Of a stretch of 58,370 nt of DNA, positions 1 through 58,370 are shown piece after piece; the first letter of the stretch is position 1, and every line of letters starts with the position of its first letter. The notes under the pieces are model-generated. The model saw only the letters and a list, made by a program, of their open reading frames with translations. It made no database searches and was not told where the DNA came from. The stretch comes from an uncultured Anaerolineae bacterium (GTDB lineage: Bacteria; Chloroflexota; Anaerolineae; Anaerolineales; Villigracilaceae). The position numbers and the translations under genes were made by a program. Where the stretch lies: positions 1-58,370 of the forward strand of contig CAIVSQ010000588.1 in the NCBI GenBank assembly GCA_903908605.1, given 5' to 3'.

Positions 1-2
1 AT

Positions 3-716
3 GGCCCCAATCAAGTCTCCCTGTATACAAAAAAAGCCTTTGATATTTTATCGAAAATCTGGCTAAAGGTCGGTTGGAACCAAAAATTCGAATATACGTT
101 CTCGTGGTTTGGACGCCCAATCATACAAATCCCAGAAGATATGGTGCGGTTGCAAGAGGTAATCTATCGAATTAAGCCAGATGTGATCCTTGAAACTGGA
201 ATAGCGCATGGCGGTTCAATAATTTTCTCTGCCAGTCTATGTAAAGCAATCGGAAAAGGCCGTGTAATCGGTGTTGATATCAAAATTCACCCAAGCAATC
301 GCGAGGCAATTGAGACCCATGAGTTATTTCCCTTAATTACCCTGATTGAGGGCAGTTCAACCGCCCCAGATACTATTCAAAAGGTTATTGATCTAATCAA
401 ACCAGGCGAAACAGTCCTGGCAATTTTGGATTCCAATCACAGCAAAGCGCATGTTCTGGCTGAACTTGAGGCGTATCATTCTCTAATAACCCCAGGATCG
501 TATATTGTTGCTACAGATGGAGTAATGGAAGATTTACACGACACTCCGCGCGGCAAACCCGAATGGATCTATGATAACCCAAAAGCTGCGGCACTTGAAT
601 TTGCCAGTCGCCACTCCGATTTCATAATTGACCAACCAATTTGGCCATTCAATGAAAGTGATTTAACGGATAATATTACACATTGGCCTGGGGCATGGCT
701 GAAAAAAACGCCATAA
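3..716 (+). CDS. CmcI-like cephalosporin hydroxylase/sugar O-methyltransferase family protein, 5'-partial
   Basis: The frame is open to the left edge, so the start lies outside the window; 237 codons are visible. The motif ETGIAHGGS with GRVIGVDI downstream is the SAM-binding Rossmann core of the CmcI/rhamnosyl O-methyltransferase family, followed by the family-typical IEGSS and VLAILDSNHSKAHVLAEL segments. The preceding residues (SWFGRPIIQIPEDMVRLQEV, about 45 codons in) also fit the family and show that an internal ATG at 141 is not the true start. Members usually methylate sugars or a small-molecule scaffold in glycan and antibiotic clusters and are soluble. Next to a glycosyltransferase array, methylation of a glycan is a reasonable inference, but the substrate cannot be read from sequence. 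Confidence 0.8.
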   Translation, partial: GPNQVSLYTKKAFDILSKIWLKVGWNQKFEYTFSWFGRPIIQIPEDMVRLQEVIYRIKPDVILETGIAHGGSIIFSASLCKAIGKGRVIGVDIKIHPSNREAIETHELFPLITLIEGSSTAPDTIQKVIDLIKPGETVLAILDSNHSKAHVLAELEAYHSLITPGSYIVATDGVMEDLHDTPRGKPEWIYDNPKAAALEFASRHSDFIIDQPIWPFNESDLTDNITHWPGAWLKKTP

Positions 717-847
717 TAAATCTTAAGTTGACTCAGTATTCCATAGCACCAACTTATTGAGAAGATACTAAAAGAGTCCTTATCAAAAATTGCCCACGAC
801 CAGGCCTTAAGAAAATTGTCCGTCGACTGGGTTTCCGAAGCCAGTAA

Positions 848-1105
848 TACGAACACGTACTCGCGGAACTAAAAGCCTATGCCCCTCTGACTTCCACCGG
901 CAGTTATTGCGTTGTATGGGATACCGGCATTGAAGATTTACCCGAGGGCTATGTCACCAACCGCCCGTGGGGGAAAGGCAACAACCCCAAGACGGCTGTC
1001 TTTGAATACCTCAAATCCAACCCCGATTTCGTAATTGATCAGTCCGTTTCTGATAAATTCATGATTACCGCCGCACCGGACGGATTCTTGAAAAGGGTAA
1101 AATAA
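848..1105 (+). pseudogene. Remnant of a second CmcI-like methyltransferase gene
   Basis: An 85-codon frame beginning directly after an in-frame stop at 845 matches the C-terminal third of the upstream gene product. Shared landmarks in the same order are HVLAEL-AY, GSY, EDL, NPK-A, DF-IDQ and a final LK segment. No start codon, ribosome site or SAM-binding half is present, and the stretch from 717 to 847 has stops in this frame. The simplest reading is a tandem duplicate that lost its 5' two thirds. It is intact enough at the protein level to suggest a fairly recent loss. Confidence 0.7.
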
Positions 1106-1134
1106 CCCGCGCTATCTTTATCACGTTTGGTTCT

Positions 1135-1179
1135 AAATTCTGCCCTCCGAGGTTTGATAGGAGGCAGAATTTATTTTTA
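1135..1179 (+). terminator. Rho-independent terminator after the methyltransferase remnant
   Basis: Arms AAATTCTGCCCTCC (1135-1148) and GGAGGCAGAATTT (1160-1172) pair with a single bulged C, with an 11-nt loop, followed by ATTTTTAA. It separates the methyltransferase region from the glycosyltransferase array. Confidence 0.75.
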
Positions 1180-1304
1180 ATCCCTCGCTGCTCTCCTGTC
1201 CCCGGCTCATTCATGGATGTCATCCTTCATGGCGCCTGGTGAAGCAAGGTTTTTTATGCCCGTTTTACGATTCACCTGTAGAGCTTTTGGTATGATTGGT
1301 GCGT

Positions 1305-2888
1305 ATGGACTACCTCAGCCTCTGCCTGATCTGTAAAGACGAAAACGACTACCTGCCCGAATGGTTGGATTACCACATCCTGATGGGGGTCGAGCGTTTT
1401 TATATTTACGATAACGAAAGCCGTGTCAGCCTGCGCACAAGCCTGGGTGATTACATTGAACGCGGTTGGGTGGTTGTGGTCGATATCCCTGGCCGGGATA
1501 TGCAGCTCCAGGCTTATGATCATTGTCTGCAGAACTTTGGCGCTCACACCTTCTGGCTTGGTTTCATCGATACCGATGAATTCCTGGTCCCCAAAACTAC
1601 ACTTGACCTTAAGCTATTGCTCAAGGAATTTGAGGCCTGTGCTGGCCTGGCGGTCAGTGCCTTGTTTTTTGGCTCCAATGGTCACAAGCATCGTCCCGCG
1701 GCTGGGCAGATATCCTCCTACACCCGTCACGCTCACCCCACCTTCATGGAGTTCATTTACGTCAAGAGCATTGTCCAGCCAGCCCTGGTTCTCATGCCCC
1801 ATTCCCCCCATGATTTTATCTATCAGCCGGGCCAGTTCTGTGTCAACGAAAACTTCCTGCGTGTTGATGGGCAACGTTTCCCCAATTCCATTCAAAAAAT
1901 ACAACTCAATCACTACTATTGTCGCTCCGAACAGGAGATCGACCTCAAGCTCAGCCGCGGCAACAGCCAGGATGTGGTTTGGCCGCGCAAGCGTTTTGAC
2001 CTGGTCAACACCCTTGCCACCTATGAAGATCGCTCCATCCTCAACAACCTTGCTACACTGCTCGGCCAGCCAGCCGGGATGGAGATCTGGCGAAGTCGCG
2101 CCTTGCAAATCCCGGCCACATTGATGCCAGAGGCTTTTTCCCAAAACCACATCGCCCGCACCTTCAGGTCTGAACTGCTGCGCATGAATAGCCTCCGTTC
2201 CGAGGTCGAGCTTGCGGTCCAACGCAAGGACCCCGCGCAAGTACAACAGCTTATCGCCAGGCAGTTATCGATTGCCCCCGATTATCTCCTGTTGTATGTT
2301 GATCTTTGCATCTATCTTCTCGCGCTCAATGACTTCCCCGGCGCCTGGCAGGCCATCACATCCGCCTGGAAAATTTCCTCCAGCAGCTATCTTGTCTTAA
2401 GCACCATGACTTTTTTCTTTATCAAGACCGAAAACTTTGAAATGGCCGAGAAAACCTGCCGCCTGTTGCTGGACCTGGCCCCGCATGATATGGTCGCTCT
2501 CGGCATGTTCACCCAGTGCCTCATTGGCCAGGGCCGTTATGAGGACGCCCTGCGGGTGGGTGTACCAGTCGTTGAACTTTCCTCCCAGGTCGGTGAACTT
2601 CCCGACCGGATGGGCGTTTTTCTTGTCAAAAAGATGGCCGATTACCTGCTTCAAAAGCACGATTTTGTCGCCGCAGTGCGTCTTTGGAATGCAGGTGTGC
2701 TTTGCCAGCCTGGTGATGTCAATGTCCTCCTTGAACTCAGTCAGGCCTGCCTGCTCGCCGGTGATCGCCCCGCAGCCCGCCTGGCCCTTGAAAAAGCCGC
2801 TGCTTTAACCCAGGCTGCTGGTCAGACTGCCCTTCGTGAAAAAGTGCTGGCTGCCCTTGCCCAGGTCGATCTCCCCGTTGAGCCCTGA
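1305..2888 (+). CDS. GT92/GT2-like glycosyltransferase with C-terminal TPR domain (array copy 1)
   Basis: A 527-residue protein with no signal peptide or membrane segment, hence probably cytoplasmic. Residues 1-230 form a family 92/Glyco_tranf_2_4-like domain: CKDEND-YLPEWLDYH near the N terminus, the nucleotide-sugar loop FYIYDNES, and the metal-binding DxD at D89-T-D91 inside GFIDTDEF. The conserved tail NHYYCRS-EID-KL-RGN lies near residue 210. From about residue 285 the chain is helical and TPR-like (repeats of the AW-ITSAWKI and LLDLAPHDM type). ATG 1305 is chosen over a TTG nine bases upstream because all five copies start with MDYLSLC. It heads a five-gene run. Donor and acceptor sugars are unknown; the position upstream of flagellin suggests glycosylation of the filament. 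Confidence 0.85.
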   Translation: MDYLSLCLICKDENDYLPEWLDYHILMGVERFYIYDNESRVSLRTSLGDYIERGWVVVVDIPGRDMQLQAYDHCLQNFGAHTFWLGFIDTDEFLVPKTTLDLKLLLKEFEACAGLAVSALFFGSNGHKHRPAAGQISSYTRHAHPTFMEFIYVKSIVQPALVLMPHSPHDFIYQPGQFCVNENFLRVDGQRFPNSIQKIQLNHYYCRSEQEIDLKLSRGNSQDVVWPRKRFDLVNTLATYEDRSILNNLATLLGQPAGMEIWRSRALQIPATLMPEAFSQNHIARTFRSELLRMNSLRSEVELAVQRKDPAQVQQLIARQLSIAPDYLLLYVDLCIYLLALNDFPGAWQAITSAWKISSSSYLVLSTMTFFFIKTENFEMAEKTCRLLLDLAPHDMVALGMFTQCLIGQGRYEDALRVGVPVVELSSQVGELPDRMGVFLVKKMADYLLQKHDFVAAVRLWNAGVLCQPGDVNVLLELSQACLLAGDRPAARLALEKAAALTQAAGQTALREKVLAALAQVDLPVEP

Positions 2889-2911
2889 CCCTTTACCAGG
2901 ACCCCATTATG

Positions 2912-4636
2912 ATGGATTACCTCAGCCTCTGCCTGATCTGCAAAGATGAAAACGACTACCTGCCCGAGTGGTTGGATTATCACATCCTGATGGGTGTCGA
3001 TCGTTTTTATATATACGATAACGAGAGCCGCGTCAGCCTGCGTGAAAGTCTGCGAGACTATATCCAGCGCGGCTGGGTCGTCGTAGTAGATATCCCGGGC
3101 AGCGCCATGCAGCTCTTTGCTTATGACCACTGTCTGCAGACCTTTGGCCATCTCACCTTTTGGTTGGGCTTTATCGATACAGATGAGTTCCTGGTCCCTC
3201 ATACTACGCTCGACCTTAAAGAGTTTCTTCGTGAGTACGAGCCTTATGCTGGTCTGGCGGTCAGTTCGCTCTTCTTCGGGTCCAACGGCCACAAATTGCG
3301 CCCTACCATTGGCCAGCTGGCAGCTTACACCACCCGTCCGCATGCCACATTTAGGGAAAATGAGCTGGTCAAAAGCATCGTTCAGCCTTCACGCGTCCTC
3401 ATGCCCAATTCGCCGCATGATGTCCTTTATCGCGAAGATGCCTGGGGCGTAAACGAAACAGGTTTTCGGGTCGATTACCAGCGTTTCCCCAACCATACTG
3501 AAAAGATCCAGGTTAATCATTATTACTGTCGCTCCGAAAAAGAGATCGACCAGAAGCTGAAACGAGGTAACAGCGGTGCCGTCACCTGGCCGCGCAGGCT
3601 CTTTGAGGCGGTCAACCGCCTCTCCACCGATCTCGATGAAAGCGTGCTGGTAAATCTTGAAACCCTCTTCCAGCGTGCGGACCAACCGGTCACCTTGCAA
3701 ACCCTGCTCCCTGCCATGGCCGCCCTGGCTGGCACCCGCCTGGCAACGCCACCTGCCCCCGAAATGCTTCACCCCCTGCCGGCCACCAGCTTCCGGCCAG
3801 CTTTCTCCGAAATTGAGCTTCTCAAGGCCCAGACCCGCGCCGCCATGGATCGCCACGATATCAACGAAGCTCAGCGCCTGGTGCTGCAATTGTTGCAGCG
3901 TTGCCCGCAAAACATCAACCTCTATGACGTCCTTGCCACAATAAAAATTAACCTTGGTGATGCCCCCGCCGCCTGGCAGCTTCTTACCCAGGCCTGGCAG
4001 CTATCGCCTGGCAACAATTACATTGTGCTTTTGGCCATGGCCCATTATTTTCTTCGTATCGCCAACTACCCCATGGTCGAGAATACCTGCCACCTTGTTC
4101 TTGCCCTCGCTCCGCACGATATGAACGCTCTTGGCCTGCTTGCCTGGTCGCTTCTCGAACAGGGTCGTCCAGCCGAGGCCCTCAGCATCGGTGTGCCTCT
4201 GGTTGAACTTTGCGCCCAGCTTGGTGAGCTGCCCGAACGGGTTGGCCTTGGAATTGTAAAAAAACTGGCCGATTACCTGCGTGATCAAAAAGACTATACC
4301 GCTTCCATCCATCTCTGGCAGCTGGCCGAAAAATGCCAGCCCACAGAACTGGCCGTGCTGATCGAACTTGTCCAGGTCCAGCTGCTCCAGGGTGACCAGG
4401 CCGCTGCGCGCCAGGTTCTCCAGCGTGCCGCAGCCCTCGCCCCCGGGCACCCGCTCATCCTCGATCTGCAGCAGCAGGCATCGTCCCGAATCATCAACGG
4501 GGCATCGTCCCGAATCATCAACGGGGCATCGTCCCGAATCACTAACGGGGCATCGTCCCGAATCACTAACGGGGCATCGTCTCGAATCAGTAACGTGTCG
4601 TCGTCGAATGTGCCACCCTCCAAAAGGAAGCGCTGA
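2912..4636 (+). CDS. GT92/GT2-like glycosyltransferase with TPR domain (array copy 2), repeat-extended C terminus
   Basis: 574 residues, the longest of the five copies. The N-terminal catalytic domain again has CKDEND-YLPEW, FYIYDNES and GFIDTDEF, and TPR-like helices run from about residue 285 to 520. The start codon is doubled (ATGATGGAT); ATG 2912 matches the other copies. The extra length comes from a C-terminal tail coded by a 24-bp tandem repeat, giving about five tandem ASSRI(I/T)NG octapeptides, followed by a basic end (PPSKRKR). It lies 23 nt after copy 1 and 6 nt before copy 3, so co-translation is likely. The tail is polar and probably disordered; its role is unknown. Confidence 0.85.
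   Translation: MDYLSLCLICKDENDYLPEWLDYHILMGVDRFYIYDNESRVSLRESLRDYIQRGWVVVVDIPGSAMQLFAYDHCLQTFGHLTFWLGFIDTDEFLVPHTTLDLKEFLREYEPYAGLAVSSLFFGSNGHKLRPTIGQLAAYTTRPHATFRENELVKSIVQPSRVLMPNSPHDVLYREDAWGVNETGFRVDYQRFPNHTEKIQVNHYYCRSEKEIDQKLKRGNSGAVTWPRRLFEAVNRLSTDLDESVLVNLETLFQRADQPVTLQTLLPAMAALAGTRLATPPAPEMLHPLPATSFRPAFSEIELLKAQTRAAMDRHDINEAQRLVLQLLQRCPQNINLYDVLATIKINLGDAPAAWQLLTQAWQLSPGNNYIVLLAMAHYFLRIANYPMVENTCHLVLALAPHDMNALGLLAWSLLEQGRPAEALSIGVPLVELCAQLGELPERVGLGIVKKLADYLRDQKDYTASIHLWQLAEKCQPTELAVLIELVQVQLLQGDQAAARQVLQRAAALAPGHPLILDLQQQASSRIINGASSRIINGASSRITNGASSRITNGASSRISNVSSSNVPPSKRKR
4478..4597 (+). repeat. In-frame 24-bp minisatellite, five units
   Basis: Five head-to-tail 24-nt units (4478-4501, 4502-4525, 4526-4549, 4550-4573, 4574-4597) begin GCATCGTCCCGAATC. 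Units 1 and 2 look identical, 3 and 4 identical to each other and differing from 1 and 2 by two bases, and unit 5 is more divergent. Because 24 is a multiple of three, gain or loss of units changes the length of the tail of array copy 2 without shifting the frame. Confidence 0.9.
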
Positions 4637-4642
4637 TTTCGC

Positions 4643-6244
4643 ATGGATTACCTCAGTCTCTGCCTGATCTGCAAGGATGAAAACGACTACCTGCCCGAAT
4701 GGTTGGATTATCACATTCTCATGGGTGTCGATCGTTTTTATATTTACGATAACGAAAGCCGTGTCAGCCTGCGCACAAGTCTCAGTGATTACATCGAACG
4801 CGGCTGGGTGGTCGTGGTCGATATCCCCGGCAAGGCCATGCAGCTTTACGCCTACGATCACTGCCTGCAAATCTTCGGCGCTCAAACTTTCTGGCTCGGT
4901 TTTATCGATACGGATGAATTCCTGGTTCCCAAAACCGCGCCCGGTTTGAAGGAATTGCTCAAGGATTATGAGCAGTACGCCGGCCTGGCTGTCAGCTCGT
5001 TATTCTTTGGCTCCAACGGTCATCAATCCCGCCCCCTTGCTGGTCAGGTCGCATCCTACACCACCCGCAGCCATGACACCTTCAAGGAAAATGAGCTGCT
5101 CAAAAGCATTGTTCAACCTGCTTATACTGTCATGCCCAATTCTCCCCACGATTTTATCTTTGTGGAAAATGCATGGTGCGTAAATGAACGCTTCGACCGG
5201 GTCGACGGCCAGCGTTACCCCAATCACGTCCAGAAGATACAGCTTAACCACTATTACAGTCGTTCAAACCAGGAAATCGACCAAAAACTGCGCCGCGGCA
5301 ACAGTGGCGATATCGCCTGGGCCCGCCGGCGCTTCGAGGTGGTCAATGCCGTCTCCACCGTCGAGGATCAGGCCATCCTGCGCCTATTTACCGCCAATCC
5401 CGGGTCTTCTGTGCCCGACCCCATTACTAATCTACCCGCCCACATGGCTCAGCTTACTCGCCATCACTGCGTTGACCCGCTTGATATCCCATACCCATCC
5501 GTTGCCGTTGAGTTTCGCTCCACCTTCTCGCAAATTGACCAAATCAAAAGCCAGATGCGAGCAGCTCAAGATCGCCACGACCTGGCTGAATTCCGCCGTC
5601 TACTCCTGCTCCGCATCCAGGCTGCTCCCAACTACCTGGTCCTCTATGTTACGCTTTCCAATCTTTGTATTGAGCTTGATGATCCCCAGGCGGCCTGGCA
5701 GTCTCTTGGTGAAGCCTGGCGTCGTTCTCCCAATAATTACGTTATCCTGGTCGGCATGGCCTTTTATTTCTTAAAAACCGACAATTTCCCGCTGGCCGAA
5801 AATACCAGTCGCCTGCTGCTGGGAATTGCCCCGCATGATGCGACTGCCCTGGCCTACCTCACCTGTTCCTTCCTCGGTTTGGGACGTTACGATGAAGCCA
5901 TTGCCCTGGGGGTTCCGCTGCTGGAATTGGATTGGCAGTTCAATGAACTACCGGATGGCATGGGTCTCTTCCTCGCCCGGCAGTTGGCCGCCTGCCTGCA
6001 GCAAAATCATGATTACATCGGGGCCGCGCGTTTGTTGGAACAGGCTCTCATCCTTCAATCTGGCGATCTTAATCTCTTGATTGCCCTTGCCAATGTTCTT
6101 CACCTTGCCGGTGATGAGAAAAACGCCCGCCGCCGTTTGCTGGAAGCCCGCGCGCTTGAGCCTGGCAACCAGCTCGTTACCAACCTGCTCAAACAGCTTG
6201 GCCCATCCACATCAACGCCTCGCGCTCAAAAAGAGCGCCGTTAA
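4643..6244 (+). CDS. GT92/GT2-like glycosyltransferase with TPR domain (array copy 3)
   Basis: 533 residues, same architecture: CKDEND-YLPEW at 10-20, FYIYDNES at about 33-40, GFIDTDEF with DxD, then NHYYSRSNQEID-KL-RGN, then a TPR-like C-terminal half (AWQSLGEAWRRSPNNYV, LLGIAPHDA). ATG 4643 follows the stop of copy 2 by six bases; no strong ribosome site is visible, which points to translational coupling. The catalytic half is very close to copies 1 and 2, even at the DNA level over the first hundred codons, while the linker and TPR half differ. Function as for the other copies: transfer of a sugar to an unknown acceptor. Confidence 0.85.
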   Translation: MDYLSLCLICKDENDYLPEWLDYHILMGVDRFYIYDNESRVSLRTSLSDYIERGWVVVVDIPGKAMQLYAYDHCLQIFGAQTFWLGFIDTDEFLVPKTAPGLKELLKDYEQYAGLAVSSLFFGSNGHQSRPLAGQVASYTTRSHDTFKENELLKSIVQPAYTVMPNSPHDFIFVENAWCVNERFDRVDGQRYPNHVQKIQLNHYYSRSNQEIDQKLRRGNSGDIAWARRRFEVVNAVSTVEDQAILRLFTANPGSSVPDPITNLPAHMAQLTRHHCVDPLDIPYPSVAVEFRSTFSQIDQIKSQMRAAQDRHDLAEFRRLLLLRIQAAPNYLVLYVTLSNLCIELDDPQAAWQSLGEAWRRSPNNYVILVGMAFYFLKTDNFPLAENTSRLLLGIAPHDATALAYLTCSFLGLGRYDEAIALGVPLLELDWQFNELPDGMGLFLARQLAACLQQNHDYIGAARLLEQALILQSGDLNLLIALANVLHLAGDEKNARRRLLEARALEPGNQLVTNLLKQLGPSTSTPRAQKERR

Positions 6245-6249
6245 CCCCC

Positions 6250-7857
6250 ATGGATTACCTCAGCCTCTGCCTGGTCTGTAAAGATGAGAACCACTACCTG
6301 CCCGAGTGGTTGGATTATCACATCCTGCTCGGTGTGGACCGTTTTTACATTTACGATAACGAGAGTCATGTCAGCCTGCGCACCAGTCTGGCGGCCTATA
6401 TCCAGCGCGGTTGGGTGGTGGTCATCGATGCACCTGGTCAGGCCATCCAGCTCAATGCATATGATCACTGCCTGCGCACCTTTGGCGCTCATACGTTCTG
6501 GCTGGGCTTCATCGATACAGATGAATTCCTGCTTCCAAAAACGAACTCCAATCTAAAAGACCTGCTCAAAGAATTTGAACCTTATGCCGGCCTTGCCGTC
6601 AGCTCCCTCTTTTTCGGATCCAACGGCCACCTCGTTCGCCCGCTGCAAGGGCAGTTAGCCGCCTACACCACCCGTGTCGATGCCGCGATCCATGAATATC
6701 AATTGGTCAAGAGCATTGTTCAACCGCGTTGGGTCATCATGCCCAATTCTCCGCATGACTTTATTTACCAGGAAAATCAATCCTGTGTTAACGAAGTCTT
6801 TCTGCCGGTGGAATACCAACGCTTTCCCACTCATACTGAAAAAATCCAGCTTAATCATTACTACTGTCGCTCCGCCCACGAGATCAAGCAAAAACTGCAA
6901 CGTGGCAATGCCCAGTCGGTCGCCTGGCAGCGCGATCGGTTCGATACGCTCAATCACTTGGCCACCACCCCCGATGACTCTGCTCCTCAGTTGCTGGCGC
7001 GCCTGCTGGATGAACCTGGCCAAAACTCCGCCGCACAGGTCACGGCGCTGTTCGAAAAAATGGCTCGCGCAGCTCACCAGCTCTCACCAAACCAGCCACC
7101 GTCGCAATCTTCGGCCCGCATGTCCGCTATTCGTCCAGAACTTGCTCTCTGGTTGCAGAAAAAAGCGGCCTGGGAAGCTGCCAAAGCCGGTAACGACCTG
7201 GCCAATGTTCTTCGCCTTGGGCAGGAAATGCTCCAGCTGCACCCGCACTACATTCACTTACTGGTGGTCATGGCCGTTGATTGCCTGGCGGTCAATGATC
7301 CTGCTTCGGCCTGGCAGTATTTATCCCACGCCTGGCAGCTTTCACCCAATAAAAACTACAATGTCTTAAGTGGCATGGTCTTCTTTTTCCTCTGGACAGA
7401 TAATTTCACCATGGCCGAAAAAACCAGCCGCCTCATCCTTGATTTCGCCCCCACGGATGTGCAAGTTACAGGCCTGCTTGTCAGCAGCCTGATCGGTCTC
7501 GGCCGTCGCGCGGATGCCCTCCAGGTTGGTTTGCCCTTGTTGGCGCTGGCCGGTTCGCCAGGCTGGCAGCTCTCTGACCGGTTGGCAATCAGCCTGTTTA
7601 ACTCCCTTGCCGGTTATTTGCTTGAAGATCATAATTATCTGCTTGCCCAACGTCTTTGGGAGCAGGCGGTCAGTTGGCGGCCCAACGACCCTGGCCTGCA
7701 GTTGCAGCTGGCTCAAACTTGTCTGCTAGCCGGTGACCCTCAGTCCGCCCGCCGTTGGCTCGCCAGCGTACTTGCGCTTGCCCCGCAAAACGAACAGGCG
7801 CTCCAACTTCTCAGGCAGGTTGAAAACCCTGCCTCTCCCTCCACACGTGCAGCCTGA
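6250..7857 (+). CDS. GT92/GT2-like glycosyltransferase with TPR domain (array copy 4)
   Basis: 535 residues with the array architecture. The N terminus reads MDYLSLCLVCKDEN and keeps EWLDYH, FYIYDNES and GFIDTDEF; residues 280-535 are TPR-like (AWQYLSHAWQLSPNKNY, RLILDFAPTDV). ATG 6250 lies 5 nt after the stop of copy 3, and copy 5 starts 4 nt after its stop, so copies 2 to 5 are packed as one transcriptional unit. The region between the two domains is proline- and serine-rich (around residues 280-295), probably a flexible linker. Acceptor unknown. Confidence 0.85.
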   Translation: MDYLSLCLVCKDENHYLPEWLDYHILLGVDRFYIYDNESHVSLRTSLAAYIQRGWVVVIDAPGQAIQLNAYDHCLRTFGAHTFWLGFIDTDEFLLPKTNSNLKDLLKEFEPYAGLAVSSLFFGSNGHLVRPLQGQLAAYTTRVDAAIHEYQLVKSIVQPRWVIMPNSPHDFIYQENQSCVNEVFLPVEYQRFPTHTEKIQLNHYYCRSAHEIKQKLQRGNAQSVAWQRDRFDTLNHLATTPDDSAPQLLARLLDEPGQNSAAQVTALFEKMARAAHQLSPNQPPSQSSARMSAIRPELALWLQKKAAWEAAKAGNDLANVLRLGQEMLQLHPHYIHLLVVMAVDCLAVNDPASAWQYLSHAWQLSPNKNYNVLSGMVFFFLWTDNFTMAEKTSRLILDFAPTDVQVTGLLVSSLIGLGRRADALQVGLPLLALAGSPGWQLSDRLAISLFNSLAGYLLEDHNYLLAQRLWEQAVSWRPNDPGLQLQLAQTCLLAGDPQSARRWLASVLALAPQNEQALQLLRQVENPASPSTRAA

Positions 7858-7861
7858 AAAT

Positions 7862-9460
7862 ATGGATTACCTCAGCCTCTGCCTCATCTGCAAGGACGAA
7901 AACGATTATTTGCCCGAATGGTTGGATTACCACATCGCCATGGGGGTCGATCGATTTTATATCTATGATAACGACAGCCGTCTTAGCTTGCGAAAAACGC
8001 TCAAGACCTATGTTCAAGCAGGCTGGGTATTGGTGATCGATGCCCCCGGTGCCAACCAGCAGTTGGCTGCCTATGACCACTGCCTGCAAATCTTTGGTCC
8101 TCACACCCGCTGGCTTGGTTTTATCGATACCGATGAATTCCTGCTACCCAAAACCACGCCAAACCTCCCGACCCTCCTGCAGGAATACGAGCCCTATGCT
8201 GGCCTGGCTGTCAGCTCGCTTTTTTTTGGTTCAGGCCCCCACAAAACGCGCCCCGTATCCGGCCAGTTGGCAGCGTACTGCCTGCGGACTCCAGAGGAAT
8301 TTAAAGAAAACGAGTTGGTGAAAAGCATTGTCCAGCCTGCCAACGTCCTTTTCCCCAATTCCCCTCACGATTTTCTCTACCGCGAGAATGCCTGGTGTGT
8401 CAACGAAAATTTTGAGCGTGTCGATGGCCAGCGTTTTCCCAATCGTATCGCCAAAATTCAGCTTAATCATTACTACTGTCGTTCCAGCCAGGAGATCGAT
8501 GCCAAGCTGCGTCGTGGCAATGCCCAGTCGGTCGCCCTTGCTCGCCAGCGTTTTGATGCCATTAACGCTCGTTCCACCGTGCCAGATTCCTCCATCCTGG
8601 AGAGCCTGGCTACCCTTTGCCATACGGCCGCTCTCGAACCGGCCAACCCCGGCGCTCATTCTCGTGATTTGTTAAATAAAATCGCAACCCTTGCCCGCTT
8701 GCGTACCCCCTTGCCCACTCATCTTCCACCCGCGCCGCTCGGCCTGAGCAGCCGGGCTGCCTTTTCTGCCGAGCAGCAGCTCAAGAGCCAGGTTCGCCAG
8801 GCCATTCAGCGGGATGACCTGCCTGAGGTCCAGCGACTAAAACTGCTTCGCCTGCAAATGGCGCCAGGTAACATCCTGCTCTTGCTTGAGCTGGCTTCCA
8901 CCACCCTCGACCTGGGAGATTTCTCCACCACCTGGCAAATCCTCAGCCAGGCCTGGCAGTCTTCCCCCAATAATTACCTGGTTTTACATGGCATGCTGAT
9001 ATATTTCCTGCGGATCGAAAATTTCCCCATGGCCGAAAACACCAGCCGCCTCTTGCTGCAGATCGCTCCCCACGATCTCACCACCCAGGCGATGCTGACT
9101 CACAGCCTTATTGCTCAGCAGCGCTGGGCTGAAGCCCTCCAGATTGGCCTGCCAGTTCTCGAACTTGCTGCCGACCAAAATAACTTTCCTGAAGGCATGG
9201 CGGAATTCCTGCTTGGCCGGCTCTCTGCCTATCTGACTGAAACACATGATTACCCCGCGCTTGTGCGCCTTTGGCGGGCCGGTTGCGCGTCCCAGCCGGG
9301 TGATCTTCATCCCCAGGTGCAACTTGCCCGTGCCCTGCTGCTGGCTGGGCTACTGGACGAAGCTCGCCAGCTCCTCATCCGCTTACCCCGTCAACCACAG
9401 GTTTTGGATTTGCTGGACCAGCTCGATGCCACCCTGGCTTCAACCGGTGATATTTCTTGA
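7862..9460 (+). CDS. GT92/GT2-like glycosyltransferase with TPR domain (array copy 5)
   Basis: 532 residues when started at ATG 7862, which restores the MDYLSLC start shared by all copies; an in-frame upstream start at 7733 would lie deep inside copy 4. It keeps YDND in place of YDNE and the DxD of GFIDTDEF. It is the most divergent catalytic domain (an extra GSGPHKTRP where the others have GSNGH). TPR-like helices fill residues 300-525. It is the last gene before flagellin, with 267 nt between them that hold a sigma-28-type promoter. Confidence 0.85.
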   Translation: MDYLSLCLICKDENDYLPEWLDYHIAMGVDRFYIYDNDSRLSLRKTLKTYVQAGWVLVIDAPGANQQLAAYDHCLQIFGPHTRWLGFIDTDEFLLPKTTPNLPTLLQEYEPYAGLAVSSLFFGSGPHKTRPVSGQLAAYCLRTPEEFKENELVKSIVQPANVLFPNSPHDFLYRENAWCVNENFERVDGQRFPNRIAKIQLNHYYCRSSQEIDAKLRRGNAQSVALARQRFDAINARSTVPDSSILESLATLCHTAALEPANPGAHSRDLLNKIATLARLRTPLPTHLPPAPLGLSSRAAFSAEQQLKSQVRQAIQRDDLPEVQRLKLLRLQMAPGNILLLLELASTTLDLGDFSTTWQILSQAWQSSPNNYLVLHGMLIYFLRIENFPMAENTSRLLLQIAPHDLTTQAMLTHSLIAQQRWAEALQIGLPVLELAADQNNFPEGMAEFLLGRLSAYLTETHDYPALVRLWRAGCASQPGDLHPQVQLARALLLAGLLDEARQLLIRLPRQPQVLDLLDQLDATLASTGDIS

Positions 9461-9533
9461 GGAATACTTGCCTCACCTTTCAAAACGGTAAGCCATTTTA
9501 TGTCTATTTTACGCAGAATCCACCATTAAACCC

Positions 9534-9560
9534 TCAAGTAACCACCATCCCTGCCGAAAC
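9534..9560 (+). promoter_or_regulatory. Candidate sigma-28 (FliA) promoter for flagellin
   Basis: TCAAGTAA (9534-9541), 11-nt spacer, GCCGAAAC (9553-9560). The E. coli sigma-28 consensus is TAAAGTTT-N11-GCCGATAA, so spacing is exact and 11 of 16 positions match. Transcription from here would give a flagellin leader of about 160 nt. Confidence 0.65.
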
Positions 9561-9682
9561 TATATGTGTAAGATAAAAAAAGGTATCACGGAGGCCTCAG
9601 GCTCACAAACACCATCTGATCCACCACCGGCAGTACCAGTCCAGATTTTTTTCGTAAGACAAGGTTTCACATCTTATTCAAA

Positions 9683-9721
9683 AGGGGAAGGATCCCCTGA
9701 ACGTACATTCAAACATGGAGG
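9683..9721 (+). promoter_or_regulatory. Candidate CsrA-binding leader of flagellin mRNA
   Basis: A 5-bp stem AGGGG/CCCCT (9683-9687 with 9694-9698) presents a hexaloop AAGGAT, matching the core CsrA consensus ARGGAU. A second ANGGA (ATGGA, 9715-9719) overlaps the Shine-Dalgarno sequence ATGGAGG, seven bases before the flagellin ATG. A hairpin-loop site plus a site on the ribosome-binding site is the layout known for CsrA control of flagellin (hag) in Bacillus. No csrA or fliW gene is in the window. Confidence 0.45.
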
Positions 9722-9727
9722 TTTGAA

Positions 9728-11323
9728 ATGGCTAGTGTAGATGTAACAAGAATTGCAAGCAATATCCAGGCTCTCAATGCCCTCAACTCCCTCACCAGCA
9801 TCAATGCCAAGCTGGCGACCCACCAGCAGCGCCTTTCCACTGGCAAGCGCATCAACAGCGCCGCCGATGACCCCGCTGGTCTGACCATCGCTACCAAAAT
9901 GTTGGCCCGCTCTGAAGGTCTGAAAGCCAGCATCGATAACATCAGTGATGCCAAGAACATGCTCTCCGTCGCCGAAGGCGGCCTGAGCACCATGACCGAC
10001 ATCTTGATCGCCATGCGCACCCAGGCTGAGAAGGCCGCTTCTGACACCCTCGGCACCGCTGAACGCGCTACCATCCAGACCCAGCTCTCGTCCTATTCCC
10101 AGCAGATTCAGGAACTGGTTGACCAGACCAAGTGGAACGGTGTCAAGCTGCTCGATAACAGCACCGGCGCCAAGGTCTTCCAAACTGGTGTTGACGAAGG
10201 CGAAACCACTACCTGGAGCGTTCCCCAGGCCCTCACCCCCGGCGCCACTGGCCTGAACCTGTCCAAGCGTGTTGCTTCCGCCACCGCCACCACTTCCGGC
10301 ACCGCTGGTTCATTTGTCACCACCGGTACCGCAGTGATTGAGGCTGTTTCCACCGCCAGCAACCTGTCCGAACTCAGCACCGGCGACTGGAGCCTGAATG
10401 TGACCGACAAGGCAGTCAGCACTACCCAGGGCAAGGCTAACCTGGACATGTCCAGCACTTTGATCGGTGGTATGGCTTCGCTGACCACCACCAATGCCGC
10501 TGCTTCCACCGCTGCCACCATGACTTCTGGTCGCTACGAGCTCAAAATCATCTCCACCACCTCGGATGCCACCAACACCACCGTCAACTACGAACTCAAG
10601 AACCTGACCGACGCCACCTGGAATTCCACTGGCAAGCTCTCCAGTAACACCTTTGTTGTCTTGGCCGCCACAACGTTCGATATCAAAGATAACTCAGCAG
10701 CCACGCTCGGTGTCACCCTCAACCTGGGTGGTTCCGGTGCAGCCGGCCTGACCACCGGTCAGACCATGACCTTCGAGTACATCCGCGCCAACGACGTCAA
10801 GGTTGAGCTCAAGGATAGCCTTGGCAGCAACCAGGCCATGTCCCAGTACAAGTTCACCGCTGGTACCACTTCCGGTACAGGCACAGTCAGCTATGGCCAG
10901 GCCGACGCCATCTTCAACACCGGTCGCGGTATCCAGACCAAATTCGATGTTTTCGCCGATGTTGTTGCAGATGCAGCCAGTGGTATTCAGAACTTCACTT
11001 ACGAACGCATGAACAACTACTCGGTGAACGTCTCCAATTCCAACAAGGGCGGCTCCTACCTGACCACCGTCAACACCGCTCTCGACCGGGTCACCAGCGT
11101 CGTCTCCGACTTGGGCGCGTTGATCTCCCGCCTGTCTTACAAAGAAGTTCAGAGTGCGACTGCCCAGGCAGCAGTTGAAGGCGCTTACAGCCGCATCATG
11201 AACGCCAACATGGCTGAAGAACAGGTCAATGCCAGCAAGTACACCATCTTGCAGCAGACCGCCACCGCCATGTTAGCCCAGGCCAATGCGGCTCCGCAGA
11301 ACCTTCTGACACTCTTCCGCTAA
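9728..11323 (+). CDS. fliC: Flagellin
   Basis: 531 residues, the filament subunit exported by the flagellar type III system. The N-terminal D0/D1 region has the flagellin signature IQALNALNSL, LSTGKRINSAADDPAG and LTIATKM. The C-terminal D0 ends in ILQQTATAMLAQANAAPQNLL with the terminal Arg typical of the family. The central part (about residues 165-410) is unusually rich in Thr, Ser, Ala and Gly, which is both the surface-exposed region and a plausible O-glycosylation target. A good ribosome site (GGAGG) precedes ATG 9728. The gene is preceded by a sigma-28-type promoter and followed by a GC hairpin, then fliD, two flaG and fliS. Confidence 0.96.
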   Translation: MASVDVTRIASNIQALNALNSLTSINAKLATHQQRLSTGKRINSAADDPAGLTIATKMLARSEGLKASIDNISDAKNMLSVAEGGLSTMTDILIAMRTQAEKAASDTLGTAERATIQTQLSSYSQQIQELVDQTKWNGVKLLDNSTGAKVFQTGVDEGETTTWSVPQALTPGATGLNLSKRVASATATTSGTAGSFVTTGTAVIEAVSTASNLSELSTGDWSLNVTDKAVSTTQGKANLDMSSTLIGGMASLTTTNAAASTAATMTSGRYELKIISTTSDATNTTVNYELKNLTDATWNSTGKLSSNTFVVLAATTFDIKDNSAATLGVTLNLGGSGAAGLTTGQTMTFEYIRANDVKVELKDSLGSNQAMSQYKFTAGTTSGTGTVSYGQADAIFNTGRGIQTKFDVFADVVADAASGIQNFTYERMNNYSVNVSNSNKGGSYLTTVNTALDRVTSVVSDLGALISRLSYKEVQSATAQAAVEGAYSRIMNANMAEEQVNASKYTILQQTATAMLAQANAAPQNLLTLFR

Positions 11324-11348
11324 ACCTGATCCAGTAGGATGACCTAAA

Positions 11349-11372
11349 GGGGGGGGCGCTTGCGCCTCCCCC
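11349..11372 (+). terminator. GC hairpin downstream of flagellin
   Basis: A ten-base-pair stem, GGGGGGGGCG with CGCCTCCCCC (one G-U pair), closed by a CTTG tetraloop. There is no T-run behind it, so it may act as a 3' stabiliser of the flagellin mRNA or as a partial terminator that lowers expression of fliD. Confidence 0.5.
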
Positions 11373-11452
11373 ATACTGCATCTTAAAGCGTATAATGAAA
11401 ATATAGCTTCTATTTAGGAATTGACGAACATTTGCAGGGAAGAAGGTAAATC

Positions 11453-13132
11453 ATGGCTAGCACCATTACACCCATCGATACCCAGATCGCCGGATTGGCG
11501 CAAACGTTTCAAACCGCCATCAAGGCCACTCTCAAGGTTGAAAGCGATCCACTTAATAAGACCCAGGCACTCAAGGACACAGTCGATGTCCGCCGCAGTG
11601 TCTATACGGATATTAAGACCAATTTCACCAACCTGCAAAACGCCCTCCAGGCGCTTATCAGCTCCCAGGCAACCTATGGTTTAAATCAGACCAGCGCTGT
11701 TACCGTCACCCCCAGCACCGGCACCGTTCTTACCGCCAACGTTGCCAGTGATGCCGCTGTGGGTGAGTACGATGTCGTTGTTTCCCAGCTTGCCAAAGCT
11801 CAATCCAAATCCACCAGCTTGTCTGTCTCGGGTATTGATATTGCCCTGGGCAAGAGCGGTACCTTTTGGATGGGGGGCTCAGGTACTGCCGCTTATACCT
11901 TGGGCGCCAGCACCACCGTCACGGCCGGGTCCACCTCCACAGTTTATTCTGGTCAACGTGAATTGGGCACCGGCAATTACACCCTCGAAGCCCGTGATTA
12001 CGGTGGCTCCCGCCAGTTCCGCCTGGTGGATGCCGATGGCACGGCCGTTTCCATTCGCAACATGATCGATGGCACCTCCTACACCAGCGATTGGCAGACC
12101 ATGAATTCCGGTAGCTTCGATACCGGCCGTGGTATGACGCTCACCATGAGCACCGCCGGTACCACCACCTCCACATCACTGGCGTACACCGCTGCCGGCA
12201 CCTCCATTTCTATCAACTCAACCGACACCTTGCGTACCATCACCGCCGCCATTAACGGCGCCAGCCAGCCTGAAGGCCGCGATTTCAAGGCCTCCATCGT
12301 CGCCAACCAGCTCGTTCTCACCGGCGCGCGTACTGGCGAAAACCACGGCATGCTTTTCACCGATGGTGCCAGTCTCGGTTTTGGCGCCGATTTGCAGGCC
12401 GCTCAAAATGCCAAGTTTACAGTCAATGGCATGCCGGTTTCCCGCGCGGTCAATTCCAAGCTGACCGACGTTGTCAGCGGTCTTACCCTCAACCTTGCAT
12501 CTGATGCCGAAGGCAAATCTGCCCACCTGAGTATTGCCGCTTCCTCAGATAAAGCCGCCGCCTTGATGACGACACTGGTCAATAGTTTCAACACCGCCAT
12601 GTCACACCTCAAGGATAAATTGGCCTCCACCCCCAGTACCGTCAATGGCAAAACCACCTATACCCGTGGGCCGGTCAGTGGCGAGGCCACCCTGCGCAGC
12701 TTGCGCCAGGATATGCTCGGTCGCATGACCAACAACTTTACCAATAGCGGCAGTTACACCAACCTCTCTCAAATTGGTCTGAGCTTCGATAAAGATATGA
12801 AGTTATCGTTCAATGCCACCACTTTCTCTTCTGCCATGCAAAGCAGTCGCAGTTCCGTTACCTCCCTGCTGGATGCCGGCCTGGGTTCCATCAACACTGT
12901 GGTTTCCAATTACGTCGGTTCAAGTGGCTCTCTCTCTCTCTCTCTCAGCTCTCTTGATGATCAGAGCAAGAATTATGATGCTCGTATTCTCAAGTACAAC
13001 GAAACGCTTGAAAAGCGCAAAGAAACCTTATTCAATAAATACATGGGTTACCAGAACCAGCTGGTCGAATATGGTTACACTGCCCAGTGGTTGGGTATCA
13101 TGACCGGTACCAACACCAATACGTCGGCCTGA
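11453..13132 (+). CDS. fliD: Flagellar filament cap protein FliD (HAP2)
   Basis: 559 residues. The N-terminal region fits FliD_N (DTQIAGLAQTFQTAIKATL, DVRRSVYTDIKTNFTNLQNAL), with the AAVGEYDVVVSQLAKAQS stretch characteristic of the family. The C-terminal FliD_C helices include NTVVSNYVGSSGSL, a DQSKNYDARI coiled segment and YMGYQNQL. The middle is Ser/Thr/Gly-rich, like the flagellin core. FliD is exported and caps the growing filament, ordering flagellin assembly. An AGGGAAGAAGG ribosome site lies upstream of ATG 11453. A TATAAT at 11391 has no matching -35, so transcription from the flagellin promoter is also possible. Confidence 0.94.
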   Translation: MASTITPIDTQIAGLAQTFQTAIKATLKVESDPLNKTQALKDTVDVRRSVYTDIKTNFTNLQNALQALISSQATYGLNQTSAVTVTPSTGTVLTANVASDAAVGEYDVVVSQLAKAQSKSTSLSVSGIDIALGKSGTFWMGGSGTAAYTLGASTTVTAGSTSTVYSGQRELGTGNYTLEARDYGGSRQFRLVDADGTAVSIRNMIDGTSYTSDWQTMNSGSFDTGRGMTLTMSTAGTTTSTSLAYTAAGTSISINSTDTLRTITAAINGASQPEGRDFKASIVANQLVLTGARTGENHGMLFTDGASLGFGADLQAAQNAKFTVNGMPVSRAVNSKLTDVVSGLTLNLASDAEGKSAHLSIAASSDKAAALMTTLVNSFNTAMSHLKDKLASTPSTVNGKTTYTRGPVSGEATLRSLRQDMLGRMTNNFTNSGSYTNLSQIGLSFDKDMKLSFNATTFSSAMQSSRSSVTSLLDAGLGSINTVVSNYVGSSGSLSLSLSSLDDQSKNYDARILKYNETLEKRKETLFNKYMGYQNQLVEYGYTAQWLGIMTGTNTNTSA

Positions 13133-13146
13133 ACTGCAAGGGCCGT

Positions 13147-13232
13147 AGGATGAAATCGAATGGCATGGAGCGGGCAGGATGCTTGTCTCTTTATTTGTAC
13201 AGGATGCCAGTCCATTGCAAGGATGCAAGGAG
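13147..13232 (+). promoter_or_regulatory. GGA-rich leader before flaG (candidate CsrA target)
   Basis: The 108-nt gap between fliD and flaG holds six GGA triplets. Four are in AGGATG copies (13147, 13176, 13201, 13220), one in ATGGA (13165) and one in CAAGGAG (13226-13232), which is the ribosome site of flaG. CAAGGATG at 13218 matches the CsrA core consensus CARGGAUG. Clustered GGA motifs with one on the ribosome site are typical of CsrA-repressed leaders. Confidence 0.4.
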
Positions 13233-13240
13233 TGTGAACC

Positions 13241-13633
13241 ATGAGTGATACAGGATTAAACTCAATCAGTAGTGTCAGGCCGGTTGATCCTGGGCTTACC
13301 CCCCGCCAGCCCGCCCCTGTTCAGCCTGATGCAGCTAGTTCTGCGGCTGCAAGGGTCAATGTAGCTGCCCAGGAAAAGGTTGCCGCGCAGGAAAAAGTGG
13401 CCTCCCAAGAAAAAACGCAAGCCCAGGGGAAACCCCAGGCGCCGGCGAAGCCTGCCGAGTCAGCCCTGATGACCGATAACTCCAATATTTCGCTTAAGTT
13501 TCGAGTGGACGAAGAAACCAGGGACGTCACCATCTTTGTCGTTGACCGCAGCTCCAAGAAGGTCTTGCGTTCGATTCCACCTGGTGAATTGGCCAAAATG
13601 CAGGCCGGCGATTTACTCAAACTGACCGCCTGA
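13241..13633 (+). CDS. flaG: FlaG family flagellar protein (copy 1)
   Basis: 130 residues. The C-terminal 50 residues carry the FlaG pattern LKFRVDEETRDVTIFVVDRSSKKVLRSIPP followed by GDLLKLTA. The N-terminal 75 residues are low-complexity, with AQEKVAAQEKVASQEK repeats, probably disordered or coiled. FlaG proteins affect filament length in several bacteria and sit beside fliD and fliS, as here. The ribosome site CAAGGAG lies eight bases before ATG 13241. Confidence 0.85.
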   Translation: MSDTGLNSISSVRPVDPGLTPRQPAPVQPDAASSAAARVNVAAQEKVAAQEKVASQEKTQAQGKPQAPAKPAESALMTDNSNISLKFRVDEETRDVTIFVVDRSSKKVLRSIPPGELAKMQAGDLLKLTA

Positions 13634-13700
13634 TATTTTCGCTTTCTTTGACGGAACAATCCCTGGAGGTTGATTTTAATTTGCCAGGTTCTGGGGTGTT

Positions 13701-13726
13701 ACCCGGTTGCCCGGGTTATTTTGTTT
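13701..13726 (+). terminator. Terminator after flaG copy 1
   Basis: ACCCGG (13701-13706), loop TTGC, CCGGGT (13711-13716), then TATTTTGTTT. It is short but followed by a T-rich tract, and it separates the first flaG from the sigma-28-type promoter of the second. Confidence 0.6.
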
Positions 13727-13823
13727 AAAGCCGCGTGATTTATCCCACCCGGCCGGCCTGGTCCAGTTGGGTGGTACTATCGGGGGAAATCCAGTTTTTT
13801 ACATAAAATTAACAACTTGCCAC

Positions 13824-13850
13824 TCAAGTTTCCAAATGCACTGCCGATGA
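13824..13850 (+). promoter_or_regulatory. Candidate sigma-28 (FliA) promoter for second flaG
   Basis: TCAAGTTT (13824-13831), 11-nt spacer, GCCGATGA (13843-13850). This matches 14 of 16 positions of TAAAGTTT-N11-GCCGATAA, the best overall match of the three seen. The rest of the 301-nt gap (13634-13934) holds only the terminator and no gene that I can support. Confidence 0.75.
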
Positions 13851-13934
13851 TATTCATAGTTGTAAAATCTCTATTTGATCTTCGGTTATGGCTGTGAGCA
13901 ACTCAGGCATGGACGCCTGGGTTGAGGCAAAAGG

Positions 13935-14291
13935 ATGGAACCTATGGGAGAAAATGTCATTCAAGCTGTTGGACAAAAGGATGGGGATGCCTCACGGGCA
14001 GCCGTGATGTACCAGATGTACCAGAACCAGCTTTACCGGTCATCCTCTGAGACGGCGCCTGTACCTGCGCCGGAAAAAAATGAAAAACCGGCCAAGGCAG
14101 AAGAAAAGCCTTCTCAAAACTTCCTGCCTGTCACCTCGCCCGAAACATTCCTGCGTTTCGTGGTGGATGAAAAAAGCAATGACATCACCGTCTACGTCGT
14201 TGACCGCGCTTCCCGCCGTGTCATGCGCAGTATTCCGCCCAACGAGGTCAATAACCTCAAGGCCGGCGACCTGCTCAAGCTGGTTGTCTAA
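13935..14291 (+). CDS. flaG: FlaG family flagellar protein (copy 2)
   Basis: 118 residues. The C-terminal half (LRFVVDEKSNDITVYVVDR, RVMRSIPPNEVN, GDLLKLVV) is the FlaG domain, clearly paralogous to the gene at 13241. The N-terminal half has a lysine/proline/glutamate-rich linker (about residues 40-65). ATG 13935 is 7 nt after a GAGG; an ATG nine bases downstream (13944) also has an AAAGGA at a good distance, so the start is uncertain by three codons. It has its own sigma-28-type promoter, so the two FlaG copies may be expressed at different times. Confidence 0.83.
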   Translation: MEPMGENVIQAVGQKDGDASRAAVMYQMYQNQLYRSSSETAPVPAPEKNEKPAKAEEKPSQNFLPVTSPETFLRFVVDEKSNDITVYVVDRASRRVMRSIPPNEVNNLKAGDLLKLVV

Positions 14292-14356
14292 AATAGCGCC
14301 CGGCATTGCCGCGCCCTAATCACCAAATTATTTATGCGGAATTAATGCCAGATTGC

Positions 14357-14383
14357 TAAAGTTTTTCTCAAGTCAACCGAAAC
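14357..14383 (+). promoter_or_regulatory. Candidate sigma-28 (FliA) promoter for fliS
   Basis: TAAAGTTT (14357-14364), identical to the consensus -35, then an 11-nt spacer and ACCGAAAC (14376-14383), 5 of 8 against GCCGATAA. It lies 45 nt upstream of the fliS start. Confidence 0.65.
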
Positions 14384-14428
14384 TGATATAGAACACAGAA
14401 AACTAGAACTTACCCAGGAGTAGCCACT

Positions 14429-14803
14429 ATGTATCAAACAGCATATCACAGTCAGTATCGTCAGCAAGATGTTATGGGCGCTAGCCCGCTTCGCCTGGTG
14501 ATCATGACCTATGATTTGGCAATTCGCTCCTGTGAACAAAAGGAGTTCGAGAAGTCCATCAAGACCATCTCTGCTCTTCGTGATGCCCTCGACCTCAATT
14601 ATCCAGAGGTTTCGGTGGGCCTTTTCCGCCTTTACCAGTGGTGCATGGATTGCATTCGCAATGGCGATTATGAATCCGCCATTCACACCCTCACCGAACT
14701 GCGCGAAGCCTGGAAATTGACCGAGCAGACCATCACCGCCCGTCAGGCCGCTGCCGCCATCCCGCCCGCCTATTCCACCCGCCTGGGTCGCATCTCCGCC
14801 TGA
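14429..14803 (+). CDS. fliS: Flagellin export chaperone FliS
   Basis: 124 residues. It begins with the family pattern YQTAYHSQYRQQDVMGASPLRLVIMTYD, including the conserved aromatic residues near the N terminus and the P-x-x-L-V-M-x-Y/L-Y-D core. The remainder is a four-helix bundle with RDALDLNYPEVSVGLFRLYQW. FliS binds the C terminus of flagellin in the cytoplasm, keeps it unfolded and delivers it to the export gate. A CAGGAG ribosome site precedes ATG 14429. It ends the late-gene block, with a terminator behind it. Confidence 0.93.
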   Translation: MYQTAYHSQYRQQDVMGASPLRLVIMTYDLAIRSCEQKEFEKSIKTISALRDALDLNYPEVSVGLFRLYQWCMDCIRNGDYESAIHTLTELREAWKLTEQTITARQAAAAIPPAYSTRLGRISA

Positions 14804-14894
14804 TTTTTACTCTTCGTTCCAAAGCCAGTTGTAGTGGGGAATTCAATCAATAAGGGCCGGGGTTGCCGTGCCCACATTGGAAAAAGATAGGTCG

Positions 14895-14935
14895 AAGCGC
14901 CTTTCCTTAGGGAATAGGGCGCTTTGGCGTTTTTC
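14895..14935 (+). terminator. Rho-independent terminator after fliS
   Basis: AAGCGCC (14895-14901) pairs with GGCGCTT (14918-14924), extended by an inner TTCC/GGAA, followed by TGGCGTTTTTC and further T-rich sequence. It divides the late genes from the basal-body operon. Confidence 0.75.
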
Positions 14936-15022
14936 TTCACACGTTTTTTATTTTAACTTCACACTGCTTTTACAGCGTATATGCTCTTGTTTTGATATCA
15001 TCATCGTGTCAAGGAGCATATT

Positions 15023-15472
15023 ATGAGTTTTTGGGAATCCCTTCGTATAGGTACATCCGGTCTCACCGCCCAGCGCCTGCGCCTGGATTTGATCTCTAAT
15101 AACATTGCCAATGCCCAAACCACAGCCACCTCGGCCGATGGCAAGTCTTTTCAGCGCAAGGATGTTGTTTTCATCCCCGAAGAAAAGGGCACCTTTACAT
15201 CCAAATTAATGGCTGCCCGTCACGCCGACGTCAGTAACCTGCAAGGCGGGGTCAAGGTCAAGGAAATCGTTACCGATACCTCCCCCGGCTCCACCGTTTA
15301 TGACCCAACCCACCCCGATGCGGATGCAAATGGTAACGTTACCTATCCCAACGTCGATATCACCGTTGAAATGACCAACATGCTTTCGGCTACCCGTTCC
15401 TACGAAGCCAATCTGGTCACCATCGAAGCCGTCAAACGCATGGCCCTCAAAGCCCTCGAGATCGGGAGATAA
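15023..15472 (+). CDS. flgC: Flagellar basal-body rod protein FlgC
   Basis: 149 residues. The N terminus has the rod-protein signature GTSGLTAQRLRLDLISNNIANAQTT, and the C terminus VDITVEMTNMLSATRSYEANL is the FlgBC-type coiled end. The insertion with GVKVKEI, YDPTHPDADANG is characteristic of FlgC. An AAGGAG site lies before ATG 15023. It is the first gene of the long hook/basal-body operon; in Bacillus flgB precedes it, here flgB is 6.4 kb downstream. It is exported to form the proximal rod. Confidence 0.95.
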   Translation: MSFWESLRIGTSGLTAQRLRLDLISNNIANAQTTATSADGKSFQRKDVVFIPEEKGTFTSKLMAARHADVSNLQGGVKVKEIVTDTSPGSTVYDPTHPDADANGNVTYPNVDITVEMTNMLSATRSYEANLVTIEAVKRMALKALEIGR

Positions 15473-15474
15473 TC

Positions 15475-15780
15475 ATGGAAATCCCCTCCATTAGCTCCAG
15501 TCTTATCCCATCTATTCCTGAGATGGGTTCGGTTCAGAAAAACTCGTCCAGTGGAAACCTCAAAAAAGTTACCCAGACCTTCGAGGACATGCTTACTACC
15601 CTCAACCAGTCCCAGGCAAAATCCGATAATCTCGTTCAGCAGCTCTCCCAGGGTGATAACGTAGATTTGCACACCGTCATGATTGCCATGGAAGAGAACA
15701 ATGTCAATTTCAATGTAGCCCTTGGTATTCGTGATAAGTTGGTTGAAGCCTATCGCGAAGTGATGAGAATGCAGGTATAA
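15475..15780 (+). CDS. fliE: Flagellar hook-basal body complex protein FliE
   Basis: 101 residues, two bases after the flgC stop. The family C-terminal half is clear: TFEDMLTTLNQSQAKSDNL, GDNVDLHTVMIAMEENNVNF, and ALGIRDKLVEAYREVMRMQ with the terminal MQV. FliE joins the MS ring to the rod and is exported early. Confidence 0.93.
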   Translation: MEIPSISSSLIPSIPEMGSVQKNSSSGNLKKVTQTFEDMLTTLNQSQAKSDNLVQQLSQGDNVDLHTVMIAMEENNVNFNVALGIRDKLVEAYREVMRMQV

Positions 15781-15821
15781 CCACGCGGCCGGCCCTTTGC
15801 ACATAGTGAGGATCTCGAATT

Positions 15822-17534
15822 ATGCTAGTACCGATTACAAAACAATTCACTTCTTACTGGAAACGCCAGCCAACCTCGCGTCAAATTACCGTGGTTGCCC
15901 TGGTCATTACAGTCTTAATCCTGGTGCCCGTGTTGGTCAGTTGGGCCACCACCCCCAGCTATGAAGTCGCCTATAGTGGCCTTAGCGAGCAGGATGCCGC
16001 CCAAATCGTTGCCAAGCTGGATGATAACGCTATTCCCTACCAGCTCAAGAATAGCGGCACCATTCTTGTCCAGACAGACCAGGTCTACACCACCCGCCTG
16101 CTGATGGCTCGTGAAGGTTTGCCCCAGTCCAGCACGGTCGGTTACGAGTTGTTTAGTGGCAACACCCTCGGCATGACCGAGTTTTCCCAAAAGATTAATT
16201 ACCAGCGTGCCCTGGAAGGTGAGCTGGAACGCACGATCGGCAGCCTTTCTGCAGTTGAGGCGGTTCGTGTTCATGTTGTTACCCCCGCCAAGACCCTGCT
16301 TTCCTCCGACCAATCTCCCACCACTGCTTCCGTCACCATCAAGATTAAGTTGGGTGAAAGATTGGATGATGCCCAGGTTGGCTCTATTACCCACCTCATC
16401 GCCAGCAGTGTCGAAGGCCTCAAGCCCGAAAACGTAGTTGTAGTGGATAGCAATGGCAACATGCTCGCCGATGGCACCGGCAAGGTCGGTGATCCCACCG
16501 CTACCACCAAGAATAACCAGCGCGTTGCCGAATTGGAATACGCCTCAGAAGTTCAACGAAGAGTCCAGACCCTGCTCGATAAAATCCTCGGCCCCAACAA
16601 GTCCGCCGTTCAGGCTACTGTCGATATGGATTGGACCCAGCGCGAAGTGACCTCCAATTCCTTCGAGCCGACCACCATCGCCTTACGCAGTTCCCAGGTG
16701 ATCACCGAATCGTCCAGCAGCGCCGATGGCAGTACCGGTGGCATCCCAGGTGCGGGCTCCAACCTGCCCACCCCCATTGCTACCAACGTGGCTTCCAGCG
16801 GTGCCTCCAACTTCCAGCACAACGAACAAACCCTCAATTACGAAGTAAGCCAGGTCCAATCGAAAGAAGTGATTGCCCCCGGCAAGGTAACCCGTGTTTC
16901 TGTTTCCGTCATGGTCGATAATATCACCGACCAAACCCAGCTTGATTCCATCCGCGCCGCCGTCCAGGGTGCTGCTGGCATTGATACCACCCGTGGTGAC
17001 CAGATCGTGGTGGAATCATACGCCTTTGACCGCACTGCCTACGATGCCATGATCGCGGAACTCGCTAATCAGCAGCAGCAGGAGCTATATATGCAAATCG
17101 CGACGGTCGTGGGCGCTGCCCTTGCTTTGATGGTCCTCTTGTTCTTCGTCCTGCGCATGCTCAGCAATCTGCGCAATGCTTCCAAAGAAACCTGGCGCCC
17201 CGTGTTGCGACCGGTTGCCGAAATGGCAGCCTTGCAACCTGCACCTGCCTTTGCCTCCATGCCCGTCACCAACACCATGCCGCAAATACCTGCTCCTGGT
17301 CTTAATTCCGCCATGGCAGCCGCCATGGCCGGTCGCCCGGAACCTTCCTCGCTGCCCACCCCCCAACAGCCACCTGAAGAAGAAAGTGTTGTTGTTCAAA
17401 TCGCGTCCCGTGCTCAGTCCTCCACAACCTCAGAAGATGAGCAACGTGCCCGCGTTATTTCCCGCCTGACCGAGGAAAACCCCGCTACCGTCGCTGAAAT
17501 TATCCAGATCTGGTTGAATGAAGGTAAACGGTAA
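15822..17534 (+). CDS. fliF: Flagellar MS-ring protein FliF
   Basis: 570 residues, close to the usual 530-580. A membrane segment lies at about residues 25-46 (VVALVITVLILVPVLVSW), then YscJ/FliF ring-building motifs (YSGLSEQDAAQIVAKLDD, REGLPQSSTVGYELF, ELERTIGSLSAVEAVRVH). A second membrane segment is near residues 424-444 (VVGAALALMVLLFFVLRML). The cytoplasmic C-terminal end (ARVISRLTEENPATVAEIIQIWL) is the FliG-binding helix. It forms the ring around which the motor and export gate assemble. The stop shares one base with the fliG start (TAATG). Confidence 0.96.
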   Translation: MLVPITKQFTSYWKRQPTSRQITVVALVITVLILVPVLVSWATTPSYEVAYSGLSEQDAAQIVAKLDDNAIPYQLKNSGTILVQTDQVYTTRLLMAREGLPQSSTVGYELFSGNTLGMTEFSQKINYQRALEGELERTIGSLSAVEAVRVHVVTPAKTLLSSDQSPTTASVTIKIKLGERLDDAQVGSITHLIASSVEGLKPENVVVVDSNGNMLADGTGKVGDPTATTKNNQRVAELEYASEVQRRVQTLLDKILGPNKSAVQATVDMDWTQREVTSNSFEPTTIALRSSQVITESSSSADGSTGGIPGAGSNLPTPIATNVASSGASNFQHNEQTLNYEVSQVQSKEVIAPGKVTRVSVSVMVDNITDQTQLDSIRAAVQGAAGIDTTRGDQIVVESYAFDRTAYDAMIAELANQQQQELYMQIATVVGAALALMVLLFFVLRMLSNLRNASKETWRPVLRPVAEMAALQPAPAFASMPVTNTMPQIPAPGLNSAMAAAMAGRPEPSSLPTPQQPPEEESVVVQIASRAQSSTTSEDEQRARVISRLTEENPATVAEIIQIWLNEGKR

Positions 17535-18538
17535 TGGTTGCTGGGATTGATAAAGTATCCGCCCTTTTATTGGGCCTTGGTGTTGAACTCTCTTCCAAGG
17601 TGCTCCAGTACCTGTCCGAAGGTGAAATCGAGCAGGTACTCATGGCTTTGGGCCGTGCCGGCACAGTCTCCCCTGAGGTCCGCCACATTGCCTTACGGGA
17701 AGCCTGCGAGCTCAGCTCCACGGATGCCGACCAGCCCCGTGGTGGTGTTGAATATAGCCGCCAATTGCTTGCCCGTGCTGTCGGTCCCCGTCGCGGTACC
17801 GAAATCCTTGAGCGCATCTCCGTTCACCAGCAGTTGTCGTCTTTTGAAATGCTCAAAAACGCAAATCCGCAGGAAGTGGCTGTACTGCTCGAAGAGGAAA
17901 TGCCCCAGACCATCGCCCTGGTACTCTCGTATCTCGAAGCCAAGGTTGCGGCCGATATTCTCACCAGCATGTCAAAGGAAAACCAAATTGAAGTGACTCT
18001 TCGCCTGGCTGCCATGGATCGGGTTTCTCCCCAGGTTGTCCAGCAAGTCGAAAAAAATCTCAAGAGCAAGCTCTCCAGCGTCATCAACGAGGCCGATTTC
18101 CGTGCCACTGGTGGCGTTGCCTTCCTTGTAAAAATGCTCAACCAGGTCGATCGCGGCGCTCAAAAATCTATTTTTGAAGCCCTCGAAACCACCAATCCCA
18201 AGCTCGTCGATGAAATTCGCTCCAACATGTTCACCTTCGATGATCTTGCCAAGCTGGACGATCGCACCATGCAGCGTGTTCTGCGTGATGTCAGCAAATC
18301 TGACCTTGCCTTGGCGCTTAAAGGTGCTCCCGATAAACTTCGTGACAAAGTGTTCAACAATCTGTCTGAGCGTGCCCGCGAAAATCTAAAGGAAGAAATC
18401 GAAATTTTAGGTCCTCAACTTGCCAAAAATGTTTACACATCCCAACGCAAGATCGTCGATTCTGTTCGCGCCCTCGAGGATTCTGGTGAAATTGTGATCG
18501 CTGGTGGTGGTGGTGAAGATTATGAAGTCATTTCTTAA
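17534..18538 (+). CDS. fliG: Flagellar motor switch protein FliG
   Basis: 334 residues. N-domain: ALLLGLGVELSSKVLQYLSEGEIEQV. Middle domain: EEMPQTIALVLSYLEAKVAADIL. C-terminal torque domain: FTFDDLAKLDDRTMQRVLRDVSKSDLALALKG, with the charged residues needed for torque kept (DDR, R-x-x-R-D). The usual EHPQR motif of the middle domain reads EMPQT at residues 122-126, which is unusual. Start ATG 17534 overlaps the fliF stop. FliG links the MS ring to the C-ring and to the stator. Confidence 0.96.
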   Translation: MVAGIDKVSALLLGLGVELSSKVLQYLSEGEIEQVLMALGRAGTVSPEVRHIALREACELSSTDADQPRGGVEYSRQLLARAVGPRRGTEILERISVHQQLSSFEMLKNANPQEVAVLLEEEMPQTIALVLSYLEAKVAADILTSMSKENQIEVTLRLAAMDRVSPQVVQQVEKNLKSKLSSVINEADFRATGGVAFLVKMLNQVDRGAQKSIFEALETTNPKLVDEIRSNMFTFDDLAKLDDRTMQRVLRDVSKSDLALALKGAPDKLRDKVFNNLSERARENLKEEIEILGPQLAKNVYTSQRKIVDSVRALEDSGEIVIAGGGGEDYEVIS

Positions 18539-19487
18539 TCCACTGATTAGCGGTGCCTCCGCCGATCAACACGCCGTCTGGATGCCCAGCGAAGACCTGG
18601 TGCCCTATGTTCCCAAGCAGGAAAAAAAGGAACAGGTTAAAGCCATGTTCCTGGAGGACCTGCTCGAGAAAAAGGAACAAAAGCCACGTTCCAATATTCA
18701 TACCGTCGATTCAAACAAGCAGTTTACGAAATGGCAACCAGGCGGCATGGATTGGCAGCCCCCTTTTGTGGGCCACGATGCCTGGGTTTTTATTGAAACC
18801 GATCAGGACGTAGTCCTTCCTACTCCCAGTCAGGAAGTTGTTGTGGAACAAAACGTCCCCCAACCCGCCCCTGTCGAACCTCCCTTCGATCCTGAAAGAG
18901 AGGCCGGTGCCATTCTACGCCGTGCCCGCGCCGAAGCCGATGAGATCATACTTGAGGCTCAACGCGCCGCCGATAGCTCAGTCTCGCAGGCCCTCGAAGA
19001 AATTGAACAATTAAAACAGGACGCTGTTCAGCAGGGATTGCAGCAAGGCTTGAATGAATTACGCCAGGAACTGGGAACCTTGCTCGGCGCTTCCCGCCTG
19101 ATGGTCGATGAAGTTCAGGAATGGAAAAAGAGTCTCCTTGCCCAGGGCGAGCAGGTCATTGTCACCATGGTCAAAGATATCGCCCAGACCATGTTTTCTG
19201 AGGGTGTTCAGCTTGATGGCCAGGCCCTCCAGATGAACCTCAACCGTGTCATGGAAAGCGCCCAGGGTCTCGGTGATTTGAATATCTTCCTGAACCCCCG
19301 CGATGCCCGCCTCCTGGATCCCTCCTGGAGTGAATACCAGTTATTGATTTCAGGCGACAGGATCAAAGTAATCCCTTCGGAAAACATCACCCAGGGTGGT
19401 TGTTTCGTAAAGGGCAGCATGGGTACCGTTGATGCCCGTGTTGAAACGCAACTCACAGCAGTTCTAAAAACCTTTGATGAAAATTAA
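18522..19487 (+). CDS. fliH: FliH-like flagellar export ATPase regulator
   Basis: 321 residues from ATG 18522, which overlaps the last 17 bases of fliG; a GTG at 18504 is less likely. The C-terminal 190 residues fit FliH/HrpE: AGAILRRARAEADEIILEAQRAA (long coiled coil), GLNELRQEL, then VTMVKDIAQTMF, LNRVMESAQGLGDLNIFLNPRD. The N-terminal 130 residues are variable, with a Trp-rich patch (TKWQPGG, DWQPPFV) that may contact the C-ring. Assignment rests on position between fliG and fliI plus this pattern. It binds FliI and holds it inactive. Confidence 0.85.
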   Translation: MKSFLNPLISGASADQHAVWMPSEDLVPYVPKQEKKEQVKAMFLEDLLEKKEQKPRSNIHTVDSNKQFTKWQPGGMDWQPPFVGHDAWVFIETDQDVVLPTPSQEVVVEQNVPQPAPVEPPFDPEREAGAILRRARAEADEIILEAQRAADSSVSQALEEIEQLKQDAVQQGLQQGLNELRQELGTLLGASRLMVDEVQEWKKSLLAQGEQVIVTMVKDIAQTMFSEGVQLDGQALQMNLNRVMESAQGLGDLNIFLNPRDARLLDPSWSEYQLLISGDRIKVIPSENITQGGCFVKGSMGTVDARVETQLTAVLKTFDEN

Positions 19488-19503
19488 CGGTCACTAAGCA
19501 GCC

Positions 19504-20832
19504 ATGGATCCTACTCAGATCGACCTCATGCGTTACCGCAAGGCACTCACCCACCTCAACCCGCTTACCATTTCTGGTCGGGTCGTTCAGGTGGTCGGCC
19601 TTACCGTGGAGACTATGGGGCTGAACTGCCAGATCGGCGAGATTTGCGAGATCCAGACCGGCGGTCGTGACACCCTGCTGGCCGAAGTAATCGGTTTTCG
19701 CAACAAGCATACCCTGCTTATGCCGCTCGGCAGCATGGAAGGTATCCAACCCGATAGCCTTGTTCGCTCGGTATCGCGTGCATTCAAGGCCCCTGTCGGG
19801 CAATCCCTTATCGGTCGGGTCCTCAATGGTCTTGGTGAACCGATTGATGGCAAAGGTCCGCTCGAAGCCGTCGAATGGGCTTCAACCAATCAAACCCCAC
19901 CTCACCCCCTCCAGCGCTCCGCTATTGATGAACCACTCATTACCGGTGTCCGTGTGATTGATGGCATGTTAACTTGTGGTAAGGGTCAGCGTATGGGTAT
20001 CTTTGCCGGCAGCGGTGTGGGAAAAAGCACCCTGCTCGGTTCCATCGCCCGCAACTCAGAAAGCGATATCTCCGTCATCGCCCTCATCGGCGAACGTGGT
20101 CGTGAGGTGCGCGAGTTTCTCGAACGCGATCTCGGCCCCGAAGGCCTGGCTCGTTCTGTTATCGTGGTTTCCACCTCAGATCAGCCCGCCCTTGTTCGTC
20201 TCAAAGCTGCCAACGTAGCCATGACCATTGCCGAGTATTTTCGTGATACTGGTATGGACGTAATGTTCATGATGGATTCAGTCACCCGCTATGCCATGGC
20301 CCAACGCGAAATTGGCCTCTCAATTGGCGAGCCCCCTGCCAGCAAAGGCTACACCCCCTCCGTTTTCGCCATCTTGCCCAAGCTGTTGGAACGGGCCGGG
20401 CGCGGTGAGCATGGTTCAATCACTGGTTTCTTCACCGTCCTGGTTGAAGGCGATGATTTCAACGAACCCATTTGCGATGCCGTCCGCGGTATCCTCGATG
20501 GACACATTATTCTTAGCCGTGCCCTTGCTGCACGCAATCACTATCCTGCCATCGATGTGCTCAACAGTGTCAGCCGTGTAATGCCTGCCATCACATCCCG
20601 TGATCACATGCAGTTGGCTGCCTTTGCCCGTAAAAACCTGGCCGTCTACGAAAAAGTCCGCGATCTTGTCAACATTGGCGCCTATGTCAAAGGCTCCGAT
20701 CCAGAGGTCGATACTGCCCTGCTTGTTCAACCCGTGCTCCTGTCTTTCCTTCAGCAGAATCGCGGGGAAGTCACCATCTTTGACCAAACCCTGCATTACA
20801 TGGCCGAGATTAGCAAAGCCGTTGCAAACTGA
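19504..20832 (+). CDS. fliI: Flagellum-specific ATPase FliI
   Basis: 442 residues, normal length. Walker A is GSGVGKST at residues 169-176, with IGERGREVREF and the Walker-B-containing MDVMFMMDSVTRYA downstream. The family signature PASKGYTPSVFAILPKLLERAG is present, and GRVLNGLGEPIDG precedes the nucleotide-binding domain. It is an F1-beta-like hexameric ATPase that unloads chaperones and drives substrates into the flagellar export gate. ATG 19504 lies 16 nt after fliH. Confidence 0.97.
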   Translation: MDPTQIDLMRYRKALTHLNPLTISGRVVQVVGLTVETMGLNCQIGEICEIQTGGRDTLLAEVIGFRNKHTLLMPLGSMEGIQPDSLVRSVSRAFKAPVGQSLIGRVLNGLGEPIDGKGPLEAVEWASTNQTPPHPLQRSAIDEPLITGVRVIDGMLTCGKGQRMGIFAGSGVGKSTLLGSIARNSESDISVIALIGERGREVREFLERDLGPEGLARSVIVVSTSDQPALVRLKAANVAMTIAEYFRDTGMDVMFMMDSVTRYAMAQREIGLSIGEPPASKGYTPSVFAILPKLLERAGRGEHGSITGFFTVLVEGDDFNEPICDAVRGILDGHIILSRALAARNHYPAIDVLNSVSRVMPAITSRDHMQLAAFARKNLAVYEKVRDLVNIGAYVKGSDPEVDTALLVQPVLLSFLQQNRGEVTIFDQTLHYMAEISKAVAN

Positions 20833-20851
20833 TTTCGCCCGAGGTAACTGA

Positions 20852-21304
20852 ATGGCCCTTAAGTTCTCATTGCAAAATGTACTCGATATCCGCCACGGCA
20901 AGGTTGAGCTCCTCGAAATTGAGCTTGGCAAACTGCTCACTGCCCAACAGCAAACCCAGGTCCTCTTGCGTTCGCTCCAGGAATTCCAGGTCAACCTGTT
21001 GGAACAGCTAAGCGTTGCCCAGACCGGTGAAATTGATTTGTTCAAAATCGGCCTGCTGCGTCTCAATATCCTCGATGCTGCCAAGCGCATTGAAATAGTC
21101 ACGCTCGAGCTGGAAAGACGTGAATGGGAAATTAAAAACAAACGCAACGAGCTAATTGAAGCCAGGCAGGCCGAGGAAACCCTCGAGATCCTCAAACGTA
21201 AGCGTTATGAGACCTATATGGCCGAACAGCTCCAGATCGAATCTCGCGAACAGGACGATATCTACATCGCCCAGGCCTATCGCAACCAGCGTAAGGAGAA
21301 TTGA
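20852..21304 (+). CDS. fliJ: Flagellar export protein FliJ
   Basis: 150 residues, almost entirely predicted coiled coil, beginning [25 protein letters not shown] as in FliJ proteins and ending with [21 protein letters not shown]. It works as the stalk of the FliI hexamer and as an escort for export chaperones. GAGGTAAC precedes ATG 20852. Position between fliI and the SLT/flgB/fliK genes supports the call. Confidence 0.85.
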
Positions 21305-21309
21305 TTTTC

Positions 21310-21879
21310 ATGGACAACTCAATTTTTACAGGCCAATTCCAATCAGCAATCTATAAGCTCATGTTCGCCATGTTGCAGAAGTACAGCGACAAGGCGGGGA
21401 CAGGCACCAAGACCCAGTCCACTGCCGATGCCCAGTCCACCACCGATACTCAATCGACGAAATTGACTTCTGCTAGTGAAGTCACCGGTGATTTCGCTGC
21501 CCTCATCAACCAGACCGCCAAAAAATATAATGTTAATCCGCAGTTGGTGCAGGCCGTTGTAAAGGCCGAGTCCAACTTCAACCCGTCAGCCGTTTCATCC
21601 GTTGGCGCTCAGGGTTTAATGCAGCTTATGCCTGCCACCGCCGCTGGCCTAGGGGTGACCAACCCCCTCGATCCTGCTCAAAACATCGAAGGCGGTGTCA
21701 AATTTCTCAGCCAGCTCCTCGATCATTACAATGGCAATGTCCGTCTGGCTGTTGCCGCTTATAATGCCGGCCCCGGTGCGGTCGATCGCTATAACGGTAT
21801 TCCACCTTATCAAGAAACCCAGACCTATGTGGAACGTGTTTTGGGTTACTACAATTCCAGCAATTCCTGGCAGGCATAA
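21310..21879 (+). CDS. Lytic transglycosylase (SLT domain) in flagellar operon
   Basis: 189 residues from ATG 21310. Residues 60-185 are a Slt70/goose-lysozyme-type domain: catalytic Glu87 in [10 protein letters not shown], then [32 protein letters not shown] and [17 protein letters not shown]. There is no signal peptide; the first 60 residues are Ser/Thr-rich and could serve as an export signal for the flagellar type III system. It cleaves glycan strands and probably opens the wall for the rod, as FlgJ does elsewhere. In Bacillus this slot between fliJ and fliK holds ylxF. The stop is followed two bases later by flgB. Confidence 0.88.
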
Positions 21880-21881
21880 TC

Positions 21882-22283
21882 ATGGCAGATTCACTTTTTG
21901 TAGATAATGCTTCCCGCGCCGCCAAGGTTGCTCTCGATGGTCTCAGTCTTCGCCAGCAAGCCATCAGCCGTAACCTTGCCAACGCCGATACGCCAGGCTA
22001 CAAGGCGCAGACCGTCAATTTTGAAGACACCCTTAAGAATATGTTCAACCGCGATGACTCGCTCCGGTTGACTCAAACAAATTCTGCCCATTTGGAACCA
22101 AACACCACGCAAAACGCCAGCTTCTCACTCACTTCTCGTCCGGGAGGGAGCATGCGCGCTGACGAAAACAATGTGGATGTTGATATTGAGATGGCCGACA
22201 TGGCTGAAGTCGGTATTCAATACCAGGCTGTGACCCAGTTGATTTCAAAAAAATTACTGCTTCTCAAAACACTAGCGAGGTAA
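21882..22283 (+). CDS. flgB: Flagellar basal-body rod protein FlgB
   Basis: 133 residues. The N terminus LSLRQQAISRNLANADTPGYKAQTVNFEDTLK is the rod-protein signature with the FlgB-specific NLANADTPGY. The C terminus NNVDVDIEMADMAEVGIQYQAV gives the FlgB coiled end. It forms the proximal rod with FlgC, FlgF and FlgG. It starts two bases after the transglycosylase gene and stops two bases before fliK. Separation from flgC is odd, because the two are usually adjacent. Confidence 0.93.
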   Translation: MADSLFVDNASRAAKVALDGLSLRQQAISRNLANADTPGYKAQTVNFEDTLKNMFNRDDSLRLTQTNSAHLEPNTTQNASFSLTSRPGGSMRADENNVDVDIEMADMAEVGIQYQAVTQLISKKLLLLKTLAR

Positions 22284-22285
22284 AA

Positions 22286-23635
22286 ATGGTTAGTCTTCTT
22301 CAACCCGCCGGGCAATCTCCCCCCAGCAGCCCGCATACGACATCGCAACCCAGTGATTTTGATGTCGATTCGGACCTGTCTTTTAATGAGGTTCTCAAGG
22401 CACGGGCCAAGAAAGAACAAAAAGAAGTGTCAAACAGCATGTTCACCGCTGTCTCCGCCATGGCTGGGGCAACCCAGGCCATTCGTCCGGAAGTCGTTGA
22501 GCTTCAACCCGCGCCTGTCGCAGCCCACACAGGTAACGGTCGCTCAATTTCCTCTGTCAGTTCCGCTTTTGAGACCGTCGGCAAGGCCTTCAACTCCACC
22601 CAGCCTGTGCAAAATGAAGCCGTCGGCCCAGAAGCCAATTCCAAACAGCAATCCGCCTCGGCCGCTTCCGGTTCAGCTGAAGGTGCTCACCCTGCCGGTC
22701 AAAAACCGGTCGATGGCAATGTTCCCCCTGTCACCGGGCCCTCGCCAGATGCGCCTGCCACCCCTTACCAGGCTTTGCAGTCCTCAGCAGAGGCACAGTT
22801 GGCCCAGTCCGCAGCTGAGCTGGCCAAAAACGTCAATACAACCGGCAACGTTGAAACCCAGTCCTCCACTGCCTCAGCCCAACCCGGCAACGGGCAGGCC
22901 GCTGCGCCAGCCAACACAGTCGTTGTGCCCGCCGAAACCCAGAAAGTTGATCTCCAGGGTGTGCCAGTTGTCTCTCCTCCTGGTCAGGTCACGGCACTTT
23001 CCGGCGCTCAGGCTGGCACGGTTGACCCCGGGCAGGTTGCTGCCGTAACCAGCGCTGTTCCTTCCGTACTACCCGAGACGGCCAGCGCTCCAGTGCCCAA
23101 CACCTCCACCGCGCTCGGAGCCATGGCTGCCACTAATCTAGCGCCTGCGGTCTCTGCACCTGAGATGCCTGCGGCGGGCAAAGTCTCGGTTCCTGGCACA
23201 GTCGCCATCGAGTCGACTGATGTCGTCCAGCAAGTGCTTCGCCAGATGAGTGTTAATCTTCAAAACGGCTCTTCATCCATGCGCTTGCAGTTAAACCCCA
23301 AGGAATTGGGCGCCATCGATGTTCAGATGGTTAAAAATTCTCAGGGCGTAAGTGTGACCTTCTTTGCTGAACAAGCTGGCACCGGACGGCTGCTTGAGAC
23401 GCAACTCGATCAACTTCGCCAGTCGCTCACCAATTCAGGCATCCAGTTGTCCAATCTCAATATCGGCCAGCATGGCCAGTTTGGGCAGCAAGGAAATTTC
23501 TACAAGCAGGCCTACCCGTTCGCGCAGCAAACTATCCGCGCCGTCGCCCAGGAAGAAGCCTCTCCTGACCTTCTGGGACGCACCCGCATCGAACGGTTGG
23601 ATGGTCAACCGGCAGGCGTGGATTATCACGTTTGA
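22286..23635 (+). CDS. fliK: Flagellar hook-length control protein FliK
   Basis: 449 residues. The N-terminal 310 are Ala/Pro/Ser/Gln-rich and low-complexity, typical of the molecular-ruler part. The C-terminal Flg_hook domain (about 320-415) reads LRQMSVNLQNGSSSMRLQLNPKELGAIDVQM, then SVTFFAEQAGTGRLLETQLDQLRQSL and GIQLSNLNIG. FliK measures hook length and switches the export gate from hook to filament substrates. It lies between flgB and flgD, as expected for this operon. Confidence 0.92.
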   Translation: MVSLLQPAGQSPPSSPHTTSQPSDFDVDSDLSFNEVLKARAKKEQKEVSNSMFTAVSAMAGATQAIRPEVVELQPAPVAAHTGNGRSISSVSSAFETVGKAFNSTQPVQNEAVGPEANSKQQSASAASGSAEGAHPAGQKPVDGNVPPVTGPSPDAPATPYQALQSSAEAQLAQSAAELAKNVNTTGNVETQSSTASAQPGNGQAAAPANTVVVPAETQKVDLQGVPVVSPPGQVTALSGAQAGTVDPGQVAAVTSAVPSVLPETASAPVPNTSTALGAMAATNLAPAVSAPEMPAAGKVSVPGTVAIESTDVVQQVLRQMSVNLQNGSSSMRLQLNPKELGAIDVQMVKNSQGVSVTFFAEQAGTGRLLETQLDQLRQSLTNSGIQLSNLNIGQHGQFGQQGNFYKQAYPFAQQTIRAVAQEEASPDLLGRTRIERLDGQPAGVDYHV

Positions 23636-23667
23636 TCACTCAATATTAAAAGAAAAGGAGCCACCAA

Positions 23668-24096
23668 ATGCAGGTAAATGGAACGTCCAGCAATTCACCC
23701 TTGTCTGCCTATACTGCCACTCAGCAAACAACCAAGTCAGATACGTCATCCGTGGATTCGTCGCAGTTCATGAAGATCCTTCTCACCCAGCTCACCCACC
23801 AGAACCCGCTTGAGCCCATGGATAACGCCGAGATGATGTCGCAGTTTTCCCAGCTCAACTCGCTGCAGGAATTACGCGATATCCACACCTCTATGGATAG
23901 CGTCTCTTCCGCCAATCAGACAACCTACATGGCCAGCCTCATCGGCAAAACCGTTAAGGTCAACAATGCGGATGGTGAAATCATCGAAGGTGTTGTCGAC
24001 AGTGTCAGTCTCGAAAAAGGCAATTACCAGTTCCGGATCGGTGACAAGAGCTATGCCATCGCTGATTTGCTTGAAATCAAGGCAGGCAAGGCATGA
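23668..24096 (+). CDS. flgD: Flagellar hook capping protein FlgD
   Basis: 142 residues. The core MKILLTQLTHQNPLEPMDNAEM and SQFSQLNSLQELRDIH is the FlgD N-domain, and YMASLIGKTVKVNNADGEIIEGVVDSV starts the small C-terminal part. It is shorter than enterobacterial FlgD (about 230) but in line with Gram-positive and Chloroflexota-style short forms. AAAAGGAG lies before ATG 23668. FlgD caps the growing hook. The stop overlaps the next start by four bases (ATGA). Confidence 0.93.
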   Translation: MQVNGTSSNSPLSAYTATQQTTKSDTSSVDSSQFMKILLTQLTHQNPLEPMDNAEMMSQFSQLNSLQELRDIHTSMDSVSSANQTTYMASLIGKTVKVNNADGEIIEGVVDSVSLEKGNYQFRIGDKSYAIADLLEIKAGKA

Positions 24097-24515
24097 CAGA
24101 CGCATTCCGCGTTCAACTTGAACGTGTGACTGCTGTCGGTGATAAAACTCCCAAACCGGCCGGCACAGCCACAACCGTGCAAGGGCCGTCTTTCTCCGAA
24201 ACCTTGCAAAGTGTCCAAAATGTCAAGTTTTCCACCCATGCCCAAAAGCGCTTGCAAAGTCGCGACATCTCTTTAAACAGCGATAACGTTACCCGGCTTT
24301 CTGATGCCATCGACAAGGCCGAAAAGCGCGGTGGGAAATCCTCTCTCGTCATGGTCGATGATATGGCCTTCATTGTAAATATCAAAGATCGTCTCGTCGT
24401 CACCGCCCTCGATGCCAACCAACGCGGCGAAGGGGTCTTTACCCAGATCGATAGTGTTGTCTTCGCAGACCCGCTTAGCAACACCCGCAAGTCTTCAGTT
24501 GATATAAAAGGTTAG
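24093..24515 (+). CDS. Flagellar operon protein of the TIGR02530 family
   Basis: 140 residues. The 90-residue core has the family pattern FSTHAQKRLQSRDISL, KAEKRGGKSSLVMVDDMAFIVNIKDRLVVTALD. The ATG overlaps the flgD stop (ATGA), and flgE follows, which is the usual place for this family in Firmicutes flagellar operons. The biochemical role is not established; it is small, soluble and without a signal peptide. Confidence 0.85.
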   Translation: MTDAFRVQLERVTAVGDKTPKPAGTATTVQGPSFSETLQSVQNVKFSTHAQKRLQSRDISLNSDNVTRLSDAIDKAEKRGGKSSLVMVDDMAFIVNIKDRLVVTALDANQRGEGVFTQIDSVVFADPLSNTRKSSVDIKG

Positions 24516-24592
24516 TACTTTTCAAATCCTCTTTATCTACAGGCCGGCCCTCTTGGAGGAAGCCTGAAGACCATTCTTTAGGAGAAAATAAA

Positions 24593-25846
24593 ATGATCCG
24601 CTCCATGTTTACCGCAATCAGCTCACTCGGTTTACACCAGAAGTACCTCGATGTTGTTTCCAATAACCTCGCCAATGCCAACACCACCGGTTTCAAGTCC
24701 AGTCGCGTCCTTTTCCAGGACCAGTTCGCTCAATTAATCAATCCAGGCGCTGCCCCCACCGATACGCTCGGTGGTGTTAACCCCACCCAGGTTGGTCTGG
24801 GTGTTGCCATGGGCTACGTCTCCCCGGTCTTTACCCAGGGCATGCTCCAAAGCACCGGCCGCAACCTGGATATGGCCATCCAGGGTGATGGCTTCTTCGT
24901 CTATGGCCAGGACGCTGGCCGCCGCTATTCCCGCGAAGGTTCCATGGGCCTCGATGCCACCGGTTACCTGGTAAATTCAGCCACCGGTCTGCGCGCCCAG
25001 GGTTGGCTGGCAGATGCCACTGGCAAGGTCGACACCAATCTCCCCGTTGATGATATCAAGATCACCACCGACAAAACCCTCGCCAAGTCCACCGAGACAG
25101 TCATTCTAGGCGGCAACCTGAGCGCCACCTCCGTCGCCGGCGATAAATACACCGTTTCCATGGGTGTCTACGACTCGCTCGGCACCCTCCGCAAAGCTTC
25201 CGTTGAATTCACCCGCGGCACCACTGCCGCCGCAGTCACCACCTGGAACTGGAAAATCCTCGACCCGGTTACCACCCCGCCCACCACTGGCTCTGTCGGC
25301 GCTGGCACCATCTCCTTCGACTCCAATGGCCAGATCGTCACCCCCATTCCTGCTGCCAGCCCGGCTGTCTCCCTGCCCGGCTCCACTGGCGCTGACCCGG
25401 TCACTCCCACCCTCGATTTCTCACGTCTTACTATGTTGACCGCCGCCAATTCCGCAGCCGTCACCAGCCAGGATGGTCTCGCCGCCGGCAGCGTTTCTGA
25501 CGTATTTGTTTCCGCCAATACCGGCAATGTCTACCTGGTTTATTCCAACGGCCTGCGCCAGGAAGTCGGCCAGCTAGCCATTGCCCGCTTTACCAACCCC
25601 TCAGGCCTGCTTCGCGCCGATAACTCCAGCTTTACGGCTGGTTTGAACTCAGGCGAAGCCCAAATTGGCATCGCCTCCACCGGTGGACGCGGCACCATCG
25701 CTTCCGGCTACCTCGAAGCCTCCAATGTCGATATGGCCCAGGAATTCACCAACATGATCCTTGCCCAGCGCGGCTTCCAGGCATCCTCTCGTGTGATCAC
25801 CACTTCCGATGAAATTATGCAGGAACTGGTAAACCTCAAGCGCTAA
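24593..25846 (+). CDS. flgE: Flagellar hook protein FlgE
   Basis: 417 residues. The N terminus has SSLGLHQKYLDVVSNNLANANTTGFKSSRV, followed by the FlgE/F/G pattern GRNLDMAIQGDGFFVY and YSREGSMGLDATGYLVN. The middle is a variable Ala/Thr/Pro-rich insertion (about 210-300). The C terminus SGYLEASNVDMAQEFTNMILAQRGFQASSRVI and IMQELVNLKR is conserved. It forms the hook; length and position after flgD favour FlgE over FlgG. TTAGGAG precedes ATG 24593. This is the last gene of the operon. Confidence 0.93.
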   Translation: MIRSMFTAISSLGLHQKYLDVVSNNLANANTTGFKSSRVLFQDQFAQLINPGAAPTDTLGGVNPTQVGLGVAMGYVSPVFTQGMLQSTGRNLDMAIQGDGFFVYGQDAGRRYSREGSMGLDATGYLVNSATGLRAQGWLADATGKVDTNLPVDDIKITTDKTLAKSTETVILGGNLSATSVAGDKYTVSMGVYDSLGTLRKASVEFTRGTTAAAVTTWNWKILDPVTTPPTTGSVGAGTISFDSNGQIVTPIPAASPAVSLPGSTGADPVTPTLDFSRLTMLTAANSAAVTSQDGLAAGSVSDVFVSANTGNVYLVYSNGLRQEVGQLAIARFTNPSGLLRADNSSFTAGLNSGEAQIGIASTGGRGTIASGYLEASNVDMAQEFTNMILAQRGFQASSRVITTSDEIMQELVNLKR

Positions 25847-25865
25847 AAACACCAACAGGTAATAA

Positions 25866-25908
25866 AGCAGCCCGGCGCGCACGATTGGCGCCGGGCTGCT
25901 CTTTTTTT
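25866..25908 (+). terminator. Strong Rho-independent terminator after flgE
   Basis: A perfect 13-bp stem, AGCAGCCCGGCGC (25866-25878) with GCGCCGGGCTGCT (25888-25900), loop of nine bases, then CTTTTTTT. On the minus strand it is followed by TTTATT, so it may also stop transcripts from the converging fhlB-type gene. Confidence 0.93.
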
Positions 25909-26021
25909 GATCAGGGTCTTTTATTGGTTCTTACTTCCTGCGCAGCCATCCGTATCTCGGGCTTGCCCACGCAGGTTATTTTTATCAAGGCTATCTTTTT
26001 GCTTCAGCCCTTGTTTGAGGC

Positions 26022-26348
26022 TTATTTGTTACCCGCTTCCTCTTTTGGAGCCATCTTGGAAACACGGTAAATATAAGCCAACACCTCGGCCACCACGTGA
26101 TACAGCTCCATTGGGATTTCCTCTCCCAGGTTCACATTCGCCAGCGCCGAAGTCAGCGCCGTGTCTTCATAAATGGTGATATTGTGCTTCTTCGCCTCAG
26201 CGATGATCTTCTCAGCCACCTTACGCTGCCCGCTGGCCACCACTCTTGGTGCCCCTTCCTTCTCCGGGTCATACTGCAAGGCTGTCGCCATCAGCGGTTT
26301 TGCTCCCCGCGGGTTTTGCTGCGAAATCTTAAACCGTTTATAAACCAT
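26022..26348 (-). CDS. FhlB-like stand-alone C-terminal domain of export switch FlhB
   Basis: 108 residues, equal to the cytoplasmic domain of FlhB without any of the four membrane helices. The pattern ATALQYDPEKEGAPRVVASGQRKVAEKII, YEDTALTSALANVNLGEEIPMELYHVVAEVLAYIYRV is diagnostic of FlhB/YscU/YlqH. The self-cleaving NPTH motif that precedes this region in FlhB is replaced by AKPLM, so no autocleavage is expected. It begins one base after the stop of the FliK-like gene, the same pair as ylqG-ylqH in Bacillus. FhlB-type proteins can partly replace the FlhB C-domain during substrate switching. Confidence 0.88.
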   Translation of the reverse strand: MVYKRFKISQQNPRGAKPLMATALQYDPEKEGAPRVVASGQRKVAEKIIAEAKKHNITIYEDTALTSALANVNLGEEIPMELYHVVAEVLAYIYRVSKMAPKEEAGNK

Positions 26349-26349
26349 C

Positions 26350-27687
26350 CTACACCTCGATATCCACCGTCATTGGTATCGTTCCGCCGTTGGGTAAAGA
26401 GATATTTTCAAAAGTGCGCGGAAAACCCACCCCCACCTGCATGTCATGGATCGTGTAGCCCATTAACTTCAGGGTCTCCTCCAGGATGGGGAGTTCTTCC
26501 TGCGCGGTTTTTACCCAGTTTGGATCTGGTGCCGTCATCGATGTTTTGAGCTGCTTATTCACCAGCGAAATATCAACCTCAACCGTTTCTTCCGGGTTGA
26601 TATCCACCTGCAAGATCAGTCGTGTGTAAGCCGGGTTGATCTTTCCCGCGTTGGGCCCACCTTCATGCGCTACCCGCAGCCGGGCAGTGGGATACTCCTG
26701 CTCGTTATCCTGTTTAATACGCTCCAATAGGAAACCCACTTCAGACCAGGCCCCTCGCCCGGGGACCGGATCTGGTTTGATATTCATAAATTGGTTCTGG
26801 CGAATATCCCCCAGGAACTTCTCCAAGGCTTTCGCGAGATCCTGCTTGCCTTCCTGTTGTAGCATTTGTTGTAATTTCGCCAGCGACAACAGGCTTTTTT
26901 CGGCCGGGTTGGCATTCGGGTTTTGCGCCAGGTTGAGTAATTCGTTTTCCAGTGACTTGCCCAGCAAGTTGACCGAATCGCGCAGTTGTTTGGCCAGTTT
27001 TTGCGCATCTCCATCCCACTGCATCACCATTTCTTTTAACATATTCAAGCTGGAGGTGAGTTGTTTTTGTGTGTCAGCAGAAAGTCGCTGCTTCGAAGCA
27101 TCGTTTAACAGCGAGATCAGGTTACCCAGCGTTTCACCCGTCTGCATTTTTTGGCGGGCAGCCAACGCCAGGCTTTCCGCCGTCACCGGCAAGCCAGCCG
27201 CCTTCATCGCCGCCGCCAGGTCTACTTCCCCATCCCCCCAGGCGCCATAATCTTTCAGCGCTCCCAGCAGTTCCGTCAGCAAGTCTGCGGTAACAGACAA
27301 ATGCTGTTTCAGCGCCGAGCGCGCCACGGCCAGGCTGGTTTCTGTCACCGGGATTCCATTTTGCTCCAAAATTTTGGCCGCCAGTTCCTGCCCCGCCGCC
27401 ATGCCGCTGCCCGTCTGCGGCTGGTCGTTTTTAATAAACTTTAAAGTCACCATCTGGTCACTTAATTGGCTGACAATAAATTGCGCCGTTTTTTGTGCCA
27501 GCAAGGCCGCAGCCTGGTCGGATGAAGCAAGCTGCGCCACAACCGGATAACCTTCAATCGATAAGATTGCAGTTGTGCCGGTTACATTCAATATTTGTGC
27601 GGTAACTCGTTGGAATGGCCGTAGCCCCAGTTCCTGTCCAGAAGCTGGGTTGAGCGGTGAAATGGAAAGCGATCCAGGTACGTTCAT
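26350..27687 (-). CDS. Second FliK-like (YlqG-type) protein
   Basis: 445 residues without signal peptide or membrane segment. The N-terminal LGLRPFQRVTAQILNVTGTTAILSIEGYPVVAQL looks like a small beta-barrel. The middle is helical (about 110-290). The end (ARLRVAHEGGPNAGKINPAYTRLILQVDINPEETVEVDISL) resembles the beta-rich FliK C-domain. A partner of an FhlB-like protein immediately downstream matches the ylqG/ylqH arrangement in Bacillus. It may be a second hook or export-switch factor; the assignment is weaker than for the fliK at 22286. Confidence 0.6.
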   Translation of the reverse strand: MNVPGSLSISPLNPASGQELGLRPFQRVTAQILNVTGTTAILSIEGYPVVAQLASSDQAAALLAQKTAQFIVSQLSDQMVTLKFIKNDQPQTGSGMAAGQELAAKILEQNGIPVTETSLAVARSALKQHLSVTADLLTELLGALKDYGAWGDGEVDLAAAMKAAGLPVTAESLALAARQKMQTGETLGNLISLLNDASKQRLSADTQKQLTSSLNMLKEMVMQWDGDAQKLAKQLRDSVNLLGKSLENELLNLAQNPNANPAEKSLLSLAKLQQMLQQEGKQDLAKALEKFLGDIRQNQFMNIKPDPVPGRGAWSEVGFLLERIKQDNEQEYPTARLRVAHEGGPNAGKINPAYTRLILQVDINPEETVEVDISLVNKQLKTSMTAPDPNWVKTAQEELPILEETLKLMGYTIHDMQVGVGFPRTFENISLPNGGTIPMTVDIEV

Positions 27688-27754
27688 TTTACCGGCCGGT
27701 TATTTTCATCAGGTGCGCCAGGTCTACTCACGACCGCCGCACCCGGCGACACGC

Positions 27755-28555
27755 TCATTTTTTCCGACTATATAATTCATCAGCCAGAATACGTAAATCT
27801 CGAATAATCTCAGTCTGGCGCTGCGAAATATACTGCGATAACGCCAGGCGTTCGGCGTCCTTGATGTAAAACTTAATATTCACCTTGTACCGGCTCTGGT
27901 TGGGTTCCTGCCGTACTGCCAGGATTTTTCCCCAGGCTGTGATATCGATTCTACCGTTTTGGGCTGCTGGCAGGCTGGGTTTTATAATGCTGCGCGTATT
28001 CCGGTTTTCCGAAGCCAGGCTGGTATAGACCTTCTTCGTTTTTTGTAAGATCGATTCTGGAAACGAGATCGACATGCTCATTTCGTTTCCGGTCTGGAAC
28101 AGCCTGGTCGAGAAGAGAAAATCTTCCACCATCACGCTGGCACCGTGTATGGAGATATCCGCAATGGATGCAGTCACCTTGTTGGGATAGCCCTTAAATT
28201 GGATCGTGCCAATCAGGCCTTCATCTGCCGGCTCCACCCGAATGTTCATCCGGTTTCCGATGTTGTTTGTTGCCAGCTCAAATTCAGTCAGCTGAGCATC
28301 TTCCTTCGCCAGGTTCAGGCTTACCACCTGGCAGCTGATCGTGTAAGGCATGTCATCTGATTGAATATACGTTCCGCGTTGGTAATACAGGCAAGCGATT
28401 TGGTACCGGTTGCTGGTCACACGCACATCGGTATCGCTCACCGAGCTCAGCTTGGCGTCGTAAGAGATCGGCAGTCCTTTATATATATTCAACAGCCTTA
28501 TTTCGGACTGTTTTGCGAAAAGCTGCCTTAAAACAGAAATCATATCGCTGCTCAA
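27755..28555 (-). CDS. PilZ-domain (YcgR-type) cyclic-di-GMP-binding protein
   Basis: 266 residues. The two PilZ contact motifs are present at the right distance: RMNIR at residues 102-106 (RxxxR) and DISIHG at 133-138 (DxSxxG). Residues 15-95 form an N-terminal YcgR-like beta domain (GLPISYDAKLSSVSDTDV). YcgR-family proteins bind c-di-GMP and slow or bias the flagellar motor. It sits in an operon with the M23 peptidase, FliK-like and FhlB-like genes, all transcribed toward flgE, which supports a flagellar brake role. No cyclase or phosphodiesterase gene is in the window. Confidence 0.83.
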   Translation of the reverse strand: MSSDMISVLRQLFAKQSEIRLLNIYKGLPISYDAKLSSVSDTDVRVTSNRYQIACLYYQRGTYIQSDDMPYTISCQVVSLNLAKEDAQLTEFELATNNIGNRMNIRVEPADEGLIGTIQFKGYPNKVTASIADISIHGASVMVEDFLFSTRLFQTGNEMSMSISFPESILQKTKKVYTSLASENRNTRSIIKPSLPAAQNGRIDITAWGKILAVRQEPNQSRYKVNIKFYIKDAERLALSQYISQRQTEIIRDLRILADELYSRKK

Positions 28556-28620
28556 TTATCTCTCATGATATTAAATGGATAGAAAGGGTAATATATTATA
28601 TTACTCTTTGGCGGTAATGT

Positions 28621-29295
28621 TTATGCGCTTACACCCAGCGTTAAAGTGGTTGGATCAATCGGCACATTGTTTTTCCGAATTTCGTAATGTAAATGTGGCC
28701 CGGTTGAATTACCAGTGTTCCCCGAAAGTCCAATTGTTGTCCCAGCGATGACTTTGTCCCCAACTGCCACCGGAACGCTGGAAAGATGCGCATAATAAGT
28801 GCGGTAATCGCCATTTTCGACAATGACCAGGTTGCCATACCCCTGATTATTCCAGCCAGCGTAAATCACATTTCCGTCCATGGTAGTCTTAATCGGTGTG
28901 CCCACCACAATGCCAAAATCCAACCCATTGTGCCCGGGATGAAACTCCTGGGTAAGTACCCCTTCCACCGGTCTGCCGCTTGGGCTTGGTTTTGTATTCT
29001 GGTTGATTAATTCCGGCTTGTTTGTTGTCACCTCGTTCGTGCTGGTTGGGTTCTGATCCATTTGCTGTGCTATCATTTTTTCAAGTAGCATCAACATCAG
29101 CGGAGCCATCAAGTCGCTGGCCCCAAAACCAGACTGCCCGTCCGCCGATGGCATGCTGCTGGACGTCATCATCGTTGAAAGGATTTGCTGAAAAGAAGCA
29201 GACAAATCAGAAGTGGCCGTGGTGGATTTTTTGCTCAACAGACTGGCTGTTGTAGCCGCATAGCTCGAGGGAATATCGACCGGATTCGTAATCAT
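28621..29295 (-). CDS. M23 family (lysostaphin-type) endopeptidase without signal peptide
   Basis: 224 residues. Residues 110-215 are an M23 domain with zinc ligands in HPGHNGLDFG (H and D) and GPHLHYEI (HxH). The glycine-rich strands YAGWNNQGYGNLVIVENG and YYAHLSSVPV are kept. The N-terminal 100 residues are Ser/Thr/Met-rich with no hydrophobic signal peptide or membrane segment, which fits export by the flagellar type III system rather than Sec. It would cleave peptide cross-links to let flagellar parts through the wall. First gene of the minus-strand operon, with a -10 box only 7 nt ahead of its ATG. Confidence 0.85.
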   Translation of the reverse strand: MITNPVDIPSSYAATTASLLSKKSTTATSDLSASFQQILSTMMTSSSMPSADGQSGFGASDLMAPLMLMLLEKMIAQQMDQNPTSTNEVTTNKPELINQNTKPSPSGRPVEGVLTQEFHPGHNGLDFGIVVGTPIKTTMDGNVIYAGWNNQGYGNLVIVENGDYRTYYAHLSSVPVAVGDKVIAGTTIGLSGNTGNSTGPHLHYEIRKNNVPIDPTTLTLGVSA

Positions 29296-29302
29296 GTAAG
29301 TG

Positions 29303-29331
29303 ATTATAAGATTATTGCCTCAAATTGTCAG
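29303..29331 (-). promoter_or_regulatory. Sigma-70-type promoter of the M23-PilZ-FliK2-FhlB operon, leaderless
   Basis: Read on the minus strand: CTGACA (29331-29326), 17-nt spacer, TATAAT (29308-29303). The M23 start codon begins at 29295, seven bases beyond the -10 box, so the start of transcription would fall at or next to the ATG. No Shine-Dalgarno sequence is present before this ATG, which agrees with a leaderless message. Confidence 0.65.
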
Positions 29332-29809
29332 TAAACACAGCATAAATTTTCCTGGTCCTGAGTTGTTTATCTTTTCTTTACGTAATATTCAGGAAGGGTT
29401 TATAGATGAAAGTGTGTTTTTCAATTATATTAACTATGTGGTAAATTTGGTTAATTTAACATACCCGGGTGTCGCAGGTTTTTACCCTGCCTTACGAGGA
29501 AAAAGCCGATTTCTTAATAGATTGCCCGCGCTCACAAAACGCGCCTTTGTCGTCTAAAAAAGCGCAGCCAGCAACGCTGTATTTGTGATCGTCAAGGCTA
29601 CAAATAGGGTCCTGAATTTCTTTCGCCTGGTTGTAACTTGGTGTCACCTCCCTCAATTCATCCCGTTTCCCTTTTGTTAGGGGAGCGATTTTGAAAAAAA
29701 AGTTAGAGGTTTGTCACCTGTAACAATGCGGTGAAACTTATTTGTTTTAAACGCTTTTAATTTGCGAAGTATGTCTTGGTGATAATAATTTTCCCTGGCA
29801 GGATATTGG
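29332..29809 (+). other. Intergenic region between divergent operons, no gene supported
   Basis: 478 nt, more AT-rich than its surroundings, between the minus-strand M23 operon and the plus-strand glycosyltransferase genes. An 85-codon frame (29300-29557) has no ribosome site, no recognisable domain and an unusual composition. Two similar stretches, GGTGTCACCTCC (29651) and GTTTGTCACCTG (29709), could be protein-binding sites. I find no convincing promoter for the gene at 29810. Confidence 0.5.
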
Positions 29810-31441
29810 ATGCAGGAAGAGCTAAAGGTTAGAAAGATCGTCGGTCGAACCTACCTCAACGAGAATAGACTCGCTGAGGCACTCGAAATTTACAGCAAAA
29901 TACTGCTGGATTTCCCCAACGATCTTGAAACCATCCTCATTCTTGGGAATTGCTATCTCGCCAGTGGTGATGGAAAAACCGCCAAAAAACTTTACCTGCA
30001 GGCCATAGAACTCGACCCCGATAATAAAAATATCGAACGCCAGCTTCTGATGGCCGATGAAATGGATGAAACCGATGTTGCCGAGAGTGCGCCCACCGGC
30101 ATTGCCGCAGTAGCCCGCCTTCTGCAGCGCTTGACAGGCAAAACCCAGGAAATCCCCGAAAACGACATCATACGCGCTGCCTTCCTGCTCGATAAAATCA
30201 TCAAGAGCGATAACCCGGCCGAACTGGTCTCGCAACACCTCGAAGAAATAGACGAACTATTGCCCGCCCTGCTCGAATTAAACATTCGCCAGGCCTACAC
30301 CGATGGTAAACCCGACCTGGCCCAGGCCTTGCGCGCGTTGCAAAAAAATGTCGATCGCCAGTTGGATACCCGCGAAGAGCAATCCCGCAAAGAACAGCTC
30401 CCGCAGGCTTCTTCCTCGCTCAAGCTCCAGGCCAATGTCCTCGTCCTCTTCCCCAACCTCGAAGAAAAGTCCAGCCGCGCGGCTATGCTCAAGCCTGCTC
30501 TTGAATCCTTTGGTTGCTCTGTCACCGAAAAAAGCGAATTTCTACCCGGCCGCGACCCCTTGCCAGACATTGTAATCACCACCAACCCACATACCAATCC
30601 ACGCCTGCTGGAAAGCCTCACCGCGCTTTCCAGCGCTGCCGTGCCCATTATCCTCGATCTCGACACCGACTTTGAAAAACAGCCGGTCTCCCATCACGAC
30701 TACAGCACCAAAGGTCTCGGCGCTCATACCCGTGGAAGCGCCTACACCTCCATGATGCTGCTTGCAGATCACATCACAGTTCCGTCCGAAATGATGGCCC
30801 TTTCCATCAAAGGCGAAATGAACAACGTCAGCGTCATCCCAGACGGTTGGAACCGCCAAAATGAACTTTGGGAAAAAACAGCTCCCCCCCGTACCAGCTT
30901 GAATATTGGTTGGGTCGATTCCAGCGGTCAACTTGAAGATCTTGCCCTGGTTCGCCGTTACATCATTCGCATCATTCGCGAATTTCCCAATACCCGCATT
31001 GTCATCGTTGGCAATCCACAGGCTTACCGTTTGTTTGAGACCCTGCCTGAATACCGGCGCATGTACCTGCCCCTGGTTGCCCACGAGGAATTTCCCTACC
31101 TCCTCAGCCAGGTGGATATTCTCATGGCGCCTTTGCGCAATACCCCCTACAATCTCACCCTCCCCGATACCATCCTGGTCCAGGCTGGGGCCAAGGGCAT
31201 TCCCTGGGTGGCATCTCCCATCCCCTCTTTTCGGCGCTGGGTGGCTGGCGGGATTATTTCAGAATCGCTGAACGAATGGCATTTAAATTTGCGTCACCTG
31301 GTCATGGATCGTGAATTGCGTTTTAGTCTCGGTCAGGCGGGTCGGGTTGCAGCCAAAAATCGTGAAATGAGCCAGTTGGGGCGTGTTTGGATGGAAACCA
31401 TCATCAAACTTACCGCCGGCCGTGTTGCTAGTTCCAGGTAG
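29810..31441 (+). CDS. TPR-containing GT-B glycosyltransferase
   Basis: 543 residues, soluble. Residues 1-90 form two to three TPR units (LAEALEIYSKILLDFPNDLETILILGNCYL, AKKLYLQAIELDPDNKNIE). A helical linker follows to about 200. Residues 210-535 resemble a GT-B fold of the GT4 type: VLVLFPNLEEKSSRAAML, IPDGWNR, LNIGWVDSSGQLEDLA, RIVIVGNPQAYRLF, LPLVAHEEFPYLLSQVDILMAPL, PDTILVQAGAKGIPWVAS. The last segment is the nucleotide-sugar end of the C-terminal Rossmann domain. It forms a likely operon with the two following genes. It places sugar-transfer capacity on the far side of the flagellar cluster; acceptor unknown. Confidence 0.72.
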   Translation: MQEELKVRKIVGRTYLNENRLAEALEIYSKILLDFPNDLETILILGNCYLASGDGKTAKKLYLQAIELDPDNKNIERQLLMADEMDETDVAESAPTGIAAVARLLQRLTGKTQEIPENDIIRAAFLLDKIIKSDNPAELVSQHLEEIDELLPALLELNIRQAYTDGKPDLAQALRALQKNVDRQLDTREEQSRKEQLPQASSSLKLQANVLVLFPNLEEKSSRAAMLKPALESFGCSVTEKSEFLPGRDPLPDIVITTNPHTNPRLLESLTALSSAAVPIILDLDTDFEKQPVSHHDYSTKGLGAHTRGSAYTSMMLLADHITVPSEMMALSIKGEMNNVSVIPDGWNRQNELWEKTAPPRTSLNIGWVDSSGQLEDLALVRRYIIRIIREFPNTRIVIVGNPQAYRLFETLPEYRRMYLPLVAHEEFPYLLSQVDILMAPLRNTPYNLTLPDTILVQAGAKGIPWVASPIPSFRRWVAGGIISESLNEWHLNLRHLVMDRELRFSLGQAGRVAAKNREMSQLGRVWMETIIKLTAGRVASSR

Positions 31442-31466
31442 GCCCGGTCATCAACCGGGATAAATA

Positions 31467-32546
31467 ATGATCATTACCTTCATTTACTCCAATTATCCAC
31501 AGGATCAAATCCGGGTTCAGCTCCGCTGCCGGAATTTTGTCGATGCCATCAATCGAAACGGTTCCCATTCCGCCAATTTACTGGATTTGCAATCCTTTAT
31601 CCAGAACACCCCCGATGCCCAGGCCCTTTGTTCCAGTTCCGACATACTCGTGATAAATCGGTATTTATACGGCCCTGTACTGCGAGCGGTTCAATATTGG
31701 AAAGCCCGCGATAAAAAAGTGGTCGTAGATTTTGATCAAGCCATCAACCTGCTCACACCTGGTACCCCCGGCTATTCATTTTGGATGGAAGGTGTTCCGT
31801 TGGAAGACAAGCTTGTACCTTCCCAACAGCACCAACTGGTCGATCCCGTTCCACTCGAACAATTTAAATGGGGCTTGCGCCTGGTGGATGCCGTCATCGT
31901 TCCCACTGCCCGTCTTGCCGATGACTGGTCCCAATTCACCACCGTCTTGGAAATCCCCGATTATCTCAATACCGATCAATACCCAGCGCTTAAGCACGAA
32001 CGCGAAGACGAAATTTGGCTCGGTCTGTCCGACAATACCAAATATAATGGATGGGAGATCAGCGGGTTTCTCCAGGCTGTCAGGATGGTTTGCGCCGAAA
32101 GGCCTGCAATAAAAATAGTAATCCCTGCAACCGCCTTACAACCGTATGACCGAATTAACGTTCCCGCATCTCAAGTGATACAATACCAGTCAGATTCATT
32201 CGATGCTTGGGCCCATATCCTCCCCCGCCTCGATATTGGCTTGTCGCCTATGATAGGTGATTACGATCTGCGTTGCAGCGGGATAAATTTATTGGAATTT
32301 ATGGTCTCAAAAGTTCCCTGGATCGCAAGTGATCTACTTACCTTCCGTTCTTTTGCTTCTTACGGGACCCTGGTTCAAAATAATGTTGAGGATTGGCGCT
32401 CCGCCATGATGAATTCGATCGATCAAATCTCTCTTTATCGAAAAAAAGCCTCCGCCGAACCTTTTTTGTTTGCCCTCAGTCAGGACATTAATGGAAATAT
32501 TGAAAAAGTGCTCAAGGTTTACACATCAATTCTTTATCAGGCATAG
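31467..32546 (+). CDS. GT-B-like glycosyltransferase
   Basis: 359 residues, starting 25 nt after the previous gene. The chain begins with a Rossmann strand (MIITFIYSNYPQDQIRVQLRCRNF), has DILVINRYLYGPVL and KKVVVDFDQAINLL. The C-terminal half resembles the preceding glycosyltransferase: IWLGLSDNTKYNGWEISGF, IKIVIPATAL, RLDIGLSPMIGDYDLRCSGINLLEFMVSKVPWIAS. No signal peptide or membrane helix. The match to a named GT family is by fold pattern only. Confidence 0.65.
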   Translation: MIITFIYSNYPQDQIRVQLRCRNFVDAINRNGSHSANLLDLQSFIQNTPDAQALCSSSDILVINRYLYGPVLRAVQYWKARDKKVVVDFDQAINLLTPGTPGYSFWMEGVPLEDKLVPSQQHQLVDPVPLEQFKWGLRLVDAVIVPTARLADDWSQFTTVLEIPDYLNTDQYPALKHEREDEIWLGLSDNTKYNGWEISGFLQAVRMVCAERPAIKIVIPATALQPYDRINVPASQVIQYQSDSFDAWAHILPRLDIGLSPMIGDYDLRCSGINLLEFMVSKVPWIASDLLTFRSFASYGTLVQNNVEDWRSAMMNSIDQISLYRKKASAEPFLFALSQDINGNIEKVLKVYTSILYQA

Positions 32547-32560
32547 GGATCAGGTGTAGG

Positions 32561-33388
32561 ATGAAAAATTCAAACTCCAAGTTAAATGCGGAAGGCTGGG
32601 AAGTAACCCCGCCCCCATCTAATAAGATTAAACCTCCTGCCATGATCGAAATCCCAGAGGGTAAATTCCTCATGGGTACCAGCGAAGATGATATCAAGAT
32701 GCTGCAGCTAAAAGAATCAGACTGGGCCTATGAATGGTCCGATAACGATCTCTTCGCTGCCGAGCAGCCTCAACACACAGTCACCCTGTCTGCTTTTGAG
32801 ATTGCCCAGTACCCTGTCACAAATGGGGAATATCACACCTTTATTTGGGATGTCGGTCATCGCCTCCCCCGCAACTGGGTTGGTTTTACCTACCGTGAAG
32901 ATACCCAAAACCACCCCGTCGTTGGGGTTTCCAAACTCGATGCCGAAGCCTATATCACCTGGCTCAACAAAAAGACTGGTTTACTCTTCAAGTTGCCATC
33001 CGAAGCAGAATGGGAACGTGCCGCCCGCGGTGAGGATGGCCGTATCTATCCTTGGGGCAATACCTTTGATCCCTGGCGTTGCAATACAGCCGAAAGTGTC
33101 AAGAAAGGCACCACGCCTGTCGGTGAGTATTCTCCTGGTGGTGATAGCGTCTGTGGTGCGGCTGATATGGTTGGCAACGTCTGGGAATGGACTCAATCCC
33201 TCTTTCTCCCCTACCCTTATCGTGCCAATGGTGATCGAGAAGATGTAAGATCCGCCGGTAGGTACGTCGTACGCGGGGGCGCTTGGTACTACACCCGCAA
33301 GCTCGCTCGCTGCGCTGCCCGTGAAGGCATCCTCTCCAACCACCTTTCTCCCTCCATTGGTTTCCGTCTGGCTCGCTTGCTTACCTGA
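32561..33388 (+). CDS. SUMF1/FGE-fold protein lacking the catalytic cysteine pair
   Basis: 275 residues. The formylglycine-generating-enzyme fold is plain: IEIPEGKFLMGTS, FEIAQYPVTNGEY, HPVVGVSKLDAEAYITWLN, KLPSEAEWERAARG, YPWGNTFD, MVGNVWEWTQS, VRGGAWYY and SIGFRLAR. In true formylglycine-generating enzymes the segment after RGG carries two active-site cysteines (the SxxCHxSYC region). Here it reads AWYYTRKLARCAARE with one cysteine only, so sulfatase activation is unlikely. Other SUMF1-fold proteins act as iron oxidases, as lectin-like binders or in peptide modification. It follows two glycosyltransferase genes with 14 nt spacing and is probably co-transcribed. Confidence 0.85.
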   Translation: MKNSNSKLNAEGWEVTPPPSNKIKPPAMIEIPEGKFLMGTSEDDIKMLQLKESDWAYEWSDNDLFAAEQPQHTVTLSAFEIAQYPVTNGEYHTFIWDVGHRLPRNWVGFTYREDTQNHPVVGVSKLDAEAYITWLNKKTGLLFKLPSEAEWERAARGEDGRIYPWGNTFDPWRCNTAESVKKGTTPVGEYSPGGDSVCGAADMVGNVWEWTQSLFLPYPYRANGDREDVRSAGRYVVRGGAWYYTRKLARCAAREGILSNHLSPSIGFRLARLLT

Positions 33389-33408
33389 GATGATTGACTG
33401 GTAGCAAC

Positions 33409-33444
33409 AAATGACCCACCGTGCGTGTCAACGGTGGGTCATTT
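33409..33444. terminator. Bidirectional terminator between converging genes
   Basis: A perfect 14-bp stem, AAATGACCCACCGT (33409-33422) with ACGGTGGGTCATTT (33431-33444), loop of eight bases, T-rich on both exit sides. It serves the SUMF1-fold gene and the converging histidine kinase gene. Confidence 0.88.
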
Positions 33445-33467
33445 GTTATTAAACTCCCTGGCTTGTT

Positions 33468-35111
33468 TCAGCTCACGGTTTTCTTGATATCCGGGATAAG
33501 GATGATAAATCTTGTGCCCTTTCCCGGTGTCGAATCCACATCGATCGTGCCATGATGGTCCTTGATAACCTGTAAACTGACCGACAATCCCAGCCCAGTT
33601 CCTTTGCCGGCTTCCTTCGTGGTGAAGAAAGGCTCAAAGATCTTGTTTTTATGTTCCGGTAAAATGCCCTTCCCGTTGTCCGTAAAAACAATCCTGAACT
33701 CGTTGTTTTCATAGCGAGTCGAAATGGCGATCGTCCCGGTTCCATTTTGTATTGCACCCAGCGCGTTCGTAATCAGGTTGATCCACACGCCCTTAAGCTG
33801 GTTTTTGTTCGAGAACATCATCGGCACTTCCGGGTCCAGGTCCATCGAGGTGATAATCGACCGGTTGTTGATCTCATATTGAATCATCGACATCGCATCG
33901 ATAATCGTTTCATTCAGTGAAGTCTCTTCAAACTCATCGTGCTTTTCTTTGCGCGCGCTTTCCAGCAGGTTGCTCACAATTTTTGCCGCCCGCATCCCCG
34001 CAGTTTCGATCAGTTTTAGTGAATCGATCGTGTACTCATCACCACCCACCATGTCTCGTAGCAGCAGCTGCGCATTGGCAATGATTGCCGCCAGTGGGTT
34101 GTTGATTTCATGCGCCACATTTGCCGCTAGCTGACCGATTGATGCCAGCTTTTCCGATTGGATCAGGTTCGCCTCCAGGATCCACTTCTCAGTGATATCC
34201 TCATCAAACACAATCACCTGGTTGACATGAATCTGGTTTTCTCGAATCGGGATTGTCGTAATTTCCCAGTGAACAAAGGTTTCCTGTGGTCCCCACTCCC
34301 TCAGGTTTCTCACTGCCGGAACACCTTCAAAGGCTTCTTCCACCCTGCATATCGGGCATGGGTTGGAATACCCAAACAGTTTCTCGTAACACGTACCCCC
34401 CACCAACTCGTAGGGGGCCTTGTTCACCCGCTCGCTTCTCCGGCTGTTGATCGCCATGATCGTATAAAACCGGTCCACAATATAAACGCACGATGGGATA
34501 TTGTCAAAAAAGGTGCGCAGGGTATTGCGCGAGTTAAGAATTTCCCACTGACTCGCTTCCAGGTCCGCGTTGCTCACAATCAACTTGCGGTTGTGTTCCG
34601 CCGCGAAAATGGCGTTGGCCAGCCCCTTGACCACCAGGTCTAATATTTTCTTTCGTTTTTCATCGTTGAAGTTAAAAACCGGGTTGACAAATACCAATGC
34701 GCCCAGGATTTTCTTGCTGATTGCCAGTGGGGCCACCAACACTTTTCGCATCGGGTTGGATACAATATCGAAGAAAACCGGGTCTACCGTCGAACTGGAA
34801 AATGCCGCACCGTTCAGCATCACCATCTCCGTCGATATTTTTCTGCAAAAACTACTTTCCCCAACCAGGAAGCTGCTTTCAACTTTCCAGTTGCGCTCCT
34901 GCCCCAGGATCTTTTTAAGCACCAGGTCAGGGTTTTCAAAATCAAAAATCAGTAATATGGTCTCATCTGTATCAACATATTCACTGATGCTACTGACGAC
35001 ATTTACTTGCAGTGTATTCTGGTCACTGTGGTTGTTTTGCTCATTAACCAGTGATTCCAGAATCATGAGCTCAACTGATATATCGTTATCATTGTTTGGA
35101 ATTTCATGCAT
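33468..35111 (-). CDS. Soluble GAF/PAS sensor histidine kinase
   Basis: 547 residues and no membrane segment, so it senses a cytoplasmic signal. Residues about 20-180 look like a GAF domain (KVLVAPLAISKKILGALVFVNP). Residues 200-310 are a PAS domain with a CPICRVEEAF segment, as in redox- or metal-sensing PAS kinases. The HisKA box AHEINNPLAA places the phospho-acceptor at His334. The HATPase has the N box (WINLITNALGAI), G1 (DNGKG), F box (FEPFFTTK) and G2 (GTGLGLS). The response-regulator gene lies just upstream on the same strand. The ligand is unknown. Confidence 0.93.
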   Translation of the reverse strand: MHEIPNNDNDISVELMILESLVNEQNNHSDQNTLQVNVVSSISEYVDTDETILLIFDFENPDLVLKKILGQERNWKVESSFLVGESSFCRKISTEMVMLNGAAFSSSTVDPVFFDIVSNPMRKVLVAPLAISKKILGALVFVNPVFNFNDEKRKKILDLVVKGLANAIFAAEHNRKLIVSNADLEASQWEILNSRNTLRTFFDNIPSCVYIVDRFYTIMAINSRRSERVNKAPYELVGGTCYEKLFGYSNPCPICRVEEAFEGVPAVRNLREWGPQETFVHWEITTIPIRENQIHVNQVIVFDEDITEKWILEANLIQSEKLASIGQLAANVAHEINNPLAAIIANAQLLLRDMVGGDEYTIDSLKLIETAGMRAAKIVSNLLESARKEKHDEFEETSLNETIIDAMSMIQYEINNRSIITSMDLDPEVPMMFSNKNQLKGVWINLITNALGAIQNGTGTIAISTRYENNEFRIVFTDNGKGILPEHKNKIFEPFFTTKEAGKGTGLGLSVSLQVIKDHHGTIDVDSTPGKGTRFIILIPDIKKTVS

Positions 35112-35283
35112 AACCGTTCTCCGCTTTAAGCTCGTTTGGTCGCATCCAGGCGGGCAACCTTCTCCACGCCTGCGCCATTATGGCACATCAGCATGGTCAT
35201 TGGCTGCTGGTCTCAACAAGATTCGACTGTGATTCCGATTGACACTCCATTACCCGGCTGAAACGCGCCAGGCGGTCTGCAAC

Positions 35284-36066
35284 CTAATCTCCATCGTCTG
35301 ATTGTATGGTATAGCCATAGCCTTGTATTGTTTTAATGAATAACGGCGCTTTGGGGTCTTCTTCAATACTCTCGCGCAAATTCTTAATGTGCACACGCAC
35401 AAGATCTGCACTCCCTGTGTCGCTGGGATAATCCCAGACCTCGTCCAGTAATTGTGAAGGCGAGAATATTTTATTCGGGTGGGTCATCAGGTGATACAAC
35501 AGCGCATACTGCACTGGTGTAACCCGGAACTTCCCCTTGACTGGGCTGTTAAAAATGTAAGTGCGCGTGTTTAGCGTGTATTCGCCAATTCGGATGATGT
35601 GATTTTCGTCTGGTTGATTGATTGGGTGTGTTTTCTGATCATCGGCCGTTGCCAATACCGATTCCGACACCTGTACCTGCGGTCGGCTGTGCTTTGTTCG
35701 CCGCAGGATCGCCGTAATTCGCAATAACAGCTCGTCAACATTAAAGGGCTTGCCAAGATAATCATCTGCCCCCAGGCTTAGCCCCAGGATTGTATCTTCC
35801 ACTTTTATCTTTGCTGTTAAGAACAGCACCGGCACATCTTTTAGCAGCGCATCTTCACGCATTTCTTTGCATACAGTGTAACCATCCATCCCCGGCAGGA
35901 TCACGTCCAGGATCACCAGGTCAGGAATTTTTCGTCGGGCAGCACGTAAACCTGCCACGCCGGTGTTTGCCAACTGAACTCGATACTCGCCCCCGCGCAG
36001 GCAGCGTTCAATTGTTTTTGCTACAATTTCATCATCCTCGATCACCAAAATATTCGCTACACCCAT
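35284..36066 (-). CDS. OmpR/PhoB-family response regulator
   Basis: 260 residues. The receiver domain has the acidic pair D11-D12, phospho-acceptor Asp54 in ILDVILPGMDG, Thr84 and Lys106 (LGKPF). A linker of about 35 residues leads to a winged-helix DNA-binding domain (FRVTPVQYALLYHLMTHPNKIFSPSQLLDEVW, LVRVHIKNLRESIEED, TIQGYGYTI). It is the first gene of a two-gene operon with the kinase, separated by 172 nt. A dyad CTGTAG-N6-CTACAG at 36091-36108, about 25 bases ahead of the start codon, may be its own operator. Confidence 0.93.
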   Translation of the reverse strand: MGVANILVIEDDEIVAKTIERCLRGGEYRVQLANTGVAGLRAARRKIPDLVILDVILPGMDGYTVCKEMREDALLKDVPVLFLTAKIKVEDTILGLSLGADDYLGKPFNVDELLLRITAILRRTKHSRPQVQVSESVLATADDQKTHPINQPDENHIIRIGEYTLNTRTYIFNSPVKGKFRVTPVQYALLYHLMTHPNKIFSPSQLLDEVWDYPSDTGSADLVRVHIKNLRESIEEDPKAPLFIKTIQGYGYTIQSDDGD

Positions 36067-36444
36067 AATAACCTCTATCTTCTTGCCTAACTGTAGGGAT
36101 ATCTACAGGTAAATGATTGCATCGTAGAAAACGATCAACTTCTTGTAGGTTTACATGTCATCGCGAAAGCGACGCTCGTATCCCGATCTGTGTTGTAATT
36201 TTTTGCTAGGTGGCGGCACGCTGCCCATTTAGATTTCGCGTCTTCATGCAAAAAACACTGTTCTTTTTGCTAAAATAGGCCCGATGGGATGACAAAAAAA
36301 CACGATATCCATGCGCAATTTAAAATATTTTACCAGAAATTTACTTTGTTTTTACGTATTTCTACTTTGTCTCTCAATATCTCGAAGATATAATAAAAAA
36401 GTAAGTATTCATGTTGTTAATCACTTTAATTTATCGAGGTTTGA
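36067..36444. promoter_or_regulatory. Divergent intergenic region with candidate promoter and dyad
   Basis: 378 AT-rich bases between the response-regulator operon (minus) and the gene at 36445 (plus). It holds the dyad CTGTAG-GGATAT-CTACAG (36091-36108), close to the response-regulator start. A candidate plus-strand promoter, TTGTCT (36367-36372), 16-nt spacer and TATAAT (36389-36394), lies ahead of the 36445 gene. I see no small gene in it. Confidence 0.45.
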
Positions 36445-37014
36445 GTGAATTTCTTTGAATCTGGTTTTTATGATACAGATCAATTGCCTGATGAGCGGCT
36501 TGACTCACGTATGGGTCCGGCACTGGGTCAGGTTTCTCTTGGCTTGGATTCAAAAAGGGAAGAAGAACACATCTCCACCGGGGTTGAGACCAGCGCGCCG
36601 GTTCAAACCGATTCGTATCAACAAGATACCCTTGAATTATCCTTTGCCTGCCTGCTCATCCCTCGCTTCAGCGATCACTATCTCTCAGGGGATATCACCT
36701 TCAGTCTGCCGGTCTGGATGAAGGAAATTAGTGTCTCCTACGGCTGGCGTCTTGAGACCCTGGTCATCCGTCCCGGCTATTTACAGTGGGTGCTGTGTGT
36801 ACCCGCCAGCATCAATCCTTCCAATGTCGTTCGGCAGACTCGCCAGCATACCTCGTTAAAAATTCTGACCGAATTCCCACGCTATAAACAGCAGATCCTC
36901 GCCGGTGATTTTTGGGCGCCCGGCTATGCCATGATTGCAGGCAACCAGCTTCTCTCCCCCGAGGCGATCAGCAACTTCATCCAGGTCACCCGTAAACACC
37001 AGGGTCTTTACTAA
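36445..37014 (+). CDS. Y1 (IS200/REP-type) transposase-fold protein without catalytic residues
   Basis: 189 residues from GTG 36445, preceded by CGAGG. Residues 65-187 follow the Y1 transposase order: a first strand (SFACLLIPRF), DITFSLPVWMKEISVSYGWRLETLVIRPGYLQWVLCVP, a helix beginning NPSNVVRQTRQHTS, then DFWAPGYAMIAG and a last helix SPEAISNFIQVTRKHQG. Two residue sets essential in IS200 TnpA are changed: the HUH motif after the fourth strand reads Y112-L-Q114, and the nucleophilic Tyr of the last helix is Phe178. No flanking ends or target duplication are seen. It looks like an exapted nucleic-acid-binding protein rather than an active element. Confidence 0.6.
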   Translation: MNFFESGFYDTDQLPDERLDSRMGPALGQVSLGLDSKREEEHISTGVETSAPVQTDSYQQDTLELSFACLLIPRFSDHYLSGDITFSLPVWMKEISVSYGWRLETLVIRPGYLQWVLCVPASINPSNVVRQTRQHTSLKILTEFPRYKQQILAGDFWAPGYAMIAGNQLLSPEAISNFIQVTRKHQGLY

Positions 37015-37199
37015 CCGCTCCGTCTGTTTACTCGTCCTCCACAAGTTATCCCCAACCGGCCCACCTTCACAGGCGCCGGTTTTTTTATCCCTGCCTTCCT
37101 GTGCCTTCGCCAGCTTGTGCTCTTTGGTATTTTGTGACCGCGGCAATCTCTTGTCTTGCTGAAATAATCCATATTCGTACTCTTCTAAGGGAACACGGA

Positions 37200-37228
37200 T
37201 TGACAAATAAACGTCATTCATACATACT
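37200..37228 (+). promoter_or_regulatory. Sigma-70-type promoter of the alpha-2-macroglobulin gene
   Basis: TTGACA (37200-37205), 17-nt spacer, CATACT (37223-37228). The start codon lies 34 nt downstream, with ACGAGG as the ribosome site. Confidence 0.6.
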
Positions 37229-37262
37229 AAAGTTGTGCTTTTTTTCTCAAACGAGGTCATCG

Positions 37263-40200
37263 ATGAAAACTCTCAATCGCTCACTTATCTTCTCCGTGCT
37301 AATTTTACTGGCTGTATCCTTGTCAGCCTGCCAGGGAGTCACGCCTGTTCCATCTGCCTCCGCTGTCATCCCAACTGTCACCCAGCCTAAACCTGCTTTT
37401 GTGTTGGATGCCACCCCGGTTTCATATATACACATTCTTCGCCAAAAGCCTTTGCCAGGTGAACGTCTCACCCTCACCCCCTTTATCGAAATTGTCTTCG
37501 ACCGTTCCATGAGCCAGCCTGAAACAGCATCTGCCTGGAAATTTGTCGATTCCACCGGCAGCCCCATCGCCGGCGACATCACCTGGCCAGACCCGGCTAC
37601 CTTCCGTTTTACCCCTGCCCAGCCTCTCAATGCGGGTCAGATCTATTCCGCCATCTTCTCAAGCCAGGCCAGCGCCCTCGATGGCACCAGCCTGCCCCAG
37701 GATATCCTCCTGGAATTCCGCACCACCGATCAACTGCAGGTCGGCCAGGTCTTTCCTGCCGCCAATGCCCAGGATGTCGACCTGCACTCTGCCATCACCG
37801 TCATCTTTAATAAACCCGTTGTCCCCCTCATGACCCGTGAAGAACAGGCCGCCCTCCCGCCGCCCATCGATATCGTCCCCGCCGTCTCTGGTGAAGGCAA
37901 TTGGGTCAATTCATCCGTATATGTCTTCCAACCCTCGGCCGGTATGAAAAGCGGCACCTTCTACCAGGTGTCTGTCCACCCCACCCTGGCCGATACCACC
38001 GGCACACCCCTGGGCACTTCCTACGATTGGTCTTTCTCCACCGGTTCCCCCTCGGTGGTTGATTTTGGTTTAAAGAGTATTGGCATGGGCTATTCTGGCG
38101 AGGTCATCAACGTCCTGCTGGACCAGGCTTTCATGCTCTCCTTCAGTCAGCCCATGGATAAACCCAGCGTCGTCACTTCCTTGACTCTCAGCAATGTTGA
38201 AACCGGCCAGATTGTCCCGCTCAAATTCGCATGGGACGAAACTTCCACCCAACTGACCGTCACACCATCTTCGCGCCTGTCCACCGCCTCCTTTTATACC
38301 CTTGCAGTTGGCACTTCTGCCACCGCCCTCGATGGCGGCAATCTCAAGCTGCCGTATCAGATCAAGCTCTCCACCCTACCATTGCCTGCCATCGTCTCCA
38401 CCGACCCGGCCGAGGGCCGCCAAACCTACTACTCCGCCGTCGCCAGCCTGCAGTTCAACACCCCCATGCAGGCCGAATCGCTCACCTCGCACTTCAAGAT
38501 ATCCCCCGAGCCATCCACCCCGGTCAAGCTCTTCTACCGTGAATACGAAAACCGCCTCGATATCTTCGGTCTGGATCCATCCAGCGATTATGTCATTCGC
38601 CTTCAGCCTGGCAGTACCGATATTTACGGTAACGCCATCACCACCCCCTTCTCCCTGCGCCTGCAGACTGCGGCCATGTCTCCTTATGCTCACATGGTCA
38701 CACCCTACTACCCGCTCATTTTCCGCCAGTCTGGTCAGCAGGCTTTTTACTTTGAATATACCAACCTCAATTTCGCCACCATCTCGCTCTACCGCCTTTC
38801 CTTTCAAGAATTTTCCAACCTGACCATCGGCATCACCCGGCTCGAAGATATCGATAAAGCCGCCGGCACCCTGGTCCGCGAAATCAAGCCCACCCTCAAG
38901 GCCGGTCGGGATCGTTTTGCCCGTTTCTTGCTGGACCTGGGCGAGCAGAAACCGCTTGAACCCGGCTATTATTTTCTTGGTCTAAAAGCCGGTCCCTTCG
39001 ACTATACCAACCGCTTCTTACAAGGTTCCACCTTCATTGTTTCCAATGACAGCCTCGTACTCAAGGCCACCCAGGGCGAAGCCCTCGCCTGGCTGGTGGA
39101 TTCCGCCACCGGCAAACCCGTTCCAGGCGCCCAGGTTGTTTTCTACAATGAGGCTATGGCTGAGCTTGGAAAATCGCGCACCGATGAAAATGGCGTTGCG
39201 CACATCCAGGATGTCACCAATGTTCAGTATGTCCAATCTGTCGACCCGGCTCACCTCGCTCTCGCCGCCCTCGGCTGGGGCTCCGGCGTCAACGAAGGCC
39301 AGTTCGGCATCTGGACAGATTACTGGAGTCCGGTCAAAAACCTGTTTTCCTACACCTACACTGAGCGCCCGCTCTACCGTCCCAACCAGCCCGTCTTCAT
39401 CAAAGGCATCCTGCGCCTCAATGATGACCTGCATTACAGCCTGCCTGCCCTCAAAGAGGTCTACCTGGTCATCGAAAATGAGCAGGGGCGCGTCTTCGCC
39501 GGCCCTGCCGCACTCTCTCCCAACGGCACCTTCGCCAGCGAGTACCTGCTGGGGGCCGATGCACCGGTTGGTAATTACAGCATCACCATCCGTGAAGCAG
39601 CCAACTCCGAGAACATCCTCAGCTGGTCCGATTTCCGCGTGGCCGAATATGTCAAGCCAGAATTTCAGGTCAGTGCCTCTGCTGACCCCACCATCGCCCT
39701 CAGTGGTGACGAAGTCACCTTCACCCTCGATGCAGCCTATTACTCCGGCGGCAGCCTCAGCAACGCCACCGTTTCCTGGTTCATGGAAACCCTGCCCTAT
39801 TACTACTCACCACCCGAGCCTTATTCCGCCTACAGCTTCAATGATTATGACAACTACGACTATTACTACACTGGCGCCGGTAGCACCGGCGGTCCGCCCG
39901 TCTTCAAAAACGGCCAGGGCCAGACCGATGAAAAAGGTCACTTTAGCCTGACCGAAGTTCTCAACCTGCCCGAAAAGACCCCCAACAGCCAGGTTAACTT
40001 CAGTGCCAACATCACCGATGTGGGTGGCAACCTCGTTGGCACCGGCACCAGCCTGACCCTGCTCGGCAGTTCTCTGCACGCCGGTATCCGCCCCGAAAAC
40101 TACGTCTCCACCGCTGGCGAGGCCCAAAAATTCAACCTGGTGGTGCTCGACATGCAAGGCCAACCCGTCGCCAACCAGCCCGTCAGCGTCGAAATGGTCG

Positions 40201-43200
40201 AACAGCGCTGGTTCAGCGTCGTCCGCAAGGATGACAACGGCGTCTCAAGCTGGGAAACCTCCGTAAAAACCATCCCGGTTGGCACCGCCACCGCCATCAC
40301 CTCCGCCGAAGGTCTTGCCTCCGTCGAATTTACCCCTCCCATCGGCGGTCAATACAAAGTCACTGTCACCACCCTCGACGAGAAGAAACGCCCCTCCGCC
40401 GCTTCCACCTTCCTGTGGGTTGCCTCGCGTGAATACGTTCCCTGGCCCCAGACCAATGATCGCTCCTTCAAACTGATCGCCGATAAGAGCAGCTACAAAC
40501 CCGGCGATGTTGCCAAAATCCTGATTGCTCAACCCTTCGAAGGTGAAAACTACGCCCTCATCACCACCGAACGCGGTCACATCTACGAAAAGCAGGTCGT
40601 CAAACTAACCAGCAACAGTACCATCTACGAACTGCCCATCACTTCCGGTATGGCTCCGGTCATGTATGTTTCGGTCATGATCGTCAAGGGCGCCGGTGAA
40701 GCCACCCCGCCCGATTTCAAGATGGGTCTTGTCCGTCTTAACATCAGCCCATCCGATCAGCAAATTGTCGTCACCCTCAAGGCCAGTCAGCAGTCCGCCA
40801 AACCTGGCGATACCGTCACCTACACTGTCCAAACCAACGACATGCAGGGTAACCCCGTCCAGGCCGATGTCTCCCTTGCCCTTGTCGATAAGGCTGTCCT
40901 GGCCCTCGCGCCTGCCACCAGCCTGCCCCTCATCGAGGCCTTCTATCCCTTGCGTGGGCTTAGCGTCGTCACCTCATCCAGTATCGTGCTCAATGCCGAA
41001 GACTTCAACGCCAATTACCAGGCCACCGACCCCACCGGTCAGCGCGCCGGCGGTGGCGGCGGCAAGGGTGAAGGCGATACCGGTATTGTCACCGTGCGCG
41101 ATAACTTCAAAGACACTGCCTTCTGGCAAGCCCAGGTCCTCACAGGCAAAGATGGCACCGCCACCGTCCAGGTGACCCTGCCCGATAATCTCACCACCTG
41201 GCAGATGAAAGCCCGCGCGATAACCGATGACACCCGCGTTGGCGAAACCGAATCTGAGCTTCTCAGCACCCGCCCGCTCCAAATTCAGCTGCAGACCCCG
41301 CGCTTCTTTGTCGTCGAAGATGCCGCTACCCTCGGCGCTGTCATCCACAACAACACCAACCAGGACATGCAAGTCACTGTCTCCCTCAAGGCCGAAGGCC
41401 TGACCATCGCTTCCCCCGCCAACCAGGTTATCAAGGTTCCCGCCCTTCAACAGGCCTATGTCACCTGGGATGCCACCGTCCAGCGTGATGCCCAGCGAGT
41501 CGACCTGCTTGCCTCCGCCGAAAGCGGCTCCTACGCCGACGCCACCCGGCCCACCCTCGGCACCCTGCCTGGGCAGGGCATTCCCGTCCTGACCTTCCAC
41601 GTCACCGAAACCGTCGGCTCCGCTGGCTACCTGCGTGAAGCCGGATCCGTCAGCGAGGCAATCAGCCTGCCCCAGACCCTCGACTACCTCAGTGCCACCC
41701 TCAACCTGCAGGTTTCGCCCTCGCTGGCAGCCTCCATGACCACCGGCCTGAATTATCTCAACGACTACCCCTACCTGTGCATGGAGCAAACCGTCTCTCG
41801 CTTCTTACCCAACCTGGTTTCCATTGAAGCCCTCAAGCTCGCTGGTAAACCCACCGGTGACCTGCAGACTTCTCTCGATGCCAATGTCCAACCCGCCCTC
41901 CAGCGCATCATCTCCAACCAAAACGCAGATGGCGGTTGGGGTCTCTGGCCTTCTTCTGCCAGCCAGCCCAACACCACCGCTTATGTAATCCTCGGCCTGC
42001 TCGAAGCTAGTAAGGCAGGTTACACCTACCCCTATTCGACCCTCGACCGAGGCCTCACCTACCTCAACGATCAACTGCCCTTTGCCTTCCTGTCCACCGA
42101 CGGCTGGCAAAATAACCAGGCCGCTTTTGCGCTCTATGCCCTGGCCAGCGGTGGTCGCCCCAATTCCAGCCGCGCCTCCACCCTCTACACCTACCGCGAT
42201 AAGCTCGATCTCTTCGGCCAGGCTCTGCTCATGCAAGCCCTCTACCTCGATGATCCCGCCGATGAGCGTATCCCCACCCTGCTGGCCGGCATCACTGGCG
42301 CTGCTTCCCGTTCTGCCACAGGCATCTGGTGGGATGAAAAGACCACCGACTACTGGAACTGGAACACCGATGTGCGCACCACTGCCCTTGTTCTCAACGC
42401 CCTCATCCAGGTTGATCCGCAGAACAGCATCATCCCGGATGGTATTCGCTGGTTGATGATGCACCGCGAGGGCAGCCACTGGTATTCCACCCAGGAGACC
42501 GCCTGGTCCCTCATGGCCCTCACCAACTGGCTCTCCCTCTCCGGCGAGTTCAAGACCAATTACCAGTATGCCGTCACTCTCAACGACACCCTTCTCGAGA
42601 CCCGCCATGCCCAGGCCGCCAACCTCACCGATAGCTACAACCTGCGCCTTGAGGCTCAACAACTCCTTGCCACCCAGCTCAATGACCTCGTCATTTCGCG
42701 TGATGCTGGCCCCGGTGTGCTCTATTACACTGCCTACATGGATTACTCCCTGCCGGTCAAAGATATCCCCGCGCTTGATCAGGGCATCCTCGTCTCCGAA
42801 CAGTACTACAACTCCGAAGACCTCAAAACGCCCATCACCACCGCTCAACGGGGTGACCTCATCCAGGTCCGCCTGACCCTGGTCGTGCCCGATAGCCTCC
42901 ACTACGTCGTCATTGACAACCCGCTTCCCGCTGGCCTCGAAGCCATCGACTCCTCTCTCCAAACTTCCCAGCAAGTTCCAGGGAAATATGAAATCCAGGA
43001 TTTCGATCGCCAGGGTTGGGGTTGGTGGTACTTCTATTACAAACAAATTTACGATGACCGCGTCGTCATGTCCGCCGATTACCTGCCCGCTGGCACCTAC
43101 ACCATCACCTTCATGGCCCGGGCTGCCACGGCTGGTCAGTTCCACATCCTGCCCGTCACTGCCCGTGAGTTCTACTTCCCCGATATCTCCGGCCGCACTG

Positions 43201-43229
43201 CCGGCACCACCTTTGAAGTAAAGCCCTGA
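37263..43229 (+). CDS. Bacterial alpha-2-macroglobulin lipoprotein
   Basis: 1988 residues from ATG 37263, which begins a lipoprotein signal peptide with the lipobox VSLSAC (lipidated Cys23); in-frame starts upstream would put residues before this signal. The thioester motif CMEQ starts at Cys1506 in YPYLCMEQTVSRFLPN, followed by the helical thioester domain (NADGGWGLWPSSASQPNTTAYVI). N-terminal macroglobulin-like and Big-type beta domains fill the first 900 residues. A Gly-rich stretch (GGGGGKGEG, near residue 1265) may be in or near the bait region. The protein is thought to trap attacking proteases covalently. PBP1C follows convergently, the partner known from yfhM-pbpC of E. coli. Confidence 0.93.
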   Translation: MKTLNRSLIFSVLILLAVSLSACQGVTPVPSASAVIPTVTQPKPAFVLDATPVSYIHILRQKPLPGERLTLTPFIEIVFDRSMSQPETASAWKFVDSTGSPIAGDITWPDPATFRFTPAQPLNAGQIYSAIFSSQASALDGTSLPQDILLEFRTTDQLQVGQVFPAANAQDVDLHSAITVIFNKPVVPLMTREEQAALPPPIDIVPAVSGEGNWVNSSVYVFQPSAGMKSGTFYQVSVHPTLADTTGTPLGTSYDWSFSTGSPSVVDFGLKSIGMGYSGEVINVLLDQAFMLSFSQPMDKPSVVTSLTLSNVETGQIVPLKFAWDETSTQLTVTPSSRLSTASFYTLAVGTSATALDGGNLKLPYQIKLSTLPLPAIVSTDPAEGRQTYYSAVASLQFNTPMQAESLTSHFKISPEPSTPVKLFYREYENRLDIFGLDPSSDYVIRLQPGSTDIYGNAITTPFSLRLQTAAMSPYAHMVTPYYPLIFRQSGQQAFYFEYTNLNFATISLYRLSFQEFSNLTIGITRLEDIDKAAGTLVREIKPTLKAGRDRFARFLLDLGEQKPLEPGYYFLGLKAGPFDYTNRFLQGSTFIVSNDSLVLKATQGEALAWLVDSATGKPVPGAQVVFYNEAMAELGKSRTDENGVAHIQDVTNVQYVQSVDPAHLALAALGWGSGVNEGQFGIWTDYWSPVKNLFSYTYTERPLYRPNQPVFIKGILRLNDDLHYSLPALKEVYLVIENEQGRVFAGPAALSPNGTFASEYLLGADAPVGNYSITIREAANSENILSWSDFRVAEYVKPEFQVSASADPTIALSGDEVTFTLDAAYYSGGSLSNATVSWFMETLPYYYSPPEPYSAYSFNDYDNYDYYYTGAGSTGGPPVFKNGQGQTDEKGHFSLTEVLNLPEKTPNSQVNFSANITDVGGNLVGTGTSLTLLGSSLHAGIRPENYVSTAGEAQKFNLVVLDMQGQPVANQPVSVEMVEQRWFSVVRKDDNGVSSWETSVKTIPVGTATAITSAEGLASVEFTPPIGGQYKVTVTTLDEKKRPSAASTFLWVASREYVPWPQTNDRSFKLIADKSSYKPGDVAKILIAQPFEGENYALITTERGHIYEKQVVKLTSNSTIYELPITSGMAPVMYVSVMIVKGAGEATPPDFKMGLVRLNISPSDQQIVVTLKASQQSAKPGDTVTYTVQTNDMQGNPVQADVSLALVDKAVLALAPATSLPLIEAFYPLRGLSVVTSSSIVLNAEDFNANYQATDPTGQRAGGGGGKGEGDTGIVTVRDNFKDTAFWQAQVLTGKDGTATVQVTLPDNLTTWQMKARAITDDTRVGETESELLSTRPLQIQLQTPRFFVVEDAATLGAVIHNNTNQDMQVTVSLKAEGLTIASPANQVIKVPALQQAYVTWDATVQRDAQRVDLLASAESGSYADATRPTLGTLPGQGIPVLTFHVTETVGSAGYLREAGSVSEAISLPQTLDYLSATLNLQVSPSLAASMTTGLNYLNDYPYLCMEQTVSRFLPNLVSIEALKLAGKPTGDLQTSLDANVQPALQRIISNQNADGGWGLWPSSASQPNTTAYVILGLLEASKAGYTYPYSTLDRGLTYLNDQLPFAFLSTDGWQNNQAAFALYALASGGRPNSSRASTLYTYRDKLDLFGQALLMQALYLDDPADERIPTLLAGITGAASRSATGIWWDEKTTDYWNWNTDVRTTALVLNALIQVDPQNSIIPDGIRWLMMHREGSHWYSTQETAWSLMALTNWLSLSGEFKTNYQYAVTLNDTLLETRHAQAANLTDSYNLRLEAQQLLATQLNDLVISRDAGPGVLYYTAYMDYSLPVKDIPALDQGILVSEQYYNSEDLKTPITTAQRGDLIQVRLTLVVPDSLHYVVIDNPLPAGLEAIDSSLQTSQQVPGKYEIQDFDRQGWGWWYFYYKQIYDDRVVMSADYLPAGTYTITFMARAATAGQFHILPVTAREFYFPDISGRTAGTTFEVKP

Positions 43230-43235
43230 AATAAC

Positions 43236-43268
43236 ACCGGGTGAGAAGGATACCTCTTCTCACCCGGT
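43236..43268. terminator. Shared terminator between A2M and pbpC
   Basis: A 13-bp stem, ACCGGGTGAGAAG (43236-43248) with CTTCTCACCCGGT (43256-43268), and a seven-base loop. The T-tract is weak on both sides (TTCATTT and GTTATTT), consistent with use by the two converging genes. Confidence 0.75.
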
Positions 43269-43293
43269 TCATTTAATACCCAAATTGGTTCGC

Positions 43294-45747
43294 TTAGCGC
43301 GTCACCGTCAACTCCACCACTTCGCTTCTTACCAGGCTGCCATCTGCCCTGTTTGCCTCAGCCCAAAAAGTGTGCCGCCCTTCCACCAGTTTCCACCAGA
43401 TCACATACGGCCCCTGCCCGAAGCGCTCCAAAATCACCCCATCCATCAATATTCTAATTTCGCTCAGCCCAGGCCCTACCACCGCCTCCACCGGAATCTG
43501 CTGTGATTCCGCAGCCATCTTGTTTGTGATGTGGTAATTGGCCCCCGTAATCGGCGAAATCAACGTCAGGCTGCTGCCTGTTTCACCCGTTACACTGTAA
43601 TCCGAGAGCAGCCTCAACCCCTGTGAATGTGCCCAGCGCTGGGCCTTTGCCGGTAAATCCAGCACAGTTGCCAGTTGCCGGTTGCCAGCGGCGGTTGTCT
43701 CACTGGCCAAACCACCCGTTGCTGCGTCCAGCCAGACCTGCTTATAAACATTATCAGCCTGCCTGGGCTCGCTTCCTTCAATAAACCACTCCAACCCCGC
43801 CCGGTCGCACAACCCGTTGTCTAACAGCCCAGAAAAAGCACATACCTTGGCCTGTACCAACCCGTCGGGCCGGTGAAAAGGCTCCTCGGCCTTACCACGC
43901 AGCAGTGCCCGCATCGTCTCCTGCCAGATCGGCGCCGCCCCCGTTAGCCCGTTGACACTATGCATCGCCTGGTAATCGCTGTTCCCGACCCACACGCCCA
44001 CCACCAGGCTGGGCGTGTAACCGATCGTCCAGTTGTCATGATAATTACTGGTCGTGCCGGTCTTCACTGCCGCCGGTCGCTCGATCTTCAATGTACTATT
44101 TTTCCCGAACCCGATCTGCCGCGCATTGTCGTCGCTCAAAATATCACTGATCAACCAGGCCACCCGTTCGTCAAACACCCGCGTCTGCGGCTTGGGCTCG
44201 GCCTGCCACAATGGCTTTCCATCCGCATCCATAATATCCAGGATTGCCTTCCTCTCGGGCAGCACCCCGCCGTTCGCCAGCGCCGCGTAAGCATTGGTCA
44301 GCTCCAGCAAGCTCATCCCACCCCCACCCAGCGCCAGTGAAAGATCCAGGTCCTCCGCATTCCCCAGGGAACGGATTCCCAGTTGGCGCGCCAGTTCTGC
44401 CACCCGTTTCACTCCCACCTTTTCCAGTGTTGCCACTGCCGGAATATTCAGTGAAGATGCCAGCGCCACCCGTACCGGCACCAGCCCGTGTTCAAGGTCA
44501 TCATAATTGCGCGGAATATACGCCTGCCCATCCTTGGTCTTGAAGATGGTTTGCACATCCAGGATCGGTGTCGCCGCTGTCCACGCCTTCTCGTTTTCAG
44601 GGTTAAGCGCCTCGGCATACACAAATGGTTTAAAGACCGAACCAGGCTGCCGGGCAGCCGTCGCCATGTTCACAGCCCCAAAAATGCTCGCATCAAAATA
44701 ATCCGCGCTGCCCACCATGGCAAGTATCTCGCCTGTCCGCGCGTCCATCACCACCACAGCCGCGTTTTTTACATTGTGATCCAGGCCTTTATCATCTTTG
44801 AACTTGGCAATTTGCCGTGCCACCGCTGCTTCCGCAGTCACCTGTGCATCCAGGTCCAGGCTGGTTCGCACCACCAGGCTCGCCTGTCCGTCCAGCATCC
44901 CATCTGCCATCAACTGGTCCAGCTTGTTCTTCACCATCCACACAAAATGTGGGGCGCGAATTGGAAATGGCATCGCGTTATAACTCAACGGGGTCTGCTC
45001 CGCCTCAAGCCGCTCCGCCGCGTTGATAAAACCATCCTTCTCCATCAGGCCCAGCACAACCAGTTGCCGTTCGCGTGCCGCCTCTGGGTACTCAAATGGG
45101 TTGTACAGTGCAGGCGCCTGTGGCAGCCCTGCCAGCAGAGCGCATTCGGCCGTCAGCAACTCGCTGGATGATTTCCCAAAATAAGTTCGCGCCGCTGCCT
45201 CCACCCCATAGGCGAACCCGCCATAAAAAGTCTGGTTCAGGTACAAAGCCAGGATATCGTCTTTAGAGTAAGCCTGTGTCAACTCCCAGGCCAGCGCCAT
45301 CTCACGCAGCTTGCGCCGCACCGTGCGCTGCGACATTTCATCTTTTAATAGCAGGCTGCGCGCCACCTGTTGGGTGATCGTGCTCCCTCCCGCCACCGTT
45401 TCACCGCCCCGCAGGTTGATCCACAGCGCCCGCACCATCCCCACCACATCCACGCCTGGGTTGCTGTAAAAATTCTTATCTTCCACCGCAATCGTCGCCT
45501 GCCGCATGCAAGCCGGCATATTGCCCAACTCAACCACCGCATGCCGGCCCCCAACCTCAGGCAGCACCTCATACAGCGCCCGCCCGGCCCGGTCCGTAAT
45601 CCGGATCGAAGGCTGGTTCAAATGCCCCGCAATATCTCCACTCGATGGCAAATCACCCAGCACCGACCACCCCCAGCCCAGGCCCGCCACTAAAATCAGC
45701 ACAACCAAAACCCACAACCAAACTCTCATACCCAAATCATACCCCAT
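43294..45747 (-). CDS. pbpC: Penicillin-binding protein 1C, bifunctional
   Basis: 817 residues from the ATG at 45747; ATG 45729 is also possible and both keep the single N-terminal membrane anchor (VWLWVLVVLILVAGLGW). GT51 transglycosylase: catalytic Glu in AVEDKNFYSNPG, GGSTITQQVARS, RKLREMALAWELT, LYLNQTFYGG. Transpeptidase: SxxK in GSVFKPF, SLN in SSLNIP, KTGT in VKTGTTSNYHDNW. The C-terminal 90 residues are the beta-rich BiPBP_C domain found in PBP1C. It polymerises and cross-links peptidoglycan and is thought to work with alpha-2-macroglobulin in repair after attack. Here it is convergent with that gene rather than in one operon. Confidence 0.95.
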   Translation of the reverse strand: MGYDLGMRVWLWVLVVLILVAGLGWGWSVLGDLPSSGDIAGHLNQPSIRITDRAGRALYEVLPEVGGRHAVVELGNMPACMRQATIAVEDKNFYSNPGVDVVGMVRALWINLRGGETVAGGSTITQQVARSLLLKDEMSQRTVRRKLREMALAWELTQAYSKDDILALYLNQTFYGGFAYGVEAAARTYFGKSSSELLTAECALLAGLPQAPALYNPFEYPEAARERQLVVLGLMEKDGFINAAERLEAEQTPLSYNAMPFPIRAPHFVWMVKNKLDQLMADGMLDGQASLVVRTSLDLDAQVTAEAAVARQIAKFKDDKGLDHNVKNAAVVVMDARTGEILAMVGSADYFDASIFGAVNMATAARQPGSVFKPFVYAEALNPENEKAWTAATPILDVQTIFKTKDGQAYIPRNYDDLEHGLVPVRVALASSLNIPAVATLEKVGVKRVAELARQLGIRSLGNAEDLDLSLALGGGGMSLLELTNAYAALANGGVLPERKAILDIMDADGKPLWQAEPKPQTRVFDERVAWLISDILSDDNARQIGFGKNSTLKIERPAAVKTGTTSNYHDNWTIGYTPSLVVGVWVGNSDYQAMHSVNGLTGAAPIWQETMRALLRGKAEEPFHRPDGLVQAKVCAFSGLLDNGLCDRAGLEWFIEGSEPRQADNVYKQVWLDAATGGLASETTAAGNRQLATVLDLPAKAQRWAHSQGLRLLSDYSVTGETGSSLTLISPITGANYHITNKMAAESQQIPVEAVVGPGLSEIRILMDGVILERFGQGPYVIWWKLVEGRHTFWAEANRADGSLVRSEVVELTVTR

Positions 45748-45866
45748 TTTCCCACCCCACCCGTGCTCCCAAGGACCCCTCGTCCTCAACTCCCCGTCCT
45801 CCGTCCCCGGTCTCCCGTCTTAAAAGAATTACTCCCAAAATCACCCTCATCCTAATAATATTCATG

Positions 45867-45896
45867 TATAATTTTGCCCCACAAACACTTGTTTGT
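45867..45896 (+). promoter_or_regulatory. Candidate -10 box and operator of the amino-acid ABC operon
   Basis: TATAAT (45867-45872) without a convincing -35 is followed by the dyad ACAAAC-ACTT-GTTTGT (45881-45896). The dyad would lie on the transcription start and first leader bases, so a repressor site or a leader hairpin are both possible. Confidence 0.4.
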
Positions 45897-45924
45897 GCAA
45901 AGCCAAAAAGGAGAAAAAAATCGC

Positions 45925-46743
45925 ATGAAAGCTTTCCGCCTCGTAAGTGCAATGCTCGTGTTCGTCTTCTTGTTGACCGCCTGCGGAGGAGCAGCGGCCC
46001 CCACTCAGGCCCCCGCTGCTGCGGGTGCTGGCGCCCTTCCCGATTTGGGTGGCAAGAAAATTATCGTCGCCGTCGAAAACGCCTACCCCCCCTTCAACTA
46101 TATTGACAAAGCCACCAACCAGGGCGCTGGCTGGGACTACGACGCCTGGCAGCAGATCTGCAAGCTGCTCAACTGCGTCCCCGTCATGACCGAAGCCGCC
46201 TGGGATGGCATCTTCGAAGCCACCGCCGCAGGTCAGTATGATGTCGTCGCCGACGGCGTCACCATGACCGAAGAACGCAAGCTCAAAGTTGCCTTCTCCA
46301 CCCCTTACATGCATTACGGCCAGGTCATCCTCGTCCGCGCCGACGAATCCCGCTTCACTGACTCCAAGTCCCTTGCCGCCCTCACCGAAACCGTTGTTGC
46401 CTCGCAGCTTGGCACCACCAACGAAGCCAAGGCCATCGAAATCGTCGGTGAAACCCGCGTAAAATCTTTCGACACCTTCGATGCCGCCGTCCTGGCTCTG
46501 CTCAGCGGCGATGTTGACGGCGTCGTTCTCGACCAGCCCGTCGCCCTCGGCTTCATGGCCATGAACAAGGGCAAGCTCAAGCACCTTAACGAACTGCTCA
46601 CCAGCGAAGACCTTGCCTTTGTCTTCAAACAGGGCAGTGACCTAATCGCCCCCGTCGATGCCGCCCTCGCCGCCATGAAAGCCTCCGGCGATCTCGATAA
46701 AATCTATCAGAAGTGGTTCGTGGACTTCGTCCCCGCCCAGTAA
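45925..46743 (+). CDS. Polar amino-acid ABC transporter, substrate-binding lipoprotein
   Basis: 272 residues from ATG 45925, which follows an AAGGAG site and gives a lipoprotein signal (VFVFLLTAC, Cys20). The mature protein is an SBP_bac_3 fold: KKIIVAVENAYPPFNYID, GWDYDAWQQICKLLNC, WDGIFEATAAGQYDVVADGVTMTEER, FSTPYMHYGQVILV, GVVLDQPVALGFM and KIYQKWF. An Arg or acidic ligand residue that would fix the specificity is not obvious, so I leave it as polar amino acid. Permease and ATPase genes follow directly. Confidence 0.93.
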   Translation: MKAFRLVSAMLVFVFLLTACGGAAAPTQAPAAAGAGALPDLGGKKIIVAVENAYPPFNYIDKATNQGAGWDYDAWQQICKLLNCVPVMTEAAWDGIFEATAAGQYDVVADGVTMTEERKLKVAFSTPYMHYGQVILVRADESRFTDSKSLAALTETVVASQLGTTNEAKAIEIVGETRVKSFDTFDAAVLALLSGDVDGVVLDQPVALGFMAMNKGKLKHLNELLTSEDLAFVFKQGSDLIAPVDAALAAMKASGDLDKIYQKWFVDFVPAQ

Positions 46744-46768
46744 ATCCTAATAAGACTCATGCATTTCC

Positions 46769-46804
46769 TGGGGCTTGCCGGCATTCCAATGCCTGCAAGC
46801 CCCA
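46769..46804 (+). promoter_or_regulatory. Intercistronic hairpin after the binding-protein gene
   Basis: TGGGGCTTGC (46769-46778) pairs with GCAAGCCCCA (46795-46804), with an inner GCAT/ATGC. No T-run follows; the permease ribosome site AGGAGG is ten bases farther on. Such a hairpin can protect the 3' end of the binding-protein message and lower expression of the permease. Confidence 0.6.
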
Positions 46805-46821
46805 AATGATAGGAGGTTATA

Positions 46822-47682
46822 GTGACCACTTCTTCTGATAACGTAGGTGAAGGACGCCTCTTCCCTGCCATGGGCAACATGTCAAGATGGCCCTGGTGGG
46901 CCCTGCTGATTGGCCTGGGCGCTGTGGTGGTAGTGTTCAATATCTTTGCCGCCCCTGCCTACAAGGACGCTTTTGGTTTCATTAGCGAAGGCATCATTAC
47001 CACAGTTCGTGTTACTCTTACTGCCTATGGCCTGGCCATCATCGGTGGCCTTTTCCTCGGCCTTGGTCGCGTCTCACACAACATAATCTACTATAACCTC
47101 TCCACCATGTATGTCGAGTTGATCCGTGGCATCCCCATGCTCGTCATCATCCTCTACGGTGCCTTTGTCGTCGTCCCCCTCGGGCTCGCCATCATCAACA
47201 CCCTCGGCGTCTGGCTCGCCGCCGTCCCGCTCATCTCCCCCCTCGGTCTCGCCATGCAGCAGGTCAACATCCAGCAGGTCGATATGAGCGGTCGCGCCAT
47301 AGCCGGTCTCGCCATGGGCTACGCCGCCTTTGAAGCCGAAGTCTTCCGTGCCGGCATCCAATCCATCGAACGTGGCCAAATGGAAGCCGCCCGCTCCCTC
47401 GGCATGAACTACGTCCAGGCCATGCGCTACGTCATCCTGCCCCAGGCCTTCCGCCGCGTCCTGCCCCCCCTTGGCAACGACTTCATCGCCATCCTGAAAG
47501 ATTCCTCCCTCATCTCTGTCCTCGCCGTTCGCGATATTACCCAGCTTGGCAAACTCTATCGCGCCCGATCTTTCAGCTCCTTCGAAGCCTACAACACCAT
47601 GGCCTTCCTTTACCTCAGCATGACCTTCTCCCTATCCATGCTCGTCAAGTTCATCGAAAGGAAAGTCAGCCATGGGCGATAA
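46822..47682 (+). CDS. Polar amino-acid ABC transporter, permease (HisM/GlnP family)
   Basis: 286 residues from GTG 46822, 6-7 nt after an AGGAGG. An N-terminal hydrophobic segment ([18 protein letters not shown]) leads into the permease domain: [66 protein letters not shown] (read from [15 protein letters not shown]), then the EAA loop [38 protein letters not shown]. The last 11 bases overlap the ATPase gene. It forms the membrane channel with a partner permease or as a homodimer. Confidence 0.93.
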
Positions 47683-48424
47683 ACAGATCCGCAACGTCAT
47701 CATCGAAATTGACAACGTCGCCAAGACCTTTGGCCAAACCAAAGCCCTGCGTGGTGTCAGCGCCACCGTTCGCCGTGGTGAAGTCGTCGTCATCCTCGGG
47801 CCCAGCGGCTCGGGCAAATCCACCCTGCTGCGCTGCATCAACGCCCTCGAAACCCCCGATAGCGGTCATATCATTGTGGATGGCATCTCCGTCATGCATA
47901 AACGTACCAACATCAATGCAGTACGCGCCGAAGTCGGCATGGATTTCCAGCAGTTCAACCTCTTCCCCCACCTCACCGTCCTCGATAACTTCATGCTTGC
48001 CCAGCGCATCGTTCGTGGCCGTGGCAAAGCAGAGGCCGAACAAATCGCCCGCCAGCAGCTAAAACACGTCGGCATCCCCGAAAAAGCCGATTCCTTCCCC
48101 GGCCAGCTCTCCGGTGGTCAGCAGCAGCGTGTCGCCATTGCCCGCGCCCTTGCCATGAACCCCAAGATCATGCTCTTCGATGAGCCCACCTCCGCCCTCG
48201 ACCCCGAAATGATCAAGGAAGTGCTCGACGTCATGATTTCCCTTGCCAAAGAAGGCATGACCATGGTCGTCGTCTCCCACGAAATGGGCTTCGCCCGCGC
48301 CGCCGCCGACCGCATCATCTTCATGGACCAGGGCGCCATCGTCGAAGAGGGTACCCCCGACGTCTTCTACACCACCCCCAAGGAAGAACGTACCAAGGCC
48401 TTCCTCAGCAAGATCCTCAAGTAA
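47672..48424 (+). CDS. Polar amino-acid ABC transporter, ATP-binding protein (GlnQ/HisP family)
   Basis: 250 residues. Walker A GPSGSGKS is at residues 43-50, the Q loop is in [11 protein letters not shown] near residue 93, the signature LSGGQQQR starts at 146, Walker B is [13 protein letters not shown] (Asp170-Glu171), and the H loop is [12 protein letters not shown] 47672 overlaps the permease by 11 bases. It powers amino-acid uptake. The operon of binding protein, permease and ATPase is complete. Confidence 0.96.
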
Positions 48425-48866
48425 TTCTCATCGCTCAATCAGCATTGCTGGTCAGAACGTCTTCAACAAGGACCTGGCTCCGCTCAATATCACCCGCTCT
48501 CAACTGATGCAGGCTGGCAAGTTCATCCGTCTGACTAACGGACGCCCGCATTCGGTGGCGCAATTTTCAATTCTGCCATGGCAGTGTCGGCTTGTTCCTT
48601 TATTGCCTGAAACCTATATTGGGTGATGACCTCAGTGTGGCTCCAATCTAACTGGATGGTCAAATTTCAACCAGTGAGCGCAAAAAGTGCTGGTACCTGT
48701 AAAAAGGTGCTGGCGCTTTTTGTTTATATTTGTTGTGGGTTTTATTTGTCCAACCTAATCTGCTTATTTGAACATTACTGGGCGTAATATGTCATAATTA
48801 AACTACACCTAGAATCAGAATGACGAATAGTTATGCCATCAGGTCTGTTTCAACCAAGGAGGAAAC
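48425..48866 (+). other. Gap with coding-like debris and a weak terminator
   Basis: 442 nt. Bases around 48450-48630 read, without a start, as a plausible protein fragment (QNVFNKDLAPLNITRSQL, KFIRLTNGRPHSVAQFS) that I cannot assign; it may be a gene remnant. A structure from AGCGC (48677) to GCGCT (48717) followed by TTTTT could terminate the ABC operon. A strong esterase promoter is not visible, although AAGGAGG precedes the gene at 48867. Confidence 0.4.
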
Positions 48867-49721
48867 ATGACTGCAAACCAAGCCACAATACTCGCCAGCG
48901 AAGTCCGCATGATGAAGTCGAAGTCTTCGGGCCGAGAGTATAGAATTTCTATCGCACTCCCTTATGCCTACTTCGATTCCCCCGATAAATCCTGGCCGGC
49001 CGATAATCCATTGGAGAAATGGCCGGTCGTTTACCTGACTGACGCGAATTGGTACTTTGGCATGGTCACAGATATGGTCCGTGTAACTGCCTGGTGCGGC
49101 AGTACAACCGATGCCATCATTGTAGGCATTGGTTACCCCCAGGATAAGGATGCGGAGGAAGTAATACGGGATTCATCCGCGTGGCGCAGAGACGATTTCT
49201 CCCCGGTGCGCAATGAGAAATTTGAGGAAGAAGGCTCCAAGGAGTTAGGACGAAAAGTAGAATCGGGCGGCGCGGGCAAGTTTCTGGAATTCATCAAGCA
49301 GGAATTGATACCAACAATTGAAGCCGAGTTCAAGGCAGATCCAAAAAGGCGAATTCTGGCAGGCCACTCTTTTGGTGGCGTATTTTCAGCGTTTGCTTTA
49401 CTGAAAGAACCGGGGCTGTTCGAAAATTATATCGTCGCAAGCCCATCGCTGGGGTATGGCGATCAGTACGTTTTCAAACAAGAAGAAGAATTTGCTAGGA
49501 GTCACAAGAAACTTCCCGCCAAGGTTTATCTGTGTGTGGGCGGACTTGAAGAATCTACTGATAGTTTTATGGTTTCCAATATGGTTCGCTTCGGTGCCAT
49601 TCTCGAAGGTCGCAAATACAAGGGCCTTTCGTTGGTCAGCAAAATCTTTGCCAATGAAAACCACTGCGAAGTCGTTCCACTGTGCTTTCAGGCCGGCTTG
49701 AAGATGGCGCTAAAAAAATAA
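48867..49721 (+). CDS. Alpha/beta-hydrolase esterase (Fes/EsteraseD-like)
   Basis: 284 residues with no signal peptide. The pattern is of PF00756-type esterases: WPVVYLTDANWYFG, AIIVGIGYP, RRDDFSPV, FIKQELIPTIEAEF, then the nucleophile elbow GHSFGG (Ser at about residue 175) with FSAFALLKEPGLFENYIVASPSLGY. A C-terminal catalytic His lies in ANENHCEV. Substrate is unknown; relatives hydrolyse enterobactin esters, S-formylglutathione or acylated sugars. It stands alone, with a strong terminator 136 nt downstream. Confidence 0.83.
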   Translation: MTANQATILASEVRMMKSKSSGREYRISIALPYAYFDSPDKSWPADNPLEKWPVVYLTDANWYFGMVTDMVRVTAWCGSTTDAIIVGIGYPQDKDAEEVIRDSSAWRRDDFSPVRNEKFEEEGSKELGRKVESGGAGKFLEFIKQELIPTIEAEFKADPKRRILAGHSFGGVFSAFALLKEPGLFENYIVASPSLGYGDQYVFKQEEEFARSHKKLPAKVYLCVGGLEESTDSFMVSNMVRFGAILEGRKYKGLSLVSKIFANENHCEVVPLCFQAGLKMALKK

Positions 49722-49856
49722 TCGACCGCGGTCGGCTGAAGTGCAAACCGTGCTTGGGAATATTAAGCACAATATGAAATTCATACAACTTCATTTTTGA
49801 GGTCTACAAAAGGTAAATATCGAATGGGGGCTGGTATGCATTGCTCATAATATGCG

Positions 49857-49888
49857 AAAAATGGCGGAGTGATTTCCGCCATTTTTTT
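49857..49888 (+). terminator. Rho-independent terminator after the esterase
   Basis: A 12-bp stem, AAAAATGGCGGA (49857-49868) with TCCGCCATTTTT (49875-49886), a six-base loop and a run of seven T. The remaining bases up to 50099 show no gene or other structure. Confidence 0.9.
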
Positions 49889-50099
49889 ATTTGCTTTGCT
49901 TGTTTGTAATTCTTAGGGGCTATTCTGAATTTCTTCAGGGTATCCCCACCAGCTTTTTAACACCCGCGTCCCATATTTTTTAGCCACAATTCCCGCCTTT
50001 CACCGGCAATAACTCCCCACGCTGGGGGGCATTTCAGCCTTTCCACCTTGTCCACGCCCTTCCCAAACCCGTTAGTCCCACTTTCCTCAAAATACCTGC

Positions 50100-50154
50100 T
50101 TGACATGCCCGTATTCTTCGTTATAATAAAACTAACTTTATTCACTAAATAAAG
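50100..50154 (+). promoter_or_regulatory. Consensus promoter and operator of the ROK/sugar operon
   Basis: TTGACA (50100-50105), 16-nt spacer, TATAAT (50122-50127), both boxes identical to the sigma-70 consensus. Nine bases beyond lies the perfect dyad CTTTATT-CACTA-AATAAAG (50136-50154), covering the expected transcription start. The AT-rich TTTATT/AATAAA half-sites resemble those bound by NagC/XylR-type ROK regulators. Confidence 0.75.
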
Positions 50155-50167
50155 AAACATAGGGCAT

Positions 50168-51379
50168 ATGGCAAACTCACCTGTTGGCAACCGCGATCTG
50201 ATAAGAGCGATTAATCGCTCGAAAATATTGAACACCATTAAGTCCTATGGTCTCATTCCGCGCGCCGAAATCGCCAGGCTTACTGGCCTTTCGCCTGCCA
50301 CCGTAACCGGCATTACCGCCGATCTCATCCAGGACAACCTTGTCTTTGAAAAAGAAGTTGGCGATTCCAGCGGCGGTCGCCGCCCGATCATGCTTGCCAT
50401 CAATCCGCATGGCGGCTGTGTGGTCGGCATTAAAGTCATGGAAGACCACGCTCTCGGCGCCCTCACCGACCTCGAAGCCAGTTTGCTGGTTAAACAGTCT
50501 TTCCCGCTCACCGATACCTCCCCCGAAGGTGTTTCACTCGCCGTCGGCGAGCTCGTCGTTGAGTTGCTCCGCCTCTCAGCCAACCCACTATCGTCCCTCA
50601 TGGGTGTTGGCGTTGGCCTGGCCGGTATTGTTGATTCTGGTCAGGGCATTGTTTGTCAGTCCCCTTTCTTCGGCTGGACCGATGTGCCCCTCCGTGAGTT
50701 AATCCAAAATCGCGTCCATGTCCCCGTTTATATCGATAATGACGTCAATACCCTTGCCTTTGCCGAAAAATGGTTTGGTGCCGGCCAGGGCATTAACGAT
50801 TTCCTCGTCGTCACCTTTGGTCGCGGTATTGGTTTGGGCATCGTCGTCAATGGCCAATTTCACCACGGCCTGCGCGGCGGCGCCGGTGAGCTCGGTCACA
50901 CCGTCATCCGCCCGGGTGGCGAGCTCTGTGCCTGTGGCAAGCGCGGCTGCCTGGAAATGTACGTCAGCGAACCCGCCATGCTTCGCCAGGCCTCCGAGGC
51001 CTTCAACCAGGGCCAGCTTGCCAGCCAGCCCCACACCCCCGAAGAACTGGTCGCCCTGGCCGAATCTGGCGCCGCCCCCGCTCGTGAAATCCTCGTCCAG
51101 GCCGGGCAGTTGCTTGGCCAGAGTATCGCTAACCTGATCAATATTTTCAACCCCCAGTGTATTTTGATCAACGGCGAAGGCGTTCGTGCCGGTCGCTGGC
51201 TCTTCGATGCAATGCGTGCCTCCATTGATGAGCACACCCTGCCCAGCTTGCGCCAGGATGTCTCCATTCTGGTCGAGCCCCTCGGCGATGATGCCTGGGC
51301 TCGCGGTGCCGCCAGCCTGGTCCTCCACGAACTTTTCGAGTCACCCATAAACCGGCAGCGCGATTCCGAGATTGCATAG
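50168..51379 (+). CDS. ROK family transcriptional repressor (NagC/XylR type)
   Basis: 403 residues. N-terminal winged helix: ILNTIKSYGLIPRAEIARLTGLSPATVTGITADLI. The rest is a ROK sugar-kinase fold: GVGVGLAGIVD, VHVPVYIDNDVNTLAFAEKWFGAG, VVTFGRGIGLGIVVNGQ, GGAGELGHTVI, and the zinc-binding signature CACGKRGCLE. It probably represses the transporter and glycosidase genes that follow and its own promoter, with a sugar as inducer. Stop at 51379 is 10 nt before the first permease gene. Confidence 0.93.
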   Translation: MANSPVGNRDLIRAINRSKILNTIKSYGLIPRAEIARLTGLSPATVTGITADLIQDNLVFEKEVGDSSGGRRPIMLAINPHGGCVVGIKVMEDHALGALTDLEASLLVKQSFPLTDTSPEGVSLAVGELVVELLRLSANPLSSLMGVGVGLAGIVDSGQGIVCQSPFFGWTDVPLRELIQNRVHVPVYIDNDVNTLAFAEKWFGAGQGINDFLVVTFGRGIGLGIVVNGQFHHGLRGGAGELGHTVIRPGGELCACGKRGCLEMYVSEPAMLRQASEAFNQGQLASQPHTPEELVALAESGAAPAREILVQAGQLLGQSIANLINIFNPQCILINGEGVRAGRWLFDAMRASIDEHTLPSLRQDVSILVEPLGDDAWARGAASLVLHELFESPINRQRDSEIA

Positions 51380-51389
51380 GATCATCTTC

Positions 51390-52280
51390 ATGTTTACTCG
51401 TCAGAAAGTGTTGCAGAAATACTTCTGGGTCGCTTTTTTTCTCTTCCCCAGCCTGTTGGGTTTAACAGTCTTCCTGATCACCCCCATGTTGGCCTCCCTT
51501 GTTCTGACCTTATACGAATGGGATCCCCTCATTCCCACCCACTTCACCTTTCTCGGGTTGGATAATTACCTCTACCTCATCCAGGATCACGATTTCTGGA
51601 TGGCACTTCAGCACACCCTCTTCTTTATTGCCGGTTACATTCCGCTTGTCCTGGTCAGCGGCCTGGGTGTCGCCCTATTGATGAATCAAAACCTGATCGG
51701 GCGCACCTTCTTTCGTGGTGCCTTTTTTATGCCCGTCATTTCTGCCTGGGTCGCTGTCGCCCTTATGTGGACCTGGATCTTCAATCCCAAGTTTGGCATT
51801 GCCAATTATCTGCTTGGCCTCATCGGCATCACCGGACCCGCCTGGTTGTTCGATCCCAATTGGGCCATGCCAGCCATCATCCTGACCAGTGTCTGGAAAG
51901 ATACCGGCTTCATCATGGTCCTCTTCCTCGCCAGCTTGCAAAATATACCCCAGGAATACTACGAAGCCGCTGCTCTGGATGGCGCCGGATCTATTGCCAA
52001 ATTTCGCTACATCACCCTGCCCCTGCTATCCCCAACCGTTTTCTTTACCCTCGTCATTTCATTAATCAACTCATTCCAGGTCTTTGATCAAGTCTGGATT
52101 ATGACCGAGGGCGGCCCGGCTGGCTCAACCTCCGTCCTCGTTGAGCTCATTGTCAATAACTCCTTCCGCTATGGTCGCATGGGCTACGCTGCCACCCTCT
52201 CCTGGGTCCTCTTCCTCATCGTCTTTGCCGTCACAATCTTCCAGACACGCATGCAGAAAAACTGGGTGACCTATGAATGA
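51390..52280 (+). CDS. Sugar ABC transporter permease (MalF/UgpA type)
   Basis: 296 residues from ATG 51390; a non-ATG start at 51372 would overlap the ROK gene. Six hydrophobic segments are visible, starting with FLFPSLLGLTVFLITPMLASLV. The permease EAA loop is EYYEAAALDGAGSIAKFRYITLPLL, preceded by SVWKDTGFIMVLFLASL. It shares an 8-base overlap (ATGAATGA) with the next permease gene, so both halves of the channel are translated together. Confidence 0.94.
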   Translation: MFTRQKVLQKYFWVAFFLFPSLLGLTVFLITPMLASLVLTLYEWDPLIPTHFTFLGLDNYLYLIQDHDFWMALQHTLFFIAGYIPLVLVSGLGVALLMNQNLIGRTFFRGAFFMPVISAWVAVALMWTWIFNPKFGIANYLLGLIGITGPAWLFDPNWAMPAIILTSVWKDTGFIMVLFLASLQNIPQEYYEAAALDGAGSIAKFRYITLPLLSPTVFFTLVISLINSFQVFDQVWIMTEGGPAGSTSVLVELIVNNSFRYGRMGYAATLSWVLFLIVFAVTIFQTRMQKNWVTYE

Positions 52281-53118
52281 AACCAATCTCGGGCTTCTCA
52301 ACCGGCGCCTGGCCCGCTTGCTGATGTATATCCTGCTGATCGCCGGTGGCCTGGTCATGATCATCCCCTTTGCTTGGGTGCTTTCCACCTCCCTCAAATC
52401 GGGCCAATTCGTCCTCACCATGCCGCCCCAGCTCATCCCCAACCCGGCCAACCTGGATAGCTATCGCCGCATTTTTGAAATCTACCCCATCGGCCGGATG
52501 CTTTTCAACAGCCTCTTCGTTGCCGTCGCCACTACCATCGGCCAGCTCATCACCTGTTCCATGGCAGCCTATGCCTTTGCCCGCCTAAAGTTCCGTGGTC
52601 AAAAGTACCTCTTCTTTGTCTATCTGGCCACCCTCATGGTCCCCTTTCAGGTCACCATTACCCCGCTCTTTATCATGATGCGCATCTTTGGTTGGATAAA
52701 CACCTACCAGGGCCTCATTCTGCCCGGTGTCTTTAGTGCTTTTGGCACCTTCCTGCTGCGACAGTCTTTTCTTTCCATCCCCACCGAGTACGAAGAAGCC
52801 GCCTACATGGATGGCGCCTCTCCGCTCACCATCTTCCTCCAAATTATCCTGCCTCTTTCCAAACCCGCCCTGGCCACCTTATCGGTCTTTGCTTTCATGG
52901 GATCATGGAACGCCTTCATGTGGCCTCTCTTTATCGTGCGGGATGAAATTCTAATGACCTTGCCAGTTGGTCTTGCGACTCTTCAGGGTCGCTGGCTCAC
53001 TGAATGGAACCTCGTCATGGCCGGCACGGTGATTACCGTCCTGCCCATGCTCTTGTTGTATCTTGTCGCTCAAAAATACTTGGTGCAAGGTTATGTTATG
53101 AGCGGTATTAAAGGTTAA
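52273..53118 (+). CDS. Sugar ABC transporter permease (MalG/UgpE type)
   Basis: 281 residues. N-terminal segment LLMYILLIAGGLVMIIPFAWVLSTSLK, then CSMAAYAFARLKFRGQ, LPGVFSAFGTFLLRQSFLSIPTEYEEAAYMDGASPLTIFLQIILPLSKPALA (the EAA loop) and WNAFMWPLFI. Second half of the membrane channel. No ATP-binding subunit is encoded in this operon, so a shared MsmK-like ATPase elsewhere in the genome is likely. Confidence 0.94.
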   Translation: MNETNLGLLNRRLARLLMYILLIAGGLVMIIPFAWVLSTSLKSGQFVLTMPPQLIPNPANLDSYRRIFEIYPIGRMLFNSLFVAVATTIGQLITCSMAAYAFARLKFRGQKYLFFVYLATLMVPFQVTITPLFIMMRIFGWINTYQGLILPGVFSAFGTFLLRQSFLSIPTEYEEAAYMDGASPLTIFLQIILPLSKPALATLSVFAFMGSWNAFMWPLFIVRDEILMTLPVGLATLQGRWLTEWNLVMAGTVITVLPMLLLYLVAQKYLVQGYVMSGIKG

Positions 53119-53219
53119 GGAGGTCTTCGAAACAACATATATTCCCTACGGTTTAGGCTGTTTTCGCTCTACAGTTCGTGTAATTCATTCGTAGTACCTA
53201 CGTTTTCGAGGAGAAACCA

Positions 53220-54569
53220 ATGTCATCCAAGTCTGTTTTTGCCCGGCTTTCAGCCCTGTTGATCGTCTTTTCCATGCTTCTGGCTGCCTGCGCTCCCGCT
53301 GCCACCCCTGCCCCCCAGGCCCCTGCGCCCACCCCTGAACCTCAGATTATCGAAAAACAAGTTGTTGTTACTGCTACGCCCGAACCTGTCCAGCCGGCCG
53401 CCCCCGTTGAAATCACCTACTTCACCTTTTCCGCCGCCCCAGACCACCTGAAGGAAATTGATCAGATGGTTGCGCTCTTCGAAGCGGCTCACCCCAATAT
53501 CAAGGTCAAGGTCGAGACCGCCGCCTATGCCGATTACTTCACCAAGCTCCAGACCCTCATCGCCGGCGGCACGGCTCCTGATGTCTTTGAACTCAACTAC
53601 GAAAACTTTGTCAGCTATGCCGATAAGGGTCTTTTGCTCGACCTTTCCCCATTGATGAAGGCCGATTCCACCCTCAACCCGGCTGTCTATTCCGAACGCG
53701 CCAACCAGGCCTTTAGTTACAACGGCATGCAGTTGGGCCTCCCGGCCACCTTCTCCACCGTCATGTTGTATTACAACAAGGACATGTTCGATAAGGCCGG
53801 TGTTGCCTATCCCTCCGCCGATTGGACCTGGGCCGATGCTGTTGAAGCTGGCAAGAAGTTCAATGACCCCGCCAATGGCGTTTGGGGTCTCTACTCCGGC
53901 ATCCAGTTCTGGGAATTCTACAAGAAAGCCGCCCAGAATAACTGCAAATTCTTCAATGAAGACAAGTCCCAGGTCCTGATCAATTCCGCCGAATGCGTCC
54001 AGGCCCTCCAGACCATGGTCGATATGGTCAAGGTCGATAAGGTCGTCCCCAGCGCTGCCGAAATGGGTGGTCAGTCCGATGGCGATATGTTCAAGGCCGG
54101 CAAGCTGGCCATGGATGTCACCGGCATCTGGATGTTCTCTGCCTACAAGGATGCCTCCTTCCAGTGGGATATCACCGTTGAACCTGGCATGGCCACCAAG
54201 GCTACCCACTTCTTCGCCAATGGTGTCAGCGTCTTCGCCGCCGCCAAGCATTCCCAAGAAGCCTACGAATGGGTCAAGTTCTTCACCTCCGATGCTGAAA
54301 TGGCCAAGATCCGCATCGCTTCCGGTTGGGAACTCCCTGCCCTCAAGGACCCCGCCCTCTTCGCGGACTACCTCTCCCAGACCCCTCCTGCCAACCGCCA
54401 GGCTGTCATCGACTCCCTCCAGTTCGCAGTTGTGCCCCCCGTCATTGTTCGCCAGAGCGAAATGCAAGACGGCATCGGCAAGCTTCTCGACCAGGTTATG
54501 CTCGACCAGCTTACCGCCCAGGAAGCCCTCGACCAGGCCAAGACCCTCATCGAAGGTTTGCTTAAGTAA
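53220..54569 (+). CDS. Sugar ABC transporter substrate-binding lipoprotein
   Basis: 449 residues. Lipoprotein signal FSMLLAAC (Cys24) is followed by an Ala/Pro linker. The mature part is an SBP_bac_1 fold: ITYFTFSAAPDHLKEIDQMVALFEAAHPNIKVKVE, LQTLIAGGTAPDVFELNYENF, DLSPLMKAD, YYNKDMFDKAGVAYPSADWTW and AYEWVKFFTSD. GAGGAG lies before ATG 53220. It captures the imported oligosaccharide outside the membrane. A long hairpin follows the stop. Confidence 0.94.
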   Translation: MSSKSVFARLSALLIVFSMLLAACAPAATPAPQAPAPTPEPQIIEKQVVVTATPEPVQPAAPVEITYFTFSAAPDHLKEIDQMVALFEAAHPNIKVKVETAAYADYFTKLQTLIAGGTAPDVFELNYENFVSYADKGLLLDLSPLMKADSTLNPAVYSERANQAFSYNGMQLGLPATFSTVMLYYNKDMFDKAGVAYPSADWTWADAVEAGKKFNDPANGVWGLYSGIQFWEFYKKAAQNNCKFFNEDKSQVLINSAECVQALQTMVDMVKVDKVVPSAAEMGGQSDGDMFKAGKLAMDVTGIWMFSAYKDASFQWDITVEPGMATKATHFFANGVSVFAAAKHSQEAYEWVKFFTSDAEMAKIRIASGWELPALKDPALFADYLSQTPPANRQAVIDSLQFAVVPPVIVRQSEMQDGIGKLLDQVMLDQLTAQEALDQAKTLIEGLLK

Positions 54570-54589
54570 AGTAGCTTCACGATAACAAA

Positions 54590-54640
54590 AGTGGATTGAA
54601 CGGATGGCCGTCATATTCTTGGGCCTCCGTTCAATCCACT
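54590..54640 (+). promoter_or_regulatory. Long intercistronic hairpin after the sugar-binding-protein gene
   Basis: A perfect 15-bp stem, AGTGGATTGAACGGA (54590-54604) with TCCGTTCAATCCACT (54626-54640), extended by an inner GGCC/GGCC past one bulge. No T-run follows, and the glycosidase gene is 86 nt farther on. Probable 3' mRNA protection and partial attenuation, separating high binding-protein output from lower glycosidase output. Confidence 0.65.
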
Positions 54641-54726
54641 CACATTAAGTGCCCCACTTGCTCCACCTCGGGTCCGCTCCTCCAACCAGCCCTACCATAT
54701 CCAAAAAACTCCAAAAAGAAGCAGCC

Positions 54727-57228
54727 ATGGCCACTCTTGAACTTCTTTCGCATACCCCTTTCGGGAATGAACATCCCTATCAACAAGACCCGGATGAACG
54801 TTTCCCACGCCAACCCCTCGCCGGCCAGCCAGTACAGCTCGGTGTCCGCACCTTTCCACCTTCCGCGGCCAACCGGGTCTGGGCCACATGCCAGCTAACC
54901 TCGCAAGAAGGCTTGCAAGAAACCATCACTGCCCAAGCTGCCCTCACCGCCCAGGGCGGCACCGAAGCCGAAACCATGCAGTTTGCCACATCCACCGTTC
55001 GCCTTGGCGGCACCCGCCCCGGTGACACCTGGCGCGTCCCCTTGCCCGGGTTTGCCCCCGGCACCCAGGTCACCTATCAGGTTCATGCCAGTAATTCGCA
55101 CCAGCAGCTCGATAGTTCGCACTACTCCTTCTCCACCGCCCACTGGCTTCCGGCCACCCACCTGGCTGGCTATCGTCTCGATTCCGGTTCCTTATTCCTC
55201 ACTTTTAGCTCGGCCGCTGTCGGTATTCAACCCGCTCTTCAAACCAGCCTGCAAATCCAGCTCTCCGGTCCCGAGCAGGTCAGTTTTCACCTCCACGGCA
55301 CTGCCAACCCCGGTCAGCATGCCCCTGCCACCTCTTTTGCCTGGCAGGTTCTCGAACAAACCCCGCAGCGCGTCCGCCTGGCCTCTGGCAGCATCAGCCT
55401 GGACCTGGCAACCGATCCCTATCATTTGCGTATCAGTCGTGATGATAAAACCCTCCTCGCCACCAGCGCGCTGCCTCACTGGCTGGCCAATTCCCCCGGC
55501 CAGTTACCCGGCGCTGTACGCCTCTCCTTCGACTCTCCCCAGCAGGAAAGCTTCCACGGTTTGGGTGAACGCTACCACGCCTACAACTTGCGCGGTTCCA
55601 GCCTGGATGCTTCTGTCTATGAGCAGTATAAAAACCAGAATATTCACACTTACCTGCCTGTCCCCTTTTTCCTATCCTCCCAGGGCTATGGTTTTTATAT
55701 CCAAACTGCCCGCTTTTCCACCTTCGATCTGGCTGCCAGCGACCCCCATACCTGGCAGTTCCAGGCCGAGCTTGATCCGCAATCCAGTTTGAGCTTCCAA
55801 CTCTATGCCGCTCCGCAACCTCGCCTCAACGTGCAGCTCTTCAGCCGCCAGGTTGGCCTGCCCACCATGCCGCCCGATTGGGCCTTTGGCCATTGGATCA
55901 GCAGCAACGAATGGAACAGCCAGGCCGTCGTCCTCGAGCAGGTCCGCAAAAGCCAGCAGCTCGATATCCCCGCCACCGTATTGGTCATCGAAGCCTGGGC
56001 CGATGAAAAGACCTTTTACATCTGGAACGACGCCCAATACACCCCCAAACCGGCCGACCAACCCTTAACACTCTCCGATTTTACCTTCCCCCCCGATGGC
56101 TTATGGCCCGACCCCAAGGCCATGGTCGATGAACTCCACCGTAACGGCACCCGCTTGCTGCTTTGGCAGATCCCGGTTCTAAAAAACCTGGCGGGCGAAC
56201 CCCACCCCCAGCAGGATATCGATGAAGCCTACATGCTCGCCCAGGGCTACCACCTTAAGTGGCCCGATGGCAGCCCCTATCGTGTCCGCCCCTTCTGGTT
56301 CCATGGTTCCCTCCTGCCCGATTTCAACAACCCCGCCGCTGCCGCCTGGTGGATGTCCAAGCGCGCCTATCTCCTCGATGAATTAGGCATCGATGGTTTC
56401 AAAACCGATGGGGGTGAACACCTATGGGGCCGTGAGGTCGTCTTTGCCAATGGCCTGCGTGGTGACCAGGGCCTCAATCTTTACCCCAATCTCTACGTCG
56501 GCGCCTATCATCGTTATCTTACCGAAAAGACCAACGGCGATGCCCTCACCTTTAGCCGCGCCGGTTTCACTGGCGCCCAGGCCTTTCCTTGCCATTGGGC
56601 CGGCGATGAAAACTCAACCTGGGAAGCCTTTCGCAGTTCTCTGCGCGCCGGCATAAACGCCGGCTTATCCGGCATCCCCTTCTGGGGCTGGGACCTTGCC
56701 GGCTTCAGCGGCGAAATTCCCACTGCCGAGCTCTATCTACGCTCGGCTGCCATGGCCGCCTTCTGTCCCATCATGCAGTATCACTCCGAGTTCAATGATC
56801 ATCGCAGCCCTCTTCGCGATCGTACCCCCTGGAATATCGCTGAGCGCACTGGCCAACCTGAAGTATTGGATTTCTATCGCCAATTCGTCAAGACACGCCT
56901 GCGCATCATGCCCTACATCGTCTCCGAAGCGCGTTACTGCGCCGAAACCGGTGAGCCCCTCATGCGCCCGCTCTTCCTGGATTGGCCAAATGATCCCCAG
57001 GCCTGGCTAATTTCCGATCAGTATTCCTTTGGTCGTGGCCTGTTGGTCGCTCCTGTTCTCGAACCTGGTTGCACTGAACGCAGGCTTTACCTCCCGCCCG
57101 GCCAATGGCGCGATTTTTGGACCGACACCACCTACACCGGCGCCCAATGGATCACCATCCCCGCCCCGCTCGATCGGATTCCGGCTTTTATTCGAATGGA
57201 TGGTTCATGGCCCCTGCTCCTGAGATGA
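54727..57228 (+). CDS. GH31 family alpha-glycosidase
   Basis: 833 residues from ATG 54727, no signal peptide, so intracellular. An N-terminal beta domain to about 260 leads into the GH31 barrel: HGLGERYHAYNLRGSSL, FFLSSQGYGFYI, WAFGHWISSNEWNSQ, then the nucleophile Asp561 in DGFKTDGGEH and the acid/base Asp627 in CHWAGDENSTWEAF, followed by GLSGIPFWGWDLAGF. A C-terminal beta domain ends the chain. It probably releases alpha-linked glucose or xylose from imported oligosaccharides; the exact linkage cannot be told. Its stop overlaps the next start (ATGA). Confidence 0.92.
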   Translation: MATLELLSHTPFGNEHPYQQDPDERFPRQPLAGQPVQLGVRTFPPSAANRVWATCQLTSQEGLQETITAQAALTAQGGTEAETMQFATSTVRLGGTRPGDTWRVPLPGFAPGTQVTYQVHASNSHQQLDSSHYSFSTAHWLPATHLAGYRLDSGSLFLTFSSAAVGIQPALQTSLQIQLSGPEQVSFHLHGTANPGQHAPATSFAWQVLEQTPQRVRLASGSISLDLATDPYHLRISRDDKTLLATSALPHWLANSPGQLPGAVRLSFDSPQQESFHGLGERYHAYNLRGSSLDASVYEQYKNQNIHTYLPVPFFLSSQGYGFYIQTARFSTFDLAASDPHTWQFQAELDPQSSLSFQLYAAPQPRLNVQLFSRQVGLPTMPPDWAFGHWISSNEWNSQAVVLEQVRKSQQLDIPATVLVIEAWADEKTFYIWNDAQYTPKPADQPLTLSDFTFPPDGLWPDPKAMVDELHRNGTRLLLWQIPVLKNLAGEPHPQQDIDEAYMLAQGYHLKWPDGSPYRVRPFWFHGSLLPDFNNPAAAAWWMSKRAYLLDELGIDGFKTDGGEHLWGREVVFANGLRGDQGLNLYPNLYVGAYHRYLTEKTNGDALTFSRAGFTGAQAFPCHWAGDENSTWEAFRSSLRAGINAGLSGIPFWGWDLAGFSGEIPTAELYLRSAAMAAFCPIMQYHSEFNDHRSPLRDRTPWNIAERTGQPEVLDFYRQFVKTRLRIMPYIVSEARYCAETGEPLMRPLFLDWPNDPQAWLISDQYSFGRGLLVAPVLEPGCTERRLYLPPGQWRDFWTDTTYTGAQWITIPAPLDRIPAFIRMDGSWPLLLR

Positions 57229-58304
57229 AATTCCCGCCGGAAAACCTCGTTAATCGCAGTCTCGAACTGATTCTTGCCAACCAATCTCCATCTGGCGCCT
57301 TTATTGCCAGCCCCAACTTTCCCACCTATGCCTTTTGCTGGTTCCGGGATGGTTCATATATTGCCTATGCTCTCGACCTATACAACCAGCATGACGCCTC
57401 GGCTCGTTTTCATGCCTGGGCCGCAGATGTGATCTCACAGCGCGTTGAGCTCATCCAGCGCGCCCTGCAAAAAGCCGCCGCCGGCCAACTCCTCAGCGAT
57501 GCGGATATCCTCCACACCCGCTATACCCTCACTGGTCAGGAAAATACCGCCACCTCCTGGGAGAATTTCCAGCTCGATGGCTTCGGCACCTGGCTCTGGG
57601 CTCTCGCCGAACATCAGCGTCTCAGTCAGCAGCCTTTATCCCCCGCCATGTTGGCCTCTGCCCGCCTGGTGGCGGATTACCTCGTTGGCTTGTGGGACCA
57701 CCCTTGCTACGATTGCTGGGAGGAGTTCGGCGATCAGATCCACCCCCATACCCTGGCCGCCATCTACGGTGGTTTGGTTGCCTATGGGCAACTCACCACC
57801 GACCACCGCCACGCCACCACCACTGCCATCCGCGCCTTCCTATACCAAAAAGGTCTGGCTGCTGGCCGCTGGCAGAAATTCCTTGGCAATCACCAGGTTG
57901 ATGCCAGCCTGCTCGCCATCAGCACCCCCTACCGCTTGCTTTCCCCATCCGACCCCATCATGATTTCCACCGTCCAGAAAATCGAAGCCGATTTATGCGC
58001 CGGTGGTGTCAAACGCTACCTTGCCGATACCTATTATGGCGGTGGGCGTTGGATCCTGTTGGCCGCCTGGCTGGGTTGGTATTGGTGCGAAGTGGGCCAG
58101 CCGGAAAAAGCCCACCAGTTGCGTCAATGGATCGAGGCCCAGGCCGATGAACGCGGCTGGTTGCCCGAACAGGTCCCGCTTGGCCTCAATAACGATTCCA
58201 TGTTTGCCCCCTGGGTCCAGCGTTGGGGACCCGTTGCCACACCCCTCCTATGGTCCCACGCCGAATACCTTATCCTCACCAAAATGCTGCCAGAGCCTCG
58301 CTAA
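57225..58304 (+). CDS. GH15-like (glucoamylase/trehalase-type) glycosidase
   Basis: 359 residues from the ATG at 57225, whose ATGA overlaps the GH31 stop; ATG 57207 would add six residues. The (alpha/alpha)6 barrel signature of GH15 is visible: YAFCWFRDGSYIAYALDLY, ENFQLDGFGTWLWAL, and CYDCWEEFGDQIHPHTLAAIYGGL with the candidate acid Glu166/Glu167. DTYYGGGRWILLAAWLGWYWCEVGQ follows near residue 265. It is shorter than usual GH15 enzymes and has no signal peptide. It likely finishes cytoplasmic breakdown of the sugar imported by the upstream transporter. Confidence 0.8.
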   Translation: MKFPPENLVNRSLELILANQSPSGAFIASPNFPTYAFCWFRDGSYIAYALDLYNQHDASARFHAWAADVISQRVELIQRALQKAAAGQLLSDADILHTRYTLTGQENTATSWENFQLDGFGTWLWALAEHQRLSQQPLSPAMLASARLVADYLVGLWDHPCYDCWEEFGDQIHPHTLAAIYGGLVAYGQLTTDHRHATTTAIRAFLYQKGLAAGRWQKFLGNHQVDASLLAISTPYRLLSPSDPIMISTVQKIEADLCAGGVKRYLADTYYGGGRWILLAAWLGWYWCEVGQPEKAHQLRQWIEAQADERGWLPEQVPLGLNNDSMFAPWVQRWGPVATPLLWSHAEYLILTKMLPEPR

Positions 58305-58370
58305 ACAGCCTCTGCTCAAAACAAAAAGGATTTGTCCAATAAGTAATTATTAACTACCCCTTACCGTCGG

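Follow-up and report, generated by a model that had tools for sequence, protein, structure and literature searches.

Near the start of the window, the whole stretch of 58,370 nucleotides that was analysed, five adjacent genes of one architecture occupy positions 1305–9460 and lead directly to the flagellin gene fliC. An earlier note had read this arrangement from the sequence, and open reading frames together with Pfam matches confirm it: the gaps between the five copies are, in order, 23, 6, 5 and 4 nt, and 267 nt separate the end of copy 5 from the fliC start. The features, all on the forward strand, are as follows.

1..716, +, CmcI / rhamnosyl O-methyltransferase-like gene (PF04989, E=3e-62), running off the contig start
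1250..1296, +, conserved 47-nt block, candidate array promoter, holding an extended -10-like TGGTATGAT
1305..2888, +, GT92-TPR copy 1, 527 aa (Pfam matches and identity comparison)
2912..4636, +, GT92-TPR copy 2, 574 aa; ATG also at 2909; 24-bp x 5 repeat near the 3' end (4477-4595)
4643..6244, +, GT92-TPR copy 3, 533 aa; structure modelled
6250..7857, +, GT92-TPR copy 4, 535 aa
7862..9460, +, GT92-TPR copy 5, 532 aa counted from a conserved MDYLSLCL start
9534..9560, +, sigma-28-like fliC promoter candidate TCAAGTAA-N11-GCCGAAAC, between array and fliC
9728..11323, +, fliC flagellin, the proposed acceptor, 531 aa (PF00669, E=4e-30; PF00700, E=5e-16)
11453..14803, +, fliD, flaG, flaG-like gene and fliS

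The long open reading frame of copy 5 begins at 7733 and overlaps copy 4. Counted from its first ATG the CmcI-like frame spans 141-716, with similarity extending back to base 3, and further downstream of fliC lie a FlgB/C-like rod gene, fliE, fliF, fliG, fliI, fliK and flgE. By protein comparison copies 2–5 share only 52–55% identity with copy 1, which makes them old paralogs and speaks against a stutter in the assembly. With copy 3 as query, a protein search through all of the 5.77-Mb assembly (completeness 91.5%, contamination 6.4%) gave these five matches and no more, 8/8 candidates having been scored. Recent acquisition, judged by base composition, was rejected, the G+C of the array (55.0%) not being distinct from that downstream of fliC (53.7%). 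Phase variation via a tandem repeat was rejected likewise, the sole repeat listed in the array being the frame-keeping 24-bp unit; slippage is possible at two short homopolymers within it, A7 at 4258 and T8 at 8220. Positions 1-15000 gave no Rfam match, and hence no RNA element was found there.

All five copies share an N-terminal GT-A glycosyltransferase followed by C-terminal TPRs, with PF01697 (GT92; 57.3–68.7 bits, cut-off 23), PF13704 (GT2 group; 47.0–55.6 bits, cut-off 27.5) and, in the C-terminal half, TPR_19 each above the Pfam cut-off in 5/5. Glycosyltransferase (GT) and TPRs are thereby united in one protein, soluble by hydropathy prediction. The predicted fold is GT-A, with the DxD and metal-binding histidine expected of a GT92 member, and the catalytic residues are invariant among the array copies; PF01973 (Maf) was found in 0/5 at E up to 0.01. 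The nearest solved enzyme to the GT half is GalS1 (8d3t), a plant GT92 galactan synthase which, unlike the array copies, is without TPRs and which we take to be a membrane-bound enzyme building polysaccharide; the acceptor of the GT half therefore need not be a protein. The second PDB match of the copy 3 GT half is the GT domain of Listeria GmaR (22ao) at an insignificant E = 0.05, GmaR being, we assume, the product of a single gene. The structure model of copy 3 ends with a TPR superhelix and nothing follows it, and the other four copies, of similar length, align to copy 3's end, so a GmaR-type C-terminal antirepressor domain after the TPRs is absent by model in copy 3 and by alignment in the rest. 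This bears on the idea that the copies regulate how flagellin is expressed or folded, glycosylation being a side activity or lacking altogether; GmaR offers a precedent, a GT and TPR protein that acts both as flagellin GlcNAc transferase and as antirepressor (PMC9638930). We regard this as highly improbable: the complete proteins, at 452–574 aa against 637, leave no room for an antirepressor, and five to seven regulators for one gene would be odd.

The array's link to flagellin, which the earlier note had drawn from position, gains comparative support from the survey of relatives proposed there. Within the family the GT92-TPR fusion occurs in 6/152 genomes and a flagellin-domain match in 17/152, all 6 lying within those 17; in a sample of the order the corresponding counts are 10/400 and 55/400 (53 over the Pfam cut-off), again with all 10 inside the 55. 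The probability of such co-occurrence by chance is 8e-7 (family) and 1e-9 (order sample), values to be read with care as the genomes are related. All 19 gene matches listed in the family survey sit in arrays ending at fliC, and in the order sample a listed copy lies, by coordinates, <1 kb from a flagellin match in 9/10 genomes; the tenth is the source genome, whose fliC-adjacent copy 5 fell outside the best 3 scored and was seen in the whole-assembly search. The family, order and contig searches share some genomes, and with each genome counted once there are 13 distinct fusion genomes, every one of which has a copy 114–412 nt from fliC (divergently oriented relative to it in three Leptolinea genomes). 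A contig scan with two peptide patterns, which under-samples remote relatives, gave 30 loci: the 11 from Chloroflexota (L006–L016) all adjoin fliC, and the remaining 19, outside Chloroflexota-named records (18 other-phyla records), are similar mainly over the GT half, and nothing in their fetched loci matched the flagellar proteins of the window. Wider samples matched in 5/400 genomes of the phylum (2 full-length, both of the Villigracilaceae family, and 3 limited to the GT half) and in 2/396 of the class. Copies per genome are lower bounds in these samples, the best 3 candidates being scored in the class, order and phylum samples and the best 9 in the family. At the thresholds used the fusion is thus confined to flagellin-positive genomes; most flagellated relatives are without it (11/17 in the family, 45/55 in the order sample), which shows that flagella in these bacteria do not depend on it.

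The neighbours of the arrays are in keeping with sugar modification. The seven-copy array of L006/L098 is likewise preceded by a CmcI-like gene, 69.8% identical, and neighbours of the L098 array include genes for an epimerase, a dTDP-4-dehydrorhamnose 3,5-epimerase and C-methyltransferases; GT4-type genes adjoin the arrays in L094–L096 and L012, and FkbM methyltransferases those in L094 and L011. Nine family relatives bear fliC and are fusion-less, two of the 17 flagellin-positive genomes (G475 and G502, each with a single FlgL-like match at E ~1e-17) having been left out. Upstream of fliC in eight of them, where contigs reach several kb, the five proteins' best matches had E above 0.05; the contig of the ninth, G506, ends 331 nt upstream of fliC. 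Pfam naming covered 20 chosen upstream ORFs from L085, L091, L116, L118–L120 and L122–L124, leaving out L121, L086, L087, L089, L090, L092 and L093. Among the family relatives, a family-21/GT2-type gene lies ~2 kb upstream of fliC in L085 and the ORF adjoining fliC in L091 is CheX. Elsewhere in the order other sugar genes stand before fliC: a GT2 with epimerases and UDP-galactopyranose mutase in L122, two proteins with GT2 matches in L123, of which one also has MptE/Maf-like and TPR matches, and TPR proteins with an epimerase in L124; a triple GT2-TPR protein adjoins the fusion in L116. The small number of ORFs examined in L118, L119 and L120 included no sugar genes. Judged by gene content, the array is an optional insert in a putative glycosylation slot before fliC, with neighbours that resemble a flagellin glycosylation island, and CmcI here together with the dTDP-sugar epimerase and C-methyltransferase genes of the closest relative suggests that the sugar may be an O-methylated deoxysugar.

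Control of the array and of fliC appears to be separate. The block at 1250–1296 is 83% identical to L098 over 47 nt (blastn, E=4e-9), and TGGTATGAT does not recur close before the first copy in the other relatives examined; L008 has it once, at -105 before a GT4 gene. The candidate before fliC, which we liken to the sigma-28 consensus as we assume it to be, gives as TCAAGT-N13-GCCGAAA its only exact match in the window, and at <=3 mismatches the sigma-28-like motif has 3 matches there against 0.39 expected. The exact form precedes fliC in 5/20 other genomes examined and the core form TYAAG-N14-GCCGAA in 11/20, namely 4/11 with an array and 7/9 without. Scored against shuffled upstream regions the consensus is not significant for the source stretch (p = 0.28); what argues for this promoter is its conservation. 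A generic promoter and terminator scan did no better on the sequence than on shuffles, and the 1250–1296 block was not in its list. Sigma-28 control of the array was rejected, as the fliC motif was not found before copy 1 and shared control is unsupported; by these motifs array and fliC may be transcribed from different promoters. This also touches on whether the acceptor is some other surface polymer or protein, with adjacency to fliC reflecting shared regulation or chance, as the polysaccharide synthase GalS1 and the 19 GT-half relatives lacking flagellar matches might suggest. Such an acceptor is very unlikely, given the adjacency in 13/13 genomes, the lack of any fusion in genomes without a flagellin match, and a fliC promoter motif not common to the array, which leaves shared regulation without evidence.

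Copy number varies widely between lineages. Seven copies are found in L006/G512, five in the source genome, two in L007, L008, L010 and the Leptolinea genomes and one in L009, L015, L016 and G753; L011 has one copy plus a cut-off copy on the opposite side of fliC. The two-copy version is present in the isolate Leptolinea tardivitalis YMTK-2, which was originally described as nonmotile although flagella are encoded in its genome (PMC4653795). In a tree calculated without the partial L011_2, 8/25 inner branches have firm support, and the L098 copies, array copy 1 and L009 are placed without it. In Leptolinea two lines persist across three genomes (supports 99/96 and 93/75, one line firmly supported), the L010 copies form their own pair (100/99) and array copies 2–5 cluster together (90/95). 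The tree thus makes separate expansion of the copies clear in Leptolinea and L010, and likely in the source lineage.

Divergence among the copies is uneven along their length. Among the five array copies identity is 72.5% over the GT half, 27% over the linker and 42% over the TPR half, and among the L098 copies 81%, 44% and 64%, respectively. Within the TPRs, groove-facing positions, which we take to be 2, 5, 9, 12 and 13, are the least conserved class, scoring 0.26 where the other non-core positions score about 0.45 (uncorrected p = 0.03; L098 p = 0.10); the test was run on four row sets, with uncorrected p of 0.034, 0.10, 0.042 and 0.040. Set A2 was assembled without L098_2 (its sequence contains N) and L007_2 (with a broken frame at the start), and the synonymous-site count without L098_2. 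Copies of equal specificity, amplified for throughput or by drift, would fit the lineage-specific expansions, the similar copies of L098 and the close packing of the genes, whose Shine-Dalgarno sites in L098 fall inside the gene before. Yet the array copies have drifted to 52–55% identity with their catalytic residues retained, the groove positions are those least conserved, and Leptolinea retains its two distinct lines, which together make simple redundancy an unlikely account. A conserved basic C-terminal tail (>=3 K/R/H in the last 8 residues; 16/29 proteins) was set aside as probably a by-product for internal copies: the codons for it double as the next gene's Shine-Dalgarno in L098 and L008, AAAAAGGAGACATTAG reading ..KRRH-stop in L008. 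The tail is also present on the last copies in L098, L007, L008 and L010, where the Shine-Dalgarno overlap does not explain it.

The earlier note had suggested that each copy might add one sugar or one linkage. Sequential assembly, in which each copy would add the next sugar of a single flagellin oligosaccharide, agrees with several transferases in an operon-like array adjoining methyltransferases, and with a copy number that varies as glycan length might. It is the GT halves, however, that determine donor and linkage, and they are the part most alike, 72.5% against 42% for the TPR halves in the array and 81% among themselves in L098, and every copy keeps a TPR half that later sugar-adding steps should not need. 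We consider sequential assembly rather unlikely, and one sugar or linkage per copy is not favoured. Conserved GT halves with invariant catalytic residues beside diverged TPR halves favour, weakly, copies that draw on a common donor and dock differently over copies that differ in donor. In the same weak measure, a single sugar attached at several sites is preferred to a separate sugar for each copy. It is common for GT cores to be better conserved than TPRs, and weak constraint also gives diverged TPR halves, both of which weaken the argument from docking.

Ser and Thr make up 28% of the central domain of the source flagellin, a domain that the earlier note had called Ser/Thr-rich, but this richness is not distinctive: in family flagellins the mean is 26.6% with an array (n=6) and 25.0% without (n=8; p = 0.16), and we rejected it as support for glycosylation. 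Central Thr alone is higher with an array, 16.5% (n=6) against 13.4% (n=8; p = 0.012, post hoc and confounded by kinship), L015 (flagellin cut by the contig end) and G481 (a fragment) being left out of the count. Flagellins of at least 400 aa occur in 9/9 array genomes with a complete frame and in 13/39 without an array (p = 3e-4, likewise post hoc and kinship-confounded); here G710 (cut by the contig end), the fragments G481 and G746, and G502, G703, G532 and G747 (no match better than 1e-20) were left out.

The array is real and conserved, and we conclude, with a probability of roughly three in four, that its predicted function is to supply the transferases at the heart of a flagellin glycosylation island. 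Behind this reading stand the observed domains, the predicted fold, catalytic residues that are conserved, a copy number that varies, and the fusion's occurrence together with flagellin and next to fliC; from these we infer flagellin as the substrate and an O-linked bond. Each protein would be a cytoplasmic, metal-dependent GT-A enzyme transferring from a nucleotide-activated sugar to flagellin Ser/Thr before export, its C-terminal TPR superhelix binding a flagellin monomer in such a way that every copy acts at one or more sites particular to it. That all copies share a donor sugar and differ in target site are the weakest steps, to which we give a little under even odds. More tentatively still, the copies could form a site-addressing set in which common donor and chemistry are combined with diverged TPR grooves directing each paralog to a different Thr/Ser of one flagellin, amplification from 1 to 7 copies setting the number and pattern of glycosites per lineage. 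To our knowledge, other TPR-guided glycosyltransferases leave open how a TPR groove picks one hydroxyl among many; should the copies prove to differ in site rather than in sugar, they would be a natural matched set of enzymes for that question, and natural 1-, 2-, 5- and 7-copy versions make site addressing testable in vitro.

The findings point to a family of flagellin-modifying transferases in Chloroflexota that would couple GT92-like catalysis with a TPR superhelix; no description of such a family, and no report of flagellin glycosylation in this phylum, was found in the literature searched. Genetic linkage to flagellin, a trait of transferases of the GmaR, FlmG and Maf-1 kind, is seen in 13/13 fusion genomes. 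GmaR, with GT, TPR, linker and antirepressor domains, is a flagellin GlcNAc transferase and MogR antirepressor whose authors propose that the TPRs dock flagellin (PMC9638930); like the array proteins it has an N-terminal GT followed by TPR helices, and unlike them it carries the extra linker and antirepressor domains, the GT domains being faintly similar. Caulobacter FlmG is likewise a modular TPR and GT flagellin glycosyltransferase, its TPR half binding flagellin in two-hybrid assays and its GT-B half modifying it (PMC7591256), with which the earlier idea that the TPR half chooses the acceptor agrees by analogy. The order is reversed, FlmG having an N-terminal TPR and a C-terminal GT-B in contrast to the N-terminal GT-A and C-terminal TPR of the array, and FlmG transfers pseudaminic acid, a single enzyme acting on six flagellins. 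In Maf-1 a C-terminal TPR is used for site choice (Unay 2024, cited in PMC13317340), and in Clostridium GT2 and TPR proteins in flagellar islands are predicted flagellin glycosyltransferases, a C. sporogenes strain having two GT2-TPR genes that the available text of PMC13317340 does not describe as GT92-like or as an amplified array. The earlier note's statement that it knew of no such arrangement proves too strong: Campylobacter jejuni has seven paralogous maf genes, four of which, maf2-5, form an operon downstream of flaAB (PMC13130089), comparable in being tandem paralogous flagellin glycosyltransferases near flagellin genes with variable copy number, although the Maf family is unrelated (PF01973 not being found in the array) and its donors are nonulosonic acids. 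Tandem paralogous flagellin glycosyltransferases are thus a known arrangement; what is new is the GT92-type enzyme, its occurrence in this lineage, and a single fused architecture amplified to as many as seven copies.

The five tandem GT92-TPR genes are most alike at their 5' ends, where identity at fourfold sites among the copies reaches 0.91 over codons 1-25, a value from 46 pair-sites that draw on few positions, against 0.40-0.51 in the remainder.

Window 1305-1379, 2912-2986, 4643-4717, 6250-6324, 7862-7936: codons 1-25 of each copy
Window 851-1105: second CmcI-like gene, present as a remnant, downstream of CmcI and upstream of the array
Window 4477-4595: copy 2, 3' end, five 24-bp repeat units

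Local gene conversion is one possible cause of the likeness over codons 1-25, and a constraint on translation start is another; in the seven-copy array of a relative (L098) the corresponding value is 0.53, without the raised likeness found in the window. The repeat in copy 2 translates to NGASSRI-like residue repeats, C-terminal of the last TPR.

In the L098 array and the two-copy array of L008, the Shine-Dalgarno of each following copy sits inside the final codons of the preceding one, which suggests that adjacent copies are translationally coupled; at the L008 junction AAAAAGGAGACATTAG translates as KRRH-stop.

Other glycosyltransferase-TPR proteins precede fliC in two relatives of the same order.

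L123:9200-11542 (-): MptE/Maf-like, GT2 and TPR protein, by domain matches
L116:3628-6870: triple-GT2 and TPR protein, 1080 aa

The former joins its three matches in one chain, and the latter, which combines TPRs with its three GT2 stretches, is encoded two genes ahead of the single-copy fusion adjoining fliC. Both fusion and flagellar cluster are present in three Leptolinea genomes (L012, L013, L014), although L. tardivitalis was originally described as nonmotile (PMC4653795).

Two further gene groups lie elsewhere in the window.

Window 37101-45789: alpha-2-macroglobulin-like gene facing a penicillin-binding protein gene, by domain matches
Window 54649-58304: contig-end glycosidase genes, GH31 and GH15-like

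The bacterial alpha-2-macroglobulin-like gene encodes 2042 aa, and the penicillin-binding protein opposite has a sub-threshold BiPBP_C match. Together the two make up the common A2M/PBP1C gene pair.
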